Origin: Archangium violaceum
Lineage (GTDB): Bacteria; Myxococcota; Myxococcia; Myxococcales; Myxococcaceae
Reading direction: 5' to 3'
DNA length: 64,000 nucleotides
Assembly: GCF_016859125.1 (NCBI RefSeq)
Contig: NZ_CP069338.1
Location: 4,837,501-4,901,500, forward strand
Part shown: piece by piece, positions 1 to 64,000 of the stretch
How the letters are laid out: every line of letters starts with the position of its first letter
How positions within the stretch are numbered: the first letter of the stretch is position 1
Position numbers and translations under genes: made by a program
The notes under the pieces: generated by a model
The model's input: the letters and a program-made list of their open reading frames with translations, nothing else
The model's database searches: none
Told to the model about the DNA's origin: nothing

Positions 1-255
1 CACTTGCCACCACTCCAGCTGTGTGCGCGTCCGCAGCTCTCCGCTGCCCTCCACCCAATGCATGACGGTACCGGGATGGAAGGCCGAGCGCAGCAGACGG
101 CTGGAGCTCGTGTCGGACGCGCGGAAGTACGTCCGCACGGCTTCCTCGGGCGTGAGGTTCTGACGAGGGGGCGGGGCGAAGGAGGACATGGGGCGGGTGT
201 GCGTGCAGGCCGAGAGCAATGCGAGGGTCGCCAGCACGAGGAGTGACCTGGGCAT
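1..255 (-). CDS. Lipoprotein with NTF2/lumazine-binding-like fold (5' part only)
   Basis: The first 85 codons are visible; the 3' end lies outside the window. The product opens with a lipoprotein signal peptide (hydrophobic LLVLATLALLSAC, lipobox Cys at residue 17), so it should be anchored in the cell envelope. After it comes a stretch (TPEEAVRTYFRASDTSSSR, then FHPGTVMHWVEGSG) that resembles the SnoaL/NTF2-like 'putative lumazine-binding' family, whose members are small cone-shaped domains of mixed or unknown function. ATG at 255 is the only start that keeps the signal peptide intact. It is divergent from the LysR gene, with 71 bp between the two starts, so the promoters share that gap. Family assignment is tentative because most of the domain is missing. 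Confidence 0.6.
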   Translation of the reverse strand, partial: MPRSLLVLATLALLSACTHTRPMSSFAPPPRQNLTPEEAVRTYFRASDTSSSRLLRSAFHPGTVMHWVEGSGELRTRTQLEWWQV

Positions 256-326
256 GGCGGGAACATGCGCCCGGACCCGACCGGACACCATTTGATAGTT
301 CCAGGCGGAAGCCATAGAAAGGTTCG

Positions 327-1193
327 ATGGACTTCCCGGAGCTCCCCTTCCTGCGTACCTTCGTGACCGTCTACGAGGCGCGCAGCATCACAGCGGCCTC
401 GGCGCGCCTGCATCGCACCCAGCCCACGGTGAGCTATCAGCTGCGCCGCCTGGAGGAGGCGCTCGGCGCGCCGCTATTCGAGCGCCGCTCGGCGCGTCTC
501 GTCCCCACGCCCGTGGCGGCTCGGCTCTTCCGGTTCCTCGGAGGCTTCGCCCGTGATTTGCAGGCCGTGCTGCAGGGAGATGAGGAGGGCCGGCCGCTGG
601 AGATCGCGGCGGTGTCTGGCTTTGGCCGCTACGTGCTCTTTCCTCGGGTGCTCGAGTCGGAGCGGCTGCGGCGGGCGCTGACGCTGCGCTACCCGTCAGC
701 CGAGGGCGTCTTCCGCCAGGTGCTCGAGGGGCAGGTGGATGTGGGCTTCTCCTTCAGGGCCACGGTGCACCCGGGCCTCGTACTGGAGCCGGTCTACGAG
801 GAGAAGTTGGTGCTCGTCGCGGGGCCGGCCTGGGCCCGCCGGCTGCGTGTCCAGGCGGACTTCCAGGACGTGCCGCTCGTGACCTACGACGAGGGCGACT
901 ACGTGGTGGGCCGTTGGCTCGGCCATCACTTCGGCAGGCGCCATCCGCGTTGGTATAGCACCGCGCATTTCGAGGAGCTGGAGGAGGTGCTGGAACTGGT
1001 GGCGCGCGGGCAGGGCGTCGCCGTTGTCCCCGACTTCTGCATTACCCAGGGACGAGCCCTGCGGGTGGTGGGTTGGGGCAAGGCCGCCCTGACGAACACG
1101 GTCTACGTGGTGCAACGGGCCCACGCGCCCGTGCGTCCGGCCGTCGTGGAGTTGCTCGGCCGCCTGCGCGGGCCCGGGGGCGGCACGACGTGA
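327..1193 (+). CDS. LysR-family transcriptional regulator
   Basis: A 288-aa protein of normal LysR length. Residues 1-60 form the winged helix-turn-helix (FLRTFVTVYEARSITAASARL, then QPTVSYQLRRLEEALGAPLF, the family signature). Residues 90-280 are the periplasmic-binding-like co-inducer domain. It should be a cytoplasmic DNA-binding regulator that responds to a small ligand. LysR genes often control a divergent neighbour, here the lipoprotein gene 71 bp away. The downstream oxidoreductase and lipid synthase locus are also possible targets, but the sequence does not say which. ATG at 327 follows a GAAAGG ribosome site. Confidence 0.9.
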   Translation: MDFPELPFLRTFVTVYEARSITAASARLHRTQPTVSYQLRRLEEALGAPLFERRSARLVPTPVAARLFRFLGGFARDLQAVLQGDEEGRPLEIAAVSGFGRYVLFPRVLESERLRRALTLRYPSAEGVFRQVLEGQVDVGFSFRATVHPGLVLEPVYEEKLVLVAGPAWARRLRVQADFQDVPLVTYDEGDYVVGRWLGHHFGRRHPRWYSTAHFEELEEVLELVARGQGVAVVPDFCITQGRALRVVGWGKAALTNTVYVVQRAHAPVRPAVVELLGRLRGPGGGTT

Positions 1194-1305
1194 CGCGTGC
1201 CGGGCGGGCTGCCCCAAAGCTGAGCGAGGACATGTCAGACGCTCTGGAGAAGGTGGGCCCCTTCAACCAGCGGCATCACGACATGAAACCTCGGAGGCTT
1301 GGAAC

Positions 1306-2732
1306 TTGGAAACCCCTGGACGCGGATTCGGAAGGGCCGTGGTCATCGGCAGCAGCATGGCGGGGCTTTTGAGCGCGCGGGTGCTCGCGGACCATTTCGA
1401 GAAGGTCATCCTCCTGGAGCGGGACCATCGGCCGGAAGGGCCCCAGCCTCGAAAAGGAGTCCCTCAGGGTCCGCACATCCACGTCTTGCTGGACACGGGC
1501 CGGCGGCTCCTGGACGGGTTCTTCCCCGGCCTCTTCCAGGACCTGCGAGAGCAGGGCGCCGAGCTCATCGACTCGAGTGGGGACCTCGCCTGGCACCACT
1601 TCGACGTCTGGAAGGCGCGTTACACCAGCGGCATTCCCTTGCTGCTATGCACCCGCACCTTCCTGGAGTGGAACGTGCTGCGCCGCGTGCTGGCGCTGCC
1701 CAACGTCGAGCTGCGAGAAGGGTGCTCCGCCGAGAGGCTGCTCACGGACCCGGCCCGGCAGCGCATCACGGGAGTCCAGCTGAAGGGGCCTTCGGGAGAA
1801 GAGCCGTTGGAGGCCGCTCTGGTCGTGGACGCCAGCGGCCGAGGTTCGCGAGCGCCTCAGTGGCTCGAGGCGCTCGGCTATGGCCGTCCCGAGGAGGAGC
1901 AGGTGGGAGTCGATCTCGCCTACACCTCTCGCCTCTACGCGCGCCCCGCGAGCTTCCAGGGGGAGTGGAGCGCGCTCATGCAATACCCTTGTCCGCCGTC
2001 CACCTGGCGCGCGGGCTTCATCTCGAACGTGGAGGGGGGCGGTGGCTCGTCACCCTCAACGGCTACTTCGGAGACCACGCCCCCACGGAGCCCGAGGGCT
2101 TCCTCGAGTTCGCCCGCTCACTGCCCCGGCCGGAGCTCCATGCCTACCTGCGGGACGCGAAGCCGCTGGGACCGATCACCACGCACAAGGTGAAGGACTC
2201 CCGCTGGAGGCACTACGAACACATGGCGCGCTTCCCGGAGGGCCTGGTGCTCCTCGGCGACGCCGTGTGTGCCTTCAACCCCCTCTTCGGCCAGGGCATG
2301 TCCGTGGCGGGCCTGGGCGCGGAACTGCTCCACGAGTGCCTCCGCGAGCAGGCCCGGCGCTCGCCCGGGAATCTCGAGGGACTGGCCCAGCGCTTCCGGA
2401 AGCGGCTGCCCGAGGTCATCCGCCTGCCGTGGTTCATGAGCACCCTCATGGATCTGCAATACCCCCGGGCCACCGGCAAGCGCGGGCCCGGCATGGGCCT
2501 CCTGCACTGGTACATCCGGCGGATGCTGGAGCGGAGCTCGCGAGACGCCGTCGTCCACCGGCAGTTCCACTGCGTCCTTCATCTCCAGTCCGGGCTGGGT
2601 GCCGTCCTCCAACCCTCCGTGGCCCTGGCGGTGCTGACGCACGGGGCCAAGGCGCTCTTCGTTCCGCTCCGGGAGCGGGCGAACACGGACACCCTGCCTC
2701 CTCCCCCGGAGGCGCGGCCGCCGACTTCCTAA
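1306..2732 (+). pseudogene. FAD-dependent oxidoreductase/monooxygenase, frameshifted
   Basis: The first 240 or so codons from a TTG at 1306 encode a Rossmann FAD-binding start (RAVVIGSSMAGLLSARVL, then LLERD) and continue to a domain with VVDASGRGSRAPQW. The frame then has to change at a run of six G at 2034-2039. The continuation (RWLVTLNGYFGDHAPTEPEG, then LLGDAVCAFNPLFGQGMSVA, the second FAD signature) is in the next frame and ends at 2732. One more G in that run would give an unbroken protein of about 475 aa. The family covers monooxygenases and geranylgeranyl-reductase-like enzymes and often tailors polyketide or terpenoid products, which fits the neighbouring synthase. Its stop overlaps the stop of the convergent desaturase. 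It may be a true pseudogene or a one-base assembly error in a homopolymer. Confidence 0.75.
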
Positions 2733-3820
2733 GGCGTGGGCCGGGCCGGGGCCTCGAGCCTCCGACGAAGGTCCGCGTGGGTCACCGAGGGAGTGCCGTC
2801 GGGGCCCACGCGGGAGTGTCCATCATCCGAATAGAGCGCCGGGCGCCAGAACAGCGTCCGCAGGGCGTGGAGGTGCGGATAGACGATGGATGCCTCGGGG
2901 TTGATCGCGCGCAGGTGCTTGCGCAGGAGCGGCGCGAACTTCGGGCTCATCGCCGGGAAGATGTGGTGCTCCTGGTGGTAGCTGAAGTTGAGGTGGATCC
3001 AATCCATCACCGGGTGGGTCTCCACACTGGCCGTGTTCACGAAGGGGTTGTCGGTGTCCTGGGACGCCGGCAGGAGCCAGTGGTTGGTGGCGATGTAGAT
3101 CATCAGCGTGATGTTGCTGAAGACATGGGGGAGGATGAGCGCGTAGAACGCGCCCCGTGGCCCCAGGACCCAGCCCAGCGTGCCCCAGCCGAGCGCGAGG
3201 AGTACCGTGAGGATCCGCTCCCGGGCGCGATGCATGCGCACATGCTGGAGCTGGGGCTGGTTGCTGTGATGCCACAAGAAGGCCTGGCCCTGGGCGGTGA
3301 AGAACAGGCTGAAGCTGATGTAGCTGAGCCAGGAGCGCGAACCCGGTGATATCGCGTGGAACACCTTGGCGAACCACTGGGTGCGCCACTCCTGCTGGCG
3401 CGGGAGGATGTCCGGATCCCGAACATGGATGTTCGCCGCGCTGTGATGCGCCTGGACGTGCCAGGCGCGCCAGTTGCCAGGGGTCACCAGCCACGGGCTG
3501 AAGCCGATCCAGCCGATGAGCTCCTCGAGCACCTTGCTGCGGAACACGGCGTGGTGCAGCGCTTCATGGGCGACGAAGCCAACGGTGACGAGCATCTGCC
3601 CGAGCACGAACGAGATGAGGAGGCACGCCCACCAGGGCAGCCGCCCGCTCCCCACCGCCCACACCAGGGCGATCATCACGGGCACGTGCGCGAATGCGAG
3701 GACCCCGCGCAGGGGCTGAGGCTTGAAGGCTTCCGGAGGCATCGCGCTGCGCAGCTCGGCGCGGAGCCGCCGGTAGTCATCGACCGGGATGCGGGTCGCG
3801 GAGGAAGTGGAGGAGCTCAT
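2729..3820 (-). CDS. Membrane fatty acid desaturase
   Basis: A 363-aa integral membrane di-iron enzyme of the fatty acid desaturase/hydroxylase family. The three histidine boxes are visible: HEALHH at residues 85-90, HVQAHH at 121-126 and HQEHH at about 282. These ligate the two irons that insert a double bond or hydroxyl into an acyl chain. Hydrophobic segments at about 40-82 and 190-245 would place it in the inner membrane. It begins 24 bp after the stop of the large synthase gene, on the same strand, so it is probably the last gene of that operon and acts on the synthase product or on membrane lipid made from it. Substrate and position of desaturation cannot be read from the sequence. Confidence 0.9.
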   Translation of the reverse strand: MSSSTSSATRIPVDDYRRLRAELRSAMPPEAFKPQPLRGVLAFAHVPVMIALVWAVGSGRLPWWACLLISFVLGQMLVTVGFVAHEALHHAVFRSKVLEELIGWIGFSPWLVTPGNWRAWHVQAHHSAANIHVRDPDILPRQQEWRTQWFAKVFHAISPGSRSWLSYISFSLFFTAQGQAFLWHHSNQPQLQHVRMHRARERILTVLLALGWGTLGWVLGPRGAFYALILPHVFSNITLMIYIATNHWLLPASQDTDNPFVNTASVETHPVMDWIHLNFSYHQEHHIFPAMSPKFAPLLRKHLRAINPEASIVYPHLHALRTLFWRPALYSDDGHSRVGPDGTPSVTHADLRRRLEAPARPTP

Positions 3821-3844
3821 GTGTTCATCCGATCTGGTGGTGTC

Positions 3845-6800
3845 TCAGTTCATGGGCCGGGCGATGCCACCCTCGAGCAACATCCGAAGGCGCCCCGCTC
3901 CGTCGAGCGCCGCGACGCTGCCGCACTGGAGGATGTCTCCTTCCAAGCGCGGGGCGAGGGCCTTCAGGGCGAGGCGGTGCGGCGCGCCGTCCTTCCCATC
4001 CACCAGGCCCCGGTCGAACGTTGCTCGCCGGAATCTGATGGGCGCGAACACGGCGCTCGACACCCCATCCACGTGCATCGCGCTCAGCCGCAAGGCCGCG
4101 TCCAGCACGAGCGCGGGGACGGTGCTCCCCGCCTGCCGAGGCGCCGTCGGGAGGTCGAGCCGCGCGAAGCGGGCCGTCCGCTCGAGCCGGATCTCCTCCA
4201 GACAGTCGAACATCTTCCGCAGTTCGATGGGGCCCCCGGCGGCACAATGGGGATCGTGGACGGCCAGGCCGCTCCCCGAAGGCGTGGCCGCCTCGAGCTG
4301 CGGCGTGGCCCGGGGGGGCTCCGCGGTCAACGTGAAGCGGGCCTCGGCGTAGACGAGGTCTCGCTCGAGCACCACGCCCGATGCGTGGATGATGTCGCCG
4401 GTCAGCTTGACCCGCACGCAATGGCGGCCGGGCTCGTCGGCCAGTTGGGTGCATTCGGCTCGCAGCTGCTGCCGTCCCCCTGGCTTGACGCGGATGAAAC
4501 GCGAGAACTGGACGTCCTCGATGGTGACGGTGCGCAGCTCTGGCCGTCCCTCGCCGAGCGCGGCTTGCAGCATCAGATCCAAGGCCCATGCCCCGGGCAG
4601 CGTGGGCGTGCCGCGGACGAGGTGGTCCTCGAGGCAGGGGACGCTCGTCGCGTCGACCACGAGCTCACGCCGCACGGGCCCGGCGGGCAGCAACTCCAGC
4701 CCGTAGTAGGCACGCTCGTTCTCGGTGAGCTGCACGTTGATCGGCTCGCGCGGCCGGCCCTCGACGAGCTGGAGGAAGAGCGCTTCGCCCTCCTCGGCGC
4801 GGATTCCACGCAGCTGACGGCTGGCCCCGAGCACGCGGTACTCCGAGCCGCGCGTCATTCCGATACCGTCCCAGGCCAACCACCCCACGCTGCACCAGCG
4901 GACCTCCTGGCTGGCCTCGCTGACCCAGGCGCAGAGTCGATCCAGCGCCTCGTTGGCCGCCCCGTAGTCCGCCTGTCCGTCATTGCCGATGAAGCTGAAG
5001 GCGGAGGTGAGGACGTGGAACGGCACCGGTCGCGCGAAGCTGCTCGCGCAGGCCTCGCGGAGGTTGCGCAATCCGAGCAGTTTGGTGTCCAGGTTGGTGC
5101 GTAGCTCGGCGAGACGCCGGCGGTTCAGCTTCTTGGAGGTCTGGGTGCCGGCACCGTGCACCACCAGGTCCAGGCGCCCGTGCTCGCGGGCGATCTCCTG
5201 AATCACCCGCTCCACCTCCTCGGGTCGGGTCACGTCCGCGACCCGATAGACCATCTGCCCGGGGAGCCGCGCGAGTCCCTCGAGCGTGGCCCGCAGCTCT
5301 CGCGTAGCCAGGTAGCGCTCGAAGCGCTTGCGCAGCTCGGGCATCCGCGCGGTGCGGTTGCTGGCCAGCTCGGAGGCGTAGAACTCCCGCTCCACCTGAG
5401 GAAGCTCCTCGTCGCGCGCCTGGAGCACGCGTTCGGGGGCCTCTCCCGGATCGCTCCGGCCGATGAGCACGACCCTGCACCCGTACCGCTTCAGGAGCGC
5501 TCCGGCGAGGACCGCGGTGACGCCGCGGCCACCGCCCGTGAGCAGGACCACCGAACGCGTGTCGAGCGTGGGCCCGGGGTTCGCCGTGACCTCTGTCGGG
5601 CGGAGGCGACGAACGCAGCGCCGTGCTCCATCGAAGCAGATCTCGACCGAGGGCTCTCCGTCCTCCTCGGATCCGAGCTCGGTGGCGACGAGCTCGAGCG
5701 CCGCCAGGAGCGGGAGCGGAGAGGTGGAGATCGCTCGAACGTTTCGGGCCGGGACCTCGCGTCCGATGGACTTGAGCATGCCCGCGAACAACCCGCTCAC
5801 GGGGTGCAGGGTCCCGCGCGTGCCTACCCCGCCAATGCACAGACTCGCCAGCTCGACCTCTCCAGCGGTCAGACGCTCATAGGCACGCCGCGCCGCGAGG
5901 AAGAGCAACTCCAGCGCCTCATGGTGCAGGGCCGTGTTGGAGATCACCTCGGACTCGCCTGCCCCGGAGTCGAGCCGGCAGACCGCGAGGATGACCTGCG
6001 GTTCGAATCCGAGCGCGTCGAGGCCAGCCTCGGCGGTCTCCTCACGTGTGAGGTCGATGGAGCGGAGCCGCCCCATGGCCCCGGAAGTCCCCGCGCAGAG
6101 GATGAGGTGCTCGGGTCCGCACAGCGCGTCCGCCTGGGCCGCGAGCTCGCGAGCCAATGCCTCATCCTGCGCGATGAACAGCACGCGCCGGCCTCGCAGG
6201 TGCGACGGCCGGGTCGGCCGGGCGAGGCGCTCGACGAGCACCGGTGCGTGGTACCGGATGGGCGCCGCATGATCGAAGCCTCCGGACGGCGCTGGGGTGG
6301 TGGACGCCGCGAGCGGCGCCTCGGTCGGGGTGGCGGTGGGCCGGACGGTCTCCGTGGGCAGGAGTTGGAGCTCGAGCCGGGTGCCGGTCGCGGCGTCCGG
6401 GTGGAATCGCAGCGTGGTCGCACGTCCCTCCGCGGCGGCCATCACCGACCGGAGGAACTCCAGGCTCTCACCGGCCGAGTGTGGCGGAAGCTCGAGGCAG
6501 GGCCCGGTGCTCGTCCGAGCGTCGACGGACATCCTGACATGGCACAGCGGCTTCAAGCCCAGCGCTTCGGCCTTCGCGGCCGTGGTGACCGCCAGCATCG
6601 CCACACCCTCGGCCGGCTGGGACGAGCCCAGGCCTTCCCCGGGCCGGAGGACGTGCGTGCTGCCCACGAGCACCAGCTCGAACCCGCTCTCCAGCAGCCC
6701 GCGCGAGGCCTGGAGCGCCCCGGCCAGCGAGGTGGCTCCAGCGTCGATCACGAAATTGGGGCCCTTGACGTCGAGCGCACCCGCGATGCGTCCCGGCGTG

Positions 6801-9800
6801 ACGTTGGGCATCATTCCCTGGAGTGTGTAGGGGCCGGATGGACGCAGGGCGCCAGTCACCGCCTCGTGGAGACGGTCCGCGAGTGGCAGGACCGGGGCGA
6901 GCTCCGGAGCGCGCTGGACGAGCTCGCGGATCCGGCGCCTCGTGGAGGAGGCCAGCACGCGTTGGGTGGCCTCCACGCCGCGACGGGTCTTCCCCTCGAG
7001 TCCGAGGACGATGGCGGTGGCCGGGCGCAGCGTGTCGAAGGCACCGAGCTTCTGGACGAGTGAGCTCGCGACGATGAGTCCGAGGCTCTGGGTCGGATCC
7101 ATGTCCTCGGCGATGTCCGGCAGGAGTCGCACCGACGATGGCAGTCGGATGGCGCCGGTGTCGAAGCGTGCTCCCACCTCGACCGGCACGCCCGCTACGG
7201 GAACACCCCGTACATCCGGGAACAGCCCCTCCGCGGCCACCACCACGAGCCCGGTCTCCGTGGTGGGAGGGCGCTTGGGGGGAGCCGTGGGCGGGCCGCC
7301 GCGGTACTCCTCGAGCACCAGGTGTGCATTGGTGCCTCCAAAGCCGAAGCCGCTCGTGGCGGCACGGCGGGGATGCTCTCCGTTCTCCGGCCAGGGCTGC
7401 TCGCGCGTGCACACCTCGAAGTCCGAGCCGAGCGCGCGCAGCTCGGCGCCGGGCCGGTCGAAGTTGGACTGTCGCGGGAAGAGCCGGTGTTCGAGCGCCT
7501 TGCACAGCTTGATGACCGAGGCGGCGCCCGCGGCCCAGCCGACATGGCCGATCAATGCCTTGACGCTGGAGAGCTGAATGCCGCTCCGCTTGCCGCCGAA
7601 GACCCGCGCGATCGACTTGAGCTCGGTGGCATCCCCGGCCGGCGTGGCCGTCCCGTGCGCCTCGATGTACTGGACGGAGGAGGGCTCGACGTGGGCCCTC
7701 GCGTAGCACGCCTCCATCGCGGCCACCTGCCCATCCGAGCGCGGGACATTCGCCGAGCTGCTCCGTCCGTCGCTGGAGAGACCCGCGCCGCGGATGAGTG
7801 CGTGGACCCGGAGGCCGGACGCGACCGCGTCCGACAGGCGCATCAGGCCGACCACGCCCGCGCCCTCCCCGAAGATGACGCCATCCGCTCGCTCGTCGAA
7901 GGGGCGGCTGCCGGTGGCGGAGAGCCCCTTGAACTGGGAGAAGAGGCAGCTGTTGCCGGGGCCAGGAGAGAAGACTCCTCCCGCCAGGACGAGATCGGTC
8001 TCACCGAGCTCGAGTGCCTTCATTCCCAGCGCGATGGCGTAGAGGGAGGATGCACAGGCCGCGTCGAGCAGCATCGTGGGGACGCCGCGTCCGACCACGT
8101 CCGTCACCACCGCCTGGAGGGTGGGGTGCGGAGCCAGCTCGGCGGACCGGGCCTCGAGCCCGAGGGCCGTCCTCGCCGCGCGAGCGAGAGAGTCGGTTTC
8201 AGGTCCGTTCTCTCCCCGCGCGCGCAGGAGGGCTTCCCCGGCTTCCAGGCACAGTGCGGCGTCGTACTCGGCGGACCCATCCGCCGTGGAGCCGAGCAGA
8301 CACTGGATACGCTCCGGCGGGCGCGCGGCCGCAGCCCGCAGGCCGGACATGGCTTGCGCGAGCGCGATCGCCAGCAACTTCTGCTCCCGGACGTAGTGTT
8401 GGAAGCGGGCCGGGTCGAGCCCGGGTGGTGGGACCAGGTCCGTGTCAGGTACGAGCCCCGTGAGCAGGGTATAGGTGCGATCCGGTGTGCCCGAGGGGCC
8501 CGCGAAATCCGTGACCAGCTCGGGGTGGAGCAAGCCCTGGTCGACGATGCCGCTGATGCCCTGCCGGATGTTCTGCCAGTACGTCTCCGGATCCCTGGCG
8601 CCGCCAGGTAGAATGCACCCGAGGGATACCACGGCGATCTCCGTCGGCGCGTCGGCCGTGGGAGGGGAAACGCCGGTCGGAGGTTCCGCCGGGAGCGTGC
8701 TTCCGATGACGGTCACCTCGATGGAGGAGTCGGAAGGATGGATTCGCTGGACGATGCGCGCCAGCCGCCCGTCCGTCCCGCAGTCCACGAAGCGGGTACA
8801 GCCCGCACGTGCCAACGTCTCCACCGCGCCGAGGAAATCGAAGGGATGCACCAGGTGGGAGGCGAGCGCATCCGCCAATTCGTCGTGCCCGCCCGTATAG
8901 ACGCGCCGTTCGATGGGCGAGTAGATGGGGGCCTGCGGCGGGCGCACGGGCATTCCGTCGAGCATGGAGCGAAAGGCCTTCGCGGCCGGTGCCATGCACC
9001 CGTGGTGGAAGGGGTAGCGGCTGGGGACGAAGGTAAACCCCTGCCCACGGCTCTCCAGGAGCGCGCGGAGTTGCTCGAGCTCCGCGCGTGCGCCAGCGAC
9101 CACGGTCTGGCGGGAATGGTTGCGGCCAGCGATCTCCAGGCCTCGGGCGCCGCAGTCCGCGATGGCCCGCGCGGTCTCCGCCTCACCGAGGGCAACAGCC
9201 GCGAGGGTCCCGGCATCATCCGGTACCGTCCGGAGCGCCTGGATGCGCCGGCAGACCACCTCGGCTCCGGTGCGCAGGTCGAGCGCTCCGGCGGCGGTCA
9301 TGGCGGCGATCTCCCCGAAGCTGTGCCCCACGAACACGTCCGGACGCACGCCCTGCTGCCGCAGCCATCGGGCTCCGAGCACGCCGGACAGGAAGATGCC
9401 GAGCTGGTCGAGCTGCGGAGCCTGCGCGAGCGCGCGTCCCACGGCGGCGGCGTCGTGGGCCTCGAGCAGTGGCGTCACGTCGAGCCCGAGCGAGCGGCAC
9501 GCGTCGGCGACGGTCGCGAGCTCATCACGCAACTCCGGAAGCAGCGCCTTCAGCTGGACGAAGAGCTCGGGGTCGAACGAGCCCTGCCCGGCGAAGAGGA
9601 AGGCCGTGGAGCCGGGCGGCAGCCGGGGCTCGCTCGTGGGCACCGGCGTGGTGTCCACCAACCGGGAGGCGCCGAGCGAGGCCGGGTCCGCCAGGAGGGC
9701 CCTCGCCAGCTGCCGGAGCGTCTCCGGGAACAGCTCGTTGACGGCGGCGCCCCCTCGCAACACGCGGTCCCGGAAGCTCTGAGGGGCCTCGGGCTCGTGG

Positions 9801-10216
9801 ATGCGCGTCATCGCCTCGAGGCAGCGCTGGAAGGACTCGGGAAACGCGCGGAGGGTGCCCTGTGCCTTGTCGGCGCACAGGATGGTCTGATACCCGCAGG
9901 CCACCGGTGTGCCATCGCTCTTCAGGGTCCGGAAGCAGAAGCGCAACGAAACCTCGCCCCGCTCCTCGATTGACGTCAGCACCACGAGCCGGTCGCCCAG
10001 GACGGCGGGAGCCAGGTTGCGCGTGTAGCCCTCGTAGGTGAGCAGGAGCACCTGCTCGAAGTCGCGCCGGAACTCCGGCACCTCGAAGAAGTGCGGGCTG
10101 AAGAGCAGGTGCTCGCGACCCGCGCACTGGAACTTGAAGTTGGTGAGGAAGTGATGGCTCCCGTACGCCATCGTGTCATCGAAATGAATGTCATACGGGA
10201 CGGCGAAGAAGCCCAT
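3845..10216 (-). CDS. Large iterative polyketide/PUFA-type synthase (hotdog-AT-KS-KS-like-KR-DH)
   Basis: A 2123-aa multidomain synthase. Reading along it: a hotdog-like region (1-150, with DDTMAYGSHHFLTNF); an acyltransferase (about 200-490, GHSFGE active site near 294); a full ketosynthase (about 515-970, Cys in DAACASS near 717, then HGTATPAGD and KALIGHVGWAAG); a second, degenerate ketosynthase-like domain (about 980-1240) with DAGATSL where the active Cys is expected; a ketoreductase (GGGRGVTA near 1560, DYGAANEALD near 1747); and a double-hotdog dehydratase (HLVRGTPTLPG near 1862, Asp in LVLDAALRL near 2040). It carries no ACP of its own; two lie in the preceding gene. ATG 10216 has GGAG nine bases upstream and is preferred over a GTG at 10243 that overlaps the previous stop. 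The architecture recalls PUFA, enediyne and heterocyst-glycolipid synthases. The product is unknown. Confidence 0.9.
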   Translation of the reverse strand: MGFFAVPYDIHFDDTMAYGSHHFLTNFKFQCAGREHLLFSPHFFEVPEFRRDFEQVLLLTYEGYTRNLAPAVLGDRLVVLTSIEERGEVSLRFCFRTLKSDGTPVACGYQTILCADKAQGTLRAFPESFQRCLEAMTRIHEPEAPQSFRDRVLRGGAAVNELFPETLRQLARALLADPASLGASRLVDTTPVPTSEPRLPPGSTAFLFAGQGSFDPELFVQLKALLPELRDELATVADACRSLGLDVTPLLEAHDAAAVGRALAQAPQLDQLGIFLSGVLGARWLRQQGVRPDVFVGHSFGEIAAMTAAGALDLRTGAEVVCRRIQALRTVPDDAGTLAAVALGEAETARAIADCGARGLEIAGRNHSRQTVVAGARAELEQLRALLESRGQGFTFVPSRYPFHHGCMAPAAKAFRSMLDGMPVRPPQAPIYSPIERRVYTGGHDELADALASHLVHPFDFLGAVETLARAGCTRFVDCGTDGRLARIVQRIHPSDSSIEVTVIGSTLPAEPPTGVSPPTADAPTEIAVVSLGCILPGGARDPETYWQNIRQGISGIVDQGLLHPELVTDFAGPSGTPDRTYTLLTGLVPDTDLVPPPGLDPARFQHYVREQKLLAIALAQAMSGLRAAAARPPERIQCLLGSTADGSAEYDAALCLEAGEALLRARGENGPETDSLARAARTALGLEARSAELAPHPTLQAVVTDVVGRGVPTMLLDAACASSLYAIALGMKALELGETDLVLAGGVFSPGPGNSCLFSQFKGLSATGSRPFDERADGVIFGEGAGVVGLMRLSDAVASGLRVHALIRGAGLSSDGRSSSANVPRSDGQVAAMEACYARAHVEPSSVQYIEAHGTATPAGDATELKSIARVFGGKRSGIQLSSVKALIGHVGWAAGAASVIKLCKALEHRLFPRQSNFDRPGAELRALGSDFEVCTREQPWPENGEHPRRAATSGFGFGGTNAHLVLEEYRGGPPTAPPKRPPTTETGLVVVAAEGLFPDVRGVPVAGVPVEVGARFDTGAIRLPSSVRLLPDIAEDMDPTQSLGLIVASSLVQKLGAFDTLRPATAIVLGLEGKTRRGVEATQRVLASSTRRRIRELVQRAPELAPVLPLADRLHEAVTGALRPSGPYTLQGMMPNVTPGRIAGALDVKGPNFVIDAGATSLAGALQASRGLLESGFELVLVGSTHVLRPGEGLGSSQPAEGVAMLAVTTAAKAEALGLKPLCHVRMSVDARTSTGPCLELPPHSAGESLEFLRSVMAAAEGRATTLRFHPDAATGTRLELQLLPTETVRPTATPTEAPLAASTTPAPSGGFDHAAPIRYHAPVLVERLARPTRPSHLRGRRVLFIAQDEALARELAAQADALCGPEHLILCAGTSGAMGRLRSIDLTREETAEAGLDALGFEPQVILAVCRLDSGAGESEVISNTALHHEALELLFLAARRAYERLTAGEVELASLCIGGVGTRGTLHPVSGLFAGMLKSIGREVPARNVRAISTSPLPLLAALELVATELGSEEDGEPSVEICFDGARRCVRRLRPTEVTANPGPTLDTRSVVLLTGGGRGVTAVLAGALLKRYGCRVVLIGRSDPGEAPERVLQARDEELPQVEREFYASELASNRTARMPELRKRFERYLATRELRATLEGLARLPGQMVYRVADVTRPEEVERVIQEIAREHGRLDLVVHGAGTQTSKKLNRRRLAELRTNLDTKLLGLRNLREACASSFARPVPFHVLTSAFSFIGNDGQADYGAANEALDRLCAWVSEASQEVRWCSVGWLAWDGIGMTRGSEYRVLGASRQLRGIRAEEGEALFLQLVEGRPREPINVQLTENERAYYGLELLPAGPVRRELVVDATSVPCLEDHLVRGTPTLPGAWALDLMLQAALGEGRPELRTVTIEDVQFSRFIRVKPGGRQQLRAECTQLADEPGRHCVRVKLTGDIIHASGVVLERDLVYAEARFTLTAEPPRATPQLEAATPSGSGLAVHDPHCAAGGPIELRKMFDCLEEIRLERTARFARLDLPTAPRQAGSTVPALVLDAALRLSAMHVDGVSSAVFAPIRFRRATFDRGLVDGKDGAPHRLALKALAPRLEGDILQCGSVAALDGAGRLRMLLEGGIARPMN

Positions 10217-10239
10217 GGCAGGTCGCTCCGGTGGGATGT

Positions 10240-11763
10240 TCACGACTCGCGGGCGAGGTGCGCCCGGTTGCTTGGGATTGGCAACAACCCATCCACGGTC
10301 CCGGAAAGCCCGGCGTCCACCACCCAGATGGCCCCGTTCACGCGCTGGGTCTTCTGCCCCAGCAGGAGCTCGGTCACGTCGGCCACGTCCTCGGCGGTGC
10401 ACAGCCGCCCGCCAGGCGTGGCTGCCTCCCAGCGCGCGATGCGTCCGGCCGCGTCGGGGAACATCCCGAGCAGCTCTCCATGCACCGGCCCCGCGGACAC
10501 GCAGTTGGTGCGGATCCCCTCGGGAGCCAGCTCCGCGGCGAGGTAACGCGTGAGTGATTCGACACCCGCCTTCACCACGCCCTGGCATCCCAGGTCGTGC
10601 ATGTACCGCTGGGACATGGAGGTGGACATCGTCACGATGCTGCCGCCGCCGCGCCTGGCCATGAGCGGCCGCGCACGCATCGCGCACTCGTAGGTGCCGG
10701 TGATGCAGGTGCGGAACGCCTTGTCCCAATCGCGCGGGGTAATTCGGGAGAAAGGTCCGATGAGGCCGTTGGACGCATTGCACACCAGGAAGTCGAGGCC
10801 CCCGAACCGCTCCGCGATGGTGGAAAACATCCGCTCCAGGTGCTCCTCCTGGGCGACGGAGCCCCATAGGTGGATCGCCTTCCCACCGGCGGCGAGGATC
10901 TCCTGCGTGGTCTTCTCCCCTTCATCCCGGGAGTGGAACGAGTTCACCAGCACGGTCGCGCCAGCCCTGGCGAGGCGGGTGGCGATGACCTTGCCGATGC
11001 CCTTCCCGGAGCCCGTCACGAGCGCGATCTTCCCCGCGAAGGGCAGGGCGGGTTGCGGTGAGACCGGGGACGGGGAGGGAAGCACGGGCGCGCTCGTCTC
11101 GCGCGAGGGGGCCGCTGACACGGTGGGTGTGCCCTGCGGTGCACGGGCGGCTTCGCAGATGGCGGCGATGGTTCGCAGTCGCCGGGACGGAGTCGGGCCT
11201 TTGGCCAGGCCGAGCTCCTTGGTGAGCACGGCCAGTACCTCGGCCTGCTTCACGGAGTCGATTCCCAGCTCGTCCTCCAGATCCGCCTCCAGGGTCAGGA
11301 GCTCCTCGGGGTAGCGGGTCACCCGCGCGAACACGGCGCGCACACGTTCCTCGAGGTCCGTTACGGCCCGCGGGCTCGGCGGCGTCGCGAGCGAGGGTGG
11401 TGAGCCTGGTGCCACCCATGCGGTGGGAACCGGAGAGGCGTCAGGTGCCGGCATGGCGCTGGGGGCAAGTGCCTGTGTCTGGGTCGAGCCCGCGAGCAAC
11501 TGGGTCACCACGTCCGCGATCGCGCCGAGCGTTCGGGCCTTCCCGCCTCGGGGAAGACGCTCGGGAGGGAGCTTGAACTCGCGTCCGACCACAGCGGCGA
11601 TCTCGGCGAGCTTCACTGAATCGATACCGAGCTCGTCCTCGAGCTGTGCGTCCGCCGTGAGGATGTCCAGGGGGTACCGGGTGACGGATGCGGCGCAACG
11701 GCGGACCTGTTCCAGGACGTTCGTCGCCGCATCGGCGCCCTGCTGTATTGGAAGTGACGACAT
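10240..11763 (-). CDS. Tandem ACP - enoyl reductase (FabL-like SDR) fusion
   Basis: A 507-aa protein with two acyl carrier domains (about 10-90 and 125-205), each with the phosphopantetheine site ELGIDSVK (Ser near 47 and 168), then a proline/serine-rich linker and a short-chain dehydrogenase domain from about 250 (TGSGKGIGKVIATRLARAG). The C-terminal half resembles FabL enoyl-ACP reductases (KAGVESLTRYLAAEL, then GPVHGELLGMFPD and VNGAIWVVDAGLSG). It would carry the growing chain for the synthase encoded next and supply the enoyl reduction missing there. At the position of the FabL catalytic Tyr (Y-x6-K) there appears to be Leu, although a Tyr lies five residues before it. GAGGGG stands five bases before the ATG. 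The downstream gene starts 24 bases after this stop, so the two are probably co-translated. Confidence 0.88.
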   Translation of the reverse strand: MSSLPIQQGADAATNVLEQVRRCAASVTRYPLDILTADAQLEDELGIDSVKLAEIAAVVGREFKLPPERLPRGGKARTLGAIADVVTQLLAGSTQTQALAPSAMPAPDASPVPTAWVAPGSPPSLATPPSPRAVTDLEERVRAVFARVTRYPEELLTLEADLEDELGIDSVKQAEVLAVLTKELGLAKGPTPSRRLRTIAAICEAARAPQGTPTVSAAPSRETSAPVLPSPSPVSPQPALPFAGKIALVTGSGKGIGKVIATRLARAGATVLVNSFHSRDEGEKTTQEILAAGGKAIHLWGSVAQEEHLERMFSTIAERFGGLDFLVCNASNGLIGPFSRITPRDWDKAFRTCITGTYECAMRARPLMARRGGGSIVTMSTSMSQRYMHDLGCQGVVKAGVESLTRYLAAELAPEGIRTNCVSAGPVHGELLGMFPDAAGRIARWEAATPGGRLCTAEDVADVTELLLGQKTQRVNGAIWVVDAGLSGTVDGLLPIPSNRAHLARES

Positions 11764-12212
11764 TCCGACCCCTCGCTTTTCGAGCCTGCGCGGTGATGAA
11801 GGGACTTCGTGGGTGAGGCCGTTCTGATTTGCACCAGGGGTCTGACATCGCCTGCTTTCGTGTGAACGCGGTCCCCACCCGAACCCGAGTGGGAGATGCT
11901 CTCCGGAGGCCAGACGCTCGTCCGCCTGAGCGGCAGGCCGCCTCCACCTCGATCAACTCCCACCAGCTCCCGGTGAGAACGGAGTGGGAGGGCCTACAGC
12001 TTCGAGTGGCCTGGGTGGTGAGCAGTGATGCAGCTCACCGCCCGTGTGTGAGGCGCGTCACGGTGACTGTGCGGTTCACGTGGCAGCGTGGCCCTTCACG
12101 GGATGCCAGCAGGCTCTCCCTGGAGAACGGGTGCGATGACCCTCCACTCCCACCCGCGGGAGCCGAAGGGCGCTGACGGTTTTTGGCTTGAACTCTTTTT
12201 GAGAGCCGATCC
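11764..12212. other. Divergent intergenic region, 449 bp
   Basis: The gap between the start of the lipid synthase operon (minus strand) and the TPR/barrel gene (plus strand). It must hold both promoters. I see no gene, no clear consensus promoter and no strong terminator. The last 40 bases before 12213 are unusually T-rich for this region. Confidence 0.6.
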
Positions 12213-13235
12213 ATGAATTTCCTCTCGCGAAGTGCATTGTGGCTGTGGGCAGCGGTTTGGCAGTCCTTGCATGGGTATCCCTCGCTGCCGCGAGCACGCG
12301 CCTTGTCAGCGGTGGTGGGAGCGCTCACGTACCTGGCGGTACCCGTCGCACACGCGGAGGAGTCGTCGAAGGTCGTGGTGCCGACAACGAAGAACCCCTA
12401 CATCTCCGCGGTCGCCACGCTCTACAAGAAGGCCAGGTACGAGGAGGCCCAGTCCAAGCTGGAGAAGGCCTTGGAGTGGAAGTCCAATGGGACCCAGGAG
12501 GTACTCTGGCTCAAGCTCATGCAGGGCGTGCTGCAGGCGGAGCTGGCCCAGGGAAATGCGCTGGAGTCCTTCAAGGAGGCCCTGGCGCTGAACAAGGAAG
12601 CGCAGTTGCCCGTGCAGGGCTCCAGGCGCTTGCGCAAGCTCTTCGAGCAGGCCCGCAGCACGCTCGGGCTGCCCGCGGACAAGGAGCTCCTGGCGCAGGA
12701 GTTGGATGTGAGACCTGTTGCTCCTGTGGCGCCAGGGGTGTCTGGCCCCCCACCGCGGCGGTATGGAATGAGCGTGGGACTACGCGTCGAGGTGGATGTG
12801 CTCGAGGTCAGTATGCTCTTGGGGGCGCGCGGCGAGGATGAGGAGGATGCGCCCGAGTCCGGCTCCACCATCTTGCCCATCACTCCCGCGGTGAGCCTCG
12901 GGTACACCCGCGAGAAGCTGGGGGGCGCGCTGACGCTGCTGGTACAGCCCTCACCGGGACTCAGGGCGGAGGGGCAATTCCATCCGCTCACGCTGGGGTG
13001 GGTGCGGCCCTATGCGAGGTTGGGCGCCACGGCTTTCTTCCGAGAGAAGGACGCGCAAGGGGTATACACCTTTCTCGGAGGTGTGAGCGGACGAGGGGCC
13101 CTCGGGGCGGACGTGCAGTTGAATTCCCGCATGTTTGTCTTTGCCGACGTGGCCTACGAGCGCTTCTTCATCGGTGGAGATCGGTACAGGTCGCAGTCAG
13201 TTCTGTTCTCGGTGGGCGTGGGCCTGTTCCCCTGA
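12213..13235 (+). CDS. Exported TPR-like protein with C-terminal outer membrane barrel
   Basis: A 340-aa protein with an N-terminal export signal (hydrophobic LSAVVGALTYLAVPVAHAEE, cleavage likely after AHA near residue 48). Residues 60-155 are Lys/Glu-rich helical repeats of the TPR kind (ATLYKKARYEEAQSKLEKAL). A short Pro-rich linker follows. Residues 185-340 alternate hydrophobic and polar residues as in transmembrane beta strands and end in VLFSVGVGLFP, close to the aromatic C-terminus used for outer membrane insertion. The layout is common among uncharacterised myxobacterial envelope proteins. It stands 54 bp before a kelch lipoprotein gene on the same strand, so the two may be co-transcribed. 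No specific function is recognisable. Confidence 0.7.
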   Translation: MNFLSRSALWLWAAVWQSLHGYPSLPRARALSAVVGALTYLAVPVAHAEESSKVVVPTTKNPYISAVATLYKKARYEEAQSKLEKALEWKSNGTQEVLWLKLMQGVLQAELAQGNALESFKEALALNKEAQLPVQGSRRLRKLFEQARSTLGLPADKELLAQELDVRPVAPVAPGVSGPPPRRYGMSVGLRVEVDVLEVSMLLGARGEDEEDAPESGSTILPITPAVSLGYTREKLGGALTLLVQPSPGLRAEGQFHPLTLGWVRPYARLGATAFFREKDAQGVYTFLGGVSGRGALGADVQLNSRMFVFADVAYERFFIGGDRYRSQSVLFSVGVGLFP

Positions 13236-13289
13236 GCCCAAGGCGGGTCTTGGAGTGAGAAGACCAATGACGATTGTGCGGAGGCATTC

Positions 13290-16200
13290 ATGACATTTGC
13301 ATCCAAGCTTGATGCGGGAGTGATTGCTTGGCTAGCCATGGCCTCAGCTCTTCTATGGCTAGCTTGCGGCGAAGTGCCGCAGGGCGGGGACGAAGACCTG
13401 CGCCGCGAAGGGCTAGAGTCCCGAGCCCTCCTGAGCATGGCTGATGGGGCGTGGCTCATAACAGGCTCAATGAATGCGCCTCGTAGGGAACATACGGCGA
13501 CGCTGTTGCCGGACGGCAAGGTTCTCGTTGTTGGGGGGCAGGCGCAGGCGCCATATGACGTACACGACAGCGCGGAGGTGTACGACCCGGGCACGGGCAT
13601 GTGGAGTCCCACGGGCTCTTTGGCTACGGCCCGCGGGAACCACACGGCGACCCTGTTGCCGTCAGGCAAGGTGCTGGTCACCGGAGGGAGAACCCTAGGC
13701 TTCGTTCCCCTTTCCAGCGCGGAATTGTACGACCCAGTCACGGGGACGTGGCGCACCATGTCTGGGCTGAACATAGGCGGCGGTTATAACCACACGGCGA
13801 CCCTGTTGCCGTCAGGCAAGGTGCTAGTCACCGGAGGGACGAACGGATTTAGTCCCCAATCCATTACGGAGGTGTACGATCCGGACACGGGGGGGTGGAG
13901 TATCGCTGGCGGTCTGGCCACGGCCCGCCACAGCCACACGGCGACACTGTTGCCCTCGGGCAAGGTGCTGGTCACTGGAGGCTGGGGCCCATACGGTCCC
14001 CTTTCCAGCGCGGAGGTGTACGATCCGAGAACGGGGATGGGGCGCCCCACAGGCTCTTTGGCTATGCCCCGCTACGGCCACACGGCGACACTGTTGCCCT
14101 CGGGCAAGGTGCTGGTCACCGGAGGCTTAACTCATGACAATGCTGGCATCGTCATTGCGGAGGTGTACGACCCGACCACGGAGGAGTGGAGCCCCACGGG
14201 CATTTTGTCCACAGCCCGCGGACTCCATACGGCGACGTTGCTGCCTTCAGGCAAGGTGCTGGTCACCGGAGGCTGGGACCCAAGTGGCGCCTCCCTCCCC
14301 AGTGCAGAGGTGTACGACCCAAAAACAGGGGCGTGGAGCCACACGGGCGCTCTGTCCATGGCCCGCGGACTCCACACGGCGACGCTATTGCTTACAGGCA
14401 AGGTACTGGTCACGGGAGGTGGGTATGCAAGCGACGCTTCCCTCGCTAGCGCGGAGGTGTACGATCCGGGTAGGGAGGTGTGGAGCCCCACGGGCGCGCT
14501 GGCCATAGCCCGCTACAGTCACACGGCGACGCTGTTGCCCTCGGGAAAAGTGCTGGTCACCGGAGGCTGGGGTCCTAGCGACCAACTCGCCAACGCGGAG
14601 GTGTATGACCCGGGCACAGGGGAGTGGAGCCCCACGGGTCCTTTGGCTACGGCTCGCAGCTGGCATACGGCGACGCTGTTGCCCTCGGGCAATGTGCTGG
14701 TCACCGGGGGCTGGGGCCCAAGCGGCACCTCCCTCGCCAGCGCAGTGGTGTACAATCCGGGTACGGGGAAGTGGAGCGCCACGGGCGCGCTGGCCACGAC
14801 CCGTTACCGGCACACGGCAACGCTGTTGCCCTCGGGCAAGGTGTTGGTCACAGGAGGGGTAGACTCAAACGGCTCCCTCAAACTTGCAGAGGTGTACAAC
14901 CCGGGTACGGGGGAATGGAGCCCCACGGGCGCGCTGGCCACGGCCCGCTACAACCACACGGCGACGCTGTTGCCTTCGGGCAAGGTGCTGGTCATCGGAG
15001 GAGCGGGCAAATACGGCGACATTGTCGCCAGTGCGGAGGTGTACGACCCGACCACGGGGGAGTGGAGCCCCACGGGCGCGCTGGCCACGGCCCGCTACAG
15101 CCACACGGCGACGTTGTTGCCCTCGGGCAAGGTGCTGGTCACAGGAGGCTGGGACCCAAGTGGCGCTTCTCTCTCCAGTGCGGAGGTGTACGACCCGGGC
15201 ATTGGGATGTGGAGTCCCACGGGCACTCTGGCCACGGCCCGCTATAACCACACGGCGACGCTGTTGCCCTCGGGCAAGGTGCTGGTCACAGGAGGCTGGG
15301 GCCCTAGTGGAGCTTCCCTCCCCAGTGCGGAGGTGTACGACCCGGGCTCAGGAATGTGGAGTCCCACGGGCGCGCTGGCCATAGCCCGCTACAGTCACAC
15401 GGCGACGCTGTTGCCCTCGGGCAAGGTGCTGATCTCCGGAGGTAAATGGAACTTAAGCTACAACCTCGCCAACGCGGAGGTGTATGACCCGGGCACAGGG
15501 GAGTGGAGCCCCACGGGTCCTTTGGCTACGGCTCGCAGCTGGCATACGGCGACGCTGTTGCCCTCGGGCAATGTGCTGGTCACCGGGGGCTGGGGCCCAA
15601 GCGGCACCTCCCTCGCCAGCGCAGTGGTGTACAACCCGGGTACGGGGAAGTGGAGCGCCACGGGCGCGCTGGCCACGACCCGTTACCGGCACACGGCAAC
15701 GCTGTTGCCCTCGGGCAAGGTGTTGGTCACAGGAGGGGTAGACTCAAACGGCTCCCTCAAACTTGCAGAGGTGTACAACCCGGGTACGGGGGAATGGAGC
15801 CCCACGGGCGCGCTGGCCACGGCCCGCTACAACCACACGGCGACGCTGTTGCCTTCGGGCAAGGTGCTGGTCATCGGAGGAGCGGGCAAATACGGCGACA
15901 TTGTCGCCAGTGCGGAGGTGTACGACCCGACCACGGGGGAGTGGAGCCCCACGGGCGCGCTGGCCACGGCCCGCTACAGCCACACGGCGACGTTGTTGCC
16001 CTCGGGCAAGGTGCTGGTCACAGGAGGCTGGGACCCAAGTGGCGCTTCTCTCTCCAGTGCGGAGGTGTACGACCCGGGCATTGGGATGTGGAGTCCCACG
16101 GGCACTCTGGCCACGGCCCGCTATAACCACACGGCGACGCTGTTGCCCTCGGGCAAGGTGCTGGTCACAGGAGGCTGGGGCCCTAGTGGAGCTTCCCTCC

Positions 16201-17993
16201 CCAGTGCGGAGGTGTACGACCCGGGCTCAGGAATGTGGAGTCCCACGGGCGCGCTGGCCATAGCCCGCTACAGTCACACGGCGACGCTGTTGCCCTCGGG
16301 CAAGGTGCTGATCTCCGGAGGCTGGGGCTTGCTAGGTGACGAACTCGCGAGCGCGGAGGTGTACGATTCGAGCACGGGGGCGTGGAGTACTACGTACCCG
16401 CTGGTCATGGCCCGCTACAGTCACACGGCGACACTGTTGCCCTCGGGCAAGGTGTTGGTTACTGGAGGCGCCAACCAAGGCAATGATTCCCTCGCCAGCA
16501 CGGAGGTGTACGAAGACACGGAAACTCGCCAGGAGTGGCGCCCCGTCATCACCCCACCCGCCGAGCAACAACGAGGTGGAATATTTTGCATAACTGGGAG
16601 CCGCTTGCGAGGTCTATCGGAGGCAAGCAGCGGTAACGCTCAGAGTTCCGCTACGAATCTTCCTCTGGTCAGCCTGTTGTCACTGGAAAGTGGAGCGCTG
16701 ACACATGTGACGCCTTTAGCCTCGTTCTCCGATACGATGGTAACTGTACGGGTGCCGAGCGTGCCGGACGGCTATTACATCCTTTCCGTGATATCCAATG
16801 CCATACATGGTGGGCAGTTGCTGCTTGTGACCGGGCCCCCTATGGCTGCACCCACGGTGATAGCGCCTGAGGATGAGGCCTTTGTTAACAACCCGCAGCC
16901 AATCATCCGCGGCATGGCGGAGGCTGGTAGCACGGTGACGGTGTGGCTGGATGAGAAGGAAGTGCTAGGGACTGGCATCGTTGTGGATGCCTCGGGCAAC
17001 TGGAGTTTTACCCCAGTCGCCGCGCTGTCTCAGGGCGACTACCAAGTCAAGGCCACCGCCATGAATGCGGTGGGCAACGTTAGCGCTCAATCGGAGCCCC
17101 GCCGCTTTACTGTGGACACGGAGGCGCCGTCGGCGCCCACGGTGACCGATCCTAAGGGGGGCGCCGTAGTCAACAACCCACATTCAGTCATTCGCGGCAT
17201 GGCGGAGCCAGGCTGTACAGTCAAGGTGTTTCTGGGTACAAATGAGGCGGGGTCGGTCATGGCGGATGCCACGGGAGCTTGGAACTTCACCCCAGCCACC
17301 GCGCTGCTTGAGGGGTTCAACCAGGTCAATACCACCGCCACAGATGCGGCGGAAAATGTCAGTCCTCCCTCCAACTTTCGCATATTCATGGTCGACTCTG
17401 TGGCGCCAAATGCGCCCGAGGTGACCGCGCTTGATGCCACTACCAACACCCGAAAGCCAGTCATTAGCGGCATAGCGGAGCCATACAGCAAGGTGACAAT
17501 GTGGCTGGATGGGAATGAGATAGCACCAACCCTGGCGAACGCAGCGGGGTACTGGAGTTTCACCCTGGCTTCTTCACTGAGTTTCGGACCCCACTCCATC
17601 TCCGCCACCGCGACAGATGCGGCGGGCAACATCAGTTCGTTCTCAGATGAGTATTCTTTCTTCATCCAGAGGAGCCATTACGGTTGGAGTTGCGCCACTG
17701 CGCCCGCCTCCCCTGCCGTCTGGGCCTTGCTGACACTGGTCTTGGCTTTCGGCAGGCGCCGGCTCAGGTCTCCCCCTTGGCCGGGCGCCCCCGCCCCCGC
17801 TCCTGCTCGTCGCGGGCGTGGGCCTCGCGAGCTTCCTCGGGGCGCTCGCCCAGGTAACGCTGGCGCTGCCGTACCTCCAGGCTCGCGCTGGTCATCTGGC
17901 GCAGGCGCTCGCGCAGCGCTTCCACCCCCAGACCCCACACCCGCGCGGAGCCATCGTTCAGGGCGACCGCCAGCACGTCCCCCCGAGGACTGA
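13290..17993 (+). CDS. Giant kelch-repeat surface lipoprotein with Ig-like domains
   Basis: A 1567-aa secreted protein. A signal peptide ends in a near-lipobox (LLWLAC, Cys 26). It is followed by 21 kelch-type blades of about 49 residues (core HTATLLPSGKVLVTGG, then AEVYDPGTG), a linker, and three Ig-like repeats (about 1185-1455; VIRGMAEPGCTVKVFL type). A tail HYGWSC, hydrophobic stretch and RRR resembles a C-terminal sorting/anchor signal. Such proteins are expected at the cell surface, possibly in adhesion or recognition. The frame does not stop after the RRR: it runs another 76 or so codons antisense to the CHAT gene, giving a Pro/Arg/Ala-rich tail unlike the rest. The stop has probably been lost. 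ATG 13290 has GGAGG five bases upstream. Blades 9-14 are repeated as 15-20 in an almost identical duplication. Confidence 0.85.
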   Translation: MTFASKLDAGVIAWLAMASALLWLACGEVPQGGDEDLRREGLESRALLSMADGAWLITGSMNAPRREHTATLLPDGKVLVVGGQAQAPYDVHDSAEVYDPGTGMWSPTGSLATARGNHTATLLPSGKVLVTGGRTLGFVPLSSAELYDPVTGTWRTMSGLNIGGGYNHTATLLPSGKVLVTGGTNGFSPQSITEVYDPDTGGWSIAGGLATARHSHTATLLPSGKVLVTGGWGPYGPLSSAEVYDPRTGMGRPTGSLAMPRYGHTATLLPSGKVLVTGGLTHDNAGIVIAEVYDPTTEEWSPTGILSTARGLHTATLLPSGKVLVTGGWDPSGASLPSAEVYDPKTGAWSHTGALSMARGLHTATLLLTGKVLVTGGGYASDASLASAEVYDPGREVWSPTGALAIARYSHTATLLPSGKVLVTGGWGPSDQLANAEVYDPGTGEWSPTGPLATARSWHTATLLPSGNVLVTGGWGPSGTSLASAVVYNPGTGKWSATGALATTRYRHTATLLPSGKVLVTGGVDSNGSLKLAEVYNPGTGEWSPTGALATARYNHTATLLPSGKVLVIGGAGKYGDIVASAEVYDPTTGEWSPTGALATARYSHTATLLPSGKVLVTGGWDPSGASLSSAEVYDPGIGMWSPTGTLATARYNHTATLLPSGKVLVTGGWGPSGASLPSAEVYDPGSGMWSPTGALAIARYSHTATLLPSGKVLISGGKWNLSYNLANAEVYDPGTGEWSPTGPLATARSWHTATLLPSGNVLVTGGWGPSGTSLASAVVYNPGTGKWSATGALATTRYRHTATLLPSGKVLVTGGVDSNGSLKLAEVYNPGTGEWSPTGALATARYNHTATLLPSGKVLVIGGAGKYGDIVASAEVYDPTTGEWSPTGALATARYSHTATLLPSGKVLVTGGWDPSGASLSSAEVYDPGIGMWSPTGTLATARYNHTATLLPSGKVLVTGGWGPSGASLPSAEVYDPGSGMWSPTGALAIARYSHTATLLPSGKVLISGGWGLLGDELASAEVYDSSTGAWSTTYPLVMARYSHTATLLPSGKVLVTGGANQGNDSLASTEVYEDTETRQEWRPVITPPAEQQRGGIFCITGSRLRGLSEASSGNAQSSATNLPLVSLLSLESGALTHVTPLASFSDTMVTVRVPSVPDGYYILSVISNAIHGGQLLLVTGPPMAAPTVIAPEDEAFVNNPQPIIRGMAEAGSTVTVWLDEKEVLGTGIVVDASGNWSFTPVAALSQGDYQVKATAMNAVGNVSAQSEPRRFTVDTEAPSAPTVTDPKGGAVVNNPHSVIRGMAEPGCTVKVFLGTNEAGSVMADATGAWNFTPATALLEGFNQVNTTATDAAENVSPPSNFRIFMVDSVAPNAPEVTALDATTNTRKPVISGIAEPYSKVTMWLDGNEIAPTLANAAGYWSFTLASSLSFGPHSISATATDAAGNISSFSDEYSFFIQRSHYGWSCATAPASPAVWALLTLVLAFGRRRLRSPPWPGAPAPAPARRGRGPRELPRGARPGNAGAAVPPGSRWSSGAGARAALPPPDPTPARSHRSGRPPARPPED
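14586..15442 (+). repeat. Tandem duplication, copy 1 (inside kelch gene)
   Basis: This 857-bp segment recurs 879 bp downstream with a single difference seen (T at about 14756 against C in copy 2). It covers six kelch blades and keeps the reading frame (879 = 3 x 293). Such identity, far above that between other blades, points to a recent unequal recombination. Confidence 0.9.
15465..16321 (+). repeat. Tandem duplication, copy 2 (inside kelch gene)
   Basis: This is the second copy of the segment at 14586-15442. The short stretch between the copies (15443-15464, encoding KWNLSYN) is unlike the matching part of either flank and may mark the junction. Confidence 0.9.
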
Positions 17994-20900
17994 AGGCCGC
18001 CACCGTCACGCGTTCCCCGTTACCGGCGAGCACCAGGGGCTCGCCGCTGCCATCCGCGGGCCACACCCGCACTGTTCCGTCCCCCGAGGCCGTCACCACC
18101 CGCGTGCCTCGGGGATCGAACCGCGCGGTGTGTCCTCGGAGCACGATTGCCTCCCCTGACGCCTCGGTGGACCACACCCACACCGTTTTGTCCTGGGAGG
18201 CGGTCAACACCCGCGCTCCGTCCGGGCTGAACTCCGCGCTCACCACCGCCTGCTCATGTCCCCTGAGCACCACCGGTTCACCCCGGCCGTCCGCGCGCCA
18301 GACCCGCGCCGTCCCATCATCCGAGGCCGTCACCACCCGTTCTCCCTCCGGACTGAAAGCCGCCGCCACCACCCGGCCCGTGTGTCCTCGGAGCACCACC
18401 GGCTCGCTGTAACCGTCCGCGCGCCAGACCCGCGCCGTCCCATCATCCGAGGCCGTCACCACGCGTCTCCCCTCGGGGCTGAAGGCCGCGCTCCGGAGGA
18501 ACTCCGTATGTCCTTGGAGCACCACAGGCACGCCACGGCCATCCGCGCGCCAGACCCGCGCCGTCCCATCCCATGAGGCCGTCACCACGCGCTCCCCCTC
18601 CGGGCCGAACGCCGCTGTCACCACCCGGCCCGTGTGCTCTCGGAGCACCACCGGCTCGCCTCGGCCATCCACCCGCCACACTCGCGCCGTCCCATCCACC
18701 GAGGCCGTCACCACGCGCTCCCCGTCCGGGCTGAAGGCCACCGTTCGCACCTCGGCCCCATGTCCCTTGAGCAGCACCATGTCCAAGCCACCGCTCAGCC
18801 ACCACACCACCGCCGTGCCATCCGCATGCGCGGTCGCCAGGTGCTCCCCCCGAGGGCTGAAGGCCAGGGCCTGCACCGCGCCCCCTCGGCGAGGCAGGGT
18901 GAGCGCCTGTGGCTGGGCGCGCCATCGCCATACGCGCGCACTGCCGTCCCGGGAGGCCGTCACCACGCGCTCCCCTTCCGAGCTGAAGCTCGCGGACAGC
19001 ACCTCATCCGTGTGCCCCAGCAACTCCGCGGGCGCACCGGTCCCGTCCGTACGCCGCACCCGTGCCGTCCCGTCCCGCGAGGCCGTCACCACCCACTTGC
19101 CATCCGGGCTGAAGGCCACCGAGAGCGACTCCCCGGTGTCTCCCGCCAGCCGCATCCCCTCGCCCTTTCCGTCCGCCCGCCACAGGCGCACCGTCCCATC
19201 CGCATGCGCGCTCGCCACCAGCCCTCCATCCGGGCTGAAGGCCACCGCATTGACCAGACCGGAGTCGCTCCGCCGCACGCTGGGCTCCCCCTGCCCATCC
19301 GCGCGCCACACCCGTACCGCTCCGTCCACCGAGGCCGTGGCCACCCGGCTCCCATCCGGGCTGAAGACCGCGGCCCGCACGTCGCCAGGATGGGGGAGCA
19401 CGGCCAGCTCGCCCCGCCCATCCGCGTGCCACACCCGCGCCGTCCCGTCCCGCGAGGCCGTCACCACCCGTTCGCCAGCCCTGTCGAAGGCCGCGGCCAC
19501 CACGGCCTGCTCGTGGCCCCGGAGCACCACGGGCACCCCGGTGCCATCCGCGCGCCACACCCGCGCCGTCCCATCCCGTGAGGCCGTCACCACCCGTTCC
19601 CCCTCGGGACTGAAAGCCGCCGCCACCACTTCCCCCATGTGCCCCGCGAGCAGCTCCGGGCCCGCGCCCCCCTCCACCCACCACACCCGCGCCGTCCTGT
19701 CCGCCGAGGCCGTCACCACCCGCCGCCCATCCGGGCTGAAGGCCGCGGTCAGCACCTCCCCGCCGTGCCCCTCGAGCACTCGCGGCACGCCCGTACCATC
19801 CGCGCGCCACACCCGCGCCGTCCCGTCTCGCGACGCCGTCACCACCCACCTGCCATCCGCGCTGAGCGCCGCCGCGCGCACCGGTCCCCGGTGGCCCCGC
19901 AGCACCGCCGAGGCGAGCGGCTGCTGGAGCACCTCCAACGCCGCCTGCGTCCACGCCAGGTGTTGTTCGGGCTCACGCACCTCCAGCAGCACCAGCAGGG
20001 CCGCAGTGGGGTCCTCCCTGCGCAGCTTGTCCGCCACGAGCAGCCGGGCGAAATCCCGCAGCCGCTCCTGGTGCCTGCGCTCCTCGCGTGCCAGGCGCTC
20101 CGCCCGCTCCCGGCTCGCGTCGATGAACGGGTGCACCCGCTCGTCCAGCTCGTCCGGGTGGGCCTGCTGGAGCTCCAGGGCGTCCTCCAGACGCCGGCCT
20201 CGCAGGAGGTAGTCCTCCGCATGCGCCGATTCCCGCTGGGCCTGCCAGGCCTCCGCCCCCGCGCGCAGCTCGAGTCTCTTGCGCCGTCGTGCCTGTCCGT
20301 CCCGGAGCCACTCGGCCAGGGGCAGCCAGTTGCGCAGCAGCGCCTCGTGGGCCACCTCGATGGAGACCTCGCCCCCTTCCGCCTCGCCGCCGAGCACCAG
20401 CACCCGGGCCTCCACGAGCCGCCCCAGCACGGTGTCGAAGGCGCGGCGCGCCCGCTCCTCCATGGGACGCACCTGCTCCCGCCACACGCGCTGGCCGGTG
20501 AAAGGGGCCGCCCCTTCCCGCACATCCACCAGCTCCACCAGGAGCCGACGCATCTGGTGTCGCTCCTCCTCGCTCAGCTCCAGGTACAGCCTGTCCAGCT
20601 CCTGGGCGAGCGCCCCGGCCACGCCGCCCATGGCCTGGTAGGCGCTGTGTTTGAGCCATCGTCCCTCGCGCAGCCGCCACAGCCGCTCCAGCGCATGTGC
20701 CAGCAGGGGCAGTCCGCCCGGCTGACGCTCCACCTCCTGCAGGAGCCGCTCCGTCAGCCCTTCCTCCAGCATGAGGCCCTGCTGACGCGCGGGATTCTCA
20801 ATGGCCTCGCGCAGCTCACCCGCCGTCATCTCCGGCACCAGCAGCAGGCGCTCGCCCTCAAAGAGCACCGCGTCCAGCCGGAGCCCACTCTCCGTCAGCC

Positions 20901-22470
20901 GCACCTCCGCGCAGCGCCCCAGGTAGTCCACCCGCAGCGTCGCGAGCACCACCGAGCCCCGCTCGGGCTCCCGCGAGGCCTCCCACAGCGCGCTCAGCAG
21001 CTCCATGCGCTCGCCCTCACCCAGGCGGGAGAAGGCCTCGTCCAGCGGGTCCACCACCAGGAGCCTCCGCTTGCCCGGGGTGGTCCGCGCCGAACGTGCC
21101 ACCTCCGCCGCACCGGCCTCGCCCGCGCGCACCCACGTGAGTTCCCAGCGCTCGGGGGACAGCGTCGGCAGCAGTCCCGCCCGGAGCAGTGAGGACTTGC
21201 CGCTCCCGGAGGCGCCGGCGATGACCTGGAAGGCGGGGAACCGCCCCTCGGCGGCGGCCTCCACCCGCTGGAGCAGCGTCTGGCGGAGCGGCTCGCGGCC
21301 GAAGTAGCGCCGGTGGTCCTCCGGCTCGAAGGGCCGCAGGCCGCGGTAGGGCGGGAAGATGAAGGGGCGCAGGTCCGGCCCGTCCCCGGCGCGAGCGTAG
21401 AGCTGGAGCGAGGCCCCATCCATTCGAGCCCCCTCGAGCCGCAGTGCCTTGCGCGCCTCGGCCAGCGCCTGCTCCAGCGAGGTGTGGCGCCCGAGCAGCT
21501 CGCCATAGAGTGTGCGGGTGAGGGTGACGGAGCCCCCCGTGGAGAGTGGCAGCCGGGAGGCGACCACCGAGGCGAGGCCCGCGCGGTGGAGCTCGCGGGC
21601 CGGGCTGCCCAGGTGGTTGCCCGGGAGCCCCGCGTCGCCACCCCGGCAGGCGCACAGCACCACCATGCGGATGCGCTCGGCGTGCGGCTCGAGCGCGGCA
21701 CGGAGCGCGGCGGCGTCCACCACGTGCGGCTCCCCATCCATCCACGGGGAGCTCCAGGCGAGGCCATACGCCCCGGGCTCCGAGGGGGCGCCATGGCACA
21801 GCAGGTGGAGCGCGGCGATGGGCTCCTCACAGGCGCGCAGGGCCCGCTCGAGCGAGGCGATGCTCACCTGGGGGAGCACGTCGCGGCCCGGGTCGAAGTC
21901 ATACCCGGCGCGGGCGCAGGCCTGGGCGAGGGCGCGCTGGTGCGCCGCGGCGGGCACGTCCCCGGCCCAGGCGAAGAGGATGCGGCCTCCGGCGGGTGAA
22001 GGGGAGGCGGGTGGGTGGAAGCTCCGCGTCCCTGGCCGTTCGTAGCAAAGGGTGCAGCCCTCGAGGTCGCTCAGCGCCTGGCCGGTGGGCTCCAGCGTGA
22101 GCAGCTCCCAGGGGAGCACGCACAACTCGGCGGGCTCCAGACGCAGGGTGAGCCGCACCGGCCGGTGGGCCTCCAAGGCCTGCCACAGCCGTTGCTCGTC
22201 CTCGGCCCAACCCAGTGGCGCGAGGAAGGCGCGCAGCAGCTCGCCGAGCCGCTGGGCGGCGTTGGGGCTGGGGTGGCTGGAGCCCAGGCTGGCCAGGTCC
22301 TCCAGGGCACGCTCCCAGGGAAAGGAGGCGCGCACGGAGGTCCCCTCCTCGCGCAGGCGCAGGTAGTCCCGCGGCTGGAAGAGGAAGCGGTCGGTGTCTC
22401 GCGTGCGCTCGCCGGAGACGAGGTGGAGGGTGAGCTCCAGCGGGCTGGGGGCCACGGAGTGCTCGCTCAC
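17764..22470 (-). CDS. CHAT protease - STAND NTPase - WD40 protein
   Basis: A 1568-aa signalling protein. Residues 1-370 are a CHAT (caspase-like) domain with the expected dyad: His 226 in LHLLCHGAPS and Cys 275 in VVLCACRGGDAG. A STAND-type NTPase follows (FGREPLRQTLL, Walker A GASGSGKSS at 419-427, LLVVDPLDEAF as Walker B), then a helical region to about 850. The rest is 16 WD40 blades (SPEGERVVTASRDGTARVWR type); the fifteenth is shortened. In known STAND proteins the repeats sense a trigger, the NTPase oligomerises and the effector is released; here the effector would be proteolysis. It is the last gene of a three-gene operon, 3 bp after the TIR gene, and its 3' end overlaps the convergent kelch gene by 230 bp. 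Role in defence or cell death is inferred. Confidence 0.92.
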   Translation of the reverse strand: MSEHSVAPSPLELTLHLVSGERTRDTDRFLFQPRDYLRLREEGTSVRASFPWERALEDLASLGSSHPSPNAAQRLGELLRAFLAPLGWAEDEQRLWQALEAHRPVRLTLRLEPAELCVLPWELLTLEPTGQALSDLEGCTLCYERPGTRSFHPPASPSPAGGRILFAWAGDVPAAAHQRALAQACARAGYDFDPGRDVLPQVSIASLERALRACEEPIAALHLLCHGAPSEPGAYGLAWSSPWMDGEPHVVDAAALRAALEPHAERIRMVVLCACRGGDAGLPGNHLGSPARELHRAGLASVVASRLPLSTGGSVTLTRTLYGELLGRHTSLEQALAEARKALRLEGARMDGASLQLYARAGDGPDLRPFIFPPYRGLRPFEPEDHRRYFGREPLRQTLLQRVEAAAEGRFPAFQVIAGASGSGKSSLLRAGLLPTLSPERWELTWVRAGEAGAAEVARSARTTPGKRRLLVVDPLDEAFSRLGEGERMELLSALWEASREPERGSVVLATLRVDYLGRCAEVRLTESGLRLDAVLFEGERLLLVPEMTAGELREAIENPARQQGLMLEEGLTERLLQEVERQPGGLPLLAHALERLWRLREGRWLKHSAYQAMGGVAGALAQELDRLYLELSEEERHQMRRLLVELVDVREGAAPFTGQRVWREQVRPMEERARRAFDTVLGRLVEARVLVLGGEAEGGEVSIEVAHEALLRNWLPLAEWLRDGQARRRKRLELRAGAEAWQAQRESAHAEDYLLRGRRLEDALELQQAHPDELDERVHPFIDASRERAERLAREERRHQERLRDFARLLVADKLRREDPTAALLVLLEVREPEQHLAWTQAALEVLQQPLASAVLRGHRGPVRAAALSADGRWVVTASRDGTARVWRADGTGVPRVLEGHGGEVLTAAFSPDGRRVVTASADRTARVWWVEGGAGPELLAGHMGEVVAAAFSPEGERVVTASRDGTARVWRADGTGVPVVLRGHEQAVVAAAFDRAGERVVTASRDGTARVWHADGRGELAVLPHPGDVRAAVFSPDGSRVATASVDGAVRVWRADGQGEPSVRRSDSGLVNAVAFSPDGGLVASAHADGTVRLWRADGKGEGMRLAGDTGESLSVAFSPDGKWVVTASRDGTARVRRTDGTGAPAELLGHTDEVLSASFSSEGERVVTASRDGSARVWRWRAQPQALTLPRRGGAVQALAFSPRGEHLATAHADGTAVVWWLSGGLDMVLLKGHGAEVRTVAFSPDGERVVTASVDGTARVWRVDGRGEPVVLREHTGRVVTAAFGPEGERVVTASWDGTARVWRADGRGVPVVLQGHTEFLRSAAFSPEGRRVVTASDDGTARVWRADGYSEPVVLRGHTGRVVAAAFSPEGERVVTASDDGTARVWRADGRGEPVVLRGHEQAVVSAEFSPDGARVLTASQDKTVWVWSTEASGEAIVLRGHTARFDPRGTRVVTASGDGTVRVWPADGSGEPLVLAGNGERVTVAAFSPRGDVLAVALNDGSARVWGLGVEALRERLRQMTSASLEVRQRQRYLGERPEEAREAHARDEQERGRGRPAKGET

Positions 22471-22473
22471 GGT

Positions 22474-24021
22474 TCAGCTCACGTGCAGCCGTTCACGGAA
22501 GTAGCGCCGGTACAGCTCGCAGCGCGGCAGCACGGAGGCCGCCTCCTGCCGCACCAGCCCCGCGCTCCTCAGCCGGATGAACACGCCCTCATCCGGGCAG
22601 GCGTTGCGTTGCAGCACCTCGCGCAGCCCCTCCTTGAGTTGCGGCTGGCTGCCCAGCCGGAAGAGCAGGTGGCGCAGGTGGTCTCCGAATGGCCCCCGGT
22701 CCTCCGCCGCCTGGGTGAAAAGGTCCGCCACGCGCAGGCTGCCGCTGGCCACCAGGTACAGCGCCTTGCGGATCAGGTAGGGGTGCCCTCCCAGCAGGGC
22801 GAAGAGCTCCCGCTCCTGCTTCGGTTCCAGCGGCGCGCCATGCCGCCGGTTGAGCTCCGCCACCTGTTCCGCGGTGAAGTCGCCCAACTCCACCGTCTGC
22901 CCCACGTTGAAGGGGGACTGCGTCAGGTTCTTGATGAACAGGAAGGGTTCGGTCGAGGTCACCAGGACGATGCTGAGCTTCTTCCAGACGGGCGTGGTCG
23001 GCAGCGCGCGGTTGTTGTGCCAGCTGCGCAGCATGCCGAAGAAGTCCGTGCCGAAGGGCAGCTCGAAGAGGGTCTCCACCTCGTCCAGCCCCAGCACCAG
23101 GGGGGTGTCCAGCCCGCGCAGGACATGGCCGCTCATGTACAGCCCGCAGCGCTGGCTGCTGCCAATGGGCTTCTTCCAATAGGCCTCCACCTGGTTCTCC
23201 AGCTCGAGCTGATCACTCAGGGAGCTGCAGAAGCGTTGGAAGAAGAGATCCGGGTCGGAGAAGGTCGGGGTGTCGAACTCCTGGAACGAGAGGTAGGCCA
23301 CGCGCTTGCCGGCCTCGAGCGCGGCGGCCATGCCCCGCATGAGCAGCGAGCTCTTGCCCATCTGCCGCGCGCCCTTGATGGTGACGGTGGTGCCCTGCTT
23401 CTGTGAGACGGCCCTCGTCACCGCGGTATCGGCGTCCCGCACCACATAGAAGGCCGACTGCGTGTCCATGGCCCCCTCGAGGGTTGCATCCAGCTCGAGC
23501 GGTGCTGACGGCAGGGGGGGCGACAGGGCGGACGCGGCGGACTCGGACGGCGCCGTGGCCCGGGGGAGGTTCGGGGCCGCCGGTGCGGTTCCAGCTCCAG
23601 CCAGCGAGCCTCCGCTCATGGCCCTGGCGAACTGCTCGAGCAGACGCGGGGTGTCCTCCGGCCCTTCCCATAGGGCCCAGTTGATGGGACTGAGGTATCC
23701 GTTCAGGGGAGGGGGGAGGCGCTCGTGGTACGCGACCCGGACGGGGAGCAGGACCGGGCGGCCCCGCTGCGACTGCAGCCGGTGCGCCAGTTCGATCTCC
23801 GTCAGGGCCACCTCGCTGTTGACGGAGAACGGGGACAGCAGCGCGATGAAGAAGTCCGCCTGGCGGATCTCCGCATCGATGCGCTCCACCCACTTCTCGC
23901 CCACCAGCATGGAGGTATCGATGAAGACCTCGTGGGAGACCTTGAGCGCCTTGTAGAGGGCCTGGGCGAGGTCCTGATCCGGCGTGACATCGCGCTTGTA
24001 GCTGATGAAGACACGGGCCAT
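22474..24021 (-). CDS. TIR domain - AAA ATPase (AAA_35-like) protein
   Basis: A 515-aa cytoplasmic protein. Residues 1-140 are a TIR domain (MARVFISYKRD start, FIDTSMLVGEKW, SEVALTEIELAHRL, where Glu 75 or 77 would be the NAD-cleaving residue). A Ser/Ala/Pro linker leads to an AAA_35-type ATPase with Walker A GARQMGKSSLL near 222 and Walker B LVLGLDEVE near 312, and a winged-helix-like tail to residue 515. Bacterial TIR domains often cleave NAD once activated; others only signal. No repeat sensor is present, so it may be switched on by its neighbours. ATG 24021 starts exactly at the TIR domain; an upstream in-frame start would only add an Arg-rich stretch. It lies 89 bp after the AAA-WD40 gene and 3 bp before the CHAT gene, so they are probably one operon. 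Confidence 0.9.
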   Translation of the reverse strand: MARVFISYKRDVTPDQDLAQALYKALKVSHEVFIDTSMLVGEKWVERIDAEIRQADFFIALLSPFSVNSEVALTEIELAHRLQSQRGRPVLLPVRVAYHERLPPPLNGYLSPINWALWEGPEDTPRLLEQFARAMSGGSLAGAGTAPAAPNLPRATAPSESAASALSPPLPSAPLELDATLEGAMDTQSAFYVVRDADTAVTRAVSQKQGTTVTIKGARQMGKSSLLMRGMAAALEAGKRVAYLSFQEFDTPTFSDPDLFFQRFCSSLSDQLELENQVEAYWKKPIGSSQRCGLYMSGHVLRGLDTPLVLGLDEVETLFELPFGTDFFGMLRSWHNNRALPTTPVWKKLSIVLVTSTEPFLFIKNLTQSPFNVGQTVELGDFTAEQVAELNRRHGAPLEPKQERELFALLGGHPYLIRKALYLVASGSLRVADLFTQAAEDRGPFGDHLRHLLFRLGSQPQLKEGLREVLQRNACPDEGVFIRLRSAGLVRQEAASVLPRCELYRRYFRERLHVS

Positions 24022-24110
24022 GGGTCTCTCTCGTGTTATCTCACCGCGGTTCGTGCGGGTCCTCGCCCGCGCCATTCTTCACGGGGCCTCGTACCCGAGT
24101 CGTATCGGAA

Positions 24111-27100
24111 TCAGGGCAGGTCGGGGCACGTCTTTCGATAGGCGACGGCGTTGCCCACATCGGGGGGCCACTCATGGGGGGTCAGGTTTCGAGGCAACAA
24201 GGCGCATGCGAGCTGGATCCAGTCCTCTGGCTGTACGGGCCACAAGCGCGCGGTGTCATCTTCGCTGGCGGTGGCCACGCGCGAGCCATCCGGGCTGAAG
24301 GTCACGGCCAGGACGCGGCCCTTGTGCGGCAGGCGAGCGATCCGGCGGCCGGTGGTGGCGTCCCACAGGCGTGCCGAGTCGTCCTCACTGGCGGTGGCCA
24401 CGAGCTTTCCGTCCGGGCTGAAGGCCACGGCGGTGACGGTGTTGGCGTGATGCAACTGCCACCGCTGCTGGCCCGTGGCCACGTCCCACAATCGCGCGGT
24501 GCTGTCGTCGCTGACGGTGGCCAGGCTCCTGCCATCCGGGCTGAAGGCCAGCGCGGTGACGAAGAGGTCGTGCCGGAGGGGAGTGCCCTGGGGCTCGCCG
24601 GTGGCCGTGCTCCACAGGCGCGCGGTGTTGTCGTCACTGGCGGTGGCCACGAGCCTTCCATCGGGGCTGAAGGCCACGGCGTTGAGGGAGCCATCATGGG
24701 TCAGGGGGCTGGCCAGGGGCTCGCCGGTGGCCGAGCTCCACAGCCGCGCGGTGCTGTCATCGCTGGCGGTGGCCACGAGCTTTCCGTCCGGGCTGAAGGC
24801 CACGGCGGTGACGGCGTCGGCATGGTGCAGCAGCGCCCGCTGGCGCCCCGTGGCGATCTCCCAGAGCCGTGCGGTCTTGTCCTCACTGGCGGTGATGACC
24901 AGGCCGCCGTCGGGGCTGAAGGCCACCGCGAGCACGTTGTCCTCGTGGGTCAGGCGCGCCAGAGGAGTGCCGGTGGCCGCGTTCCACAGGCGCGCGGTGT
25001 TGTCATCACTGGTGGTGGCCACGCTCCTGCCATCCGGGCTGAAGGCCACGGCTCGGATTCGGGCGCCGTGCCGCAGGGGCCTGGCCAGGAGCTCGCCCGT
25101 GTCCACACGCCACAGGTGCGCGACGTTGTCTTCACTGGCCGTGACCAGGGTTTCGCCATCGGGACCGAAGGCCATGGCGGTCACTGCATTGTCATGTGAC
25201 AGGAGCACGAGCGGAGAGAGGGGAGCCACCCCCCACAGAAAGGCGTTTTTGCCGTCGCTGGCGGTGGCCAGCGCCTTGCCATCGGGGCTGAAGGCGACGG
25301 CGTTGACGGAGTTCTCATGGGGCAGGAGCACGAGCTGCTGCCCTGTCTTGGTTTCCCACAGGCGAGCCGTCTTGTCGCCACTGGCGGTGGCCACGAACCT
25401 GCCATCGGGGCTGAAGGCCACGGCCGTGACGGCCTTGTCATGGGGCAGGTTCCCACTGGGCTGGCGGGTGGTCACCTCCCACAGACGCGCGGTCTTGTCA
25501 TCGCCGGCGGTGGCCAGGTACTTCCCGTCCGGGCTGAAGGCCACGGCGTTGACGGGGCGTTGATGGAGCAGCCGGGCCTGGAACTCACCGGTGGCCGCGT
25601 TCCACAGGCGCGCGGTCGTGTCCGCGCAGGCGGTGGCCAGCGACTTTCCATCTGGGCTGAAGGCCACGGCGGTGACGCGACGCAGATGTTGCAGGGGCCT
25701 GGTCAGGGGCTCGCCAGTGGCCGTGCTCCACAGTTGCGCGGTGGTATCATCACTGGCGGTGGCCACGCTCTTGCCATCCGGGCTGAAGGCCACGGCGTTG
25801 ACAGAGCCCTTGTGGATGAAGGTCCTGCCCAGGGGTTGGCCGGTGTCTGTGCTCCATAGGCGCACGGTGCCATCATCACTGGCGGTGGCCACGTTCTTGC
25901 CATCCGGGCTGAAGGCCACGGCGGTGACGGCATCGGCATGGCGCAGCAGTGCCCGCTGGCGCCTCGTGGCGGTCTCCCAGAGCCGTGCGGTCTTGTCCTC
26001 ACCGGCGCTGATGACCAGGCTGCCGTCGGGGCTGAAGGCCACCGCGAGCACGTTGTTCTCATGAGCCAGGTGCGCCCGGGGCTTGCGGAGTTGAATGAGC
26101 GAGCGAACGAGCGAGTCCATGGCCTCGGGGGAGGGGTGGATCCGCGCGGCTTCCGTGGAGAGCGCGGCGCTGACGGTCAGAGCCGAGGAGGCACCGCGGA
26201 GCGTGGTATCCGCCTGGTTCAGGAAGACATAGGAGGCGGCCTCGCGCAGCTTCTGTCCGACCTCGGTTCTGGCGAGGGCGATTTCCTGCTCCGCCCGGGT
26301 CTTGTTCTCCTGGGCCTTTATCGCCTCGGCCTGCAGCTGCTGCGCGTTCCTGCGGAACTTGTCGGCCTCGCTCTTGGCCTGGCTGGCGTCCTTCTGGAGC
26401 CTTTGCGCCTCCTGTCGGGCCTCGGCGCGGATCCTGTTGGCCTCTTGCTCCACCAGGCGCTTGTCGGCCTCGGCCTCGGCCCTGAGTGTCTGCGCCTGGT
26501 CCAGCTGCTCGAGGGTCTCCAGGCGAGCGCGCTCCGTCTCCTGGAGCCTCGTGAACAGAACCACGGAGGCGGGCAGGAGCACGGCGAAGCCGGTGATCAC
26601 CAGCCCCAGGGCCGCCAGCCGTACCACCCGCCAATCCACCGGGAGCTGGCTCCGGGCCCAGGCCACGGTGAAGACACGCTCATAGATGGCGTTGCGCACC
26701 CGCAACACCTCGCCCTCCCGGCGCACCACCCCCGAGAGCTTGAGGTGCGCCTTCACCAGCGCTCGCTCCTCATCGAGCACCCGCCGGCCGCGGCGGATGT
26801 CCTGGTAGGTCCTGAGCACCCGCTCCGGGTCCGGCGCCCGCCGGGTCAGCATGTCGCGGACGAACACCAGGTTGTTGTCCTGGAAGCTCTTCTCCGCGAA
26901 GAAGGTCCGCTCCACCACCTGCGACACGTCCTGGCGTGTCCAGGCGCCATCGCGGGTCCGCGGCTGCTCGTCGACCAGGGCCTGGCAGAGCCGCTGCGTC
27001 AGGTAGGGGTGTCCTCCCGTCCACTCCAGCACCCACTCCAGGGTCCGCCGCCCCTCCTCGGCCGAATCCGCGAGCCCCTGTGCCAGCGGCGCGGCCTCTT

Positions 27101-27725
27101 CCAGGGTGAAGTCCGTGAGCTCCACCCGCTGCCCCAGGTTGAAGGGAGTGCGCTTCTCGTCCTGGATGAGGTCTCCAGGAGTGGCCACGCCCACGAGCAC
27201 GAAGGAGAGCCGCGCCAGCTCCGGGTTGCTCGCGCGCGCGTTGTAGAGGTAGCGGATGGCCGCGTAGAAGTCATCGGTGAAGCCCATGCCCAGGGTGGTG
27301 TCGATCTCGTCCACGAACACCACCACGCGCTGCTGGACCTCCGCGATCACCACCTCTTCCAGGAAGCGCGTCAGGCGCTGCACGGGGCCCTGGTCTCGGT
27401 TGCGGCTCCACCACTCGGTTGCGTCCGTGCCCAGCTCGAGCTGCTCCTGGATGACGACCAGCAGACCCACGTACCACTGGTCCGCCGTCACCTGCTTGCC
27501 AATGCGCGTCAGGTCGATGATGACCGAGCGGATGCCCTCTTCGTAGAGCTGCTCGGCGGTGCGCACCATCAAGCTCGACTTGCCCATCTGCCGAGCTGTC
27601 AGGACGAAGGCGAAGGTACCGGCCCGGCACAACTCCACCATCTCCGAGTCCGCCCGCCGGGCCAGGTAGACGCCTCCGCCCGCCTGCACCGTTCCGCCCA
27701 CTGTGTACAGGCGCGTGTCGCTCAC
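24111..27725 (-). CDS. AAA_35 ATPase - TM - coiled coil - WD40 protein
   Basis: A 1204-aa protein read from GTG 27725, which has GAGGA ten bases upstream; an ATG at 27797 is possible but adds residues not typical of the family. Order: a conserved start (LYTVGGTVQAGGGVYLARRA); an AAA_35 ATPase with Walker A TARQMGKSS near 43-51 and Walker B VVVFVDEID near 146; a winged-helix-like part; one transmembrane segment (LAALGLVITGFAVLLPASVV); a long charged coiled coil (RAEAEADKRLVEQEANRIRA); and 15 WD40 blades (HENNVLAVAFSPDG type). The ATPase and the WD40 array would sit on either side of the inner membrane or be tethered beside it. It has no effector domain of its own and may act as sensor for the TIR and CHAT proteins encoded after it. 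Confidence 0.9.
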   Translation of the reverse strand: MSDTRLYTVGGTVQAGGGVYLARRADSEMVELCRAGTFAFVLTARQMGKSSLMVRTAEQLYEEGIRSVIIDLTRIGKQVTADQWYVGLLVVIQEQLELGTDATEWWSRNRDQGPVQRLTRFLEEVVIAEVQQRVVVFVDEIDTTLGMGFTDDFYAAIRYLYNARASNPELARLSFVLVGVATPGDLIQDEKRTPFNLGQRVELTDFTLEEAAPLAQGLADSAEEGRRTLEWVLEWTGGHPYLTQRLCQALVDEQPRTRDGAWTRQDVSQVVERTFFAEKSFQDNNLVFVRDMLTRRAPDPERVLRTYQDIRRGRRVLDEERALVKAHLKLSGVVRREGEVLRVRNAIYERVFTVAWARSQLPVDWRVVRLAALGLVITGFAVLLPASVVLFTRLQETERARLETLEQLDQAQTLRAEAEADKRLVEQEANRIRAEARQEAQRLQKDASQAKSEADKFRRNAQQLQAEAIKAQENKTRAEQEIALARTEVGQKLREAASYVFLNQADTTLRGASSALTVSAALSTEAARIHPSPEAMDSLVRSLIQLRKPRAHLAHENNVLAVAFSPDGSLVISAGEDKTARLWETATRRQRALLRHADAVTAVAFSPDGKNVATASDDGTVRLWSTDTGQPLGRTFIHKGSVNAVAFSPDGKSVATASDDTTAQLWSTATGEPLTRPLQHLRRVTAVAFSPDGKSLATACADTTARLWNAATGEFQARLLHQRPVNAVAFSPDGKYLATAGDDKTARLWEVTTRQPSGNLPHDKAVTAVAFSPDGRFVATASGDKTARLWETKTGQQLVLLPHENSVNAVAFSPDGKALATASDGKNAFLWGVAPLSPLVLLSHDNAVTAMAFGPDGETLVTASEDNVAHLWRVDTGELLARPLRHGARIRAVAFSPDGRSVATTSDDNTARLWNAATGTPLARLTHEDNVLAVAFSPDGGLVITASEDKTARLWEIATGRQRALLHHADAVTAVAFSPDGKLVATASDDSTARLWSSATGEPLASPLTHDGSLNAVAFSPDGRLVATASDDNTARLWSTATGEPQGTPLRHDLFVTALAFSPDGRSLATVSDDSTARLWDVATGQQRWQLHHANTVTAVAFSPDGKLVATASEDDSARLWDATTGRRIARLPHKGRVLAVTFSPDGSRVATASEDDTARLWPVQPEDWIQLACALLPRNLTPHEWPPDVGNAVAYRKTCPDLP

Positions 27726-27864
27726 GCCGCGAGTATCCTCGGCCGTTGCCCCGTGCGTCCCTGGATTTTTCAAGGTGCTCCTCTGCCTGCCCCTCATCCT
27801 GGTGTGGAGCAGTGTCGGTCTTCCGGTATGGGTTTCGGCACTCGCGGCCTGATGGGGTGAACGC

Positions 27865-30800
27865 TTACCTGTGCTTACCCCGGCGTCTGAGCCACAACAT
27901 CATCACCAGCCAGACGCCGCTCGCGGGGATCGTGGGAGCAGTGGAACAGCTCCAGCCATAATGGCTCTCGGGGGCGGCGAGGTGGAAGGCGACGGAGGCG
28001 GGCTCACTGACATTGCCAGCCTCATCGGTGGCCGTGACGGAGACGGTGTGGGTTCCGAACGTGAGCGGCTTGGTGGGCGTGTGGCTCCAGGCCCCCATGG
28101 CATCGAACTCGACCTGAACCTCTGCTCCATCCAGCGTGACATGCACCTCGCTGCCCGGCTCCGCGGTGCCGATGATGTCCGGGGTCCGTGTGGCGTAAAT
28201 GTTTTGATTCTGGAATGGCGTCTTCACCTGGGGGGCCGCTGGTTTCGTCGCGTCCACGAGGATGACCTGCCCACCGGTCTTGCCATGGGTCATGACGGAC
28301 AGGAAATAGTAGCCCGTCGGCAAGGACGGCAGGATGAAGGTGTGCTCGGTATCCGAGGAGGAGACCCATTGGGAAACGCGTGTCAGCGCCCCGCCCTCCA
28401 CTGCTACCAAGCTGATCATGGGAAGGGTGGAGGCGGAGCTGTGGGCATTGCCGCCACCGGGCTCGGAACTGCTGTGCAAGTGCTCTCCGGTGAGACTGAG
28501 CGTATCTCCTGGTTTCCTGGTACGAGTGAGCGGTTTGATGATGGGGCCCGAATCCGCGTCCCCGGGATTCATCGCGATTTCGTATACCTGGGCGCTGTTC
28601 AGGCGGCGGTCTCCATCCGAAATACCTCCGGTGACCAACACCTGGCCGGAGGGCAGCAGCGTCGCTGTCTGGTTGATGCGAGCCGTGCCCAGGGGCTGGG
28701 CGGAGCTCCATTCACCCAGCGCCGGGTCATACACCTCCGCGCTGGAGAGGATCTTGCTTCCATTCGTGCCCCCGGTGACCAGCAGCTCGCCAGAGAGCAA
28801 CAGGGTCGCCGTGTGGGCGTAGCGGGCCGTGGCCAGTTGGTGAGGCGCCGACCACGATTGCTGCTTGGGGTCGTAGAGTTCCACGCTGGAGAGGGGAACG
28901 CTCTCATTTCTGCCTCCAACGACCATCACTAGGCCGGAGGGGAGCAGCGTCGCGGTATGCTCGGAGCGGGCGGTGTTCAACGTCCGTGAGAGGCTCCACT
29001 CGCCGTTCTCGGGGTTATACAACTCGGCACTGTCCAGGGGGCTGTCCTGGCCCGTGGTACCACCGACAACCAGCACCAGACCTGAGAGTAGCAGCGTCGC
29101 GGTGTGCCCGAAGCGGGCGGTGCCCAGCGCCTTCGTGGGCGTCCACGAGCCGATCACCGGGTCATACAACTCGGCGCCATCCAGGGGGCGATTGTCATCC
29201 ACGGTGCCTCCAACGATCATCACCTGGCCAGAGGCCAGCAGCGTCGCGGTGTGTCCGAAGCGGGCGGTGCTCAGGGGCTGAATGGGCTTCCATGAGCCGC
29301 TCATCGGATCATACAACTCGGCGCTGTCGAGGGGACGGCCTGGGCCTGCGGTGCCCCCGGCGACCAGCACCTGACCGGAAGGTAGCAGGGTCGCGGTGTG
29401 CTTGAAGCGGGCGGTGCCCAGGGGCAGCGTGGGCGTCCACGAACCGCTCGCTGGATCATACAGCGCGGCGCAGTCCAGGGGGATGCTGCCGTCTGGAGAA
29501 CCCCCGGTGACCAGCAGTTGACCGGTGGGAAGCGGCGTCACCGTATGGCCCGAGCGGGCGACAGGCAGTGTAGCCACGTCCCGCCAGTTCCCCGGCATCG
29601 GGGCGTACACTTCCGTGCTCTCAGAACCTTTATTCTCAAAGCCTCCGGCGATCAGGACCTTTCCCGAGGGCAGCAGCGTCGCCGTGTGCTGGAAACGGCC
29701 GGACGCAAGGGTTCCGCTGGGGCTCCAGGATTTATTGTCCGGGTCATACTCCTCCGTGCTGGCGAGGCCGCTGCTCCCCCCAGCTCGGCCTCCAACGACC
29801 AGTACCTTGCCCGAGAACAACAGCGTCGCTGTATGCCCGAGGCGGGCCTGACTCGGCGAATCCACGGCGTTCCAGGAGCCCTCGTTGTATACCTCTGCCT
29901 TATCAATGCCACTGCTGCCATCCGTGGTGCCCCCAACAACCAGCACCTGGCCCGTGGGCAACAGCGTCGCAGTGTGCCCGGAGCGGTTTGTGTTCAGCGA
30001 GCCATCTGAATCCCACGTGCCACGCTCCGGGTCGTACACCTCTGTGTTCTTTTCTCTGGCCCCTCCGGCGACCAGCACCTTACCCGTGGGCAATAGCGTC
30101 GCCGTATGCCTGAAACGGGTAAAGTTCATCGAATCCACCTCTATCCAGATGTCTTCCTTTGGGTCGTATACCTCCGCCCTGGCGAAGCCGTTCACGCCAT
30201 CCGTGGTGCCTCCAACAACCAGCACCTGGCCTGTGTGCAACAGCGTGGCCGTGTGGTCGAAGCGGGGAAAGTGCATAGCATGCATGGAGTACTTCCATGT
30301 TCCCTTCATGGGGTCGTACACCTCGAAGGTGCCAAGAGCATTGCCTTGGGAATCGACTCCTCCTGTGACCAGGACCTTGCCGGAGGGCAGCAGCGTGGCC
30401 GTGTGGTTGTAGCGCGCGGTACGCATCGCTCCGGTTCCTTGCCACGTTCCAGTGCTCAAGTCATACAGTTCCGAGCTGTTGAGAGCTCTTGCTGTGGCAT
30501 TGCTCCCCCCCACAACGAGTACCTTGCCCGAAGGCAACGGCGTGGATGTGTGATTGTAGCGGATGGAGCCCATGGAAGGGCTGCTTTTCCATGCTTCTTC
30601 CTCGATGATAGGGCTCGCCAACTGCGCCGATCCCATTTTCAACAACGCCTGCGGATGTTGGCGAAACCCTGCGGTGATGGTACCGCGGTTCTCCCCGTTG
30701 AGTTCCTCCGCTTCCCGGCTTTCCGGTGAGATGCAGCCCAACCACACGCACGCTAGGAAAAGTAGGCTTCTGCTGCTCAGGGTCATCCGCCGACTGAGGC

Positions 30801-33800
30801 GGGAGAGGATTCGTCCCAGGAACACCAGACCCAGCAGTGCCAGCGATGGCTCTCCAGGGCTCGCCGCGCAGCTTGAGGGGGTTGTGTCATCCCCTTCAAT
30901 GGTAAAGACATGTTCAGAGGAGGGGATGCTAATATTGCCTGCCGCATCCGTTGCGGTCGCCCATGCGGTGTGGTTCCCGTCCTTCAGCTCTTCTGCAAGG
31001 GAGACGCTCCACTGCCCCTTTGTGTCCGTCGTGCTCTCGCCTACCTTCTTCCCATCCACATACACCTCCACCGTACTGGAGGGCTCCGCCGTGCCACGAA
31101 TGGTGGGACTGCGGGAGGCCACCTTGCCTCGAGGCTCCAGTACCTCGGGCACGGCAGGTGCCTGGGTGTCCACGGTGAAGGTGCACCGCTCTGAGTCCAG
31201 GCTCGTGTTTCCCGCCTTGTCGGTGGCGGTCGCATGGGCAGTGTGCTTCCCTTCATTCAGATTCATGAGGGTGAAACTCCAAAGCCCGTTCATGTCTGCT
31301 GTGGTTGTGCCTTGCACCTCCTCATTCACATGCACTGTTACATTACTCCCTGACTCCGCTGTACCGCTCAGGGTGAGCTTGGGGATCTTGATGAGCGCTT
31401 TCGGCTGTGTCACCACGGGAGCTGAGGGCTTCTGAGTGTCCACGGTAAAGGCGCGCCGCTCGGATTCAGGGCTGAGGTTGCCCACGGCATCCGTTGCAGT
31501 GGCCCAGGCGGTGTACGTCCCGTCTCCCAGAGCAGTCTCCAGGATCCATCCCCAAGCTCCCGTGGCGTTCGCTACAACCTTTGTACTGGCCTCGACAGGA
31601 CCACTCAGATACACGTGAACCGTACTGCCCGGCTCCGCAGTGCCTTCAAGGGTTGGCAGGGGGGTGTTGGCAACGGGTTTCACGATGGGCGCTCCAGGCG
31701 GAATCCCATCCACATGCAAGACTTGTCCTCCGGCAACGCCATTCGCCAGAACGAAGAGCAGGTGATAGCCATCGGGGATGTCAGGCAGGATGACCTGCAC
31801 GGACGTGTCCGTGGCATTTATCGTAGACAGGTTCTTCAGCTCTCCCCGAGGTGACGCCTGCAGGCGGACAATGGCCAGGTCACCACTGATGCTCTTGAAG
31901 CCTCGTCCCTTCACGACGAAGTTTGCCTTGGGTCTCTGGAGGGGCAGCGGATGGACGACAGGGCGTAACTCGTTGGCGGCCTTCGGCTCGTCATACACCT
32001 CCGTGCTGGACGAGAGGCCTCCACTCGGGTTCTTGCCTGCGATCACCAGCACCTGTCCCGTGGGCAACAGCACGGTCATCGAGTCCTCGCGAGGCTCGAT
32101 CAGCCTGTCCGTGAGCGCCCACTTCTTTTGCGCGGGGTCATACACCTCGACCTCGTCCAAGACGCTGGTATCGCTGGTTCCGCCGAGCACCAGCACCTTG
32201 CCTGTAGGCAGCAGGTGCGCCGCGTGGAGCTTGCGCGCTGCATGGAGAGGATCCACTTCAATCCATGTCGGCTTCCGCGGGTCGGGGTCGTACAACTCAG
32301 CGCTGGAGAGGGCTTTGCTTCCATCGGTGCCTCCGGCCACCAACACCTGACCCGTGGGCAACAGCACCGCCGTGGAGGAGGCGCGAGCAGTGCTCATCGG
32401 GGCCGTTATAGTCCAGGTTCTCTCCTTCAGGTCGTATACCTCGGCGCTGGAGAGAGGTTTGTTTTCATTGTCCAGGCCTCCAGATGCCAGCACCTGTCCG
32501 GTGGGCAGCTGCACGACCAGAGGCTCTCTGCGAGGAGTGCGCATGGAGCCCGTCGTGTCCCATTTCCCGGTGTTCGGGTTGTACACCTCGGCGGTGGACA
32601 GGGACTCTCCGTTTTCACCCACGCCTCCGGTCACCATCACCTGTCCCGTGGGCAACAGGAGCGCTGAGTGGGAATGACGGGCCTCATGGAGAGGGCCAGT
32701 GGTGCGCCAGGTGTTCGTCACCGGGTTGAACAGTTCGGCGCTCACCAGGGCTTCGTCTGCGCTCTCGGCCCGCAGGCCCTTGCCACTCGAACCTTTGCCT
32801 CCAACCACCAGAACCTCGCCCGAGCGCAACAGCGTGGCCGTGGCGGATGCGCGGGACGTGCCCATCTCTGCTGTCTTTGTCCACGTCTTGGCTTCGGGGT
32901 CGTAGAGTTCCGCGTGGGCCAAGGGGCCGCTGGAACCCGAGCCTCCAGTTACCAGCACTTGGCCATTGGGCAGCAGCACCGCCATGGCCTTCGTGCGGGC
33001 CTCCGCGAGCTTGGCATCTATAGAGCTTGAGGCCCCCCCTGGGGTCCCATACACCTCCGCGATAGCGAGGACGATGCCGCCTGGGCCCGTGCCCCCGGTG
33101 AGCAGCACCTCGCCTGAGGGCAACAACATCGCCGTGTGCTCATAGCGGGCCGTGGCCAGATCACTTGGGGTGGTGCTCCACGTCCTCGCAGCCGGGTCGT
33201 ACACCTCCGCGCTGTTGAGGGCGCCTCCCAGGCCCGAGCCTCCAGTGACCAGCACATTGCCGGAGGGCAACAGCGTCGCCGTGTGGAAATAGCGGGCAGT
33301 GGCCAAAGCGCCCGAGGTGGTGTTCCACGTCCCCGCCTCCGGGTCGTACACTTCCGCGCTTTTGAGGGGGCCGCCTGAGCCATAGCCTCCGGTAATCAGA
33401 ACCTTCCCGGAGGGCAACAGCGTCGCTGTATGGCTGGAGCGGGGCTGGGTCATGGAGGTCGTGGTACTCCAAATCCCCATGCTCGGGTCGTACACCTCCG
33501 CGCTGGAGAGTTCACTGCTCATGTTGAAGCCTCCGGTGACCAGCACCTTGCCTGAGGGCAATAGTGTCGCAGTGTGCCTGTCACGACCCGTGGCCAGGGC
33601 ATTGGTGGTGGTGTTCCACGTCCCCACCTCCGGGTCGTACACCTCCGCGCTGGTGAGGTAGCCGCTTGAGCCAAGGCCTCCGGTGACCAGCACCTTGCCC
33701 GAGGGCAATAGCGTTGCCGTATGGCTATGGCGGGCAGTGAGCAGAGAGTTCGTGATACTCCACGTCCCTGTGTTGGGGTCGTATACCTCCGCACTGGTGA

Positions 33801-35316
33801 GGTAACCGCTTGAGCCAAGGCCTCCGGTGACCAGCACCTTGCCCGAGGGCAACCGTGTCGCCGTGTGTCGACTGCGGCCCGTGTGTAGAGAGCCCGTGGT
33901 GCTCCACGTCCCCGTGGTTGGGTCGTACACCTCGGCGCTGAGCAAGGGGACGTTGCCGGGGCCTGTTCCTCCTGTAACGAGGATTTTGCCAGAGGGTAGC
34001 AGCGTCACCGTATGACTGGTGCGGACCATGGCCAGAGAGCCCGTCCGGTTCCACGTCCCCGGATCGTACACCTCCGCGCTATCCAATCGACCGTCTGAGT
34101 TTTCGCCTCCAGCAACCAGAACCTTACCAGAGGGCAACAGGATCGCCGTGTGGCTCTGGCGGGCCATGGCCAGAGAATCCGTCTGGCTCCACGTCCCCAA
34201 CTCTGGGTCATACACTTCCGCACTATCCAAAGGGGTAGGGGTGGCGCTTGGGCCATTGCTGCCTCCGGTGACCAGGACCTTGCCGGAGGTCATCAGTACG
34301 GTCCTGCACCAGCGGCGGGCCGTGGACATGGGGTTCGTTGAACTCCACGTCCCCGCGACAGGGTCGTACACCTCCGCGCTGGCCAAGGGATCGTCGCCTG
34401 CGCCTGCGCCTCCAGTGACCAGGACCTTGCCGGAGGGCAACAGCGTCGCCGTGTGCGTGGTGCGGGGCGTAGCCAGATCGCCCGTGAGGCTCCACGTCCT
34501 CGTGTCAGGGTTGTACACCTCCGCGCTCTTCATGGGAGTGTCGCCTGTGTCACGGCCTCCGATGACCAGGACCTTGCCGGAGGGCAACAGCGTCGCCGTG
34601 TGCCAACGGCGAGCCGTGGCCAGAGCGCCCGTAGGGCTCCACGTCCCCGTGTCAGGGTCGTACTCCTCCGCGCTGCTGAGTTCGCTGCTTGAGCCAAGGC
34701 CTCCGGTGACCAGGACCTTGCCGGAGGGCAACAGCGTCGCCGTGTGGCCAAAGCGGGCCTCGGCTAGAGGGGGCGTCGTGCTCCACGTCCCCGTGTCAGG
34801 GTTGTACAACTCCACGTTGGCCACGGGCGCGCCGCTTGTGCCTTCGCCTCCGGTGACCAGGACCTTGCCTGAGGGCAACAGCGTCGCCGTGTGCGAACGG
34901 CGAGCCGTGGCCAGAGCGCCCGTAGGGCTCCACGTCCCCGTGTCAGGGTCGTACACCTCCGCGCTGTCCATGGGAGTGTCGCCTGTGCCAAGGCCTCCGA
35001 TGACCAGGACCTTGCCGGAGGGCAACAGCGTCGCCGTGTAGGTCTCGCGGCTCGTGTTCAGAGAGCCCGTGGAAATCCACCCCGGGCTCACCATGAGCGG
35101 GCCTACCATTGCCCTCCCCATTTCTCCCCGCAGTGCCGTCACCTGCCATTCTCTTCTTTTCTCTACCTGCCCCGCGCTTCCAGCCACGAGGCTCTCCACT
35201 TCTTCCTTTTGTTCTGGACGAAGGCCGCAGCCCAGCCCCCCCCACATCATCAGCAGCAGCAGTTTCGTCACTCCTCCATGGAGAAAGGGAACACTCCTCA
35301 ACGGCGAGTTCCTCAT
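27865..35316 (-). CDS. Double kelch-repeat surface lipoprotein (two units fused in one frame)
   Basis: A 2483-aa reading frame that holds two complete proteins end to end. Unit A (residues 1-1510) has a signal peptide with Cys in MMWGGLGCG, about 21 kelch blades, three Ig-like repeats and a C-terminal SSC-hydrophobic-RR tail. Unit B (1511-2483) opens with its own Met and lipoprotein signal (LLFLACVWLGC), then has about 14 kelch blades, one Ig-like repeat and the tail HYGWSC-hydrophobic-RRRGKHR. No stop separates them. If the units are translated separately, unit B starts at ATG 30786, which has only a weak ribosome site. The start ATG 35316 has GAGGAG eight bases upstream. These should be exported surface proteins like the kelch gene at 13290. 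Unit B ends 140 bp before the STAND operon on the same strand. Confidence 0.85.
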   Translation of the reverse strand: MRNSPLRSVPFLHGGVTKLLLLMMWGGLGCGLRPEQKEEVESLVAGSAGQVEKRREWQVTALRGEMGRAMVGPLMVSPGWISTGSLNTSRETYTATLLPSGKVLVIGGLGTGDTPMDSAEVYDPDTGTWSPTGALATARRSHTATLLPSGKVLVTGGEGTSGAPVANVELYNPDTGTWSTTPPLAEARFGHTATLLPSGKVLVTGGLGSSSELSSAEEYDPDTGTWSPTGALATARRWHTATLLPSGKVLVIGGRDTGDTPMKSAEVYNPDTRTWSLTGDLATPRTTHTATLLPSGKVLVTGGAGAGDDPLASAEVYDPVAGTWSSTNPMSTARRWCRTVLMTSGKVLVTGGSNGPSATPTPLDSAEVYDPELGTWSQTDSLAMARQSHTAILLPSGKVLVAGGENSDGRLDSAEVYDPGTWNRTGSLAMVRTSHTVTLLPSGKILVTGGTGPGNVPLLSAEVYDPTTGTWSTTGSLHTGRSRHTATRLPSGKVLVTGGLGSSGYLTSAEVYDPNTGTWSITNSLLTARHSHTATLLPSGKVLVTGGLGSSGYLTSAEVYDPEVGTWNTTTNALATGRDRHTATLLPSGKVLVTGGFNMSSELSSAEVYDPSMGIWSTTTSMTQPRSSHTATLLPSGKVLITGGYGSGGPLKSAEVYDPEAGTWNTTSGALATARYFHTATLLPSGNVLVTGGSGLGGALNSAEVYDPAARTWSTTPSDLATARYEHTAMLLPSGEVLLTGGTGPGGIVLAIAEVYGTPGGASSSIDAKLAEARTKAMAVLLPNGQVLVTGGSGSSGPLAHAELYDPEAKTWTKTAEMGTSRASATATLLRSGEVLVVGGKGSSGKGLRAESADEALVSAELFNPVTNTWRTTGPLHEARHSHSALLLPTGQVMVTGGVGENGESLSTAEVYNPNTGKWDTTGSMRTPRREPLVVQLPTGQVLASGGLDNENKPLSSAEVYDLKERTWTITAPMSTARASSTAVLLPTGQVLVAGGTDGSKALSSAELYDPDPRKPTWIEVDPLHAARKLHAAHLLPTGKVLVLGGTSDTSVLDEVEVYDPAQKKWALTDRLIEPREDSMTVLLPTGQVLVIAGKNPSGGLSSSTEVYDEPKAANELRPVVHPLPLQRPKANFVVKGRGFKSISGDLAIVRLQASPRGELKNLSTINATDTSVQVILPDIPDGYHLLFVLANGVAGGQVLHVDGIPPGAPIVKPVANTPLPTLEGTAEPGSTVHVYLSGPVEASTKVVANATGAWGWILETALGDGTYTAWATATDAVGNLSPESERRAFTVDTQKPSAPVVTQPKALIKIPKLTLSGTAESGSNVTVHVNEEVQGTTTADMNGLWSFTLMNLNEGKHTAHATATDKAGNTSLDSERCTFTVDTQAPAVPEVLEPRGKVASRSPTIRGTAEPSSTVEVYVDGKKVGESTTDTKGQWSVSLAEELKDGNHTAWATATDAAGNISIPSSEHVFTIEGDDTTPSSCAASPGEPSLALLGLVFLGRILSRLSRRMTLSSRSLLFLACVWLGCISPESREAEELNGENRGTITAGFRQHPQALLKMGSAQLASPIIEEEAWKSSPSMGSIRYNHTSTPLPSGKVLVVGGSNATARALNSSELYDLSTGTWQGTGAMRTARYNHTATLLPSGKVLVTGGVDSQGNALGTFEVYDPMKGTWKYSMHAMHFPRFDHTATLLHTGQVLVVGGTTDGVNGFARAEVYDPKEDIWIEVDSMNFTRFRHTATLLPTGKVLVAGGAREKNTEVYDPERGTWDSDGSLNTNRSGHTATLLPTGQVLVVGGTTDGSSGIDKAEVYNEGSWNAVDSPSQARLGHTATLLFSGKVLVVGGRAGGSSGLASTEEYDPDNKSWSPSGTLASGRFQHTATLLPSGKVLIAGGFENKGSESTEVYAPMPGNWRDVATLPVARSGHTVTPLPTGQLLVTGGSPDGSIPLDCAALYDPASGSWTPTLPLGTARFKHTATLLPSGQVLVAGGTAGPGRPLDSAELYDPMSGSWKPIQPLSTARFGHTATLLASGQVMIVGGTVDDNRPLDGAELYDPVIGSWTPTKALGTARFGHTATLLLSGLVLVVGGTTGQDSPLDSAELYNPENGEWSLSRTLNTARSEHTATLLPSGLVMVVGGRNESVPLSSVELYDPKQQSWSAPHQLATARYAHTATLLLSGELLVTGGTNGSKILSSAEVYDPALGEWSSAQPLGTARINQTATLLPSGQVLVTGGISDGDRRLNSAQVYEIAMNPGDADSGPIIKPLTRTRKPGDTLSLTGEHLHSSSEPGGGNAHSSASTLPMISLVAVEGGALTRVSQWVSSSDTEHTFILPSLPTGYYFLSVMTHGKTGGQVILVDATKPAAPQVKTPFQNQNIYATRTPDIIGTAEPGSEVHVTLDGAEVQVEFDAMGAWSHTPTKPLTFGTHTVSVTATDEAGNVSEPASVAFHLAAPESHYGWSCSTAPTIPASGVWLVMMLWLRRRGKHR
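30760..30810 (-). other. Junction between the two fused kelch units
   Basis: On the minus strand the sorting tail of unit A (ending SRLSRR) runs straight into ATG at 30786 and the second lipoprotein signal peptide (MTLSSRSLLFLACVWLGC). A TGA exists here only in another frame, within the ATGA at the start codon, which is how coupled genes often overlap. An indel upstream could therefore have erased the normal stop of unit A. Confidence 0.75.
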
Positions 35317-35612
35317 ATGCGGATCTCCTCGTGGCTCATGTGCGCATCCGACCAACTGGATTGCGAGACACACCAGGACGGCTCCCCAGGTGGGGCGCCG
35401 CTTTCACCGGCAGGGGCCGCCCTTTGCGCGCCTTTACGCGTCAATGGGCGGCGGCTGATGCGTCAGCGCCCAAGGTCCCCTCTGGGGTCTTGGTGGAAGC
35501 CAGGTTGCCACTCGATCCGTTTCGGTGCTGTGATGCGCCTCACCCTGCGGACGTGAAATGCCGCACACGGACCTTCCACATCACCGGTCCTCGCTCGTGA
35601 TGCTCGGCTTAG
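35317..35612. other. Intergenic region upstream of the kelch fusion, 296 bp
   Basis: Non-coding as far as I can see. It holds the ribosome site (GAGGAG) and presumably the promoter for the minus-strand kelch/STAND block. Short open stretches on both strands lack start signals and protein-like composition. It ends at the IS701-type element. Confidence 0.5.
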
Positions 35613-37234
35613 TACTACAGTGGGACTTCTAAAACGGCATGAGGGAGGACCCGCGCACTGCACTGCATGGACCTCTCCTCTGTTAGGGTAACGGCGCCAG
35701 CTCGGCGCGCAACTTCCCAGGTCAACCCGACGACACTACCTGACCGGAGGGCAGCCAGGGGTCAGGACGTTGGGAGTGACTGCGGAGGTGGAACGGTTGA
35801 ACCCAATGGGAGAAGTAGCATTCCCAAAGGGGGAAGCCATGCTCGCCACTGCCGCGTACGACGAGAGGGAGGTCCACATCATCCAGAAGCTCACCGCCGC
35901 GTGGGAGGAGGTGTTGACCTGGCTCAAGCGCCACTTCTGTCGTCCGGAGACACAGCGCTCCGCCGAGGCTTTCGTGCGGGCGCTGCTCTCGCGTGCCGAG
36001 CGCAAGAATGCCTGGGGTTTGGCGGAAGAAGCGGGCAGGTACAACCCCTACGCCTTCCAGCACCTGCTGCTCGGGGCCCGGTGGGATGCGGACGCAGTGC
36101 GCGATGACGTGCTGGCCTATGCACGCCAGCAGTTGGGCGAGGGAGGCGAGCTGGTGTTGGACGAAACGGGTTTTCTCAAGAAGGGGAACAAGTCGGCGGG
36201 AGTGGCGCGCCAGTATTCGGGGACAGCGGGTCGGATTGAGAATTGTCAGGTGGGCGTCTTCCTGGCCTATGTGACGCCTCGCGGGCATACCCTGATTGAT
36301 AGGGAATTGTATCTCCCCCAGGAGTGGACGCAAGACAGGGACAGATGTCGCCAGGCTGGGATTGAGGACACGGTGGCCTTTCTTACCAAGCCGGAGCTGG
36401 CCCGTGTCATGCTCGAGCGCACTTTCAATGCGGGACTGAAGCCTTCCTGGGTACTCGGTGACGAGGTGTATGGCCGGGACGGGACGCTACGGCACTTTCT
36501 GGAGCAGCGGCACCAGCGCTACGTATTGGCGGTGGCTTCCAATACCTACGTGTGGCGGGGAATGGCTCAGGTAACGGCCGGTGAGGTGCTGCGAGAGGTG
36601 AAGCCGAGGGACTGGACAGTCCTGTCCGCTGGGAAGGGAGCCAAGGGTCCCCGTCTGTATGAATGGGCTCGTGTGCAAGTCAATTCGCACACGGGAACCC
36701 TGGCGCGGTGGCTGTTGTTTCGCCGGAGCCTGACGAATGCCACCGAGGTAGCGCACTATCTGGTCCATGCGTCAGCCAACACCTCGCTGGAGGCGATGGT
36801 GAAGGCTGCTGGGAGTCGCTGGACAGTGGAGGAATGCTTCGAGTCGGCCAAGGGCGAGGTGGGCCTGGACGAATACGAAGTGCGCAGTTACGCGGGGTGG
36901 TATCGCCATATGACATTGTGCATGGTGGCGCATGCGTTCCTGGCGGCTTCTCGGGTACTGGCCAACAACGAGGAGGAAGCCGTACTGCTCCCAAAAGCAC
37001 TGGGCCCGATGCGTCGCCCTCGCCGGATGCTCCGGTTTCGTCGGCGCCAGGGCCTGGCCTCATCCGCTTCTCCATCCAGGAAGTCCGGCGGCTGCTGCTG
37101 AACATTGTCTGGGTGATACGGCCGGCCCTGGAGTTTGTCCTACACTGGAGCCGCTGGCGACGCCGCCATCAGGCCATCGCCAAGCTCTGCCATTACCGAC
37201 GCAGAGACCCGGACCTCAAAGTCCCACTGTAGTA
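35613..37234 (+). mobile_element. IS701-type insertion sequence with target duplication
   Basis: The element is 1622 bp. Its ends are perfect 16-bp inverted repeats (TACTACAGTGGGACTT at 35613-35628; the complement at 37219-37234). Both sides carry the direct repeat TTAG (35609-35612 and 37235-37238), a 4-bp target duplication of the kind IS701 elements make. The single transposase gene is frameshifted near its end, so this copy is probably immobile on its own. Confidence 0.9.
35806..37232 (+). pseudogene. IS701-family DDE transposase, frameshifted near the C-terminus
   Basis: The frame from ATG 35806 encodes an IS701-type transposase (VLDETGFLKKGNKSAGVARQ with the first Asp, VLGDEVYGRDGTLRHFLEQR with the second, RWTVEECFESAKGEVGLDEY with the Glu). 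The DDE residues are therefore intact. Near 36995-37005 the frame must change: the expected C-terminus (LIRFSIQEVRRLLL, then VLHWSRWRRRHQAIAKLCHY) continues in the next frame and stops at 37230-37232, inside the right inverted repeat. The uninterrupted frame instead ends at 37101 with an unrelated Arg-rich tail. The lost part is about 75 residues. Transposition activity is doubtful. Confidence 0.85.
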
Positions 37235-37238
37235 TTAG

Positions 37239-38394
37239 AACCTGTTTCGGTAGGAGAAGAAGAGAGTAGGTAATGGCGCGTGAGTGGGACCAGGAGTTCG
37301 AGGAGAAAAAGGTTCCAGGAGCGACCAGGACAGCCCGAGCAGGAAAAAGGACGCAAAGGTCCATGAGCCTCCATCCCGTTGGGGCTGCGGCTGGGCTGTG
37401 ATGCACGTGCGAAGTTGTCATCGCCCAGCACCTACGAGGGCAGCAGGTTGTGGAACCAGGTGATGATGCCCAGCGCCAGGTGAAGCATCGCCAGGTACGT
37501 GTCCTCACGCTTCTCCCAGCGCACCAGCAGACGACGGAACTTGTTGAATCCACCCGTGGGTGCGCTCCAACACCCAGCGCCGTGCCTTCTTGCCGCGCTC
37601 CGCGGCTTGTCCGGCTCGCCACGCTGAGGCAAGTGCAGGGTGAAGCCGTACTCCTCGGCCAGGGCCCGTACCTCGTCGTAGTCATAGCCCTTGTCCAAAC
37701 ACATCCCCTGCGGTGCGTGCGCACTGGGGGTGGGGCGCTCCACGGGCAGGGACTGGAGCGAGGAGCGCATCTGCTTGAAGTCAGGGACGTTGGCGCCAGC
37801 AACGGCCAGGCCCAGGGGAACACCGCGCCCATCGGTCAGCAGGCTCTTCTTGGTGCCCTTCTTGGCTCTGTCCGTCGGGTTGGGGCCCGTCTTCTCCCCT
37901 CCCAGTGGGGCCTTGCCCATGGCCCCATCCATCGCCAGCCACTCCCAGTCGATTCCAGCCAGAGCCTCATAGGCCAGCAACCCCTGGCGCCAGAACTCTC
38001 GGAACACCCCCGCCTCCAGCCACTCCCGGAAGCGCCGGTAGGCCGACGAGGGGCCGCAAATGCCCGTGGCCTTCAGCGCGCGCCATGGCATCCCCGTGCG
38101 CAGCACCAGCAGAATACCTTCCATGGCTCGCCGGTCGGGCGTGCGCGGGTTGTGGCACCCCATCGGATGAGGTGGCCTGGGCGGCAGAAGTGGCTCCATC
38201 TTCGCCCACAACTCGTCCGGTAGACGCCAGCCATCATCTTGCTTCACAAGCCCCATGGCTTCGGATTCACCTCCCATTAGAGAGAACTTCCGAAGTCAGG
38301 TTTTCCCTCCTACTTCTCCAGTCGCCCAGGGCCAGCATGCCCCGATGCTCCCTTCGCCGCTCCCTGGGCGGGTAGGCTCCTACCGAAACAGGTT
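37239..38394 (-). mobile_element. IS5-type insertion sequence
   Basis: This 1156-bp element is bounded by perfect 18-bp inverted repeats: AACCTGTTTCGGTAGGAG at 37239-37256 and its complement at 38377-38394. It starts on the base right after the TTAG target duplication of the IS701-type element. No matching direct repeat is visible on its two outer sides (TAG against TTT), so the original flanks may have been altered. About 175 bp between the left end and the transposase stop hold no gene. Confidence 0.85.
37432..38277 (-). pseudogene. IS5-family transposase with scrambled catalytic Glu region
   Basis: An uninterrupted 281-codon frame that looks intact but is not. The N-terminal DNA-binding part (LPDELWAKMEPLLPP) and the first two catalytic Asp regions (LAMDGAMGKAP, MCLDKGYDYDEVRAL) are normal. 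The third region should read KKARRWVLERTHGW then FNKFRRLLVRWEKR. The WVLERTHGW part is present only in another frame. A one-base change near 37592-37602 and an opposite one near 37549 cancel each other, so the frame stays open while about 15 residues, including the catalytic Glu, become HGAGCWSAPTGG. The enzyme is expected to be dead. Starts near ATG 38277; the usual IS5 length is kept. Confidence 0.8.
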
Positions 38395-38398
38395 TTTA

Positions 38399-38644
38399 TC
38401 AACGCCAGACGAGGCAACATGCTCCAACGACGTCCGTGGGAGCGCCGCTCGTGAAGGCCTCCGTGGCCTGCCCGGTGTAGCCGGAGAGCGCCTGGAAGAA
38501 GGCCGCCACCTGGTGTTTCACGGGTTGGTCCGCGAAGCCGGGTGACGGGCTCAGGTCCGAGGCGAGCGTCTCCCCGAGGCGCCGGCCATCCGCCGAGGCT
38601 CCGTACATGGCGCTGAACTCGAAGTAGTTCTCGAACGTCCCCAC
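38399..38644 (-). pseudogene. Gene fragment cut by the IS5-type element, function unknown
   Basis: About 80 codons with normal codon composition and a protein-like sequence (GTFENYFEFSAMYGASADGR, then ADQPVKHQVAAFFQALSGYT) on the minus strand. The frame ends in TGA five bases before the right end of the IS5-type element. Upstream it meets an in-frame stop near 38675 without a good start; GTG 38644 is the only candidate. It is therefore probably the middle of a gene broken on both sides. I do not recognise the family. Confidence 0.45.
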
Positions 38645-38659
38645 CTGGCTGAGCGGTAG

Positions 38660-38743
38660 GCGGGCGCATCCTTCTCAGGGAAATGGAGCTTTGACCTGGA
38701 CACCGCGGGTAAGATCCTCGATGTGCAGTACGAGTGGGAATGA
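38660..38743 (+). pseudogene. C-terminal gene fragment coupled to the GyrI-like gene
   Basis: Twenty-seven codons between TAG 38657 and TGA 38741 with protein-like content (GKWSFDLDTAG, then ILDVQYEWE). The TGA overlaps ATG 38740 of the next gene as ATGA, the usual sign of translational coupling. This looks like the end of a gene whose body was replaced by the fragment on the other strand. The family is not recognised. Confidence 0.4.
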
Positions 38744-39237
38744 GGATGGCCGTGTCGACTTTTCGCCAGGAGGACCCCTTGAGCTTCAAGACCGTACCGT
38801 CAATGACAGTCATCGCAGCGACCGAATTCCTGAGTGTGCAGGAGATAGGAATCTGGGGCGAAAAGCTCACGCCGATCATGATGGCGGAGCTCGAACGTTA
38901 TGGTCTCACGACGACTGGGCCATGGCTCTTCATCTCCTACGGACGTGATGGCGAGCCGAGCAGGAGATTCCGTCATGACTATTGTGTGCCCGTCGGCAAT
39001 CCAGACCGGTACAAGGGAGCGTTCCAGGTCCGCACGCTCGACCCGTTCCCCTGCTTCTTCACCCTGCACACGGGGGCCCTCTCCGAGGAGGGCCTCCGCG
39101 CGGGCTACGGAGGAGTCATCGAGGCGATCACCCGGGCCGGGCGGGAATTCAGCGGCGAGAGCCGCGAGGTCTGGCATGGCTGGACATCGGCGGACTCCAC
39201 GGCCAACTCGTTCGAGATCCAGATCGGAGTGAAGTGA
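38740..39237 (+). CDS. GyrI-like / effector-binding domain protein
   Basis: A 165-aa stand-alone protein of the GyrI-like (bacterial transcription activator effector-binding) fold. Recognisable parts are the first strand-helix unit (IAATEFLSVQEIGIWGEKLT), GPWLFISYG, and the C-terminal FEIQIGVK that closes such domains; Trp and Glu lie in the ligand cleft. Members bind small hydrophobic cations or act as gyrase inhibitors. Without a DNA-binding domain it might sequester or hydrolyse a small molecule. The ATG at 38740 overlaps an upstream stop (ATGA). A second possible start is TTG 38779, which has AGGAGGA four bases before it. Its stop lies in a hairpin shared with the convergent gene. Confidence 0.6.
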   Translation: MRMAVSTFRQEDPLSFKTVPSMTVIAATEFLSVQEIGIWGEKLTPIMMAELERYGLTTTGPWLFISYGRDGEPSRRFRHDYCVPVGNPDRYKGAFQVRTLDPFPCFFTLHTGALSEEGLRAGYGGVIEAITRAGREFSGESREVWHGWTSADSTANSFEIQIGVK

Positions 39238-39256
39238 CGTCCCTCCCGGACGTCAC
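39234..39256. terminator. Hairpin between convergent genes
   Basis: A perfect 8-bp stem GTGACGTC / GACGTCAC with a 7-base loop overlaps the stop codons of both the GyrI-like gene and the PheC-AroQ gene. There is no T run, so it is a hairpin of likely but unproven terminator function, in either direction. Confidence 0.5.
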
Positions 39257-40581
39257 CTGCCCACCGCCGCCGGGGCTCGACGGGCCGCGCCGAGCTCCAC
39301 CAGTGCATCGGCGATGCGGTCGATCTCCTCGACTTCGAGACCGGTGGACGCGAGCTCCTCGCGCGCCTTCCGCCGCGTGGCTTCGCGGTCCAGGCCGCCG
39401 GGGACGCGCGGCACGAGCGTGCTGATGCGTGAGCTGATCCGCGCGAGCGCCGGTCGTAACTCTCCATCGAGCGAGTGCACGGGCGCATCCGCGTTGGCGG
39501 GCGCGCGGAGCTGAAGTCGTTTGGCCGCATCCATCTGCGCCTGGAAGAGCGTGGTGATGGCCTCATCCGGAGGCGCTGGAACGCCCAGGGCCGCCGCGGC
39601 CTCGTGGACCTCCTTCCGGGCTGCCTCCAGCACACGCGCCTCCTGAGCGGGCACCTCGATGGGTTGGCCCTCGCGTCGTTTGGCCGTGGCCACCCTGGGC
39701 ATCAGCGCCAGCCGCTCGGCGGTCGCGGAGAGCAGCGCGTCCACCGGCGTCGCGGTGGGCCCGGTGGCGCTGGGGCCCAGGTACCGCGCGCGGAGCCGCT
39801 CGAGCGCTCCGCTTGCCTCCTGCTGCAAGAGCCACGTGTCCAGGTCGGCGGCCAGCTCGGCTCGCGAGGCATCCACGTAGAGCGCCACCACGTCTCGGGT
39901 GAACGGGCCCACCCGCTCGATGCCGGAGAGGCCCTCGGCCCAGCGCGGACCCTCGAAAGTGTTGGTGAGCGCCGCGTCGGCCTGCCCGGTGGCCAGCGCC
40001 TCGCGCACCGCCGCGTTGTCGGGGATGGCGAGGATGCGAGCGTGGTGGAAGTGGGCGCGCGCCACGCGCTCCAGGTGTCCGCCCCGATTCACCGCCACGG
40101 TGAATTCGGGCCGGTCGAGTGCGCGCAGGAGCGCGAGCGGCTCCTCGGAGAGCGCGCTTCCGGGCGGAGGTGCCCAGGCCGGGCGCCGCAGGAGCAGCAG
40201 GGCTCCGTTGCGTGCCACGGGGACGGTGTAGCGCCCGGTCAGAGACCGCTCGGGCCGGAGGGTGATGCCACTGGTTGCCACATCGAAGCGATGGGCGATG
40301 AGGTCCGTCACCAGTTCCGGCCAGCGAAAGCGCACCCACTCGAGGCGGTATCCGCGGTCGGACGCATAGGACTCCATGAGCTCGGCGTCGAAGCCAGACG
40401 CCTGACCCTCGCGCAGCGTGCTGAAAGGCGGGTAGTCGCCGCTCGTTCCCACGCGGAGGACTCGGGTCTCGCGCGGGGGCGGGAGTGCCCGTGGCTGTGC
40501 CGCGCACGCCGTGAGCAGGGCCAGCAAGGTGCCCGCGAGGAGACGGAGCTCTCGGGCCTTCGGAGGAGGGAATGGGTGCAT
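39253..40581 (-). CDS. Exported cyclohexadienyl dehydratase (PheC-like) - chorismate mutase (AroQ) fusion lipoprotein
   Basis: A 442-aa lipoprotein (signal LLAGTLLALLTACAAQ, Cys 26) for the cell envelope. Residues 38-270 have the periplasmic solute-binding fold in its PheC version (LRVGTSGDYPPFSTLREGQA, RFRWPELVTDLIAHRFD, GITLRPERS), which removes water and CO2 from prephenate or arogenate. Residues 280-350 match AroQ-type chorismate mutase (AERLALMPRVATAKRR, QEARVLEAARKEV, FQAQMDAAKRLQLR), which makes prephenate from chorismate. Together they would convert chorismate to phenylpyruvate outside the cytoplasm in one protein. About 90 residues follow with no recognised domain. It could alternatively be an amino acid-binding protein, but the mutase-like domain argues against that. 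Convergent with the GyrI-like gene. Confidence 0.78.
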   Translation of the reverse strand: MHPFPPPKARELRLLAGTLLALLTACAAQPRALPPPRETRVLRVGTSGDYPPFSTLREGQASGFDAELMESYASDRGYRLEWVRFRWPELVTDLIAHRFDVATSGITLRPERSLTGRYTVPVARNGALLLLRRPAWAPPPGSALSEEPLALLRALDRPEFTVAVNRGGHLERVARAHFHHARILAIPDNAAVREALATGQADAALTNTFEGPRWAEGLSGIERVGPFTRDVVALYVDASRAELAADLDTWLLQQEASGALERLRARYLGPSATGPTATPVDALLSATAERLALMPRVATAKRREGQPIEVPAQEARVLEAARKEVHEAAAALGVPAPPDEAITTLFQAQMDAAKRLQLRAPANADAPVHSLDGELRPALARISSRISTLVPRVPGGLDREATRRKAREELASTGLEVEEIDRIADALVELGAARRAPAAVGR

Positions 40582-40611
40582 GAGCCGAGTCTGCCCCAGA
40601 GTCGCTCGGCA

Positions 40612-40652
40612 CGGGCGGGAAGGGAGGCCTGGAGCGCGTCCCTCCCCGCCCG
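40612..40652 (-). terminator. Strong hairpin after the S8 protease gene
   Basis: A 14-bp GC-rich stem with one mismatch (CGGGCGGGAAGGGA against TCCCTCCCCGCCCG) and a 13-base loop lies 25 bases beyond the protease stop, before the PheC-AroQ gene. No T run follows. It should separate the two transcripts. Confidence 0.55.
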
Positions 40653-40676
40653 GGTCCTTCAGGGGATGGCCCTACG

Positions 40677-43088
40677 TCACTCAGGGACGCACGCGCCACC
40701 GCCCACGTCGTCCTCGGCGCAGACGTAGTTCGTGCGGCAGGAGCCTTGTGTTCCCACGCCGGTGCAGGTGGCGAAGCAGAAGGCCGCGGTGCCGTCCGTG
40801 GAGGAGTAGCACTGCGAGCCGTCCGGGCAGCTCGTCGCGAGGCAGTCCTGGGTGCAATAGCCCCCGGGGAAGTTGGTGGCGCAGAACCCCTCACCGCACT
40901 GGCTGTCGCTGGTGCAGGGCTGACCGACGATGGACGTCGAGGGCGTCTCATCCGACTGGTAGGGAATGAGGGTGAAGCTGACGTTGCTCACCGTCTGGCT
41001 CGCGTCGAGGGGAATGGGCTCGATGGAGGTGGCGTCGCGCCAGAAGCCCACGCGCTCCCCGTCCTCGAAGAGCTCGTCATCCCCGTCCTCGTCGATGGTG
41101 GCCAGTGCGTAGTAGGTGTTCGGCTCGAGCGACAGTTTGTAGGCATAGCCGCCCGAGGACGGCACCAGCGCGATGGCGTCCTCCTCCACCTGCCACTCGC
41201 CCAGGGCGTCCAGGTAGAGGAAGGCGATGATGGCGTCCTTGTCCGCGGTGGAGCCCACCTGGAACTTCACCAGCACATCGGCGCTGTTGCCATTGTCGGC
41301 GGTGAGGGAGAGCTGGGCCGCGTAGTTGCCGGTGGCCAGCCCCGAGGTGTTGATGGCGACGTCCAGCGACTGCGACCCATAGGGTGTCAGGCTCAGCGTC
41401 CCGCCCTTGGGGAAGGACAGCGCCGAGGCGTTCGTGCCCGAGGCCCTCGCCGTCACCCGGAGGTTTCCACCGCCCAGGTTGCGCACCGTGAGCTGCTGGG
41501 TGCCGCTCCCGGAGAAGGACATCTGGGTGGAGCCCACGCCGAGCTTCGGCGGTGCGGAGGGATCGAGCCCCCCCTTGGCCCTGAGCACGGCGGCCTGGGC
41601 GTTGACGAGCCCCGCGCCGCAGCCCTCGGAGCACTGGCTGGAGGTGTCCGCGGTGTCCTCGAGGATCTGCTGGACCTGGGAGGAGGTGAGGGTGGGGTTC
41701 ACCGCCTTCATCAGCGCCGCGATACCGGCCACGTGCGGAGCGGCCATGCTGGTGCCCTGGTAGTAGGCCCAGATGGGCTGATTCGTCTTGTCCACGATGG
41801 TGGAGAGCACGCCGTCCGGCTTGCCATCGCCGTTGAGGTCCTCGGCCGTCTCGCCGCCGGTGGCCATCACGTCCACGGCGGTGTCGTAGTTGGAATAGCT
41901 GGCGCGTTTGCCATTGAAGCGCGTGGCGCCCACGCAGATGACGTTCTGCTGGTTGCAGGGCGAGAACTGGCTGGCCTCCATGTTCGAGTTGCCCGCGGCG
42001 ACCACGATGACGACGCCCCTGGCCGTCACGGTGTCGATGACCTCCTGCAGCGCCTGGCTGGGGCTGGACTTCCCGCCGAGGCTCATGTTGATGACCTGGG
42101 CGGGGTTGTTGTTGTGGGGCAGGCCCGCCACGTCGATGCCGGCGGCCCACTGGATGCCCGCGGCGATGTCGGCGAACGAGCCGCCGTCGCGGCCCAGCAC
42201 GCGCACCGGGACGATGCCTCCACTCCAGGTGACACCGGACACGCCCTGGCCCTCGTTGGACACGGCGCCGATGGTCCCGGCCACGTGCGAGCCGTGGTAC
42301 GAGGAGCCGCCATTGGGCTCGTCGCCGCCCATGTCCGCGGGGTCGGTGTCACGTCCGTTGCCATCCCCCGCGGAGCGGGCATCGGAGATCATGTCGACGC
42401 CCGCGAGGACGCGGCCGTTCAGGTCCGGATGTCTGACGATGCCCGTGTCCAGCACGGCGGTGACGACGCTGCTCGAGCCCGTGGTGATGTCCCAGGCGGC
42501 GGGCAGGTTCATCATCGGGTAGTGCCACTGGCGCGAGTACCCGGGATCGTTGGGCGTCTTGAAGGCGTGGAAGCGCAGGTTCTTCTCCGCGTAGCTCACG
42601 CCGCTCATCTTCCCCACCAGTCTGGCGAGGTCGACCGTCTCGCCCGTCGTCATGGCGCGCAGCTCGCGGGGCTCGTAGCCGATGAGGTGCAGGTGCTCGG
42701 TGATGTAGCCCTTGTGCACCGCGCGGTAGCCGGGAAGGCTCACGCGGGCCAGCGCGGCGGCCTCGGGGAGGCGGGACTCCTCGAAGCGGACGACGACATC
42801 ACCGGGGACGGCCTCGGCCTCGGCCGTGTCGCCGGTGGCGAGCTCCGCCCGTTTCACGCCCTGCTGTTTCGCGGCGATCGCCTGGGTGATGGACCGCGAG
42901 AGCCGCTGCCGGAGCCCCGCGTCCCGCAGCAGCGCGGGCCGGGAGGTCTCGGTGGCCGCGGACGGGAGTCGGAAGGGCTTCAGGGTGCCCCTCACCGTCC
43001 CCTTGTTGGAGGGAAGAGGATCGGGATCCTCTATCGAAGGACAGGCGGTGAGGCCCAACAACCCCAGGAGCGCGAAACGGCGGATCAT
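40677..43088 (-). CDS. Subtilisin-like (S8) serine protease lipoprotein
   Basis: An 803-aa secreted protease. The lipoprotein signal (LLGLLGLTAC, Cys 16) is followed by a propeptide-like part to about 150. The S8 catalytic domain has Asp in VVTAVLDTGI (near 209), His in YHGSHVAGTI (near 264) and Ser in QGTSMAAPHVAGI (near 444). After it come a beta-rich domain (about 500-605), a small domain typical of calcium-binding or pre-peptidase folds (620-710) and a Cys-rich C-terminus (CTSDSQCGEGFC, then CLATSCPDGSQC) common in myxobacterial surface proteins. It should break down protein outside the cell, for example during predation. The 240 bp upstream contain a 23-base inverted repeat. Followed by a strong hairpin. 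Confidence 0.92.
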   Translation of the reverse strand: MIRRFALLGLLGLTACPSIEDPDPLPSNKGTVRGTLKPFRLPSAATETSRPALLRDAGLRQRLSRSITQAIAAKQQGVKRAELATGDTAEAEAVPGDVVVRFEESRLPEAAALARVSLPGYRAVHKGYITEHLHLIGYEPRELRAMTTGETVDLARLVGKMSGVSYAEKNLRFHAFKTPNDPGYSRQWHYPMMNLPAAWDITTGSSSVVTAVLDTGIVRHPDLNGRVLAGVDMISDARSAGDGNGRDTDPADMGGDEPNGGSSYHGSHVAGTIGAVSNEGQGVSGVTWSGGIVPVRVLGRDGGSFADIAAGIQWAAGIDVAGLPHNNNPAQVINMSLGGKSSPSQALQEVIDTVTARGVVIVVAAGNSNMEASQFSPCNQQNVICVGATRFNGKRASYSNYDTAVDVMATGGETAEDLNGDGKPDGVLSTIVDKTNQPIWAYYQGTSMAAPHVAGIAALMKAVNPTLTSSQVQQILEDTADTSSQCSEGCGAGLVNAQAAVLRAKGGLDPSAPPKLGVGSTQMSFSGSGTQQLTVRNLGGGNLRVTARASGTNASALSFPKGGTLSLTPYGSQSLDVAINTSGLATGNYAAQLSLTADNGNSADVLVKFQVGSTADKDAIIAFLYLDALGEWQVEEDAIALVPSSGGYAYKLSLEPNTYYALATIDEDGDDELFEDGERVGFWRDATSIEPIPLDASQTVSNVSFTLIPYQSDETPSTSIVGQPCTSDSQCGEGFCATNFPGGYCTQDCLATSCPDGSQCYSSTDGTAAFCFATCTGVGTQGSCRTNYVCAEDDVGGGACVPE

Positions 43089-43162
43089 CGAAGATTCCTC
43101 GGATGCGAAAGAGGTCCTCGCGCGACGCTAGAGCCCCGTGGGCCGACACGTCCAGATCACCC

Positions 43163-43185
43163 GGGTGTCAAGCACGCTGACACCC
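43163..43185. promoter_or_regulatory. Inverted repeat upstream of the S8 protease gene
   Basis: Perfect 8-bp arms GGGTGTCA / TGACACCC with a 7-base spacer lie 75 bases upstream of the protease start and 144 bases after the PhyH stop. It could be an operator or a terminator; no T run is present. Confidence 0.3.
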
Positions 43186-43328
43186 CGTGAGCAGGAACGG
43201 GCTCACATGCAGGTGGGGACGAACAGCCGCGCGAAGGACACACGTAGGTGCTGCTCGGCGAGGGGCTGTTGCCATGATCGTGACGGGTTCGGGCTCGGCC
43301 TCCTTCGTCACGGGCGCCGCGCTAGTCC

Positions 43329-44162
43329 CTACACACCCTCGAAGCCTCGGAGCGGCAGAGAGGGTGCACGGCGCAGCCAGTTGTCCTCGGGGTAATGGGC
43401 CGTGCCGTCGATGAGATGGACCGAGTAGGCGTGGCGGCTCCTGGGTGACGTGTTGGCCCCGCTCTTGTGGGGCAGAAGCCCGTGCAGCACGACCAGGGTG
43501 CCCTTCTCCACCTCCAGGGGCACCATCCCCTCCTCGGGCAGGGGCGTGGGGTCCAATACCCGGAACGTCGTGCCGCCTCCCTCGGTGCGCACGAAGCGCT
43601 TCTTCAAGCCCAGCAGGTGCCCTCCGGGCAGCGCCCACAGGCAGCCGTTCTCCAGCGTGGCGTCCTCCAGCGCGAACCAGAAGCCCAGGCAGGTGGACGG
43701 CTCCGTGTACAGGAACGTCGCGTCCTGATGACTGTTGACCTCACCCCCGATGTGGGGCTGCTTGAAGATATACATCGACTGGAGCAACAGGGGCTGCTTC
43801 AAGCCCAGCTCCGAGGCCAGCCCCGCCAGCTCTCGCGTGCGGGAGAACCTGTCGAAGAGGGGATCGAGGTCGTGCAGTGCGTGGCCGATCTTGTTGATGG
43901 ACAGCGCCTTCTCCTGGCGCAGGGAGCCATCCGGCCGGAAGGCGTCCTCCTCGAAGAAGAAGTGGATGGCATCCCCCGACGACAGGAAGTACTCGTCCGA
44001 GGTCAGGGCCTGATCGTGCGTGGTGAAGATGGAGACCGTCTCCGGATGGAAGCCGGCGACCAGCTCCTCGGCCCGGGCTCTCAAGGCGTCGCAGGCCGCC
44101 GCCGGGACGAATCCGGGAAGCACGAGGAAGCCCTGCCGCTCGAAGTCTCTGGCTCGGTCCAT
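43329..44162 (-). CDS. Phytanoyl-CoA dioxygenase (PhyH) family protein
   Basis: A 277-aa Fe(II)/2-oxoglutarate-dependent dioxygenase of the PhyH/PHYHD1 group. The iron ligands are the HxD of VNSHQDATFLYTEP (near 144 and 146) and a later His, in RSRHAYSVHLIDG (near 244); LLPHKSGANTS carries another His. The fold should be cytoplasmic. PhyH relatives hydroxylate carbon atoms in lipids, small natural products or betaines, so the substrate cannot be assigned. It starts 3 bp after the stop of the FBP-type gene on the same strand, and the two are likely one transcript. The gap to the S8 gene is 240 bp and holds no other gene. Confidence 0.88.
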   Translation of the reverse strand: MDRARDFERQGFLVLPGFVPAAACDALRARAEELVAGFHPETVSIFTTHDQALTSDEYFLSSGDAIHFFFEEDAFRPDGSLRQEKALSINKIGHALHDLDPLFDRFSRTRELAGLASELGLKQPLLLQSMYIFKQPHIGGEVNSHQDATFLYTEPSTCLGFWFALEDATLENGCLWALPGGHLLGLKKRFVRTEGGGTTFRVLDPTPLPEEGMVPLEVEKGTLVVLHGLLPHKSGANTSPRSRHAYSVHLIDGTAHYPEDNWLRRAPSLPLRGFEGV

Positions 44163-44165
44163 GTC

Positions 44166-44630
44166 CTAGCTGACCTCCATGCCCAGCGCCTCGCGCGCGA
44201 AGCGAGACATGCGTTCGAGCAGCTCCTTGTTGTCGTCCAGGACACTCCGGCCGGACATGTTCGCCGCCTGCTCCAGCTTCTCGCTGCAGCGGAGATCCAG
44301 GCAGAGGTTCACCCCCACCCGGCGCTTCGAATCGACATCCGTGGTGAGCAGCCCGATCTGGTCCGCCGAGCCAGAGGCCCGGCACCACTCACACACCCGA
44401 AGCGCCAGGGCCTTGTCCCCCTGTTGATCGCGGCGGAAGGCGATGCCCGTGAGCCGTTTGCTGCCCGGCGCGGTGAACACGAGGAAGACGCGAACCCCGT
44501 AGGGGTCCACCCACGCGAGATAGTCGCGGACGAAGAGGGGGAAGCGGGTGCCCTTGGGCGGCTCGACGGACTTGCGATCCCTCGAGCGGAACGCGCTCAG
44601 GAACTCTTTCTCTGTCTCGATGCGGAACAT
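44166..44630 (-). CDS. FBP-type (fibronectin-binding C-terminal) zinc finger protein
   Basis: A 154-aa protein resembling the C-terminal treble-clef zinc finger of the FBP family. The core has CEWC (near 77-80) and the later CLDLRC, which would bind one zinc. The surrounding parts (FPLFVRDYLAWVDPYGVRVF, GIAFRRDQQGDKALALRV) are typical of the family. Despite the family name, the domain is linked to translation-associated roles in some members; here the role is unknown. ATG 44630 has GGGAGG five bases upstream and is preferred to an upstream in-frame start that adds an Arg-rich stretch. It lies directly before the PhyH gene. Confidence 0.75.
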   Translation of the reverse strand: MFRIETEKEFLSAFRSRDRKSVEPPKGTRFPLFVRDYLAWVDPYGVRVFLVFTAPGSKRLTGIAFRRDQQGDKALALRVCEWCRASGSADQIGLLTTDVDSKRRVGVNLCLDLRCSEKLEQAANMSGRSVLDDNKELLERMSRFAREALGMEVS

Positions 44631-45002
44631 CAGGGCCTCCCCAGGTTGCTGCGCGGCCTTATACCGCGCTCTCCGCATGGGACGTCCTCCCACTCCTCTC
44701 CCAGACAACAGGAGTCGGCTTCCCGGGTGAGGAGAATTTTGCATACACGAAGATCAACAACGGAACGCAGGACAGGGCTGTCATCAACAACGCGGGAGTG
44801 GTCTCCAACTACGTGGAGCCCTAGGCGTCCCGCCGGCACCCCGTCGATGGACCAGGGCTGGGAACGTCCCTCGCCCTGCCGCCCCGGCGCCGGGGAACGT
44901 CACATCGAGTGCCCCATCACTCTTTCTTCCGCGCCGGCCACTTCAGGCCAGACGCCTCCGGCCCGCGCCCACGAGCGCCCGGGCGAAGGGAAAGAGGGAC
45001 AC
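44631..45002. other. Divergent intergenic region, 372 bp, with a coding relic
   Basis: The region between the FBP gene and the haloperoxidase gene. On the plus strand a frame ending at TAG 44822-44824 has a protein-like end (GFPGEENFAYTKINNGTQD, then AGVVSNYVEP) and lower GC than its surroundings, with no start. It may be a remnant of a lost gene. The rest shows no gene; the ribosome site AGAGGGA of the haloperoxidase is at the right end. Confidence 0.35.
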
Positions 45003-46691
45003 ATGAGCACTCAGCGCAAACGAGGCACGCCGCGCAGTGAGGGAAGGCGGCTCGCCCCGACGACGTCTTCCCCGAGGATGGGCAAGGTCGTTTCCAAGCA
45101 GGGCGATCAGGCGGGCTTGGGCTCGGGCCTGGGCTTGATACGGAAGGCGGAGGCCTTTCGTCTCCGGATGAAGGCGGCCAAGACGGAGCTCTTCCTCAAA
45201 GCGCCTCCGCTGGCGAGCAATGGAGACGAGGCTCGCTACCCCAACCGGATCGGCAACTTCGCCAAGACGCTCCCCCACGACGAGCGGGGTGAGGTGGAGC
45301 CCGCGGCCTACGATGCGTACCTGAAGGGGCTGGCGGCCCAGAGCTTCGAGAAGCTCGAAGCCGTTCCTGGCGAGGGCCGCCTCCAGAATCCGCTGGGCGG
45401 ACTGGCCTTCAGCATGGAGGGGCCGGACAGCGCGGTCATCGCCGTCAAGCCAGCGCCCGCCCTCGCGAGCGCCGAGTGGGCGGCGGACATGGCCGAGCTC
45501 TACTGGATGGCGCTCCTCCGGGACGTGCCCTTCTCCGCCTATGACAGCCATCCGCTGGCGCTCGAGGCCCGTAGGGACCTGGCACGCTTCTCCGGCTACA
45601 CGGGGCCGAGGGATCCGGTGACAGGGGAGATCCGCGCCCAGGATCTGTTCCGCACCGACCATCCCGGCGTGCGGGACGGTCTGATGGTCTCCCAGTTCCA
45701 GCTCCAGACCTTCATCTACGACGGCATCCCCATCCCGCAGCGCTTCAGCACGGCCGTTCCGGAGCAGGATTTCCTCACCACCTTCCCGGAGTGGCTCCAG
45801 GTGCAGCGGGGTATTCGCGTCGCCACCCCCGATCCGCGGGATCCCACGCTGCGCTACATGCGCAATGCCCGTGACATGGGCCGGTCAGCAGGACAGGACA
45901 TCATCACCTCGTCGTACATCAAGGCCGCCTTCATCCTCCTGTTCGCCTTCGGCGCCGAGGGCTTCGACGAGGCGAATCCCTACCATCCGAGCCGGAGCCG
46001 CCGGCAGGATGGCTTCTCCACCTTCGGCCTCTCCCACCTGATGGAGCTGATCGGCAAGGTGCACAAGTCCGAGCACCACTCCTGGTTCCAGAAGTGGCAC
46101 GTGCAGCGCTACCTGCGGCCCGAGGAGGGTGGGGGGCGCGTGCACAACGCGAAGACGGGCGTGGCCTCCTATCCCATCCACGAGGAGCTGCTGACGCGCT
46201 CGTCGGTGCTGGAGCGCATCTTCGAGCTCAACCGCCGGCGCAACCGCGAGCGGCCGGAGATCGGCCAGGACGTGGGGACGTACCTGTTGCCCCAGCTCTT
46301 CCGCAACGGCTGCCCCAACAGTCCCTCCTACCCGGCCGGCCACGGGGTGACCGCCGGCTGCTGCGGCACGTTGCTCAAGGCCTGGTTCAACGAGGACCTG
46401 CCCTTCCCCAACCCGGTGAAGCCCACCGAGGATGGGCTCGCGCTCGAGCCCTACCGGGTGGGGGTGGACGGGCCCGCGCTCACCGTGGGCGGGGAGATCA
46501 ACAAGCTCGTCCACAACCTCTCCCTGGGGCGGAACATGTCCGGCGTGCACTGGCGCTCCGATGACATCGCCGGCAACCTCGTGGGCGAAGAGGTGGCCAT
46601 CCGCGTCCTGCGCGAGGAGAAGGCCCTCTACCCCGAGCGCTTCGAGGGTTTCCACCTCACCCGGTTCGACGGGACGTCCATCACCGTCTGA
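45003..46691 (+). CDS. Vanadium-dependent haloperoxidase / PAP2 superfamily protein
   Basis: A 562-aa protein of the vanadium haloperoxidase-like branch of PAP2 phosphatases. The three vanadate/phosphate-binding motifs are seen in order: KWHVQRYLRPEEGGGR (near 364), SYPAGHGVTAGCC (near 441) and GVHWRSDD (near 513), giving the Lys, Arg, Ser-Pro-Ala-Gly-His, Arg and His ligands. With bound vanadate such enzymes oxidise halides with hydrogen peroxide; without it they can act as phosphatases. No signal peptide is obvious. The first 60 residues are basic and low in structure. ATG 45003 follows AGAGGGA. No clear link to the neighbouring genes is visible, so the substrate is open. Confidence 0.85.
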   Translation: MSTQRKRGTPRSEGRRLAPTTSSPRMGKVVSKQGDQAGLGSGLGLIRKAEAFRLRMKAAKTELFLKAPPLASNGDEARYPNRIGNFAKTLPHDERGEVEPAAYDAYLKGLAAQSFEKLEAVPGEGRLQNPLGGLAFSMEGPDSAVIAVKPAPALASAEWAADMAELYWMALLRDVPFSAYDSHPLALEARRDLARFSGYTGPRDPVTGEIRAQDLFRTDHPGVRDGLMVSQFQLQTFIYDGIPIPQRFSTAVPEQDFLTTFPEWLQVQRGIRVATPDPRDPTLRYMRNARDMGRSAGQDIITSSYIKAAFILLFAFGAEGFDEANPYHPSRSRRQDGFSTFGLSHLMELIGKVHKSEHHSWFQKWHVQRYLRPEEGGGRVHNAKTGVASYPIHEELLTRSSVLERIFELNRRRNRERPEIGQDVGTYLLPQLFRNGCPNSPSYPAGHGVTAGCCGTLLKAWFNEDLPFPNPVKPTEDGLALEPYRVGVDGPALTVGGEINKLVHNLSLGRNMSGVHWRSDDIAGNLVGEEVAIRVLREEKALYPERFEGFHLTRFDGTSITV

Positions 46692-46827
46692 GCCACGCTC
46701 CTCCTGCTCCTGCTCGCCTTGCCGCGGAATCCGCGATTGTGTATCTGGAGTTCCCGGGCGCCTCTTGGGACGGAGGGGCGCCGCGTCACGGCGGTGGGTT
46801 TCGTCAGGCAGCGCAGGAGGCCTCTTC

Positions 46828-49059
46828 ATGCTGTCGGCTCACCGTCCACGCTCCTCGCTCGCCCGCTCGACCCTCACGCAGATGGGCGTGCGCGTCGCGG
46901 TGATCATCGCCCTGGCCACCCTCCTCAGCTACCTCCACATCTTCAGGGCCTTCCGGGAGGAAGCCCTCGGACAGCTGGCGCGAAGTGTCATCAGGCGCGG
47001 CCAGCAGGAGCAGGCCATCCGCTCTCAAGCGGAGGGCAACCACGTCGTTCTCAGGAAGGCCATGCAGGAGCGGCTGCGGGCCTGGCAATCGCTGGACCCC
47101 CGACCCCGCTTCGACAGTCTGTTCATGTCCTTGCCGGATGGGACGATCCGCAGCCGCCCCGAGGGCTTCGATGGCACGCGCATGCCAGGGGTCCTCATTC
47201 CCAGCGGCGTAACGGTTGATGACGACTTCCGCCGCCGGATCCTGGCCGCGTATGACGTGGTGGACCTGTATGGGCCTGCCTTCCACGTTCGCTTCACGAA
47301 TACATACATCTTCCTGCCGGAGGCGGCGATCGTCATCTACTGGCCGGAGCAGCCGACGTGGTGCTGGGATGTCGATCCATCCCTCATGAACCCTGACTTC
47401 GAGCTCTTCAGCATCTGCACGCCCAGGCGCAATCCCCAGCGGCGGATGGTCTGGACGGCCATCACGGTGGAGCCCATCTCCATCTCGCTCGCCACACCGG
47501 TGGATCTGGACGGCCGCCACGTCGCGTCCATCGCTCATGACATCCTCGTCGAGGAGTTGAAGGCTCGCACGCTCAACGACAGCCCACCTGGGGCCTACAA
47601 CCTCATCTTCAGCAACGAGGCCGAGCTCATCTTCCACCCCGAGATGCAGATGAAGACCGGGGCCTTCGCCTACGATATCCTGAACGAGGATCGGCCATTG
47701 GATGCTGTCTTCGAGCAGGCGCTCTCCACGGAGCAGCGAGCCCATCTGCGCGCCATCTTCGAGCGGGTGAAGGGCCGCGAGCCCGGCCAGACCGTGCTGG
47801 AGCTGCCGGAGTACGACGAGTACCTCTCCGTGGCGTGGCTGAATGGCCCGGACTGGAACCTCGTGACGGTGTTGCCCAGGAGCACCGTGTCCTCGGCGGC
47901 CTTTGGGGCCGCGCGCTATGTCCTGGTCTTTGGTCTGGCGTCACTGCTCATGGAGCTGCTCATCATGTCCTGGGTGCTGAGGCGGCAGATCTCCCGTCCG
48001 CTGCGGGCCTTCACCCAGGCGACGGATCAGGTGACGGCCGGTGACTTCCAGGTCGCCTTCCACGACTCGCGCGACGACGAGCTGGGGCAGCTGGCCCGGG
48101 GCTTCGAGCTGATGGCCCATGAGCTCCAACGGCGCGAGGCGGCCCTGCGGGAGGCCAACGAGGGGCTGGAGAGCCGCATCGAGGAGAGAACCCGGGAGCT
48201 GCGGGAGAAGAACCTCCAGCTGGAGGGCGCGCTGACGCAACTCGAGGAGACGCAGGAATTGTTGGTGGAGAAGGAGCGGCTGGCCTCCCTGGGCGCCCTG
48301 ATGGCTGGCATTGCCCATGAAATCAAGAACCCGCTCAACTTCGTGAACAACTTCGCCCAGCTCTCGACGGGCCTCGTCCAGGAGTTGCGCGAGGAGCTGA
48401 AGGAGCAGCCGTCAGGCCAGGGGGACTCCTCTCTTCAGCGGATGGACGAGCTGCTGAGCTGGCTCGAGCAGAACGTCGGGAAGATCGAAGAGCATGGCAA
48501 GCGGGCCGACAGCATCTTGCGCACCATGCAGTTGCACTCCCACACGCAGGCCAACGAGCGAGTGCCCACGGACCTGAACGCGCTGGTGGAGGAGCAGGTG
48601 AACCTGAGCTCCCAGAGCCTTCGGAGCACCCACCCGGGCCTGGAGGTGCTCTTCACCAAGGACCTGGACCCCTCCCTGGGGTTGGTGAAGCTGGCTCCAC
48701 AGGACTTCGGGCGGGCCCTCCTGAACATCCTCAACAACAGTCTGTACGCCGTGGCGGAGAGGAGGAAGCAGGTGGGGCCGGGCTTCACTCCCGAGGTGAG
48801 CGTGAGCAGCCGGAGCGAGGGCCCTCGGGTGAGGATTCTCATCCGCGACAACGGCACCGGCATTCCGCGCAAGCTCCACGACAAGGTGTTCAGCCCCTTC
48901 TTCACCACCAAGCCCGCGGGAGTGGGGACAGGACTGGGGTTGGCCATCTGCCATGACATCGTGGTCCGGCAGCACCGGGGGGAGATCCGGCTCGACTCCG
49001 TGGAAGGGCAATACACCGAGTTCCTCCTGGTCCTCCCCCGGGCAGACGTGAAGCGCTGA
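46828..49059 (+). CDS. Membrane sensor histidine kinase
   Basis: A 743-aa two-component sensor. A transmembrane segment near 20-40 (MGVRVAVIIALATLLSYLHI) leads into a long periplasmic sensing region (about 45-350) that is probably a Cache-like fold. A second segment (near 365-385) is followed by HAMP, a coiled coil, and the phosphoacceptor helix with His in MAGIAHEIKNPLNFVNNFAQ (near 495). The ATPase domain has DNGTGIPRKLHDKVFSPFFT and GVGTGLGLAICHDI. It should autophosphorylate on the His and pass the phosphate to a response regulator encoded elsewhere; none is adjacent. ATG 46828 has AGGAGG seven bases upstream. Ligand is unknown. Confidence 0.95.
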   Translation: MLSAHRPRSSLARSTLTQMGVRVAVIIALATLLSYLHIFRAFREEALGQLARSVIRRGQQEQAIRSQAEGNHVVLRKAMQERLRAWQSLDPRPRFDSLFMSLPDGTIRSRPEGFDGTRMPGVLIPSGVTVDDDFRRRILAAYDVVDLYGPAFHVRFTNTYIFLPEAAIVIYWPEQPTWCWDVDPSLMNPDFELFSICTPRRNPQRRMVWTAITVEPISISLATPVDLDGRHVASIAHDILVEELKARTLNDSPPGAYNLIFSNEAELIFHPEMQMKTGAFAYDILNEDRPLDAVFEQALSTEQRAHLRAIFERVKGREPGQTVLELPEYDEYLSVAWLNGPDWNLVTVLPRSTVSSAAFGAARYVLVFGLASLLMELLIMSWVLRRQISRPLRAFTQATDQVTAGDFQVAFHDSRDDELGQLARGFELMAHELQRREAALREANEGLESRIEERTRELREKNLQLEGALTQLEETQELLVEKERLASLGALMAGIAHEIKNPLNFVNNFAQLSTGLVQELREELKEQPSGQGDSSLQRMDELLSWLEQNVGKIEEHGKRADSILRTMQLHSHTQANERVPTDLNALVEEQVNLSSQSLRSTHPGLEVLFTKDLDPSLGLVKLAPQDFGRALLNILNNSLYAVAERRKQVGPGFTPEVSVSSRSEGPRVRILIRDNGTGIPRKLHDKVFSPFFTTKPAGVGTGLGLAICHDIVVRQHRGEIRLDSVEGQYTEFLLVLPRADVKR

Positions 49060-49139
49060 GCCGGTGGCTTGTGCTCCTTCCTGGGATGCGTTACCGGCAG
49101 GGCTTTCCGCCGGAGACATGCTCCGGTGAAGGGAGAGCC

Positions 49140-50603
49140 ATGTTCCGACATACACCTCGAGCCCTGCTCGGCGCCGTGCTGCTGTGTGGGTGCGGAGGCA
49201 AGCCACCGTCCGATCTGACACCGCCGAGCGTGCGTCTCGATACTCCGCTCGAGGTGCGGCAGCGGGTGCGGCTGACGGGCCTGGCGAGTGATGACACGGG
49301 CGTGGAACGGCTCACCTGGCAGCTCAACGGCGGGGAGTCCCAGGTGCTCGAGTCCACCGAAGCGGAGGGCGGACGCGCCTTCTCGCTGGAGCTCTTGTCC
49401 CGGCCCGGGGCCAACACGTTGGTGGTTCGCGCGGAGGACGCCGCGGGCAACGTGGCGGAAGCGTCCACCTCCTTCCAGACTTCGTTCGCCCCTCTCGTAT
49501 CCGCGGGTGGCCTGCACGGTGGCACGGTGCGCGGCGGGCAGCTCTACACGTGGGGGCAGAACACGCAGGGACAGCTCGGGCTGGGCGATACCACCGCGCG
49601 CACCCTCCCCACCGTGGTGGCGGACCTCTCCCAGGTGGCCTCCATCGCCTTCAACAGCAACACCTCGCTCGCGATACGCGAGGACGGCTCGGTGTGGACG
49701 TGGGGTACCAATGCCAGCGGGCAGCTCGGACTGGGAGCTCCGCCGGTGGACGGGCAGACGCGTACTCCGGACACCCAGGCCCGCAACCGGCCCACGCAGG
49801 TGCCTGGGCTGACGGACGCGGTGTCCGGCGCGCTCGGTTTCAGCCATGCCCTCGTGCTGAAGGCCGATGGCTCCGTGGTGGCCTTCGGGAAGAACAACAA
49901 CGGGCAGCTCGGGGACGGCACCACCACGGATCGCGACTACCCGGTGCGTGTGCTCGGGCTGACGGACGTGGTGAAGCTGGCGGGGGGCTCGCAGCAGTCG
50001 ATGGCCCTGAAGCGGGATGGCTCGGTCTGGGCCTGGGGCAACAACGACTCCGGCAATCTGGGCCAGGGCGCCGAGGACATGGTGGCCCACCCCGAGCCCC
50101 TGCGGGTGCCGGGCCTCGACGGTGTGGTGGACATCGCCAGCGGGCGTGAACACATGCTGGCGCTGCACTCGGATGGCACCGTGTCCGCCTGGGGCCTCAA
50201 CGCCAGCGGCCAGGTGGGGAACGGGGAGGGGGGCACGGGCCTCGAGGTGTATGCGCCGGTGAAGGTGGTGGGTCTGACGGACGTGGTGGCCGTCTACGCC
50301 AACTCCAACTTCAGCCTCGCGTTGAAGGCGGACGGCACCCTGTGGGGCTTCGGCCAGAACTTCAACGGGCAGCTCGGCAACGGGCAGAGCGGTAAGGAGT
50401 ATCAGGCGGATCCCCTCGCGGACACGGCGGTGGTGGGGCTCTCGGAGCTGCGGGACGTCGCCGCGGGCTCCACGTTCGGGCTGGGGTTGCGCCGGGACGG
50501 ACTGCTCTTCGGGTGGGGTTGGAACAGCAATGGCTCGCTCGGCAACGACGAGCTGCAGAACAACTGGAGCTTCGCCGAGCCCGTGAAGGTGAAGCTGCCA
50601 TGA
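49140..50603 (+). CDS. RCC1-repeat propeller lipoprotein
   Basis: A 487-aa lipoprotein (signal LLGAVLLCGCGG, Cys 18 or 20) made of an Ig-like domain (about 25-118; VSLE-type strands with TGLASDDTGVERLTW) and seven RCC1 blades that would close one propeller. The blade signatures are WGQNTQGQLGLG, WGTNASGQLGLG, FGKNNNGQLGDG, WGNNDSGNLGQG, WGLNASGQVGNG, FGQNFNGQLGNG and WGWNSNGSLGND. RCC1 domains bind protein or membrane partners; bacterial surface versions have no fixed role. ATG 49140 gives an exact lipobox and follows GAAGGGAGAG. It overlaps the next gene as ATGA, so a common role with the di-heme protein is likely. It may recruit or present that protein. Confidence 0.88.
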   Translation: MFRHTPRALLGAVLLCGCGGKPPSDLTPPSVRLDTPLEVRQRVRLTGLASDDTGVERLTWQLNGGESQVLESTEAEGGRAFSLELLSRPGANTLVVRAEDAAGNVAEASTSFQTSFAPLVSAGGLHGGTVRGGQLYTWGQNTQGQLGLGDTTARTLPTVVADLSQVASIAFNSNTSLAIREDGSVWTWGTNASGQLGLGAPPVDGQTRTPDTQARNRPTQVPGLTDAVSGALGFSHALVLKADGSVVAFGKNNNGQLGDGTTTDRDYPVRVLGLTDVVKLAGGSQQSMALKRDGSVWAWGNNDSGNLGQGAEDMVAHPEPLRVPGLDGVVDIASGREHMLALHSDGTVSAWGLNASGQVGNGEGGTGLEVYAPVKVVGLTDVVAVYANSNFSLALKADGTLWGFGQNFNGQLGNGQSGKEYQADPLADTAVVGLSELRDVAAGSTFGLGLRRDGLLFGWGWNSNGSLGNDELQNNWSFAEPVKVKLP

Positions 50604-52012
50604 AGAGGTGGTTCGGCCAGGTGTTGGGCGTGGCGCTCCTCGTCCAGTCGGCGGCATGCCGTGAGGAGCCTCCGGTCCGCTGGGACGTGGTGGAGCCCGG
50701 AGAGGCCTTGTCCGGCGGCGAAGGGGGCACCGTCTCCAACGCGAGCGCACAGGCCTTCTCGCAGGCGCTGCCCGCGCTGACGCTGGAGCGGCGCTCGAGC
50801 TTCGTCTCGGGGCGGGGTGTCTTCGAGATCGATTGGGTTCCGGCGCCGGCCTCGAGCAGCCGGGCGGACCGGGATGGATTGGGCCCCGTCTTCCACGCGG
50901 TGGCGTGCCTCTCGTGCCACCCGGCCAACGGGCGGGCCGCTCCGCCGGACGAGCCCGGCTCCACGGGTGAGTCCCTGCTGGTGCGTCTGAGCATTCCAGG
51001 CACGACGCCAACGGGCGCTCCGCTCCCCGAGCCCACCTACGGAGACCAGCTCCAACCGAAGGGGATTCCGGGCGTACCGGCCGAGGCGCGCGTGGTGGTG
51101 CGTCACACGCCGCTCCCGGGCGCTTTCGCGGATGGAGAGGCCTTCACCCTCCAGTCTCCGGAGTACGTGCTGGAGGAGCTGGCCCATGGTCCGTCGCACC
51201 CGGACACGATGCTGTCGCCACGGCTCGCCCAGCCGCTGCATGGGCTCGGCCTGCTGGCGGCGGTGCCCGAGGAGACGGTGCTGGAGTGGGCGGACCCGGA
51301 CGATGCGAACGGGGACGGCATCTCCGGCCGGCCGAATCATGTGTGGAGCGTGCGCCAGGGCAGGCGGGTGCTGGGGCGCTTCGGGTGGAAGGCCAACCAG
51401 CCGGACCTGGAGCAGCAGGGCGCGGGGGCCTTCCTCGGAGACATGGGACTCACCACGTCCCTCTTCCCCGCGCAGCCCTGCACCTTCGCCGAACAGGCCT
51501 GCGGTGACGCACCCCCGGGTGGAGCTCCGGAGGTGGAGGACAACCGGCTGGCGGCGCTCACCTTCTACTCGCACGTCATCGCCGTGCCGGCGCGCCGGGA
51601 CGTGGACTCGCCCCGGGTGTTGCAGGGCAAGGCCGTCTTCCACCGCGTGGGGTGCGCGGGCTGTCATCGGCCCACGCTCACCACGGGCTCGCTGGAGGGC
51701 TACCCGGAGCTATCCGGGCAGAGCATCCGTCCCTATACGGACCTCCTGCTGCACGACCTGGGCGAGGCTCTCTCGGACGGGAGGCCGGACTTCGAGGCCA
51801 CCGGGCGCGAGTGGCGCACCGCGCCGCTGTGGGGCATCGGGCTGACGGCCACCGTCAACGGGCACACGCGCTTTCTTCACGATGGCCGGGCGCGCTCACT
51901 GATGGAGGCCATCCTCTGGCATGGCGGCGAGGCCGAGGCCTCACGTGATGCGGTGCGGCGGCTCTCGAAGGACGAGCGTGAGGTGCTCATCACCTTCCTC
52001 GAGTCGCTGTAG
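50600..52012 (+). CDS. Di-heme oxidoreductase (DUF1111/putative peroxidase) lipoprotein
   Basis: A 470-aa envelope protein with two heme c sites, CLSCH (near 107) and CAGCH (near 352), and a signal ending VQSAAC that would anchor it as a lipoprotein. It belongs to the putative di-heme 'thiol oxidoreductase' or peroxidase group, in which the hemes pass electrons to hydrogen peroxide or a redox partner. The helical regions after each site and DPDDANGDGISGRPNHVWS (a possible calcium-binding loop) fit. ATG 50600 overlaps the TGA of the RCC1 gene, so translation of the two is coupled. The physiological partner is unknown. Confidence 0.85.
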   Translation: MKRWFGQVLGVALLVQSAACREEPPVRWDVVEPGEALSGGEGGTVSNASAQAFSQALPALTLERRSSFVSGRGVFEIDWVPAPASSSRADRDGLGPVFHAVACLSCHPANGRAAPPDEPGSTGESLLVRLSIPGTTPTGAPLPEPTYGDQLQPKGIPGVPAEARVVVRHTPLPGAFADGEAFTLQSPEYVLEELAHGPSHPDTMLSPRLAQPLHGLGLLAAVPEETVLEWADPDDANGDGISGRPNHVWSVRQGRRVLGRFGWKANQPDLEQQGAGAFLGDMGLTTSLFPAQPCTFAEQACGDAPPGGAPEVEDNRLAALTFYSHVIAVPARRDVDSPRVLQGKAVFHRVGCAGCHRPTLTTGSLEGYPELSGQSIRPYTDLLLHDLGEALSDGRPDFEATGREWRTAPLWGIGLTATVNGHTRFLHDGRARSLMEAILWHGGEAEASRDAVRRLSKDEREVLITFLESL

Positions 52013-52021
52013 CGGTCGGGA

Positions 52022-52062
52022 CGGGCTTATAGACGCATAAATGCCCGGGCGTTATAAGCCCG
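52022..52062. promoter_or_regulatory. Inverted repeat just upstream of the MDR gene
   Basis: Perfect 10-bp arms CGGGCTTATA (52022-52031) and TATAAGCCCG (52053-52062) with a 21-base spacer end five bases before ATG 52068. No usual ribosome site is seen there. It may be an operator, or a hairpin that controls translation, or the terminator of the preceding gene. Confidence 0.5.
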
Positions 52063-52067
52063 CCACC

Positions 52068-53078
52068 ATGAACGCCACCAATCACCAATTCCGCCTCGCC
52101 GCTCGTCCGGTGGGCATGCCGAAGCGCGACAACTGGAACTACACCGAGGAGCCCGTTCGCGAGCCGGCGGACGGCGAGCTGCTGGTCAAGGTTCTCTACA
52201 TCTCGCTCGACCCGGCCATGCGCGGTTGGATGAACGAGGGCAAGTCCTATATCCCGCCCGTGGGCATCGGCGAGGTCATGCGCGCCGGAGGCGCGGGCCG
52301 GGTCGTCTCCAGCAAGCACCCCGGGTTCGTGGCGGGCGACTATGTCATCGGCCACTTCGGCGTGCAGGAGTACGCCCTCTCCGATGGCAAGGACGTCGCC
52401 AAGGTCGACCCGAAGGTGGCTCCGCTGCCGGTCTACCTTGGCACCCTCGGCATGCCCGGCATGACGGCCTATTTCGGCCTGCTCGACATCGGCAAGCCGA
52501 ACCCGGGGGACACCGTCGTCGTTTCGGGGGCGGCCGGTGCCGTGGGCACGGTGGTCGGGCAGATCGCCAAGCTCAAGGGATGCCGCGTCGTGGGCATCGC
52601 CGGTGGGGCCGACAAGTGCCGGTACATCGTGGAGGAGCTCGGCTTCGACGCGGCCATCGACTACAAGTCCGAGGACGTCAAGGGTGCGCTGCGGACGCAC
52701 TGCCCCAAGGGCGTGGACGTCTACTTCGACAACGTCGGCGGTGACATCCTCGATGCGGTGCTCACCCGGCTCGCGCGCGGCGCGCGCATCGTCATCTGCG
52801 GTGCCATCTCGCAGTACAACAACACGGGCCCGGTGAAGGGCCCGGCCAACTACATGTCCCTGCTGGTCAACCGCGCCAGCATGACGGGCATGGTGGTGTT
52901 CGACTACGCCGCGCGCTACGGCGAGGCGGCACGCGAGATGGCCGGCTGGATGGCCGCCGGCAAGCTCAAGTCGCGCGAGGACATCGTCGAGGGCCTGGAG
53001 ACGTTCCCCGACACCCTGCTGAAGCTCTTCAAGGGTGAGAACACGGGCAAGCTCGTGCTCCAGGTCGCGAAGGAGTAA
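52068..53078 (+). CDS. NADP-dependent MDR-family oxidoreductase
   Basis: A 336-aa zinc-independent medium-chain dehydrogenase/reductase of the prostaglandin/leukotriene reductase or quinone oxidoreductase kind. The substrate part (1-120) has LYISLDPAMRGWMNEGKSYI. The NADP-binding Rossmann part has VVVSGAAGAVGTVVGQIAKL and AGGADKCRYIVEELG, and KGVDVYFDNVGGDILDAVL follows. Such enzymes reduce the double bond of alpha,beta-unsaturated ketones or aldehydes in the cytoplasm, often in detoxification. The start is uncertain: ATG 52068 begins the conserved fold, while ATG 52041 adds nine residues. A palindrome overlaps the start region, so it may be repressed by a TetR-like or similar factor encoded elsewhere. 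Confidence 0.88.
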   Translation: MNATNHQFRLAARPVGMPKRDNWNYTEEPVREPADGELLVKVLYISLDPAMRGWMNEGKSYIPPVGIGEVMRAGGAGRVVSSKHPGFVAGDYVIGHFGVQEYALSDGKDVAKVDPKVAPLPVYLGTLGMPGMTAYFGLLDIGKPNPGDTVVVSGAAGAVGTVVGQIAKLKGCRVVGIAGGADKCRYIVEELGFDAAIDYKSEDVKGALRTHCPKGVDVYFDNVGGDILDAVLTRLARGARIVICGAISQYNNTGPVKGPANYMSLLVNRASMTGMVVFDYAARYGEAAREMAGWMAAGKLKSREDIVEGLETFPDTLLKLFKGENTGKLVLQVAKE

Positions 53079-53087
53079 CGGCGACTC

Positions 53088-53121
53088 CCGCCGAGGCACC
53101 CCACGGCATGGGCCTCGGCGG
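53088..53121. terminator. Bidirectional hairpin terminator
   Basis: A perfect 10-bp stem CCGCCGAGGC / GCCTCGGCGG with a 14-base loop separates the convergent MDR and VIT/vWA genes. A T run is absent. Confidence 0.6.
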
Positions 53122-53141
53122 TGGGAACCGGGTGGCCCGGC

Positions 53142-55751
53142 TCAGCGAGCCGCGAGCGCGTCCACGTGCTGGCGCAGGGCCACTTCATTCTCCATCCGCG
53201 AGCTGAGCCCGGCGATGGGCTGCGCCGCCTCGGCGATCTTCCCTCGCGTGCGCGGACCCGCGGCCACGAGCCACGCCACGCCCAGGGCGAGCTCGGCCAC
53301 CTCGGGAGCACCGCTCAACTGCGGGACGAGCGCGAGCAGCGCTTCCACCGCCTTCTTCACCTGCGCACCGTGGAGTGGGTGGCTGCTGGTGATGCCCTGG
53401 CGCAAGAGCTCCAGCAAGGCGAGCGCGGTGGCGCGGGCCTGGTGCACGGGCTCGGAACTCGTACCGGTGCCCGCCCACAGGCCGCTGGCGAGCTGCTTCT
53501 CGAGCAGCCCCACTCCGCCCGCCTCGCTCGGCGCCGCCCCCTCGCTGACGGACATGTCCGAGAGGCTCGAGGCTTCCGAGAGGCTCAGGTCGTCGTCATC
53601 TGCGAAGGAGGCGCGCTTCGCCAGGCGCTGGTCCCTGTACCTGGCCTTCTCCTTCTGCCTCTCCTCTTTCTGCCTCTCCTCGTGTCCTCCCTTGGTAGCG
53701 TCGCGGGCCCTCCCCAGGAATTCGGGCACCACGCGGTATTCGCGGCGCGAGCCGTCGCTGCTTGCCGGAGGCGGCGGTGCGGCGGGGGCGGGCGGGGTGA
53801 CACGCCGGATCGGCATGAGCGGGCGCGAGATGACGGCCGCTGCTCTGGCTGGAGCCGCAGCTGGAGCCGGGACCGGGACGCCCGCGGCTGGACCGAGCGG
53901 GCGAGGCCGCAGCGCTCCTCCGCGGGTCTGCTCTTCCTTCGTGTCCGTGCCGAACATGGACCAGCCCGCGGGGGCGTGGACGGGGACGACGCGCGTCTCC
54001 GGCTGGCCCGAGGCGCGGCGCTCGCCGGTGCGCTCCTCCACCACCACGAAGGAGGTGTACGGCGTGACGAGGCCGTGCGCGAGCGCGAGCTGCACGATGC
54101 GCTCCTTGAGCGACTGGGCGCGCCGGCCCACGAGCGCGGCGTCCTGCCACGACCGAATGCGCTCGGCGGCCCATAGCTTCTCCACTGCGGGCCGGTCGCT
54201 CTCGGCGGGGAAGCTCACGGGGATGGAGAGCGAGAAGGTCTCCGCGCCCGACATGCCCTTGAGCACCACCTTGCCCGAGCCGGGCGACGTATAGCGGCCG
54301 AAGAGGCTCCACGGCGTGCCGTCCACGAGCTGCGGCGGCTCGGCGGGGGCCAGCTCCGAGGCCTCCACGCCTTCGAAGCGCACCTCCACGCCGGTGACGC
54401 GGGGCGCGAGCGCGCGGGAGAACTGGGCCACCACCTTGTCGTCGATGCGCTCGCCGGGGTGGATGAACTCCACCGCGCCACCCGTCTGACGGGCCATGTC
54501 CTCGAGCAGCACGTCACTCACGTTGGTGCCGATGCCGAAGGAGTAGATGCGCGCCGTCTTGCGTGCCCCCATCACCGCGCTGAGGATCTCGGACTCGTTG
54601 CCCACCTGGCCGTCGGTGAGCAGCACCACCACGCCCTCCGGCACGGCCCGCACCGCGGCCATCATGGGCTGGAGCAGTTCGGTGCCGCCGTGCGCGTGCA
54701 GCGAGGCCACCCACCGGTCCGCCTGCTCCAGCGTCTTCTGGGTGAAGGTCACCGGCTCCGGCGAGAAGAGGTGGAAGGAGTTCTCGAAGGCGATGATGTT
54801 GAAGCGATCTCCCTCGCGCAGGTGGCGCAGGCACAGGCGGAGCGCGCCCTGGGCCTGGGGGAGGCTCTCTCCGCCCATGGAGCCGGAGGTGTCCACGACG
54901 AACACCACCTCCTGGCGCTTGGGGCCCGCGGCCATGCCCAGCAGGTCCGGCACCACGGTGAGGGCGAAGGTGCCGGGGCCCTCGCCCTTGCGGTGGGTGA
55001 CGAGCGTGGTGAGCGGGGTGCTCATGTCCTGGCCGCGGATGCTGAGGACGAGGTCTCGGTCCAAGGCCACGTTCGGCTGGGAGAGCTTCACGCGCGTGCC
55101 ACTCTCGGCACGGGAGATGTCCAGCTTGTGCGAGGGGCTCTCCACCACCACCTCGCGGCCGAGTGAGATGCGCAGGTCCAACGAGAGGCCGTAGCGCGCG
55201 TCTCCCACGGGTGGAGTGATGCGATCCGCGTCGGGCACGCGATCCGTCGGTTCCTCCGAGCCGTGGGCGGTGCGGTCCCCCGTGGGGGTGCCGGGGATGT
55301 AGCGGGGCGCGACGAGGGTGGGCAGGGCCCAGCGCACGCAGCCTTCCTCCACCTGGATGGCCTGGAGGAACTCCACCTCCACGAGCGTCTCCTCGCCGGG
55401 CAGGAGGTTGCCCACCTGGGCGGTGAAGACGTTGGGGCGCTCCTGGTCCAGCAGCGCGGCGCCATGGCCGGCCGTCACCGCGTCGTCATAGGTGCGGAAG
55501 GCTTCCTCGCGCTCCTTGAGGATGCCCTGCACGCGGCGCCCGGCGCACTCCATGGAGAAGGCGGTGAGGGTGGCGTCGGAGGGCAGCGGGAAGACGTAGA
55601 CGGCCTCGACGGGCTTGGACCCGGTGTTGCGGTAGCGCTGGCGCACGCGCACCCGGGCATGACCTCCGAGGAGCTCGCCGGTGACGTCCACCCCCTGAAG
55701 GGGAACCTGGGCACCACTCCGCGTGTACAGCCCTGCTTTCTCGTTCGTCAT
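53142..55751 (-). CDS. VIT and von Willebrand A domain protein
   Basis: An 869-aa protein with a VIT domain (about 1-130; RNTGSKPVEAVYVFPLPSDA and FRTYDDAVTAGHGAALLDQE) and a vWA domain whose metal-binding site is DTSGSMGG (near 288), with the later Thr and Asp positions in GGTELLQPM and LTDGQVG. A long Pro/Ala-rich and Lys/Glu-rich linker (about 600-710) and a helical C-terminus follow. No signal peptide is seen, so unlike the mammalian relatives it is probably cytoplasmic. vWA domains bind proteins in a divalent-metal-dependent way, so it may be a scaffold. ATG 55751 overlaps the stop of the MerR gene (ATGA), so the regulator and this protein are translated together. Function unknown. Confidence 0.85.
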   Translation of the reverse strand: MTNEKAGLYTRSGAQVPLQGVDVTGELLGGHARVRVRQRYRNTGSKPVEAVYVFPLPSDATLTAFSMECAGRRVQGILKEREEAFRTYDDAVTAGHGAALLDQERPNVFTAQVGNLLPGEETLVEVEFLQAIQVEEGCVRWALPTLVAPRYIPGTPTGDRTAHGSEEPTDRVPDADRITPPVGDARYGLSLDLRISLGREVVVESPSHKLDISRAESGTRVKLSQPNVALDRDLVLSIRGQDMSTPLTTLVTHRKGEGPGTFALTVVPDLLGMAAGPKRQEVVFVVDTSGSMGGESLPQAQGALRLCLRHLREGDRFNIIAFENSFHLFSPEPVTFTQKTLEQADRWVASLHAHGGTELLQPMMAAVRAVPEGVVVLLTDGQVGNESEILSAVMGARKTARIYSFGIGTNVSDVLLEDMARQTGGAVEFIHPGERIDDKVVAQFSRALAPRVTGVEVRFEGVEASELAPAEPPQLVDGTPWSLFGRYTSPGSGKVVLKGMSGAETFSLSIPVSFPAESDRPAVEKLWAAERIRSWQDAALVGRRAQSLKERIVQLALAHGLVTPYTSFVVVEERTGERRASGQPETRVVPVHAPAGWSMFGTDTKEEQTRGGALRPRPLGPAAGVPVPAPAAAPARAAAVISRPLMPIRRVTPPAPAAPPPPASSDGSRREYRVVPEFLGRARDATKGGHEERQKEERQKEKARYRDQRLAKRASFADDDDLSLSEASSLSDMSVSEGAAPSEAGGVGLLEKQLASGLWAGTGTSSEPVHQARATALALLELLRQGITSSHPLHGAQVKKAVEALLALVPQLSGAPEVAELALGVAWLVAAGPRTRGKIAEAAQPIAGLSSRMENEVALRQHVDALAAR

Positions 55752-56251
55752 GGCTCTACCTTTCCCCAGGAGTCCTGGATGAGGGCGCGCATGCGTTCCG
55801 CGAGCGCCCGGGTTTTCTCGTCCGCCGTATCGGCGAGGTGCAGCTCCAGCCCCGGCGCGAGCTCCCAGCGGCGCCAGCTTGTCACTCCGGCAGAAGGGGA
55901 GACAGGGACCGCCTGCTTCACCGGCTCCGCCTGGGGGGCCGGTGCGGAGGACCCGGCCGTGGGGGCGGGGAGGTCGTGGGGCCCAGCCTCGGCGAGTGCC
56001 CCGAGCTCTTCGGGGCTCAGCCGGGCCAGCTCCACCTGGATGGCATCGAGCGGGAGGAACCTCGCCTGCAAGGTCCGGATGGCCTTGAGACGCAGCAGGT
56101 GCTCTTCCCCATAGACGGTGTCCGGCCCCTTGAAGGGCGGGGCGGGCAGGAGCCCGCGCTGGACGTAGTAGCGCACGGTGCGGGGGGACACGCCCACCGC
56201 CTCGGCCAGCTCCGTCAGCTTCCACTCCTTGCGTGTTTTCGTCGTGCTCAC
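55748..56251 (-). CDS. MerR-family transcriptional regulator
   Basis: A 167-aa regulator. Residues 8-75 form the MerR winged helix (WKLTELAEAVGVSPRTVRYY, YGEEHLLRLKAIRTLQA). A Pro/Ala-rich part and a C-terminal helix-rich end follow, with no metal-binding Cys. The start is GTG 56251: it sits seven bases after a consensus -10 and so begins a leaderless or nearly leaderless message. An ATG at 56287 lies inside the -35 element and is unlikely. It is coupled to the VIT/vWA gene by an ATGA overlap. Symmetric GACAGT half-sites cover its own promoter, so it probably controls itself and perhaps the divergent DUF2721 gene. Confidence 0.88.
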   Translation of the reverse strand: MSTTKTRKEWKLTELAEAVGVSPRTVRYYVQRGLLPAPPFKGPDTVYGEEHLLRLKAIRTLQARFLPLDAIQVELARLSPEELGALAEAGPHDLPAPTAGSSAPAPQAEPVKQAVPVSPSAGVTSWRRWELAPGLELHLADTADEKTRALAERMRALIQDSWGKVEP

Positions 56252-56287
56252 GCCCCTGACAGTAGGACTCGACAGTGGATGTGTCAA
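56252..56287 (-). promoter_or_regulatory. Sigma-70-like promoter of the MerR-VIT/vWA operon
   Basis: On the minus strand TTGACA (56287-56282) is followed by a 17-base spacer and TACTGT (56264-56259). Seven bases later comes the GTG start codon, so transcription should begin at or within a base or two of the start codon. Confidence 0.65.
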
Positions 56288-56327
56288 GTTGTCACTGGTT
56301 ATTTGCCACTGTCATGAAATCACTGTC
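56258..56327. promoter_or_regulatory. Four GACAGT/ACTGTC half-sites: likely MerR operator
   Basis: GACAGT at 56258-56263 and 56271-56276 and ACTGTC at 56308-56313 and 56322-56327 are mirrored around position 56292. The outer and inner pairs have almost the same centre. The first two overlap the -10 and the spacer of the MerR promoter. Confidence 0.5.
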
Positions 56328-56395
56328 GGGTTCGAGGGAGGAGGGCGCGCGGCCAGGCTTGCGCCGGGCGGGGCGCGGGTGGGACAGAGGGGTGC

Positions 56396-56893
56396 ATGGA
56401 CGCGACGGGAGGCATGGACATCTCCTCCATCCGGCTCATTGGAGCGGCGGTGACGCCTGCGGTGATGGTGTCCGCGTGCGGCATCCTGGCCACGGGGTTG
56501 GACAACCAGATTGGCCGGATGACGTCGCGCACGCGGGAGATGCTGCGTGAGTGGCGCTCGCTGCCGGAGGGGCACCCGAGACGCGAGGTGCTGCGGCTGG
56601 AGGTATCCATCCTGGACCGGAGGCACCTGCTGCTGGCGAGGGCAATGGGGATGGCCTACGGGGCGCTCATTTCGTTCGTGCTGACGTCACTGCTGTACCT
56701 GACGCAGCGACGCTTCAGCGTGCCGGATGTGCTGCCCGTGGCGTCCTTCTCGGTCGGTGTGGTGCTGCTGGGGGTCATCGCGTTGTTCGCGCTGGCATCC
56801 TTGCGGCTCGGCCGGGCCGCGCTCGAGCTGGAGAAGCGCGAGATGTTCATGGGCGCGGAGCACCCGGCGCCCACCGGGGAGCGGAAGACGTGA
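56396..56893 (+). CDS. DUF2721 membrane protein
   Basis: A 165-aa inner membrane protein matching the DUF2721 family. It has an N-terminal hydrophobic segment (IRLIGAAVTPAVMVSACGIL), a basic Arg-rich cytoplasmic part with RHLLLARAMGMA, and two more membrane segments (GALISFVLTSLLYLTQ; LPVASFSVGVVLLGVIALFA). The function of the family is unknown. It is divergent from the MerR gene and overlaps the next lipoprotein gene as GTGA, so the two are probably co-translated. Confidence 0.8.
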   Translation: MDATGGMDISSIRLIGAAVTPAVMVSACGILATGLDNQIGRMTSRTREMLREWRSLPEGHPRREVLRLEVSILDRRHLLLARAMGMAYGALISFVLTSLLYLTQRRFSVPDVLPVASFSVGVVLLGVIALFALASLRLGRAALELEKREMFMGAEHPAPTGERKT

Positions 56894-57696
56894 AGCGGGG
56901 GCTCCTGTTCGGGTTGTTGCTGGTAGTGGCCTGCGCGTGTGCCCGTGGTCCGAAGGTGGTGCGCCCCGCGCCGGCCTGGACCAGGGATGAACCGCTGAGC
57001 TGGGCGGACTGTGACAAGGGCAGCACCCTCGTGATGAGGCGCACCCCTGGGGACGGCGGTGCGCCTCATCTCGTCCGACACAGGCGCATGGACTCGGGAG
57101 ATTCCACCATGGTGCGCATCCAGATAGGGCCGCACTCCTTCCACGGGTTGTTCATCGGCTACCCCTGGGGTGGCCCGGTGAGCACCGACAAGTTCCTGCG
57201 CCGGGACCGTCTCGAGGTCGATGGCGAGTCGGTCCCGGTGGAGGTGTTCGAGCGCACCACGAGTTGGCCCGGTGGCGGGCTCTGTGGTGTTGGCCTCGGG
57301 GCCGTCGGCCCGAGGAGCCTTCTGGTGGAGGAGGTCTGGAAGCGGGTGGATGCGCCACCGGCGGAGGGGCCGCTGCGGGTCCGCTATGATCGCGTCCACT
57401 CGGTGTTCCTTCCCGGGGACAGAGCTCCTCCGGTGTCAGCGCTCCGGGTTGCCGATGCGGAGGGCTTCGTCGACACGCGGCGTGTGCTCGGGCGCCGGCA
57501 GGAAGCGGTCATCGACGGGTGGGTCTACTCCTGCCTGCCGGTGAGGACCTGGGACGACAACGACATCCCGCTCGACTCCCTGGAGTGCCCGGGCGTGCTC
57601 GGTGGCAGGGCACGCTGGGAGGAGGTGTACCGGATCGGTAATGTCCTGAAGTGGAAGAACCGCTTCGAGGTCGTGTCGTTCGATTGCCGACGTTGA
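56890..57696 (+). CDS. Lipoprotein of unknown function
   Basis: A 268-aa lipoprotein from GTG 56890, which overlaps the TGA of the DUF2721 gene. The signal is KRGLLFGLLLVVACAC (Cys 15 or 17). The mature part contains several Cys (WADCDKG, GGGLCGVG, YSCLP, LECPG, FDCRR) that may form disulfides, and an even distribution of beta-like strands. I do not recognise a family. Coupling to the membrane protein suggests a shared envelope role. Confidence 0.7.
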   Translation: MKRGLLFGLLLVVACACARGPKVVRPAPAWTRDEPLSWADCDKGSTLVMRRTPGDGGAPHLVRHRRMDSGDSTMVRIQIGPHSFHGLFIGYPWGGPVSTDKFLRRDRLEVDGESVPVEVFERTTSWPGGGLCGVGLGAVGPRSLLVEEVWKRVDAPPAEGPLRVRYDRVHSVFLPGDRAPPVSALRVADAEGFVDTRRVLGRRQEAVIDGWVYSCLPVRTWDDNDIPLDSLECPGVLGGRARWEEVYRIGNVLKWKNRFEVVSFDCRR

Positions 57697-57714
57697 GGGG
57701 CGGCCCGCCAGCGG

Positions 57715-57741
57715 ATTGGAATTACTCCAATAAATTGGAGT
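57715..57741. promoter_or_regulatory. ATTGGA/TCCAAT repeats upstream of sodB
   Basis: The order is ATTGGA (57715-57720), five bases, TCCAAT (57726-57731), two bases, ATTGGA (57734-57739). The inner pair forms the palindrome ACTCCAAT-AA-ATTGGAGT. It stands 85 bases before sodB and is a candidate site for an iron- or redox-responsive regulator, though it is not a recognisable Fur box. Confidence 0.5.
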
Positions 57742-57825
57742 TGGTGCCGATCCGTGGGCGGAACGACGATACTCGTCTACCCACTTGTTTCGTAGTTCCA
57801 CCCGACCCGAGAAAGGGAACGACCC

Positions 57826-58413
57826 ATGCCGTTCACACTGCCCAACCTGCCCTACGCCAAGGATGCCCTCGCTCCGCACATCAGCGCGGAGACGCTCGAG
57901 TACCACCATGGCAAGCACCACAACGCGTACGTGACGAACCTGAACAAGCTGCTCGAGGGCAAGCCCGAGGCGAACCAGTCGCTCGAGCAGATCATCCTCA
58001 ACAGCGACGGGGGCGTGTTCAACAACGCCGCCCAGGTCTGGAACCACACCTTCTACTGGAACTGCCTGAAGCCGAACGGCGGTGGTCAGCCGACGGGTGA
58101 CCTCGCGGATGCGATCAACCGTGACTTCGGCTCGTTCGAGCGCTTCAAGGAGGAGTTCTCGAACGCGGCCGCCACGCAGTTCGGCTCGGGCTGGGCCTGG
58201 CTCGTGCTCGACAAGAGCGGCAAGCTCGCGGTCACCAAGACGCCCAACGCGGACCTCCCGATGAAGCACGGCCAGAAGGCCCTGCTGACGCTCGACGTCT
58301 GGGAGCACGCCTACTACATCGACTTCCGCAACGCGCGGCCCAAGTACATCGAGACGTTCTTCGCGTCCCTCGTGAACTGGGACTTCGCCCTCCAGAACCT
58401 CAAGGGCGCCTGA
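57826..58413 (+). CDS. sodB: Iron superoxide dismutase
   Basis: A 195-aa Fe/Mn superoxide dismutase of usual length that removes superoxide in the cytoplasm. The metal ligands are His in YHHGKHHNAY (near 27), His in VWNHTFYW (near 74), and Asp and His in DVWEHAYYIDFRN (near 157 and 161). FNNAAQVWNH carries Gln at the position typical of the iron form, and ATQFGSGWAWLV is also the iron version. ATG 57826 follows AAAGGG. Palindromic repeats upstream and a hairpin after the gene suggest a single-gene unit. Confidence 0.96.
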   Translation: MPFTLPNLPYAKDALAPHISAETLEYHHGKHHNAYVTNLNKLLEGKPEANQSLEQIILNSDGGVFNNAAQVWNHTFYWNCLKPNGGGQPTGDLADAINRDFGSFERFKEEFSNAAATQFGSGWAWLVLDKSGKLAVTKTPNADLPMKHGQKALLTLDVWEHAYYIDFRNARPKYIETFFASLVNWDFALQNLKGA

Positions 58414-58424
58414 GTCACGGAAGC

Positions 58425-58452
58425 CAGGAGGGCGGGGTCGCTCGCCCTCCTG
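58425..58452. terminator. Hairpin between sodB and lplA
   Basis: A perfect 10-bp stem CAGGAGGGCG / CGCCCTCCTG with an 8-base loop, 12 bases after the sodB stop and 13 before the convergent lplA stop. It probably serves both genes. Confidence 0.65.
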
Positions 58453-58465
58453 CGCTGTCACGGGC

Positions 58466-59491
58466 TCACACCTCCACCTGCTTCATCAGCCACGCCTCGA
58501 GCTCATCGAGCTCCCGCTCCTGGCCCGGGTATCGGGCCCGCAGTCCGGTCACGGCGTCCTTCACCCCGGCGCGGCTGTAGGGCCTGCCCACCAGCGCCGC
58601 CTGAAGGTCCTGCACCAGCTCGGGGAAGAGCGCGTCCGAGAAGACCTGCGCACGGCTGATGTGGCCGTTCTCGGAGTCGACGTGCACCTCGAAGAAGCCC
58701 CACGAGAGGTACTCGACCATCTGGTGATGGAACCTGGGCGCGTTGCCGAAGCGCCAGTCCCAGGAGGAGAACTGCTCGAACATCCCCCTGAGTGAGGGTT
58801 GGTTCTCCAGGAAGGTGTGATCCAGCAGCTCGGGCTCGGCCGTCGCCCCGTGGTGGTCGCAGAAGGCGGCGATCAGGGCCCGCACCAGGGACTCGTGGTT
58901 CACCGCTGGCTGGACGCCGTTGATGTTCATCACCCGTGCGCGCACGGACGCGCTGCCCTTGGACTCGAGCTTCTTCGGGTGGGGCGTCAGGTAGTTCGCC
59001 AGGCGCGTCAGGTCCGTGGAGAGCAGGAACGTGCCGTGATGGAAGGCCCGGTCACGCGTCTCCCGGTACGCGCTGCCGCTGATCTTCCTCGGCCCGTCCT
59101 CCATCGGAATCACCAGGTCGTTGCGCCCCGAGGCCTCGGCCGTCACGCCCAGCCGCTTCAGCGCCTCCAGGAGGATCGTCACGTTGGTCGCCTTGCTGTA
59201 GCCCTCCTTGGAGGACAGGAAGGTGAAGCACGTGTTGCCCAGGTCGTGGAAGACCGCGCCCCCGCCGCTGGTCCTCCGCGCGAGGAAGATGTTGTCGTCC
59301 TCCATGCGCTTCAGGTTGCACTCGGACCAGGGGTTCTGGTTGCGGCCGATGACGACCGTCTCCGCGTTGCGCCAGAGGAAGAGCGTCCGCGTGCTCGTGT
59401 CCATCTCGCGGAAGATCCAGTCCTCGGTGGCGAGGTTGAACCAGGGGTTGAACGTCTGGGACAGCAGGATGCGGACGCGCTCTCGAGACAT
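58466..59491 (-). CDS. lplA: Lipoate-protein ligase A
   Basis: A 341-aa enzyme that attaches free lipoate to the E2 and H proteins of oxo-acid dehydrogenases and glycine cleavage, through lipoyl-AMP. The fold starts NPWFNLATEDWIF. RRTSGGGAVFHDLGN (near 71-85) is the substrate-binding loop. KISGSAYRE (near 137) holds the conserved Lys. The C-terminal accessory domain (about 255-335; FFEVHVDSENGHISRAQVFS) is present, so it can both activate and transfer. Length is as in the bacterial enzyme. It is divergent from the M4 protease gene with 151 bp between the starts. Confidence 0.93.
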   Translation of the reverse strand: MSRERVRILLSQTFNPWFNLATEDWIFREMDTSTRTLFLWRNAETVVIGRNQNPWSECNLKRMEDDNIFLARRTSGGGAVFHDLGNTCFTFLSSKEGYSKATNVTILLEALKRLGVTAEASGRNDLVIPMEDGPRKISGSAYRETRDRAFHHGTFLLSTDLTRLANYLTPHPKKLESKGSASVRARVMNINGVQPAVNHESLVRALIAAFCDHHGATAEPELLDHTFLENQPSLRGMFEQFSSWDWRFGNAPRFHHQMVEYLSWGFFEVHVDSENGHISRAQVFSDALFPELVQDLQAALVGRPYSRAGVKDAVTGLRARYPGQERELDELEAWLMKQVEV

Positions 59492-59608
59492 GGCCGCAAG
59501 CTACATGCCCGGTCGCGCCGCGCGCCCCTTCTCCTTTTTCCGAAGCGCTTTAAAAATGGAAAATTACGGCTTGACTGTTCCTGTCCTTTTATCGGAAAAC
59601 GAGGAAAG

Positions 59609-59629
59609 GGTTCGACACCCTGTCGAACC
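59609..59629 (+). promoter_or_regulatory. Hairpin directly before the ribosome site of the M4 protease gene
   Basis: Perfect 9-bp arms GGTTCGACA / TGTCGAACC with a CCC loop end on the base before GGAGGA (59630-59635). In the mRNA this would stack beside the ribosome site. As DNA it could also be an operator. Confidence 0.5.
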
Positions 59630-59642
59630 GGAGGAAGCCGCC

Positions 59643-61433
59643 ATGCGCATTCGTCGTCTCGTTTCCATCCTCCCCCTCATGCTCCTCGGGAGCGCCTGCG
59701 GCGTCGACACCACGGATGTCGACGCTCAGGCCTCGCTGGGGACTGAAGACAGCAGCCTGTCCGCCAACGCCGGTGGCCGGGGCCTGCAGCAGCTCAAGGC
59801 GCAGCGGCCGGACTTCCTCCAGGGCGCGGGTGAGGTGTCGTTCAAGCGCGCGCTGCGTGACACGCGCGGCCTGTCGCACGAGCGCGTGGGGCAGAGCATC
59901 AAGGGCATCCCCGTCTTTGGCGCCGAGGCCATCCTCCACCTCGACGAGAAGGGCGCCGTCGCCTCCGTCACCGACCGTCTCGCCCGCGACATCAAGGTGG
60001 ACACCACGCCCAGGCTGCGGGCCGAGGAGGCCACGCAGATCGCCATCAGCCAGGTGGGTGGCGCGAGCGTCCTGGCGGCCGCGCCGAAGGCGGACCTGCA
60101 GATCCTCCCCGGGAGCAAGGGGGCCCAGCTGACCTGGCGCGTGCAGCTCGAGACCGTCACGGCCGAGGGCGCGCCCTCGCAGCCGAACCTCTTCATCAAC
60201 GCGCACTCGGGCGAGGTCGCCCTGCAGTTCGACAACATCAAGACGCAGCGCAACCGCAAGACGTACACGGCCAACAACCGCACGTCGCTTCCCGGCACGC
60301 TGGTGCGCTCCGAGGGGCAGGGGGCCTCGGGCGACGCCGTGCTGGACGCGGCCCACGACAACGCGGGTCTCACGTACGACTTCTACTTCAGCATGTTCGG
60401 GCGTGACAGCTACAACAATGCTGGCGCCACCCTCACCTCGTCCGTCCACTACAGCAAGAACTACGTGAACGCGTACTGGGACGGGACGCAGATGGTCTAC
60501 GGCGATGGCGACGGCTCCCAGTCCTCCGCGCTGACGGTGCTCGACGTGGTCGGCCACGAGCTCACCCACGCCGTCACCGACTACTCCTCGGACCTCATCT
60601 ACTCGAACGAGTCGGGCGCCCTCAACGAGGCCATGTCCGACGTCTTCGGCGCGGCCATCGAGGCCTACCGGGATGGCGCGGTCAGCGGCAACACCTGGAA
60701 GATTGGCGAGGAGTGCTGGACCCCGGCCACCCCGGGCGATGCGCTGCGCTACATGAACGACCCGGCCCTCGCCGGCGATTACGACTACTACCCCACGCGC
60801 TACACGGGGACGTCGGACAACGGCGGCGTGCACTGGAACTCGGGTATCGCCAACCTGGCCTTCCACCTGATGGTCTCCGGTGGCACCCACCCGCGTGGCA
60901 AGACGAGCAACGTGGTGCCCGCGCTCGACGCGACCAACAGCTACAGCAGCATCATGAAGGGCGCGGCCATCTTCTACCGGGCCAACACCGTCTACCTGAG
61001 CCCGAGCAGCACCTTCGCGGACGCGCGCACCGCCACCGCGCAGGCCGCCGCCGACCTGTACGGCGCGAGCGAGGTCACCTCCGTCAACGAGGCCTGGACC
61101 GCGGTGGGCGTGGCCCCCGCTCCGACGTGGTCGACGCTCTCCACCGAGAGCAACCTCTCTGGCGCCCGGAGCAGCTCGACGAGCTTCAGCTACGCCACGC
61201 CGAGCGGCGCGAAGGCCATGAAGTTCGAGATGTCCGGTGGCTCGGGTGATGCCGACCTGTACGTGAAGTTCGGCAGCGCGCCCACCACCACCAGCTACGA
61301 CTGCCGTCCCTACGCCTCGGGCAACACGGAGAGCTGCACCTTCAATCCGTCGCAGCAGGGCACGTACTACGTGATGATCCGCGGCTACTCGTCCTACTCC
61401 GGCGTCACCCTCAAGGTGAGCTCCGCGCAGTAG
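59643..61433 (+). CDS. Thermolysin-like (M4) metalloprotease, secreted
   Basis: A 596-aa extracellular protease. The signal peptide ends LLGSAC (lipobox Cys 19), with a propeptide to about 215 (a fungalysin/thermolysin-type inhibitor fold: GQSIKGIPVFGAEAILHLDE, LTWRVQLETVT). The catalytic domain has the zinc motif HELTH near 304-308, the third ligand Glu in NEAMSD, and the later HWNSGI. A C-terminal pre-peptidase domain (about 505-596; SGGSGDADLYVKFGSAPTT) is common in secreted forms. It would degrade protein in the medium, for feeding or predation. The ATG has GGAGGA seven bases upstream, and a hairpin stands before that. A strong terminator follows. Confidence 0.95.
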   Translation: MRIRRLVSILPLMLLGSACGVDTTDVDAQASLGTEDSSLSANAGGRGLQQLKAQRPDFLQGAGEVSFKRALRDTRGLSHERVGQSIKGIPVFGAEAILHLDEKGAVASVTDRLARDIKVDTTPRLRAEEATQIAISQVGGASVLAAAPKADLQILPGSKGAQLTWRVQLETVTAEGAPSQPNLFINAHSGEVALQFDNIKTQRNRKTYTANNRTSLPGTLVRSEGQGASGDAVLDAAHDNAGLTYDFYFSMFGRDSYNNAGATLTSSVHYSKNYVNAYWDGTQMVYGDGDGSQSSALTVLDVVGHELTHAVTDYSSDLIYSNESGALNEAMSDVFGAAIEAYRDGAVSGNTWKIGEECWTPATPGDALRYMNDPALAGDYDYYPTRYTGTSDNGGVHWNSGIANLAFHLMVSGGTHPRGKTSNVVPALDATNSYSSIMKGAAIFYRANTVYLSPSSTFADARTATAQAAADLYGASEVTSVNEAWTAVGVAPAPTWSTLSTESNLSGARSSSTSFSYATPSGAKAMKFEMSGGSGDADLYVKFGSAPTTTSYDCRPYASGNTESCTFNPSQQGTYYVMIRGYSSYSGVTLKVSSAQ

Positions 61434-61459
61434 CCCCGAGCACCTCTTTACCCCACACT

Positions 61460-61502
61460 CCGGCGCGGCTGCCTGTCCTGGCGGTCGCGCCGGTTGTCTT
61501 TT
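61460..61502 (+). terminator. Rho-independent terminator of the M4 gene
   Basis: A perfect 8-bp stem CCGGCGCG / CGCGCCGG with an 18-base loop, directly followed by TTGTCTTTT. It stands 27 bases after the stop. Confidence 0.75.
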
Positions 61503-61526
61503 CGGAGCCCGGGCCGCGCGAGCCCG

Positions 61527-61901
61527 TCAGCGCGCCGCCTTCTCGGTTTCCTCCGGCTTCTCCTCCCGCCGCTGGCTCTTCGGCTTGCGCACCTCCTCGG
61601 GGTCGGGCGGCTGGGCATGCGCGCACTGCAGGAGTGACGGAGGATCGAAGCACTCGAGCCGGAAGTCGTCCTTCTCGCACCGGCCGCGCGGAGTCGCCGC
61701 GCACTTCACCTCCGTGCGGTTGTTCTCGCAGTCATAGCCACACGCGATGGCCGTCGATGCCGTGAGGCACGTGGGCCGCGGAATCTCCGCGCCAAGCTCG
61801 TGGATGGAGGACTCCGGTGGATCCCAGCACTTCAGCTCGCCGAAGTGCTCCCGGCACACGCCATAGGGCGTCCGTGCACAGACGACCTTTCCCCTCGCCA
61901 C
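61527..61901 (-). CDS. Cys-rich repeat protein, probably lacking its N-terminus
   Basis: The frame holds two Cys-rich repeats with exactly the same spacing, C-x3-C-x8-C-x7-C-x8-C, each followed by a DPP motif (CGFNC ... LKCWDPP; CGYDC ... LECFDPP). A charged Lys/Glu/Arg tail follows. Such repeats are common in uncharacterised myxobacterial secreted proteins and probably form disulfides. GTG 61901 is the first possible start, but it would cut the first repeat: its first two Cys lie before it, and the open frame extends only to the TGA at 61947, without a signal peptide. The frame is the same as that of the LamG-type gene before it, with only this one TGA between. It is therefore likely a truncated gene or a read-through domain. 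Confidence 0.5.
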   Translation of the reverse strand: MARGKVVCARTPYGVCREHFGELKCWDPPESSIHELGAEIPRPTCLTASTAIACGYDCENNRTEVKCAATPRGRCEKDDFRLECFDPPSLLQCAHAQPPDPEEVRKPKSQRREEKPEETEKAAR

Positions 61902-61946
61902 GAGGCAGTTGAAACCACAGGCCGCCTCGTTGCCGATGCCCTCGCT

Positions 61947-63629
61947 TCAGGGCGCGGGCGCCAGGTCCGGCAGCATCGGGACCCGTCGCGTCCCGGGGCC
62001 GTTCGGCGTGGAGGGGCTGTTGTTCGTCACCCGCCGCATCTTGGAGCGGATGAGGGGGAGATCCTTGCGGAGGGCCGACACGAACGAGGAGGGAGCGGTC
62101 GGCTCCACGTAGAAGGCGACCGTGGCGCCGGTTGCGTCCGTGACGTAGGCACCGAAATCCTGCAGGGCCTGGGCAACCATCCTGCCCTGCGGCGAGAGGC
62201 CCAGCGAGTTGATGTCCACCGAGGGCGGGATGGCGAAGTAGGCCCCCATGGGAACGTGGCCCTTGTAGGTCGTCTCGCTGCCCCAGTCCTGCTCCGTGGC
62301 GGGCCAGACGTAGCCCTTCGCCGTGCCGTAACCGTTCGCGTCGTAGCCGCTCGAGCCGCCGCTGTAATAGAGCTGGACGCGGTCCACGGCGACGGCCAGG
62401 GCGTGTTGAATCTTCCCCGTGTACTTCGGATGGGTGGGGTCGGTCTCCCAGCCGCGGATGAGCCCGCCAATCGCCGAGCCACCGTAGGCGCGGACGCCAT
62501 TCTGCGGCCCGATGCCGTTCCCATAGAGGTCGATCGTGTGATGGCGCCCGGCCTGGTAGGACGTGGATGAGAGCCGCGTGACATCCCAACCCTCATCGAT
62601 GCGTGTCCGCGCGGGGTTGATGATGTGCATGTGCTTGTCGCTCCCGCTGGCGATGGGGGCCGACGCGGGGATGTAATAGGCCCCGCTGCGCGAGGAGTCG
62701 TTGTAGTCGCGCACCGTCGCCCAGGGGTCGCTGCTGGAGGCGAAGGTGATGGGGTGGGAATAGACGTCCCAGTTGGCCCAGGTGTTGATGGTCATGCCGT
62801 TGATGCTGGTGGCGATGAAGTCCTTCGTCGCGGGATCGGTCGTATCCGCGAACGTCGCCCCGGTTCCGATGGGCAGGTTCCAGATGGAGTCCGAGCGGAA
62901 CGGCTGCAGCGTGGCGTCGCGGGTGCCGGCCGTGCTGGTGTAGACTTTGAACTCGTCGTAGCGCGCGAGGTTGTCCTGGCTGCCGAGCAGTCCGACGCGG
63001 GTGGCGGTCTGGTGGCTCGAGTCGTTGACCCCGCCCTTCAGCACGCCGTTGATGTAGACGTCGATGCGGTTTCCGGAGGTGCGGACCTCGAGGACGTCAC
63101 CGGCGACGGGCCTCTGGGAGATCTGGAGCGGGAACGTCTGGGTCCCGCCGACGAACTTCGTCAGCATGTACTTCCCGGCGCCGACGTCCGTCGCCAGCTT
63201 CCAGCAGTTGCTCCGGTCGATGAAGCGGAAGGTGAGGCCGGAGTACTCGCCGAGGGCCGCCAGGGTGACCATCACGCGCACGTTGGCGGTGCCGTTGACG
63301 GTGGCGTAGTGGTCGTTCCAGGTCCCGTCATCGGTGGCCAGATAGGCCCTGTTCGACGTGATGCCCCACTTCGCCGTGGAGGGGGTATAGCTCCAGGCCT
63401 GGCCGCCCGTTTCGAGGCTCCCCAGGGTGGTGGTGCTGTTCGCCCGGGTGAACGAGTCGTACAGGTTGGAGTCGGCGAGCGGGGTGCTGGTGCCGCTCAT
63501 CTGGACGAGCTCGTCGGATGTATCGCTCGGAGATGCACCGCCACACGCCGGCCCCAGGGTCATCAGCGGAAGCAGCACGGAGACGGTGGCGAGCCTTCGC
63601 CGTTTGACGTGGAATGGAGTCGGGGCCAT
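61947..63629 (-). CDS. LamG/concanavalin-like lipoprotein
   Basis: A 560-aa lipoprotein (signal VSVLLPLMTLGPACGG, Cys 27). Residues 55-240 have the strand pattern of a laminin G/concanavalin-like fold (YDSFTRANSTTTLGSLETG, then LTFRFIDRSNCWKLATDVG, VRTSGNRIDVYINGVLKGG), usually a carbohydrate-binding or sugar-degrading module. The remaining 320 residues (FRSDSIWNLPIGTGATF, IINPARTRIDEGWDVTR, GGSAIGGLIRGWETDPTHPK, GHVPMGAYFAIPPSVD) are similar to uncharacterised myxobacterial and actinobacterial secreted proteins that may act on polysaccharide. No catalytic residues can be assigned. ATG 63629 has AGGAGA seven bases upstream. The stop is directly followed, in the same frame, by a Cys-rich stretch. 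Confidence 0.8.
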   Translation of the reverse strand: MAPTPFHVKRRRLATVSVLLPLMTLGPACGGASPSDTSDELVQMSGTSTPLADSNLYDSFTRANSTTTLGSLETGGQAWSYTPSTAKWGITSNRAYLATDDGTWNDHYATVNGTANVRVMVTLAALGEYSGLTFRFIDRSNCWKLATDVGAGKYMLTKFVGGTQTFPLQISQRPVAGDVLEVRTSGNRIDVYINGVLKGGVNDSSHQTATRVGLLGSQDNLARYDEFKVYTSTAGTRDATLQPFRSDSIWNLPIGTGATFADTTDPATKDFIATSINGMTINTWANWDVYSHPITFASSSDPWATVRDYNDSSRSGAYYIPASAPIASGSDKHMHIINPARTRIDEGWDVTRLSSTSYQAGRHHTIDLYGNGIGPQNGVRAYGGSAIGGLIRGWETDPTHPKYTGKIQHALAVAVDRVQLYYSGGSSGYDANGYGTAKGYVWPATEQDWGSETTYKGHVPMGAYFAIPPSVDINSLGLSPQGRMVAQALQDFGAYVTDATGATVAFYVEPTAPSSFVSALRKDLPLIRSKMRRVTNNSPSTPNGPGTRRVPMLPDLAPAP

Positions 63630-63717
63630 TCTTCTTCTCTCCTGTTGGTCGGTTATGACGGGGATTGCTGGATAAACCGGATAAAGTCGGTGAATCAAGA
63701 CTTGACGGAGAGCCCTC

Positions 63718-64000
63718 ATGAAGAAAGCAGCCGAGGTGGTGAAGGAGATCAGCGAGGCGCTCAGGGAAGTGGACGAGCAACTCCGCCACCACCCCTACCC
63801 GGATGCGCTGGAGCGAGGCGTGGTGTCGGTGGAGGCGCTACGGGCCTTCCCGGGTACCCAGTTCCACGTCGCCACGAGTGATCTCCGCTCGATGGCGATG
63901 ATGGTGCAGCGGTTCGGCCACACGCCCGCGGGCGGCTTTCTCAACGGCATCCTGCAGGGCGAGTTCGCGGCGCTGGAGGGCCTGAGGGTGCTGGCCCGCA
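63718..64000 (+). CDS. Heme oxygenase-fold (TenA/PqqC-like) protein, 3' truncated by the window
   Basis: The first 94 codons of a gene that continues beyond the window. The N-terminus (KKAAEVVKEISEALREVDEQ, HPYPDALERGVVSVEALRAF, SDLRSMAMMVQRFGHTPAGG) matches the start of helical TenA/PqqC/heme oxygenase-like proteins. Some are thiaminases; others are iron-containing oxidases that cut amino or fatty acids. ATG 63718 follows GGAGAG and is divergent from the LamG-type lipoprotein gene. Confidence 0.55.
   Translation, partial: MKKAAEVVKEISEALREVDEQLRHHPYPDALERGVVSVEALRAFPGTQFHVATSDLRSMAMMVQRFGHTPAGGFLNGILQGEFAALEGLRVLAR

What the first reader, a model, noticed from the sequence alone, without database searches (positions are those of the whole stretch)
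17764..27725. Three-gene STAND operon: AAA-TM-WD40, TIR-AAA and CHAT-NTPase-WD40
Three proteins with three different outputs sit in one tight operon (3-bp and 89-bp gaps): a membrane-tethered WD40 ATPase, a TIR and a caspase-like protease. Each component resembles parts of known anti-phage or cell-death systems, but I do not know this combination as a described system. TIR and CHAT together could give NAD loss plus proteolysis.
Basis: partly seen in the sequence, partly recalled or inferred. Interest (0 to 1): 0.9.

Follow-up and report, generated by a model that had tools for sequence, protein, structure and literature searches.

The report
Split bacterial immune-type receptor operon
A soil myxobacterium carries an operon in which a membrane-anchored sensor protein is paired with two predicted killer enzymes, a layout that resembles the paired immune receptors of plants and recurs in other complex bacteria with the killer part swapped.

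Summary
The operon is real: P3 (AAA_35-TM-coiled coil-WD40), P2 (TIR-AAA_35), P1 (CHAT-nSTAND1-WD40), in an Archangium-like 12.68-Mb genome. Of 195 Myxococcota genomes screened, 7 have a close TIR-AAA_35 and all 7 have the trio. Its core is a pair of AAA_35 STAND proteins: P2 has an output domain and no sensor, P3 a sensor and no output. Pairs recur in cyanobacteria (45 of 58 P2-type genes within 10 kb of a P3-type) with swapped outputs: TIR, CHAT, trypsin, SIR2, phosphoesterase, GGDEF, cyclase. Partners co-evolve beyond genome kinship (0 of 2000 partner swaps reach the observed r) and are fused in some cyanobacteria. P3's single TM and C-terminal cysteine pair suggest a periplasmic, fast-evolving WD40 sensor. 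P1 comes from a mostly transmembrane receptor family but lacks the TM. A fourth gene, outer-membrane-barrel-like, has strong matches only in the 7 trio genomes (96 searched). Best model: P3 senses at the envelope and drives AAA_35 hetero-assembly with P2, giving TIR NADase plus CHAT proteolysis and cell suicide. Activity, assembly, death and phage defence are untested; the flanking genes tested show no clear defence island.

The parts
24111..27797 (-). P3: AAA_35 STAND (about res 21-385), single TM 397-415, coiled coil (by eye), WD40 propellers (about 576-1200), C-terminal Cys pair; proposed sensor. Likely start 27725 (GTG)
22474..24075 (-). P2: TIR_2 (res 22-137, E93) plus AAA_35 (200-528), nothing after it; proposed executor. 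Likely start 24021 (ATG)
17764..22470 (-). P1: CHAT (H226/C275), nSTAND1 (374-748), WD40 without TM; proposed second output
12213..13235 (+). p340: signal peptide (by eye), TPR-like, outer-membrane beta-barrel-like; candidate fourth component, convergent to the trio
13290..17993 (+). Kelch/Big repeat protein with a MYXO-CTERM-like end (recalled motif), between p340 and P1 in 3 loci; association uncertain

Best explanation
A split (paired) STAND receptor system. P3 sits in the inner membrane with its AAA_35 NTPase in the cytoplasm and its WD40 sensor in the periplasm. On binding a ligand, or on envelope damage, it nucleates ATP-dependent hetero-oligomerisation with the sensor-less TIR-AAA_35 protein P2 through the shared AAA_35 fold. 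TIR clustering consumes NAD+, and the soluble CHAT-nSTAND1-WD40 protein P1 is recruited to, or triggered by, the same assembly and cleaves host proteins; the likely result is cell suicide or dormancy. Shown by computation: architecture, conservation, pairing, correlated divergence of partners, fusions, conserved active-site residues, predicted folds, faster change of P3's sensor side. Inferred: topology, hetero-assembly, NADase and protease activity, coupling of P1, death output, trigger.
For: Trio in the same order in 7 genomes (G004 split over two contigs, P1 of G002 in two frames). In 195 Myxococcota genomes all AAA_35 matches of 90 bits or more fall in 14 loci, each with two or three modules. 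Cyanobacteria: 45 of 58 P2-type genes near a P3-type. P2- and P3-type modules separate fully in a tree of 44 pairs. Distance matrices r=0.852; within-genome partner swaps mean 0.609, max 0.843, 0 of 2000 reach it. Fusions: AAA_35-AAA_35; CHAT, TIR and AAA_35 in 38 of 120 listed homologues (hand count; order checked in P0122, P0125 and L028); CHAT-nSTAND1-AAA_35 in P0348. Eleven residues or fewer follow AAA_35 in 45 of 47 P2-type proteins. TIR E93 invariant in 48 of 48 rows; CHAT H226/C275 invariant in 22 of 22. P2 model: best Foldseek hit the TIR-NLR RPP1. WD40-bearing P3-type proteins: TM in 25 of 28, Cys pair in 25 of 28. dN/dS against the window: P3 AAA_35 0.11-0.21, TM/coiled coil 0.37-1.16, WD40 0.37-0.62; P1 WD40 0.17-0.27.
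Against: No experiment. The flanking ORFs tested are not known defence genes, apart from a subtilase with a PADLOC match. Some P2-type proteins carry signalling enzymes (GGDEF 2, cyclase 2 of 46), at least 11 of 46 carry none of the named outputs, and relatives have CHASE2 sensors, so the class may be general signalling. Topology rests on a hydropathy scan and a cysteine pattern; 3 of 28 WD40-bearing P3-type proteins show no TM. 13 of 58 cyanobacterial P2-type genes have no P3-type within 10 kb. P1 is missing from the 7 other myxobacterial pair loci, so its coupling rests on the trio and one fusion. The disordered TIR-AAA_35 linker of P2 is also fast (58% identity), so fast change alone does not mark a sensor.
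Confidence: 0.5

Rival explanations
1. The pair is a general envelope or developmental signalling module: P3 senses a physiological cue, TIR makes a nucleotide signal and CHAT does regulated proteolysis (for example of a sigma-factor inhibitor), with no death and no invader.
For: GGDEF, cyclase and CHASE2 partners; no clear defence island; a sigma-54 activator gene and a Ser/Thr kinase gene near p340 in 3 of 6 loci compared (Pfam run on one copy of each); the CHAT model also matches the anti-sigma factor DdvA.
Against: TIR, caspase-like and trypsin-like domains are named as conflict-system outputs in PMC7159879 (section 20 read); SIR2 as defence output is recalled; the trio is patchy, 7 of 195 genomes; fast sensor-side change.
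Confidence: 0.3
2. Messenger cascade (a variant of the best model): the TIR of P2 makes an ADP-ribose-type signal that switches on the CHAT protein P1 at a distance, as reported for TIR and caspase-like proteins in Thoeris (recalled; only the title was seen, in a reference list).
For: TIR and a caspase-fold protease in one operon; CHAT H/C intact.
Against: P1 shows no small-molecule sensor such as SAVED in the Pfam and PADLOC lists (Pfam list cut at 25 of 43 families, the rest not seen) but STAND plus WD40; TIR and CHAT are often in one chain elsewhere, which fits joint scaffolding better.
Confidence: 0.15
3. P1 is an unrelated CHAT receptor that happens to sit beside the AAA_35 pair.
For: CHAT-nSTAND1-WD40 proteins are common in myxobacteria (8 CHAT genes in this genome); P1 is absent from the 7 other myxobacterial pair loci.
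Against: P1 proteins of the trio type form a separate group (CHAT part 77-88% to P0001, the others listed 53% or less) and have no TM (0 of 14 vs 38 of 45 relatives); order conserved in 7 genomes.
Confidence: 0.1
4. Same paired receptor, but with P3's WD40 in the cytoplasm: a membrane-tethered intracellular phage sensor (a variant of the best model).
For: Known Avs STANDs sense phage proteins inside the cell (recalled; Avs3 bound to phage terminase is among the fold matches); the TM could be only an anchor.
Against: One TM with more net positive charge on the NTPase side in most P3-type proteins, and a C-terminal Cys pair that goes with the TM (54 of 63 vs 6 of 21), place the WD40 outside; p340 looks like an envelope protein.
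Confidence: 0.2

Closest known systems
Plant paired NLRs (CHS3-CSA1; abstract of PMC11298796 seen)
   Same: Two linked STAND/TIR genes whose products form hetero-oligomers; the P2 model's best Foldseek match is the TIR-NLR RPP1
   Different: Sensor here is a transmembrane WD40 protein without an output domain; executor has no repeat sensor; hetero-assembly is not shown
nSTAND2 two-gene system (PMC8195603; passages and section 15 read)
   Same: Two STAND proteins in one operon, predicted hetero-multimer, variable output domain
   Different: There one NTPase is inactive and outputs are mostly GT4/HEPN; here both keep Walker A, the family is AAA_35, and the sensor is TM-WD40
MoxR-vWA ternary and EAD conflict systems of multicellular bacteria (PMC7159879; passages and sections 20, 30, 33 read)
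   Same: Similar grammar: swappable TIR and peptidase outputs, STAND cores, multicellular hosts; one TIR-AAA_35 relative has a weak EAD7 match (under the cut-off)
   Different: No MoxR or vWA domain in the three proteins
Thoeris and CBASS SAVED-CHAT
   Same: TIR or CHAT effectors; weak TIR and CHAT matches
   Different: ThcB4 far under its cut-off; no SAVED match
Avs / bNACHT STAND defence proteins
   Same: STAND core; Avs3 is a Foldseek match of P2
   Different: Sensor and output of the P2/P3 pair are on separate proteins; AAA_35 rather than NACHT

Membership tests
STAND NTPases | P-loop NTPase with helical and winged-helix region (P2) | tested here: met
STAND NTPases | Intact Walker A | tested here: met
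   GK[ST] printed for 53 of 53 P3-type and 46 of 47 P2-type modules, the window's included
TIR NADase | TIR fold and catalytic Glu | tested here: met
TIR NADase | NAD+ cleavage | not testable with these tools
   needs an assay
CHAT peptidases | Caspase/separase fold with His-Cys dyad | tested here: met
   Foldseek: Csx29/TPR-CHAT, separase, caspase-4; H226/C275 invariant 22 of 22; dyad geometry not measured
Thoeris | ThsB/ThcB-type TIR above family cut-off | tested here: not met
   ThcB4 22.9 bits vs cut-off 220; ThsB 16.8 bits (no cut-off given)
CBASS SAVED-CHAT | SAVED domain fused to CHAT | tested here: not met
   only the CHAT part matches (res 10-370 to 4-276 of 498); the rest of P1 is nSTAND1-WD40
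MoxR-vWA ternary systems | MoxR AAA+ and vWA genes with the STAND | tested here: not met
   not in the trio (best 25 families per protein); among 10 flanking ORFs tested a VIT-vWA gene at 53142-56225, about 25 kb away, and no MoxR
nSTAND2 two-gene system | One of the two STANDs inactive | tested here: not met
   both keep Walker A and an acidic Walker B pair
Avs / bNACHT | Effector, STAND and sensor on one chain | tested here: not met
   for the P2/P3 pair; P1 alone has that layout
Anti-phage defence system | Protects against phage | not testable with these tools
   needs phage challenge

The most novel reading that the evidence does not exclude
AAA_35 pairs are a widespread, so far unnamed class of bacterial paired NLRs: a transmembrane sensor STAND and a sensor-less executor STAND that co-evolve and swap outputs (TIR, SIR2, CHAT, trypsin, phosphoesterase, cyclase). 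In Archangium and kin the system spans the whole envelope, with an outer-membrane barrel (p340), a periplasmic WD40 receptor and two cytosolic death enzymes; the CHAT arm was made from a former receptor that lost its membrane anchor.
Probability: 0.4. Interest if true: 0.85.

Novelty: new variant of a known kind. Interest (0 to 1): 0.68.

Why it matters
Known bacterial STAND defence proteins such as Avs put sensor, switch and effector on one chain (recalled). A conserved split with a membrane sensor would show that the division of labour between sensor and helper NLRs, known from plants, also exists in bacteria, and that STAND switches can read signals from outside the cytoplasm. The natural fusions, swapped outputs and 44 natural partner sets make partner specificity directly testable.

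Tried and rejected
Known defence system by model: PADLOC and NCBIfam gave only weak or partial matches for the three proteins. Defence island: 10 flanking ORFs by Pfam gave a fatty-acid desaturase, a polyketide-type synthase, a transposase, a subtilase, a histidine kinase, RCC1 repeats and VIT-vWA, and 3 without a match; of 10 flanking ORFs by PADLOC only the subtilase matched. Fixed chromosomal site: the subtilase relative of G002 is about 6 Mb from its trio, and the stretch upstream of the G002 trio has no blastn match over 250 bp to the window, but p340 and kelch genes are shared downstream, so neither simple mobility nor full synteny holds. Sequence search of solved structures gave nothing useful for P2 or CHAT. 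The genome-contig scan gave 4 loci. Kelch genes as system members: not accepted; they are several per locus and not between p340 and P1 in G128 and G135.

Rows dropped; weaker AAA_35 matches (63 bits or less) lie outside the 14 loci, 4 of them over or near the family cut-off (G192, G114, G127, G109) and unpaired at that score; the typed table left out matches under 40 bits and, by oversight, two of 44 and 42.4 bits in G232 that have no P2-type near; with them the reverse count is 52 of 63 instead of 52 of 61; the G002 protein is not in alignment A1 (46 of 47); 44 of 47 P2-type modules used (others had no partner on the locus or a truncated one); 28 of 53 P3-type proteins and 56 of 120 P1-type hits kept (others fused, short, or without WD40-like repeats). 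P0259 (46% identity) in neither group. L025 and L027 are the same loci as L065 and L067 and were counted once.
Full report
WHAT IS THERE. Three genes on the minus strand, in the order P3-P2-P1, make a tight operon. P3 is AAA_35, one TM, coiled coil, WD40. P2 is TIR_2-AAA_35 and ends with the NTPase. P1 is CHAT-nSTAND1-WD40. The genome has two AAA_35 matches, both here.

CONSERVATION OF THE TRIO. A search of 195 Myxococcota genomes with the AAA_35 model, followed by reading the loci, found the trio in the same order in 7 genomes: G000, G002 (P1 in two frames), G004 (split over two contig ends), G124 (contig length as in the Cystobacter fuscus DSM 2262 hit; P3 gene doubled), G128 (a Myxococcaceae MAG), G129 (Hyalangium versicolor) and G135 (contig length as in a Myxococcus sp. 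hit). Genus-mates G001, G003 and G005 have no AAA_35 match.

THE CORE IS AN AAA_35 PAIR. In one search all AAA_35 matches of 90 bits or more lie in 14 loci, each with two or three modules (the G004 pair is split over contig ends). Seven are the trio loci. In the other seven, a P2-type gene is followed by a P3-type gene, and the P2 output is TIR (G018), trypsin-like (G018, G125, G126, G128), calcineurin-like phosphoesterase (G129) or SIR2 (G129). Matches of 63 bits or less lie elsewhere and are unpaired. In 59 cyanobacterial genomes, 24 of them with a match, 45 of 58 P2-type matches lie within 10 kb of a P3-type one; 52 of 61 the other way (52 of 63 with two rows that I had left out); 4 of 58 P2-type genes have another P2-type that near; 20 of 21 genomes with a P2-type also have a P3-type. 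Among 46 P2-type proteins Pfam finds TIR_2 in 16, CHAT in 6, Trypsin_2 in 4, GGDEF in 2, guanylate cyclase in 2, HTH_26 in 2, SIR2 in 1, Metallophos in 1, GerE in 1; at least 11 of 46 have none of these.

THE PARTNERS BELONG TOGETHER. In a midpoint-rooted tree of 44 pairs, P2-type and P3-type modules form two exact clades (printed support 1.0 on the P2 side, 0.44 on the P3 side), so the pairs are not recent tandem copies. Their distance matrices correlate at r=0.852. Shuffling partners only within genomes, which keeps species kinship, gives a mean of 0.609 and a maximum of 0.843; 0 of 2000 reach the observed value. P3-type and P2-type modules share one chain in three loci read (L116, L117, L121); about 48 of 120 listed homologues cover 98% or more of that double protein (hand count), and two AAA_35 stretches were checked in P0126. 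CHAT, TIR and AAA_35 share one chain in 38 of the 120 listed P2 homologues (hand count; order CHAT-TIR-AAA_35 checked in P0122, P0125 and L028), and P0348 joins CHAT-nSTAND1 to AAA_35.

WHERE THE SENSOR IS. WD40-bearing P3-type proteins have a TM after the NTPase in 25 of 28 and two or more cysteines in the last 70 residues in 25 of 28. Over these and CHAT-nSTAND1-WD40 proteins together, the cysteine pair goes with the TM: 54 of 63 with a TM, 6 of 21 without (Fisher p=2e-6; kinship not corrected). The related protein P0217 has AAA_35, a cyclase and then CHASE2, a domain known for extracytoplasmic sensing (recalled). I infer a periplasmic WD40. Against the window's P3, the AAA_35 part of five orthologues shows dN/dS 0.11-0.21, the TM/coiled coil 0.37-1.16 and the WD40 0.37-0.62; in four P1 orthologues CHAT shows 0.18-0.39, nSTAND1 0.30-0.35 and WD40 0.17-0.27 (simple NG86 counts on repeat-rich alignments). 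Mean protein identities: P3 AAA_35 88%, TM/coiled coil 56%, WD40 62% (15 pairs); P1 WD40 81% (10 pairs); the short linker of P2 is 58%.

P1 LACKS THE ANCHOR. Of 45 other CHAT-nSTAND1-WD40 relatives, 38 have a TM and 35 a C-terminal cysteine pair; of 14 trio-type P1 proteins, 0 have a TM and 1 a cysteine pair. P1 thus looks like a former membrane receptor turned soluble (direction of change inferred), which fits a system in which P3 does the sensing.

A FOURTH GENE. p340 (12213-13235, +) has a signal peptide by eye, a TPR-like part and an outer-membrane-barrel-like end; the Pfam matches are under their cut-offs. In 96 genomes of the family, matches of 237 bits or more occur in the 7 trio genomes and in none of the other 89, where the best is 82.8 bits (at most 22 candidates per genome scored). 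It lies downstream of and convergent to P1: next to it in G128 and G135, beyond a kelch gene in G000, G002 and G124, about 4.8 kb on in G129; for G004 it is on another contig. G018, which has a TIR pair without CHAT gene, has no p340 match.

MECHANISM AND DOUBTS. The favoured reading is a paired receptor: envelope signal, P3, AAA_35 hetero-assembly with P2, TIR clustering and NAD+ loss, CHAT proteolysis by P1, cell death. Pairing is well supported; topology fairly; activity, coupling of P1 and death output are inferred. Signalling outputs elsewhere in the family and the lack of a clear defence island leave a general signalling role open.

KNOWN OR NEW. Searches for nSTAND1/CHAT/TIR/WD40, AAA_35 with TIR domain, iSTAND/nSTAND/TIR, PF14516, paired-NLR terms, CHAT/WD40/myxobacteria/caspase and AAA-like domain/TIR/WD40/cyanobacteria listed no paper that I recognised as describing AAA_35 pairs (titles and abstract starts seen); the library lacks most subscription papers. 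Closest in print: MoxR-vWA/EAD systems (PMC7159879; passages and sections 20, 30, 33 read) and the nSTAND2 two-gene system (PMC8195603; passages and section 15 read). PMC10907252, PMC13174449 and PMC9679502 were seen as passages. The TIR-to-caspase Thoeris paper is not held and was seen only as a reference. Hence: new variant of a known kind.

Noticed in passing
window 13290-17993 (+) and 27865-35373 (-): Giant kelch/Big-repeat proteins with MYXO-CTERM-like ends flank the trio on both sides; the 2502-aa one looks like two such proteins fused in one frame (fusion read by eye).
   Followed up: partly
window 17764-17993: The kelch ORF and P1 overlap by about 230 bp at their convergent 3' ends; a similar overlap (about 220 bp) is seen in G124.
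   Followed up: no
window 14600-16300: The ORF pattern repeats 879 bp apart (14624/15503, 14884/15763), so the kelch gene seems to hold a long recent tandem duplication.
   Followed up: no
L064:6846-14088: G124 has two adjacent P3 genes, both with AAA_35 about 94-95% and WD40 about 65-66% identical to the window's: a possible second sensor for one executor.
   Followed up: partly
L029:3894-8593: In the single-contig genome G002 the P1 gene reads in two overlapping frames (CHAT apart from most of nSTAND1-WD40): decay, phase variation or an assembly error.
   Followed up: no
L065:1224-2816, L144:2032-7756: Near p340 in G128, G129 and G135 lie a conserved sigma-54 activator (80-85% identity; Pfam on the G128 copy) and a kinase-TPR gene (Pfam on the G129 copy); possible regulators.
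   Followed up: partly
L139 (G002 8476610-8483719): G002 has extra partial copies of p340 near its trio and a further copy at 5931932.
   Followed up: no
window 37432-38277: IS4/5-type transposase (DUF4096) about 10 kb upstream of the operon.
   Followed up: no
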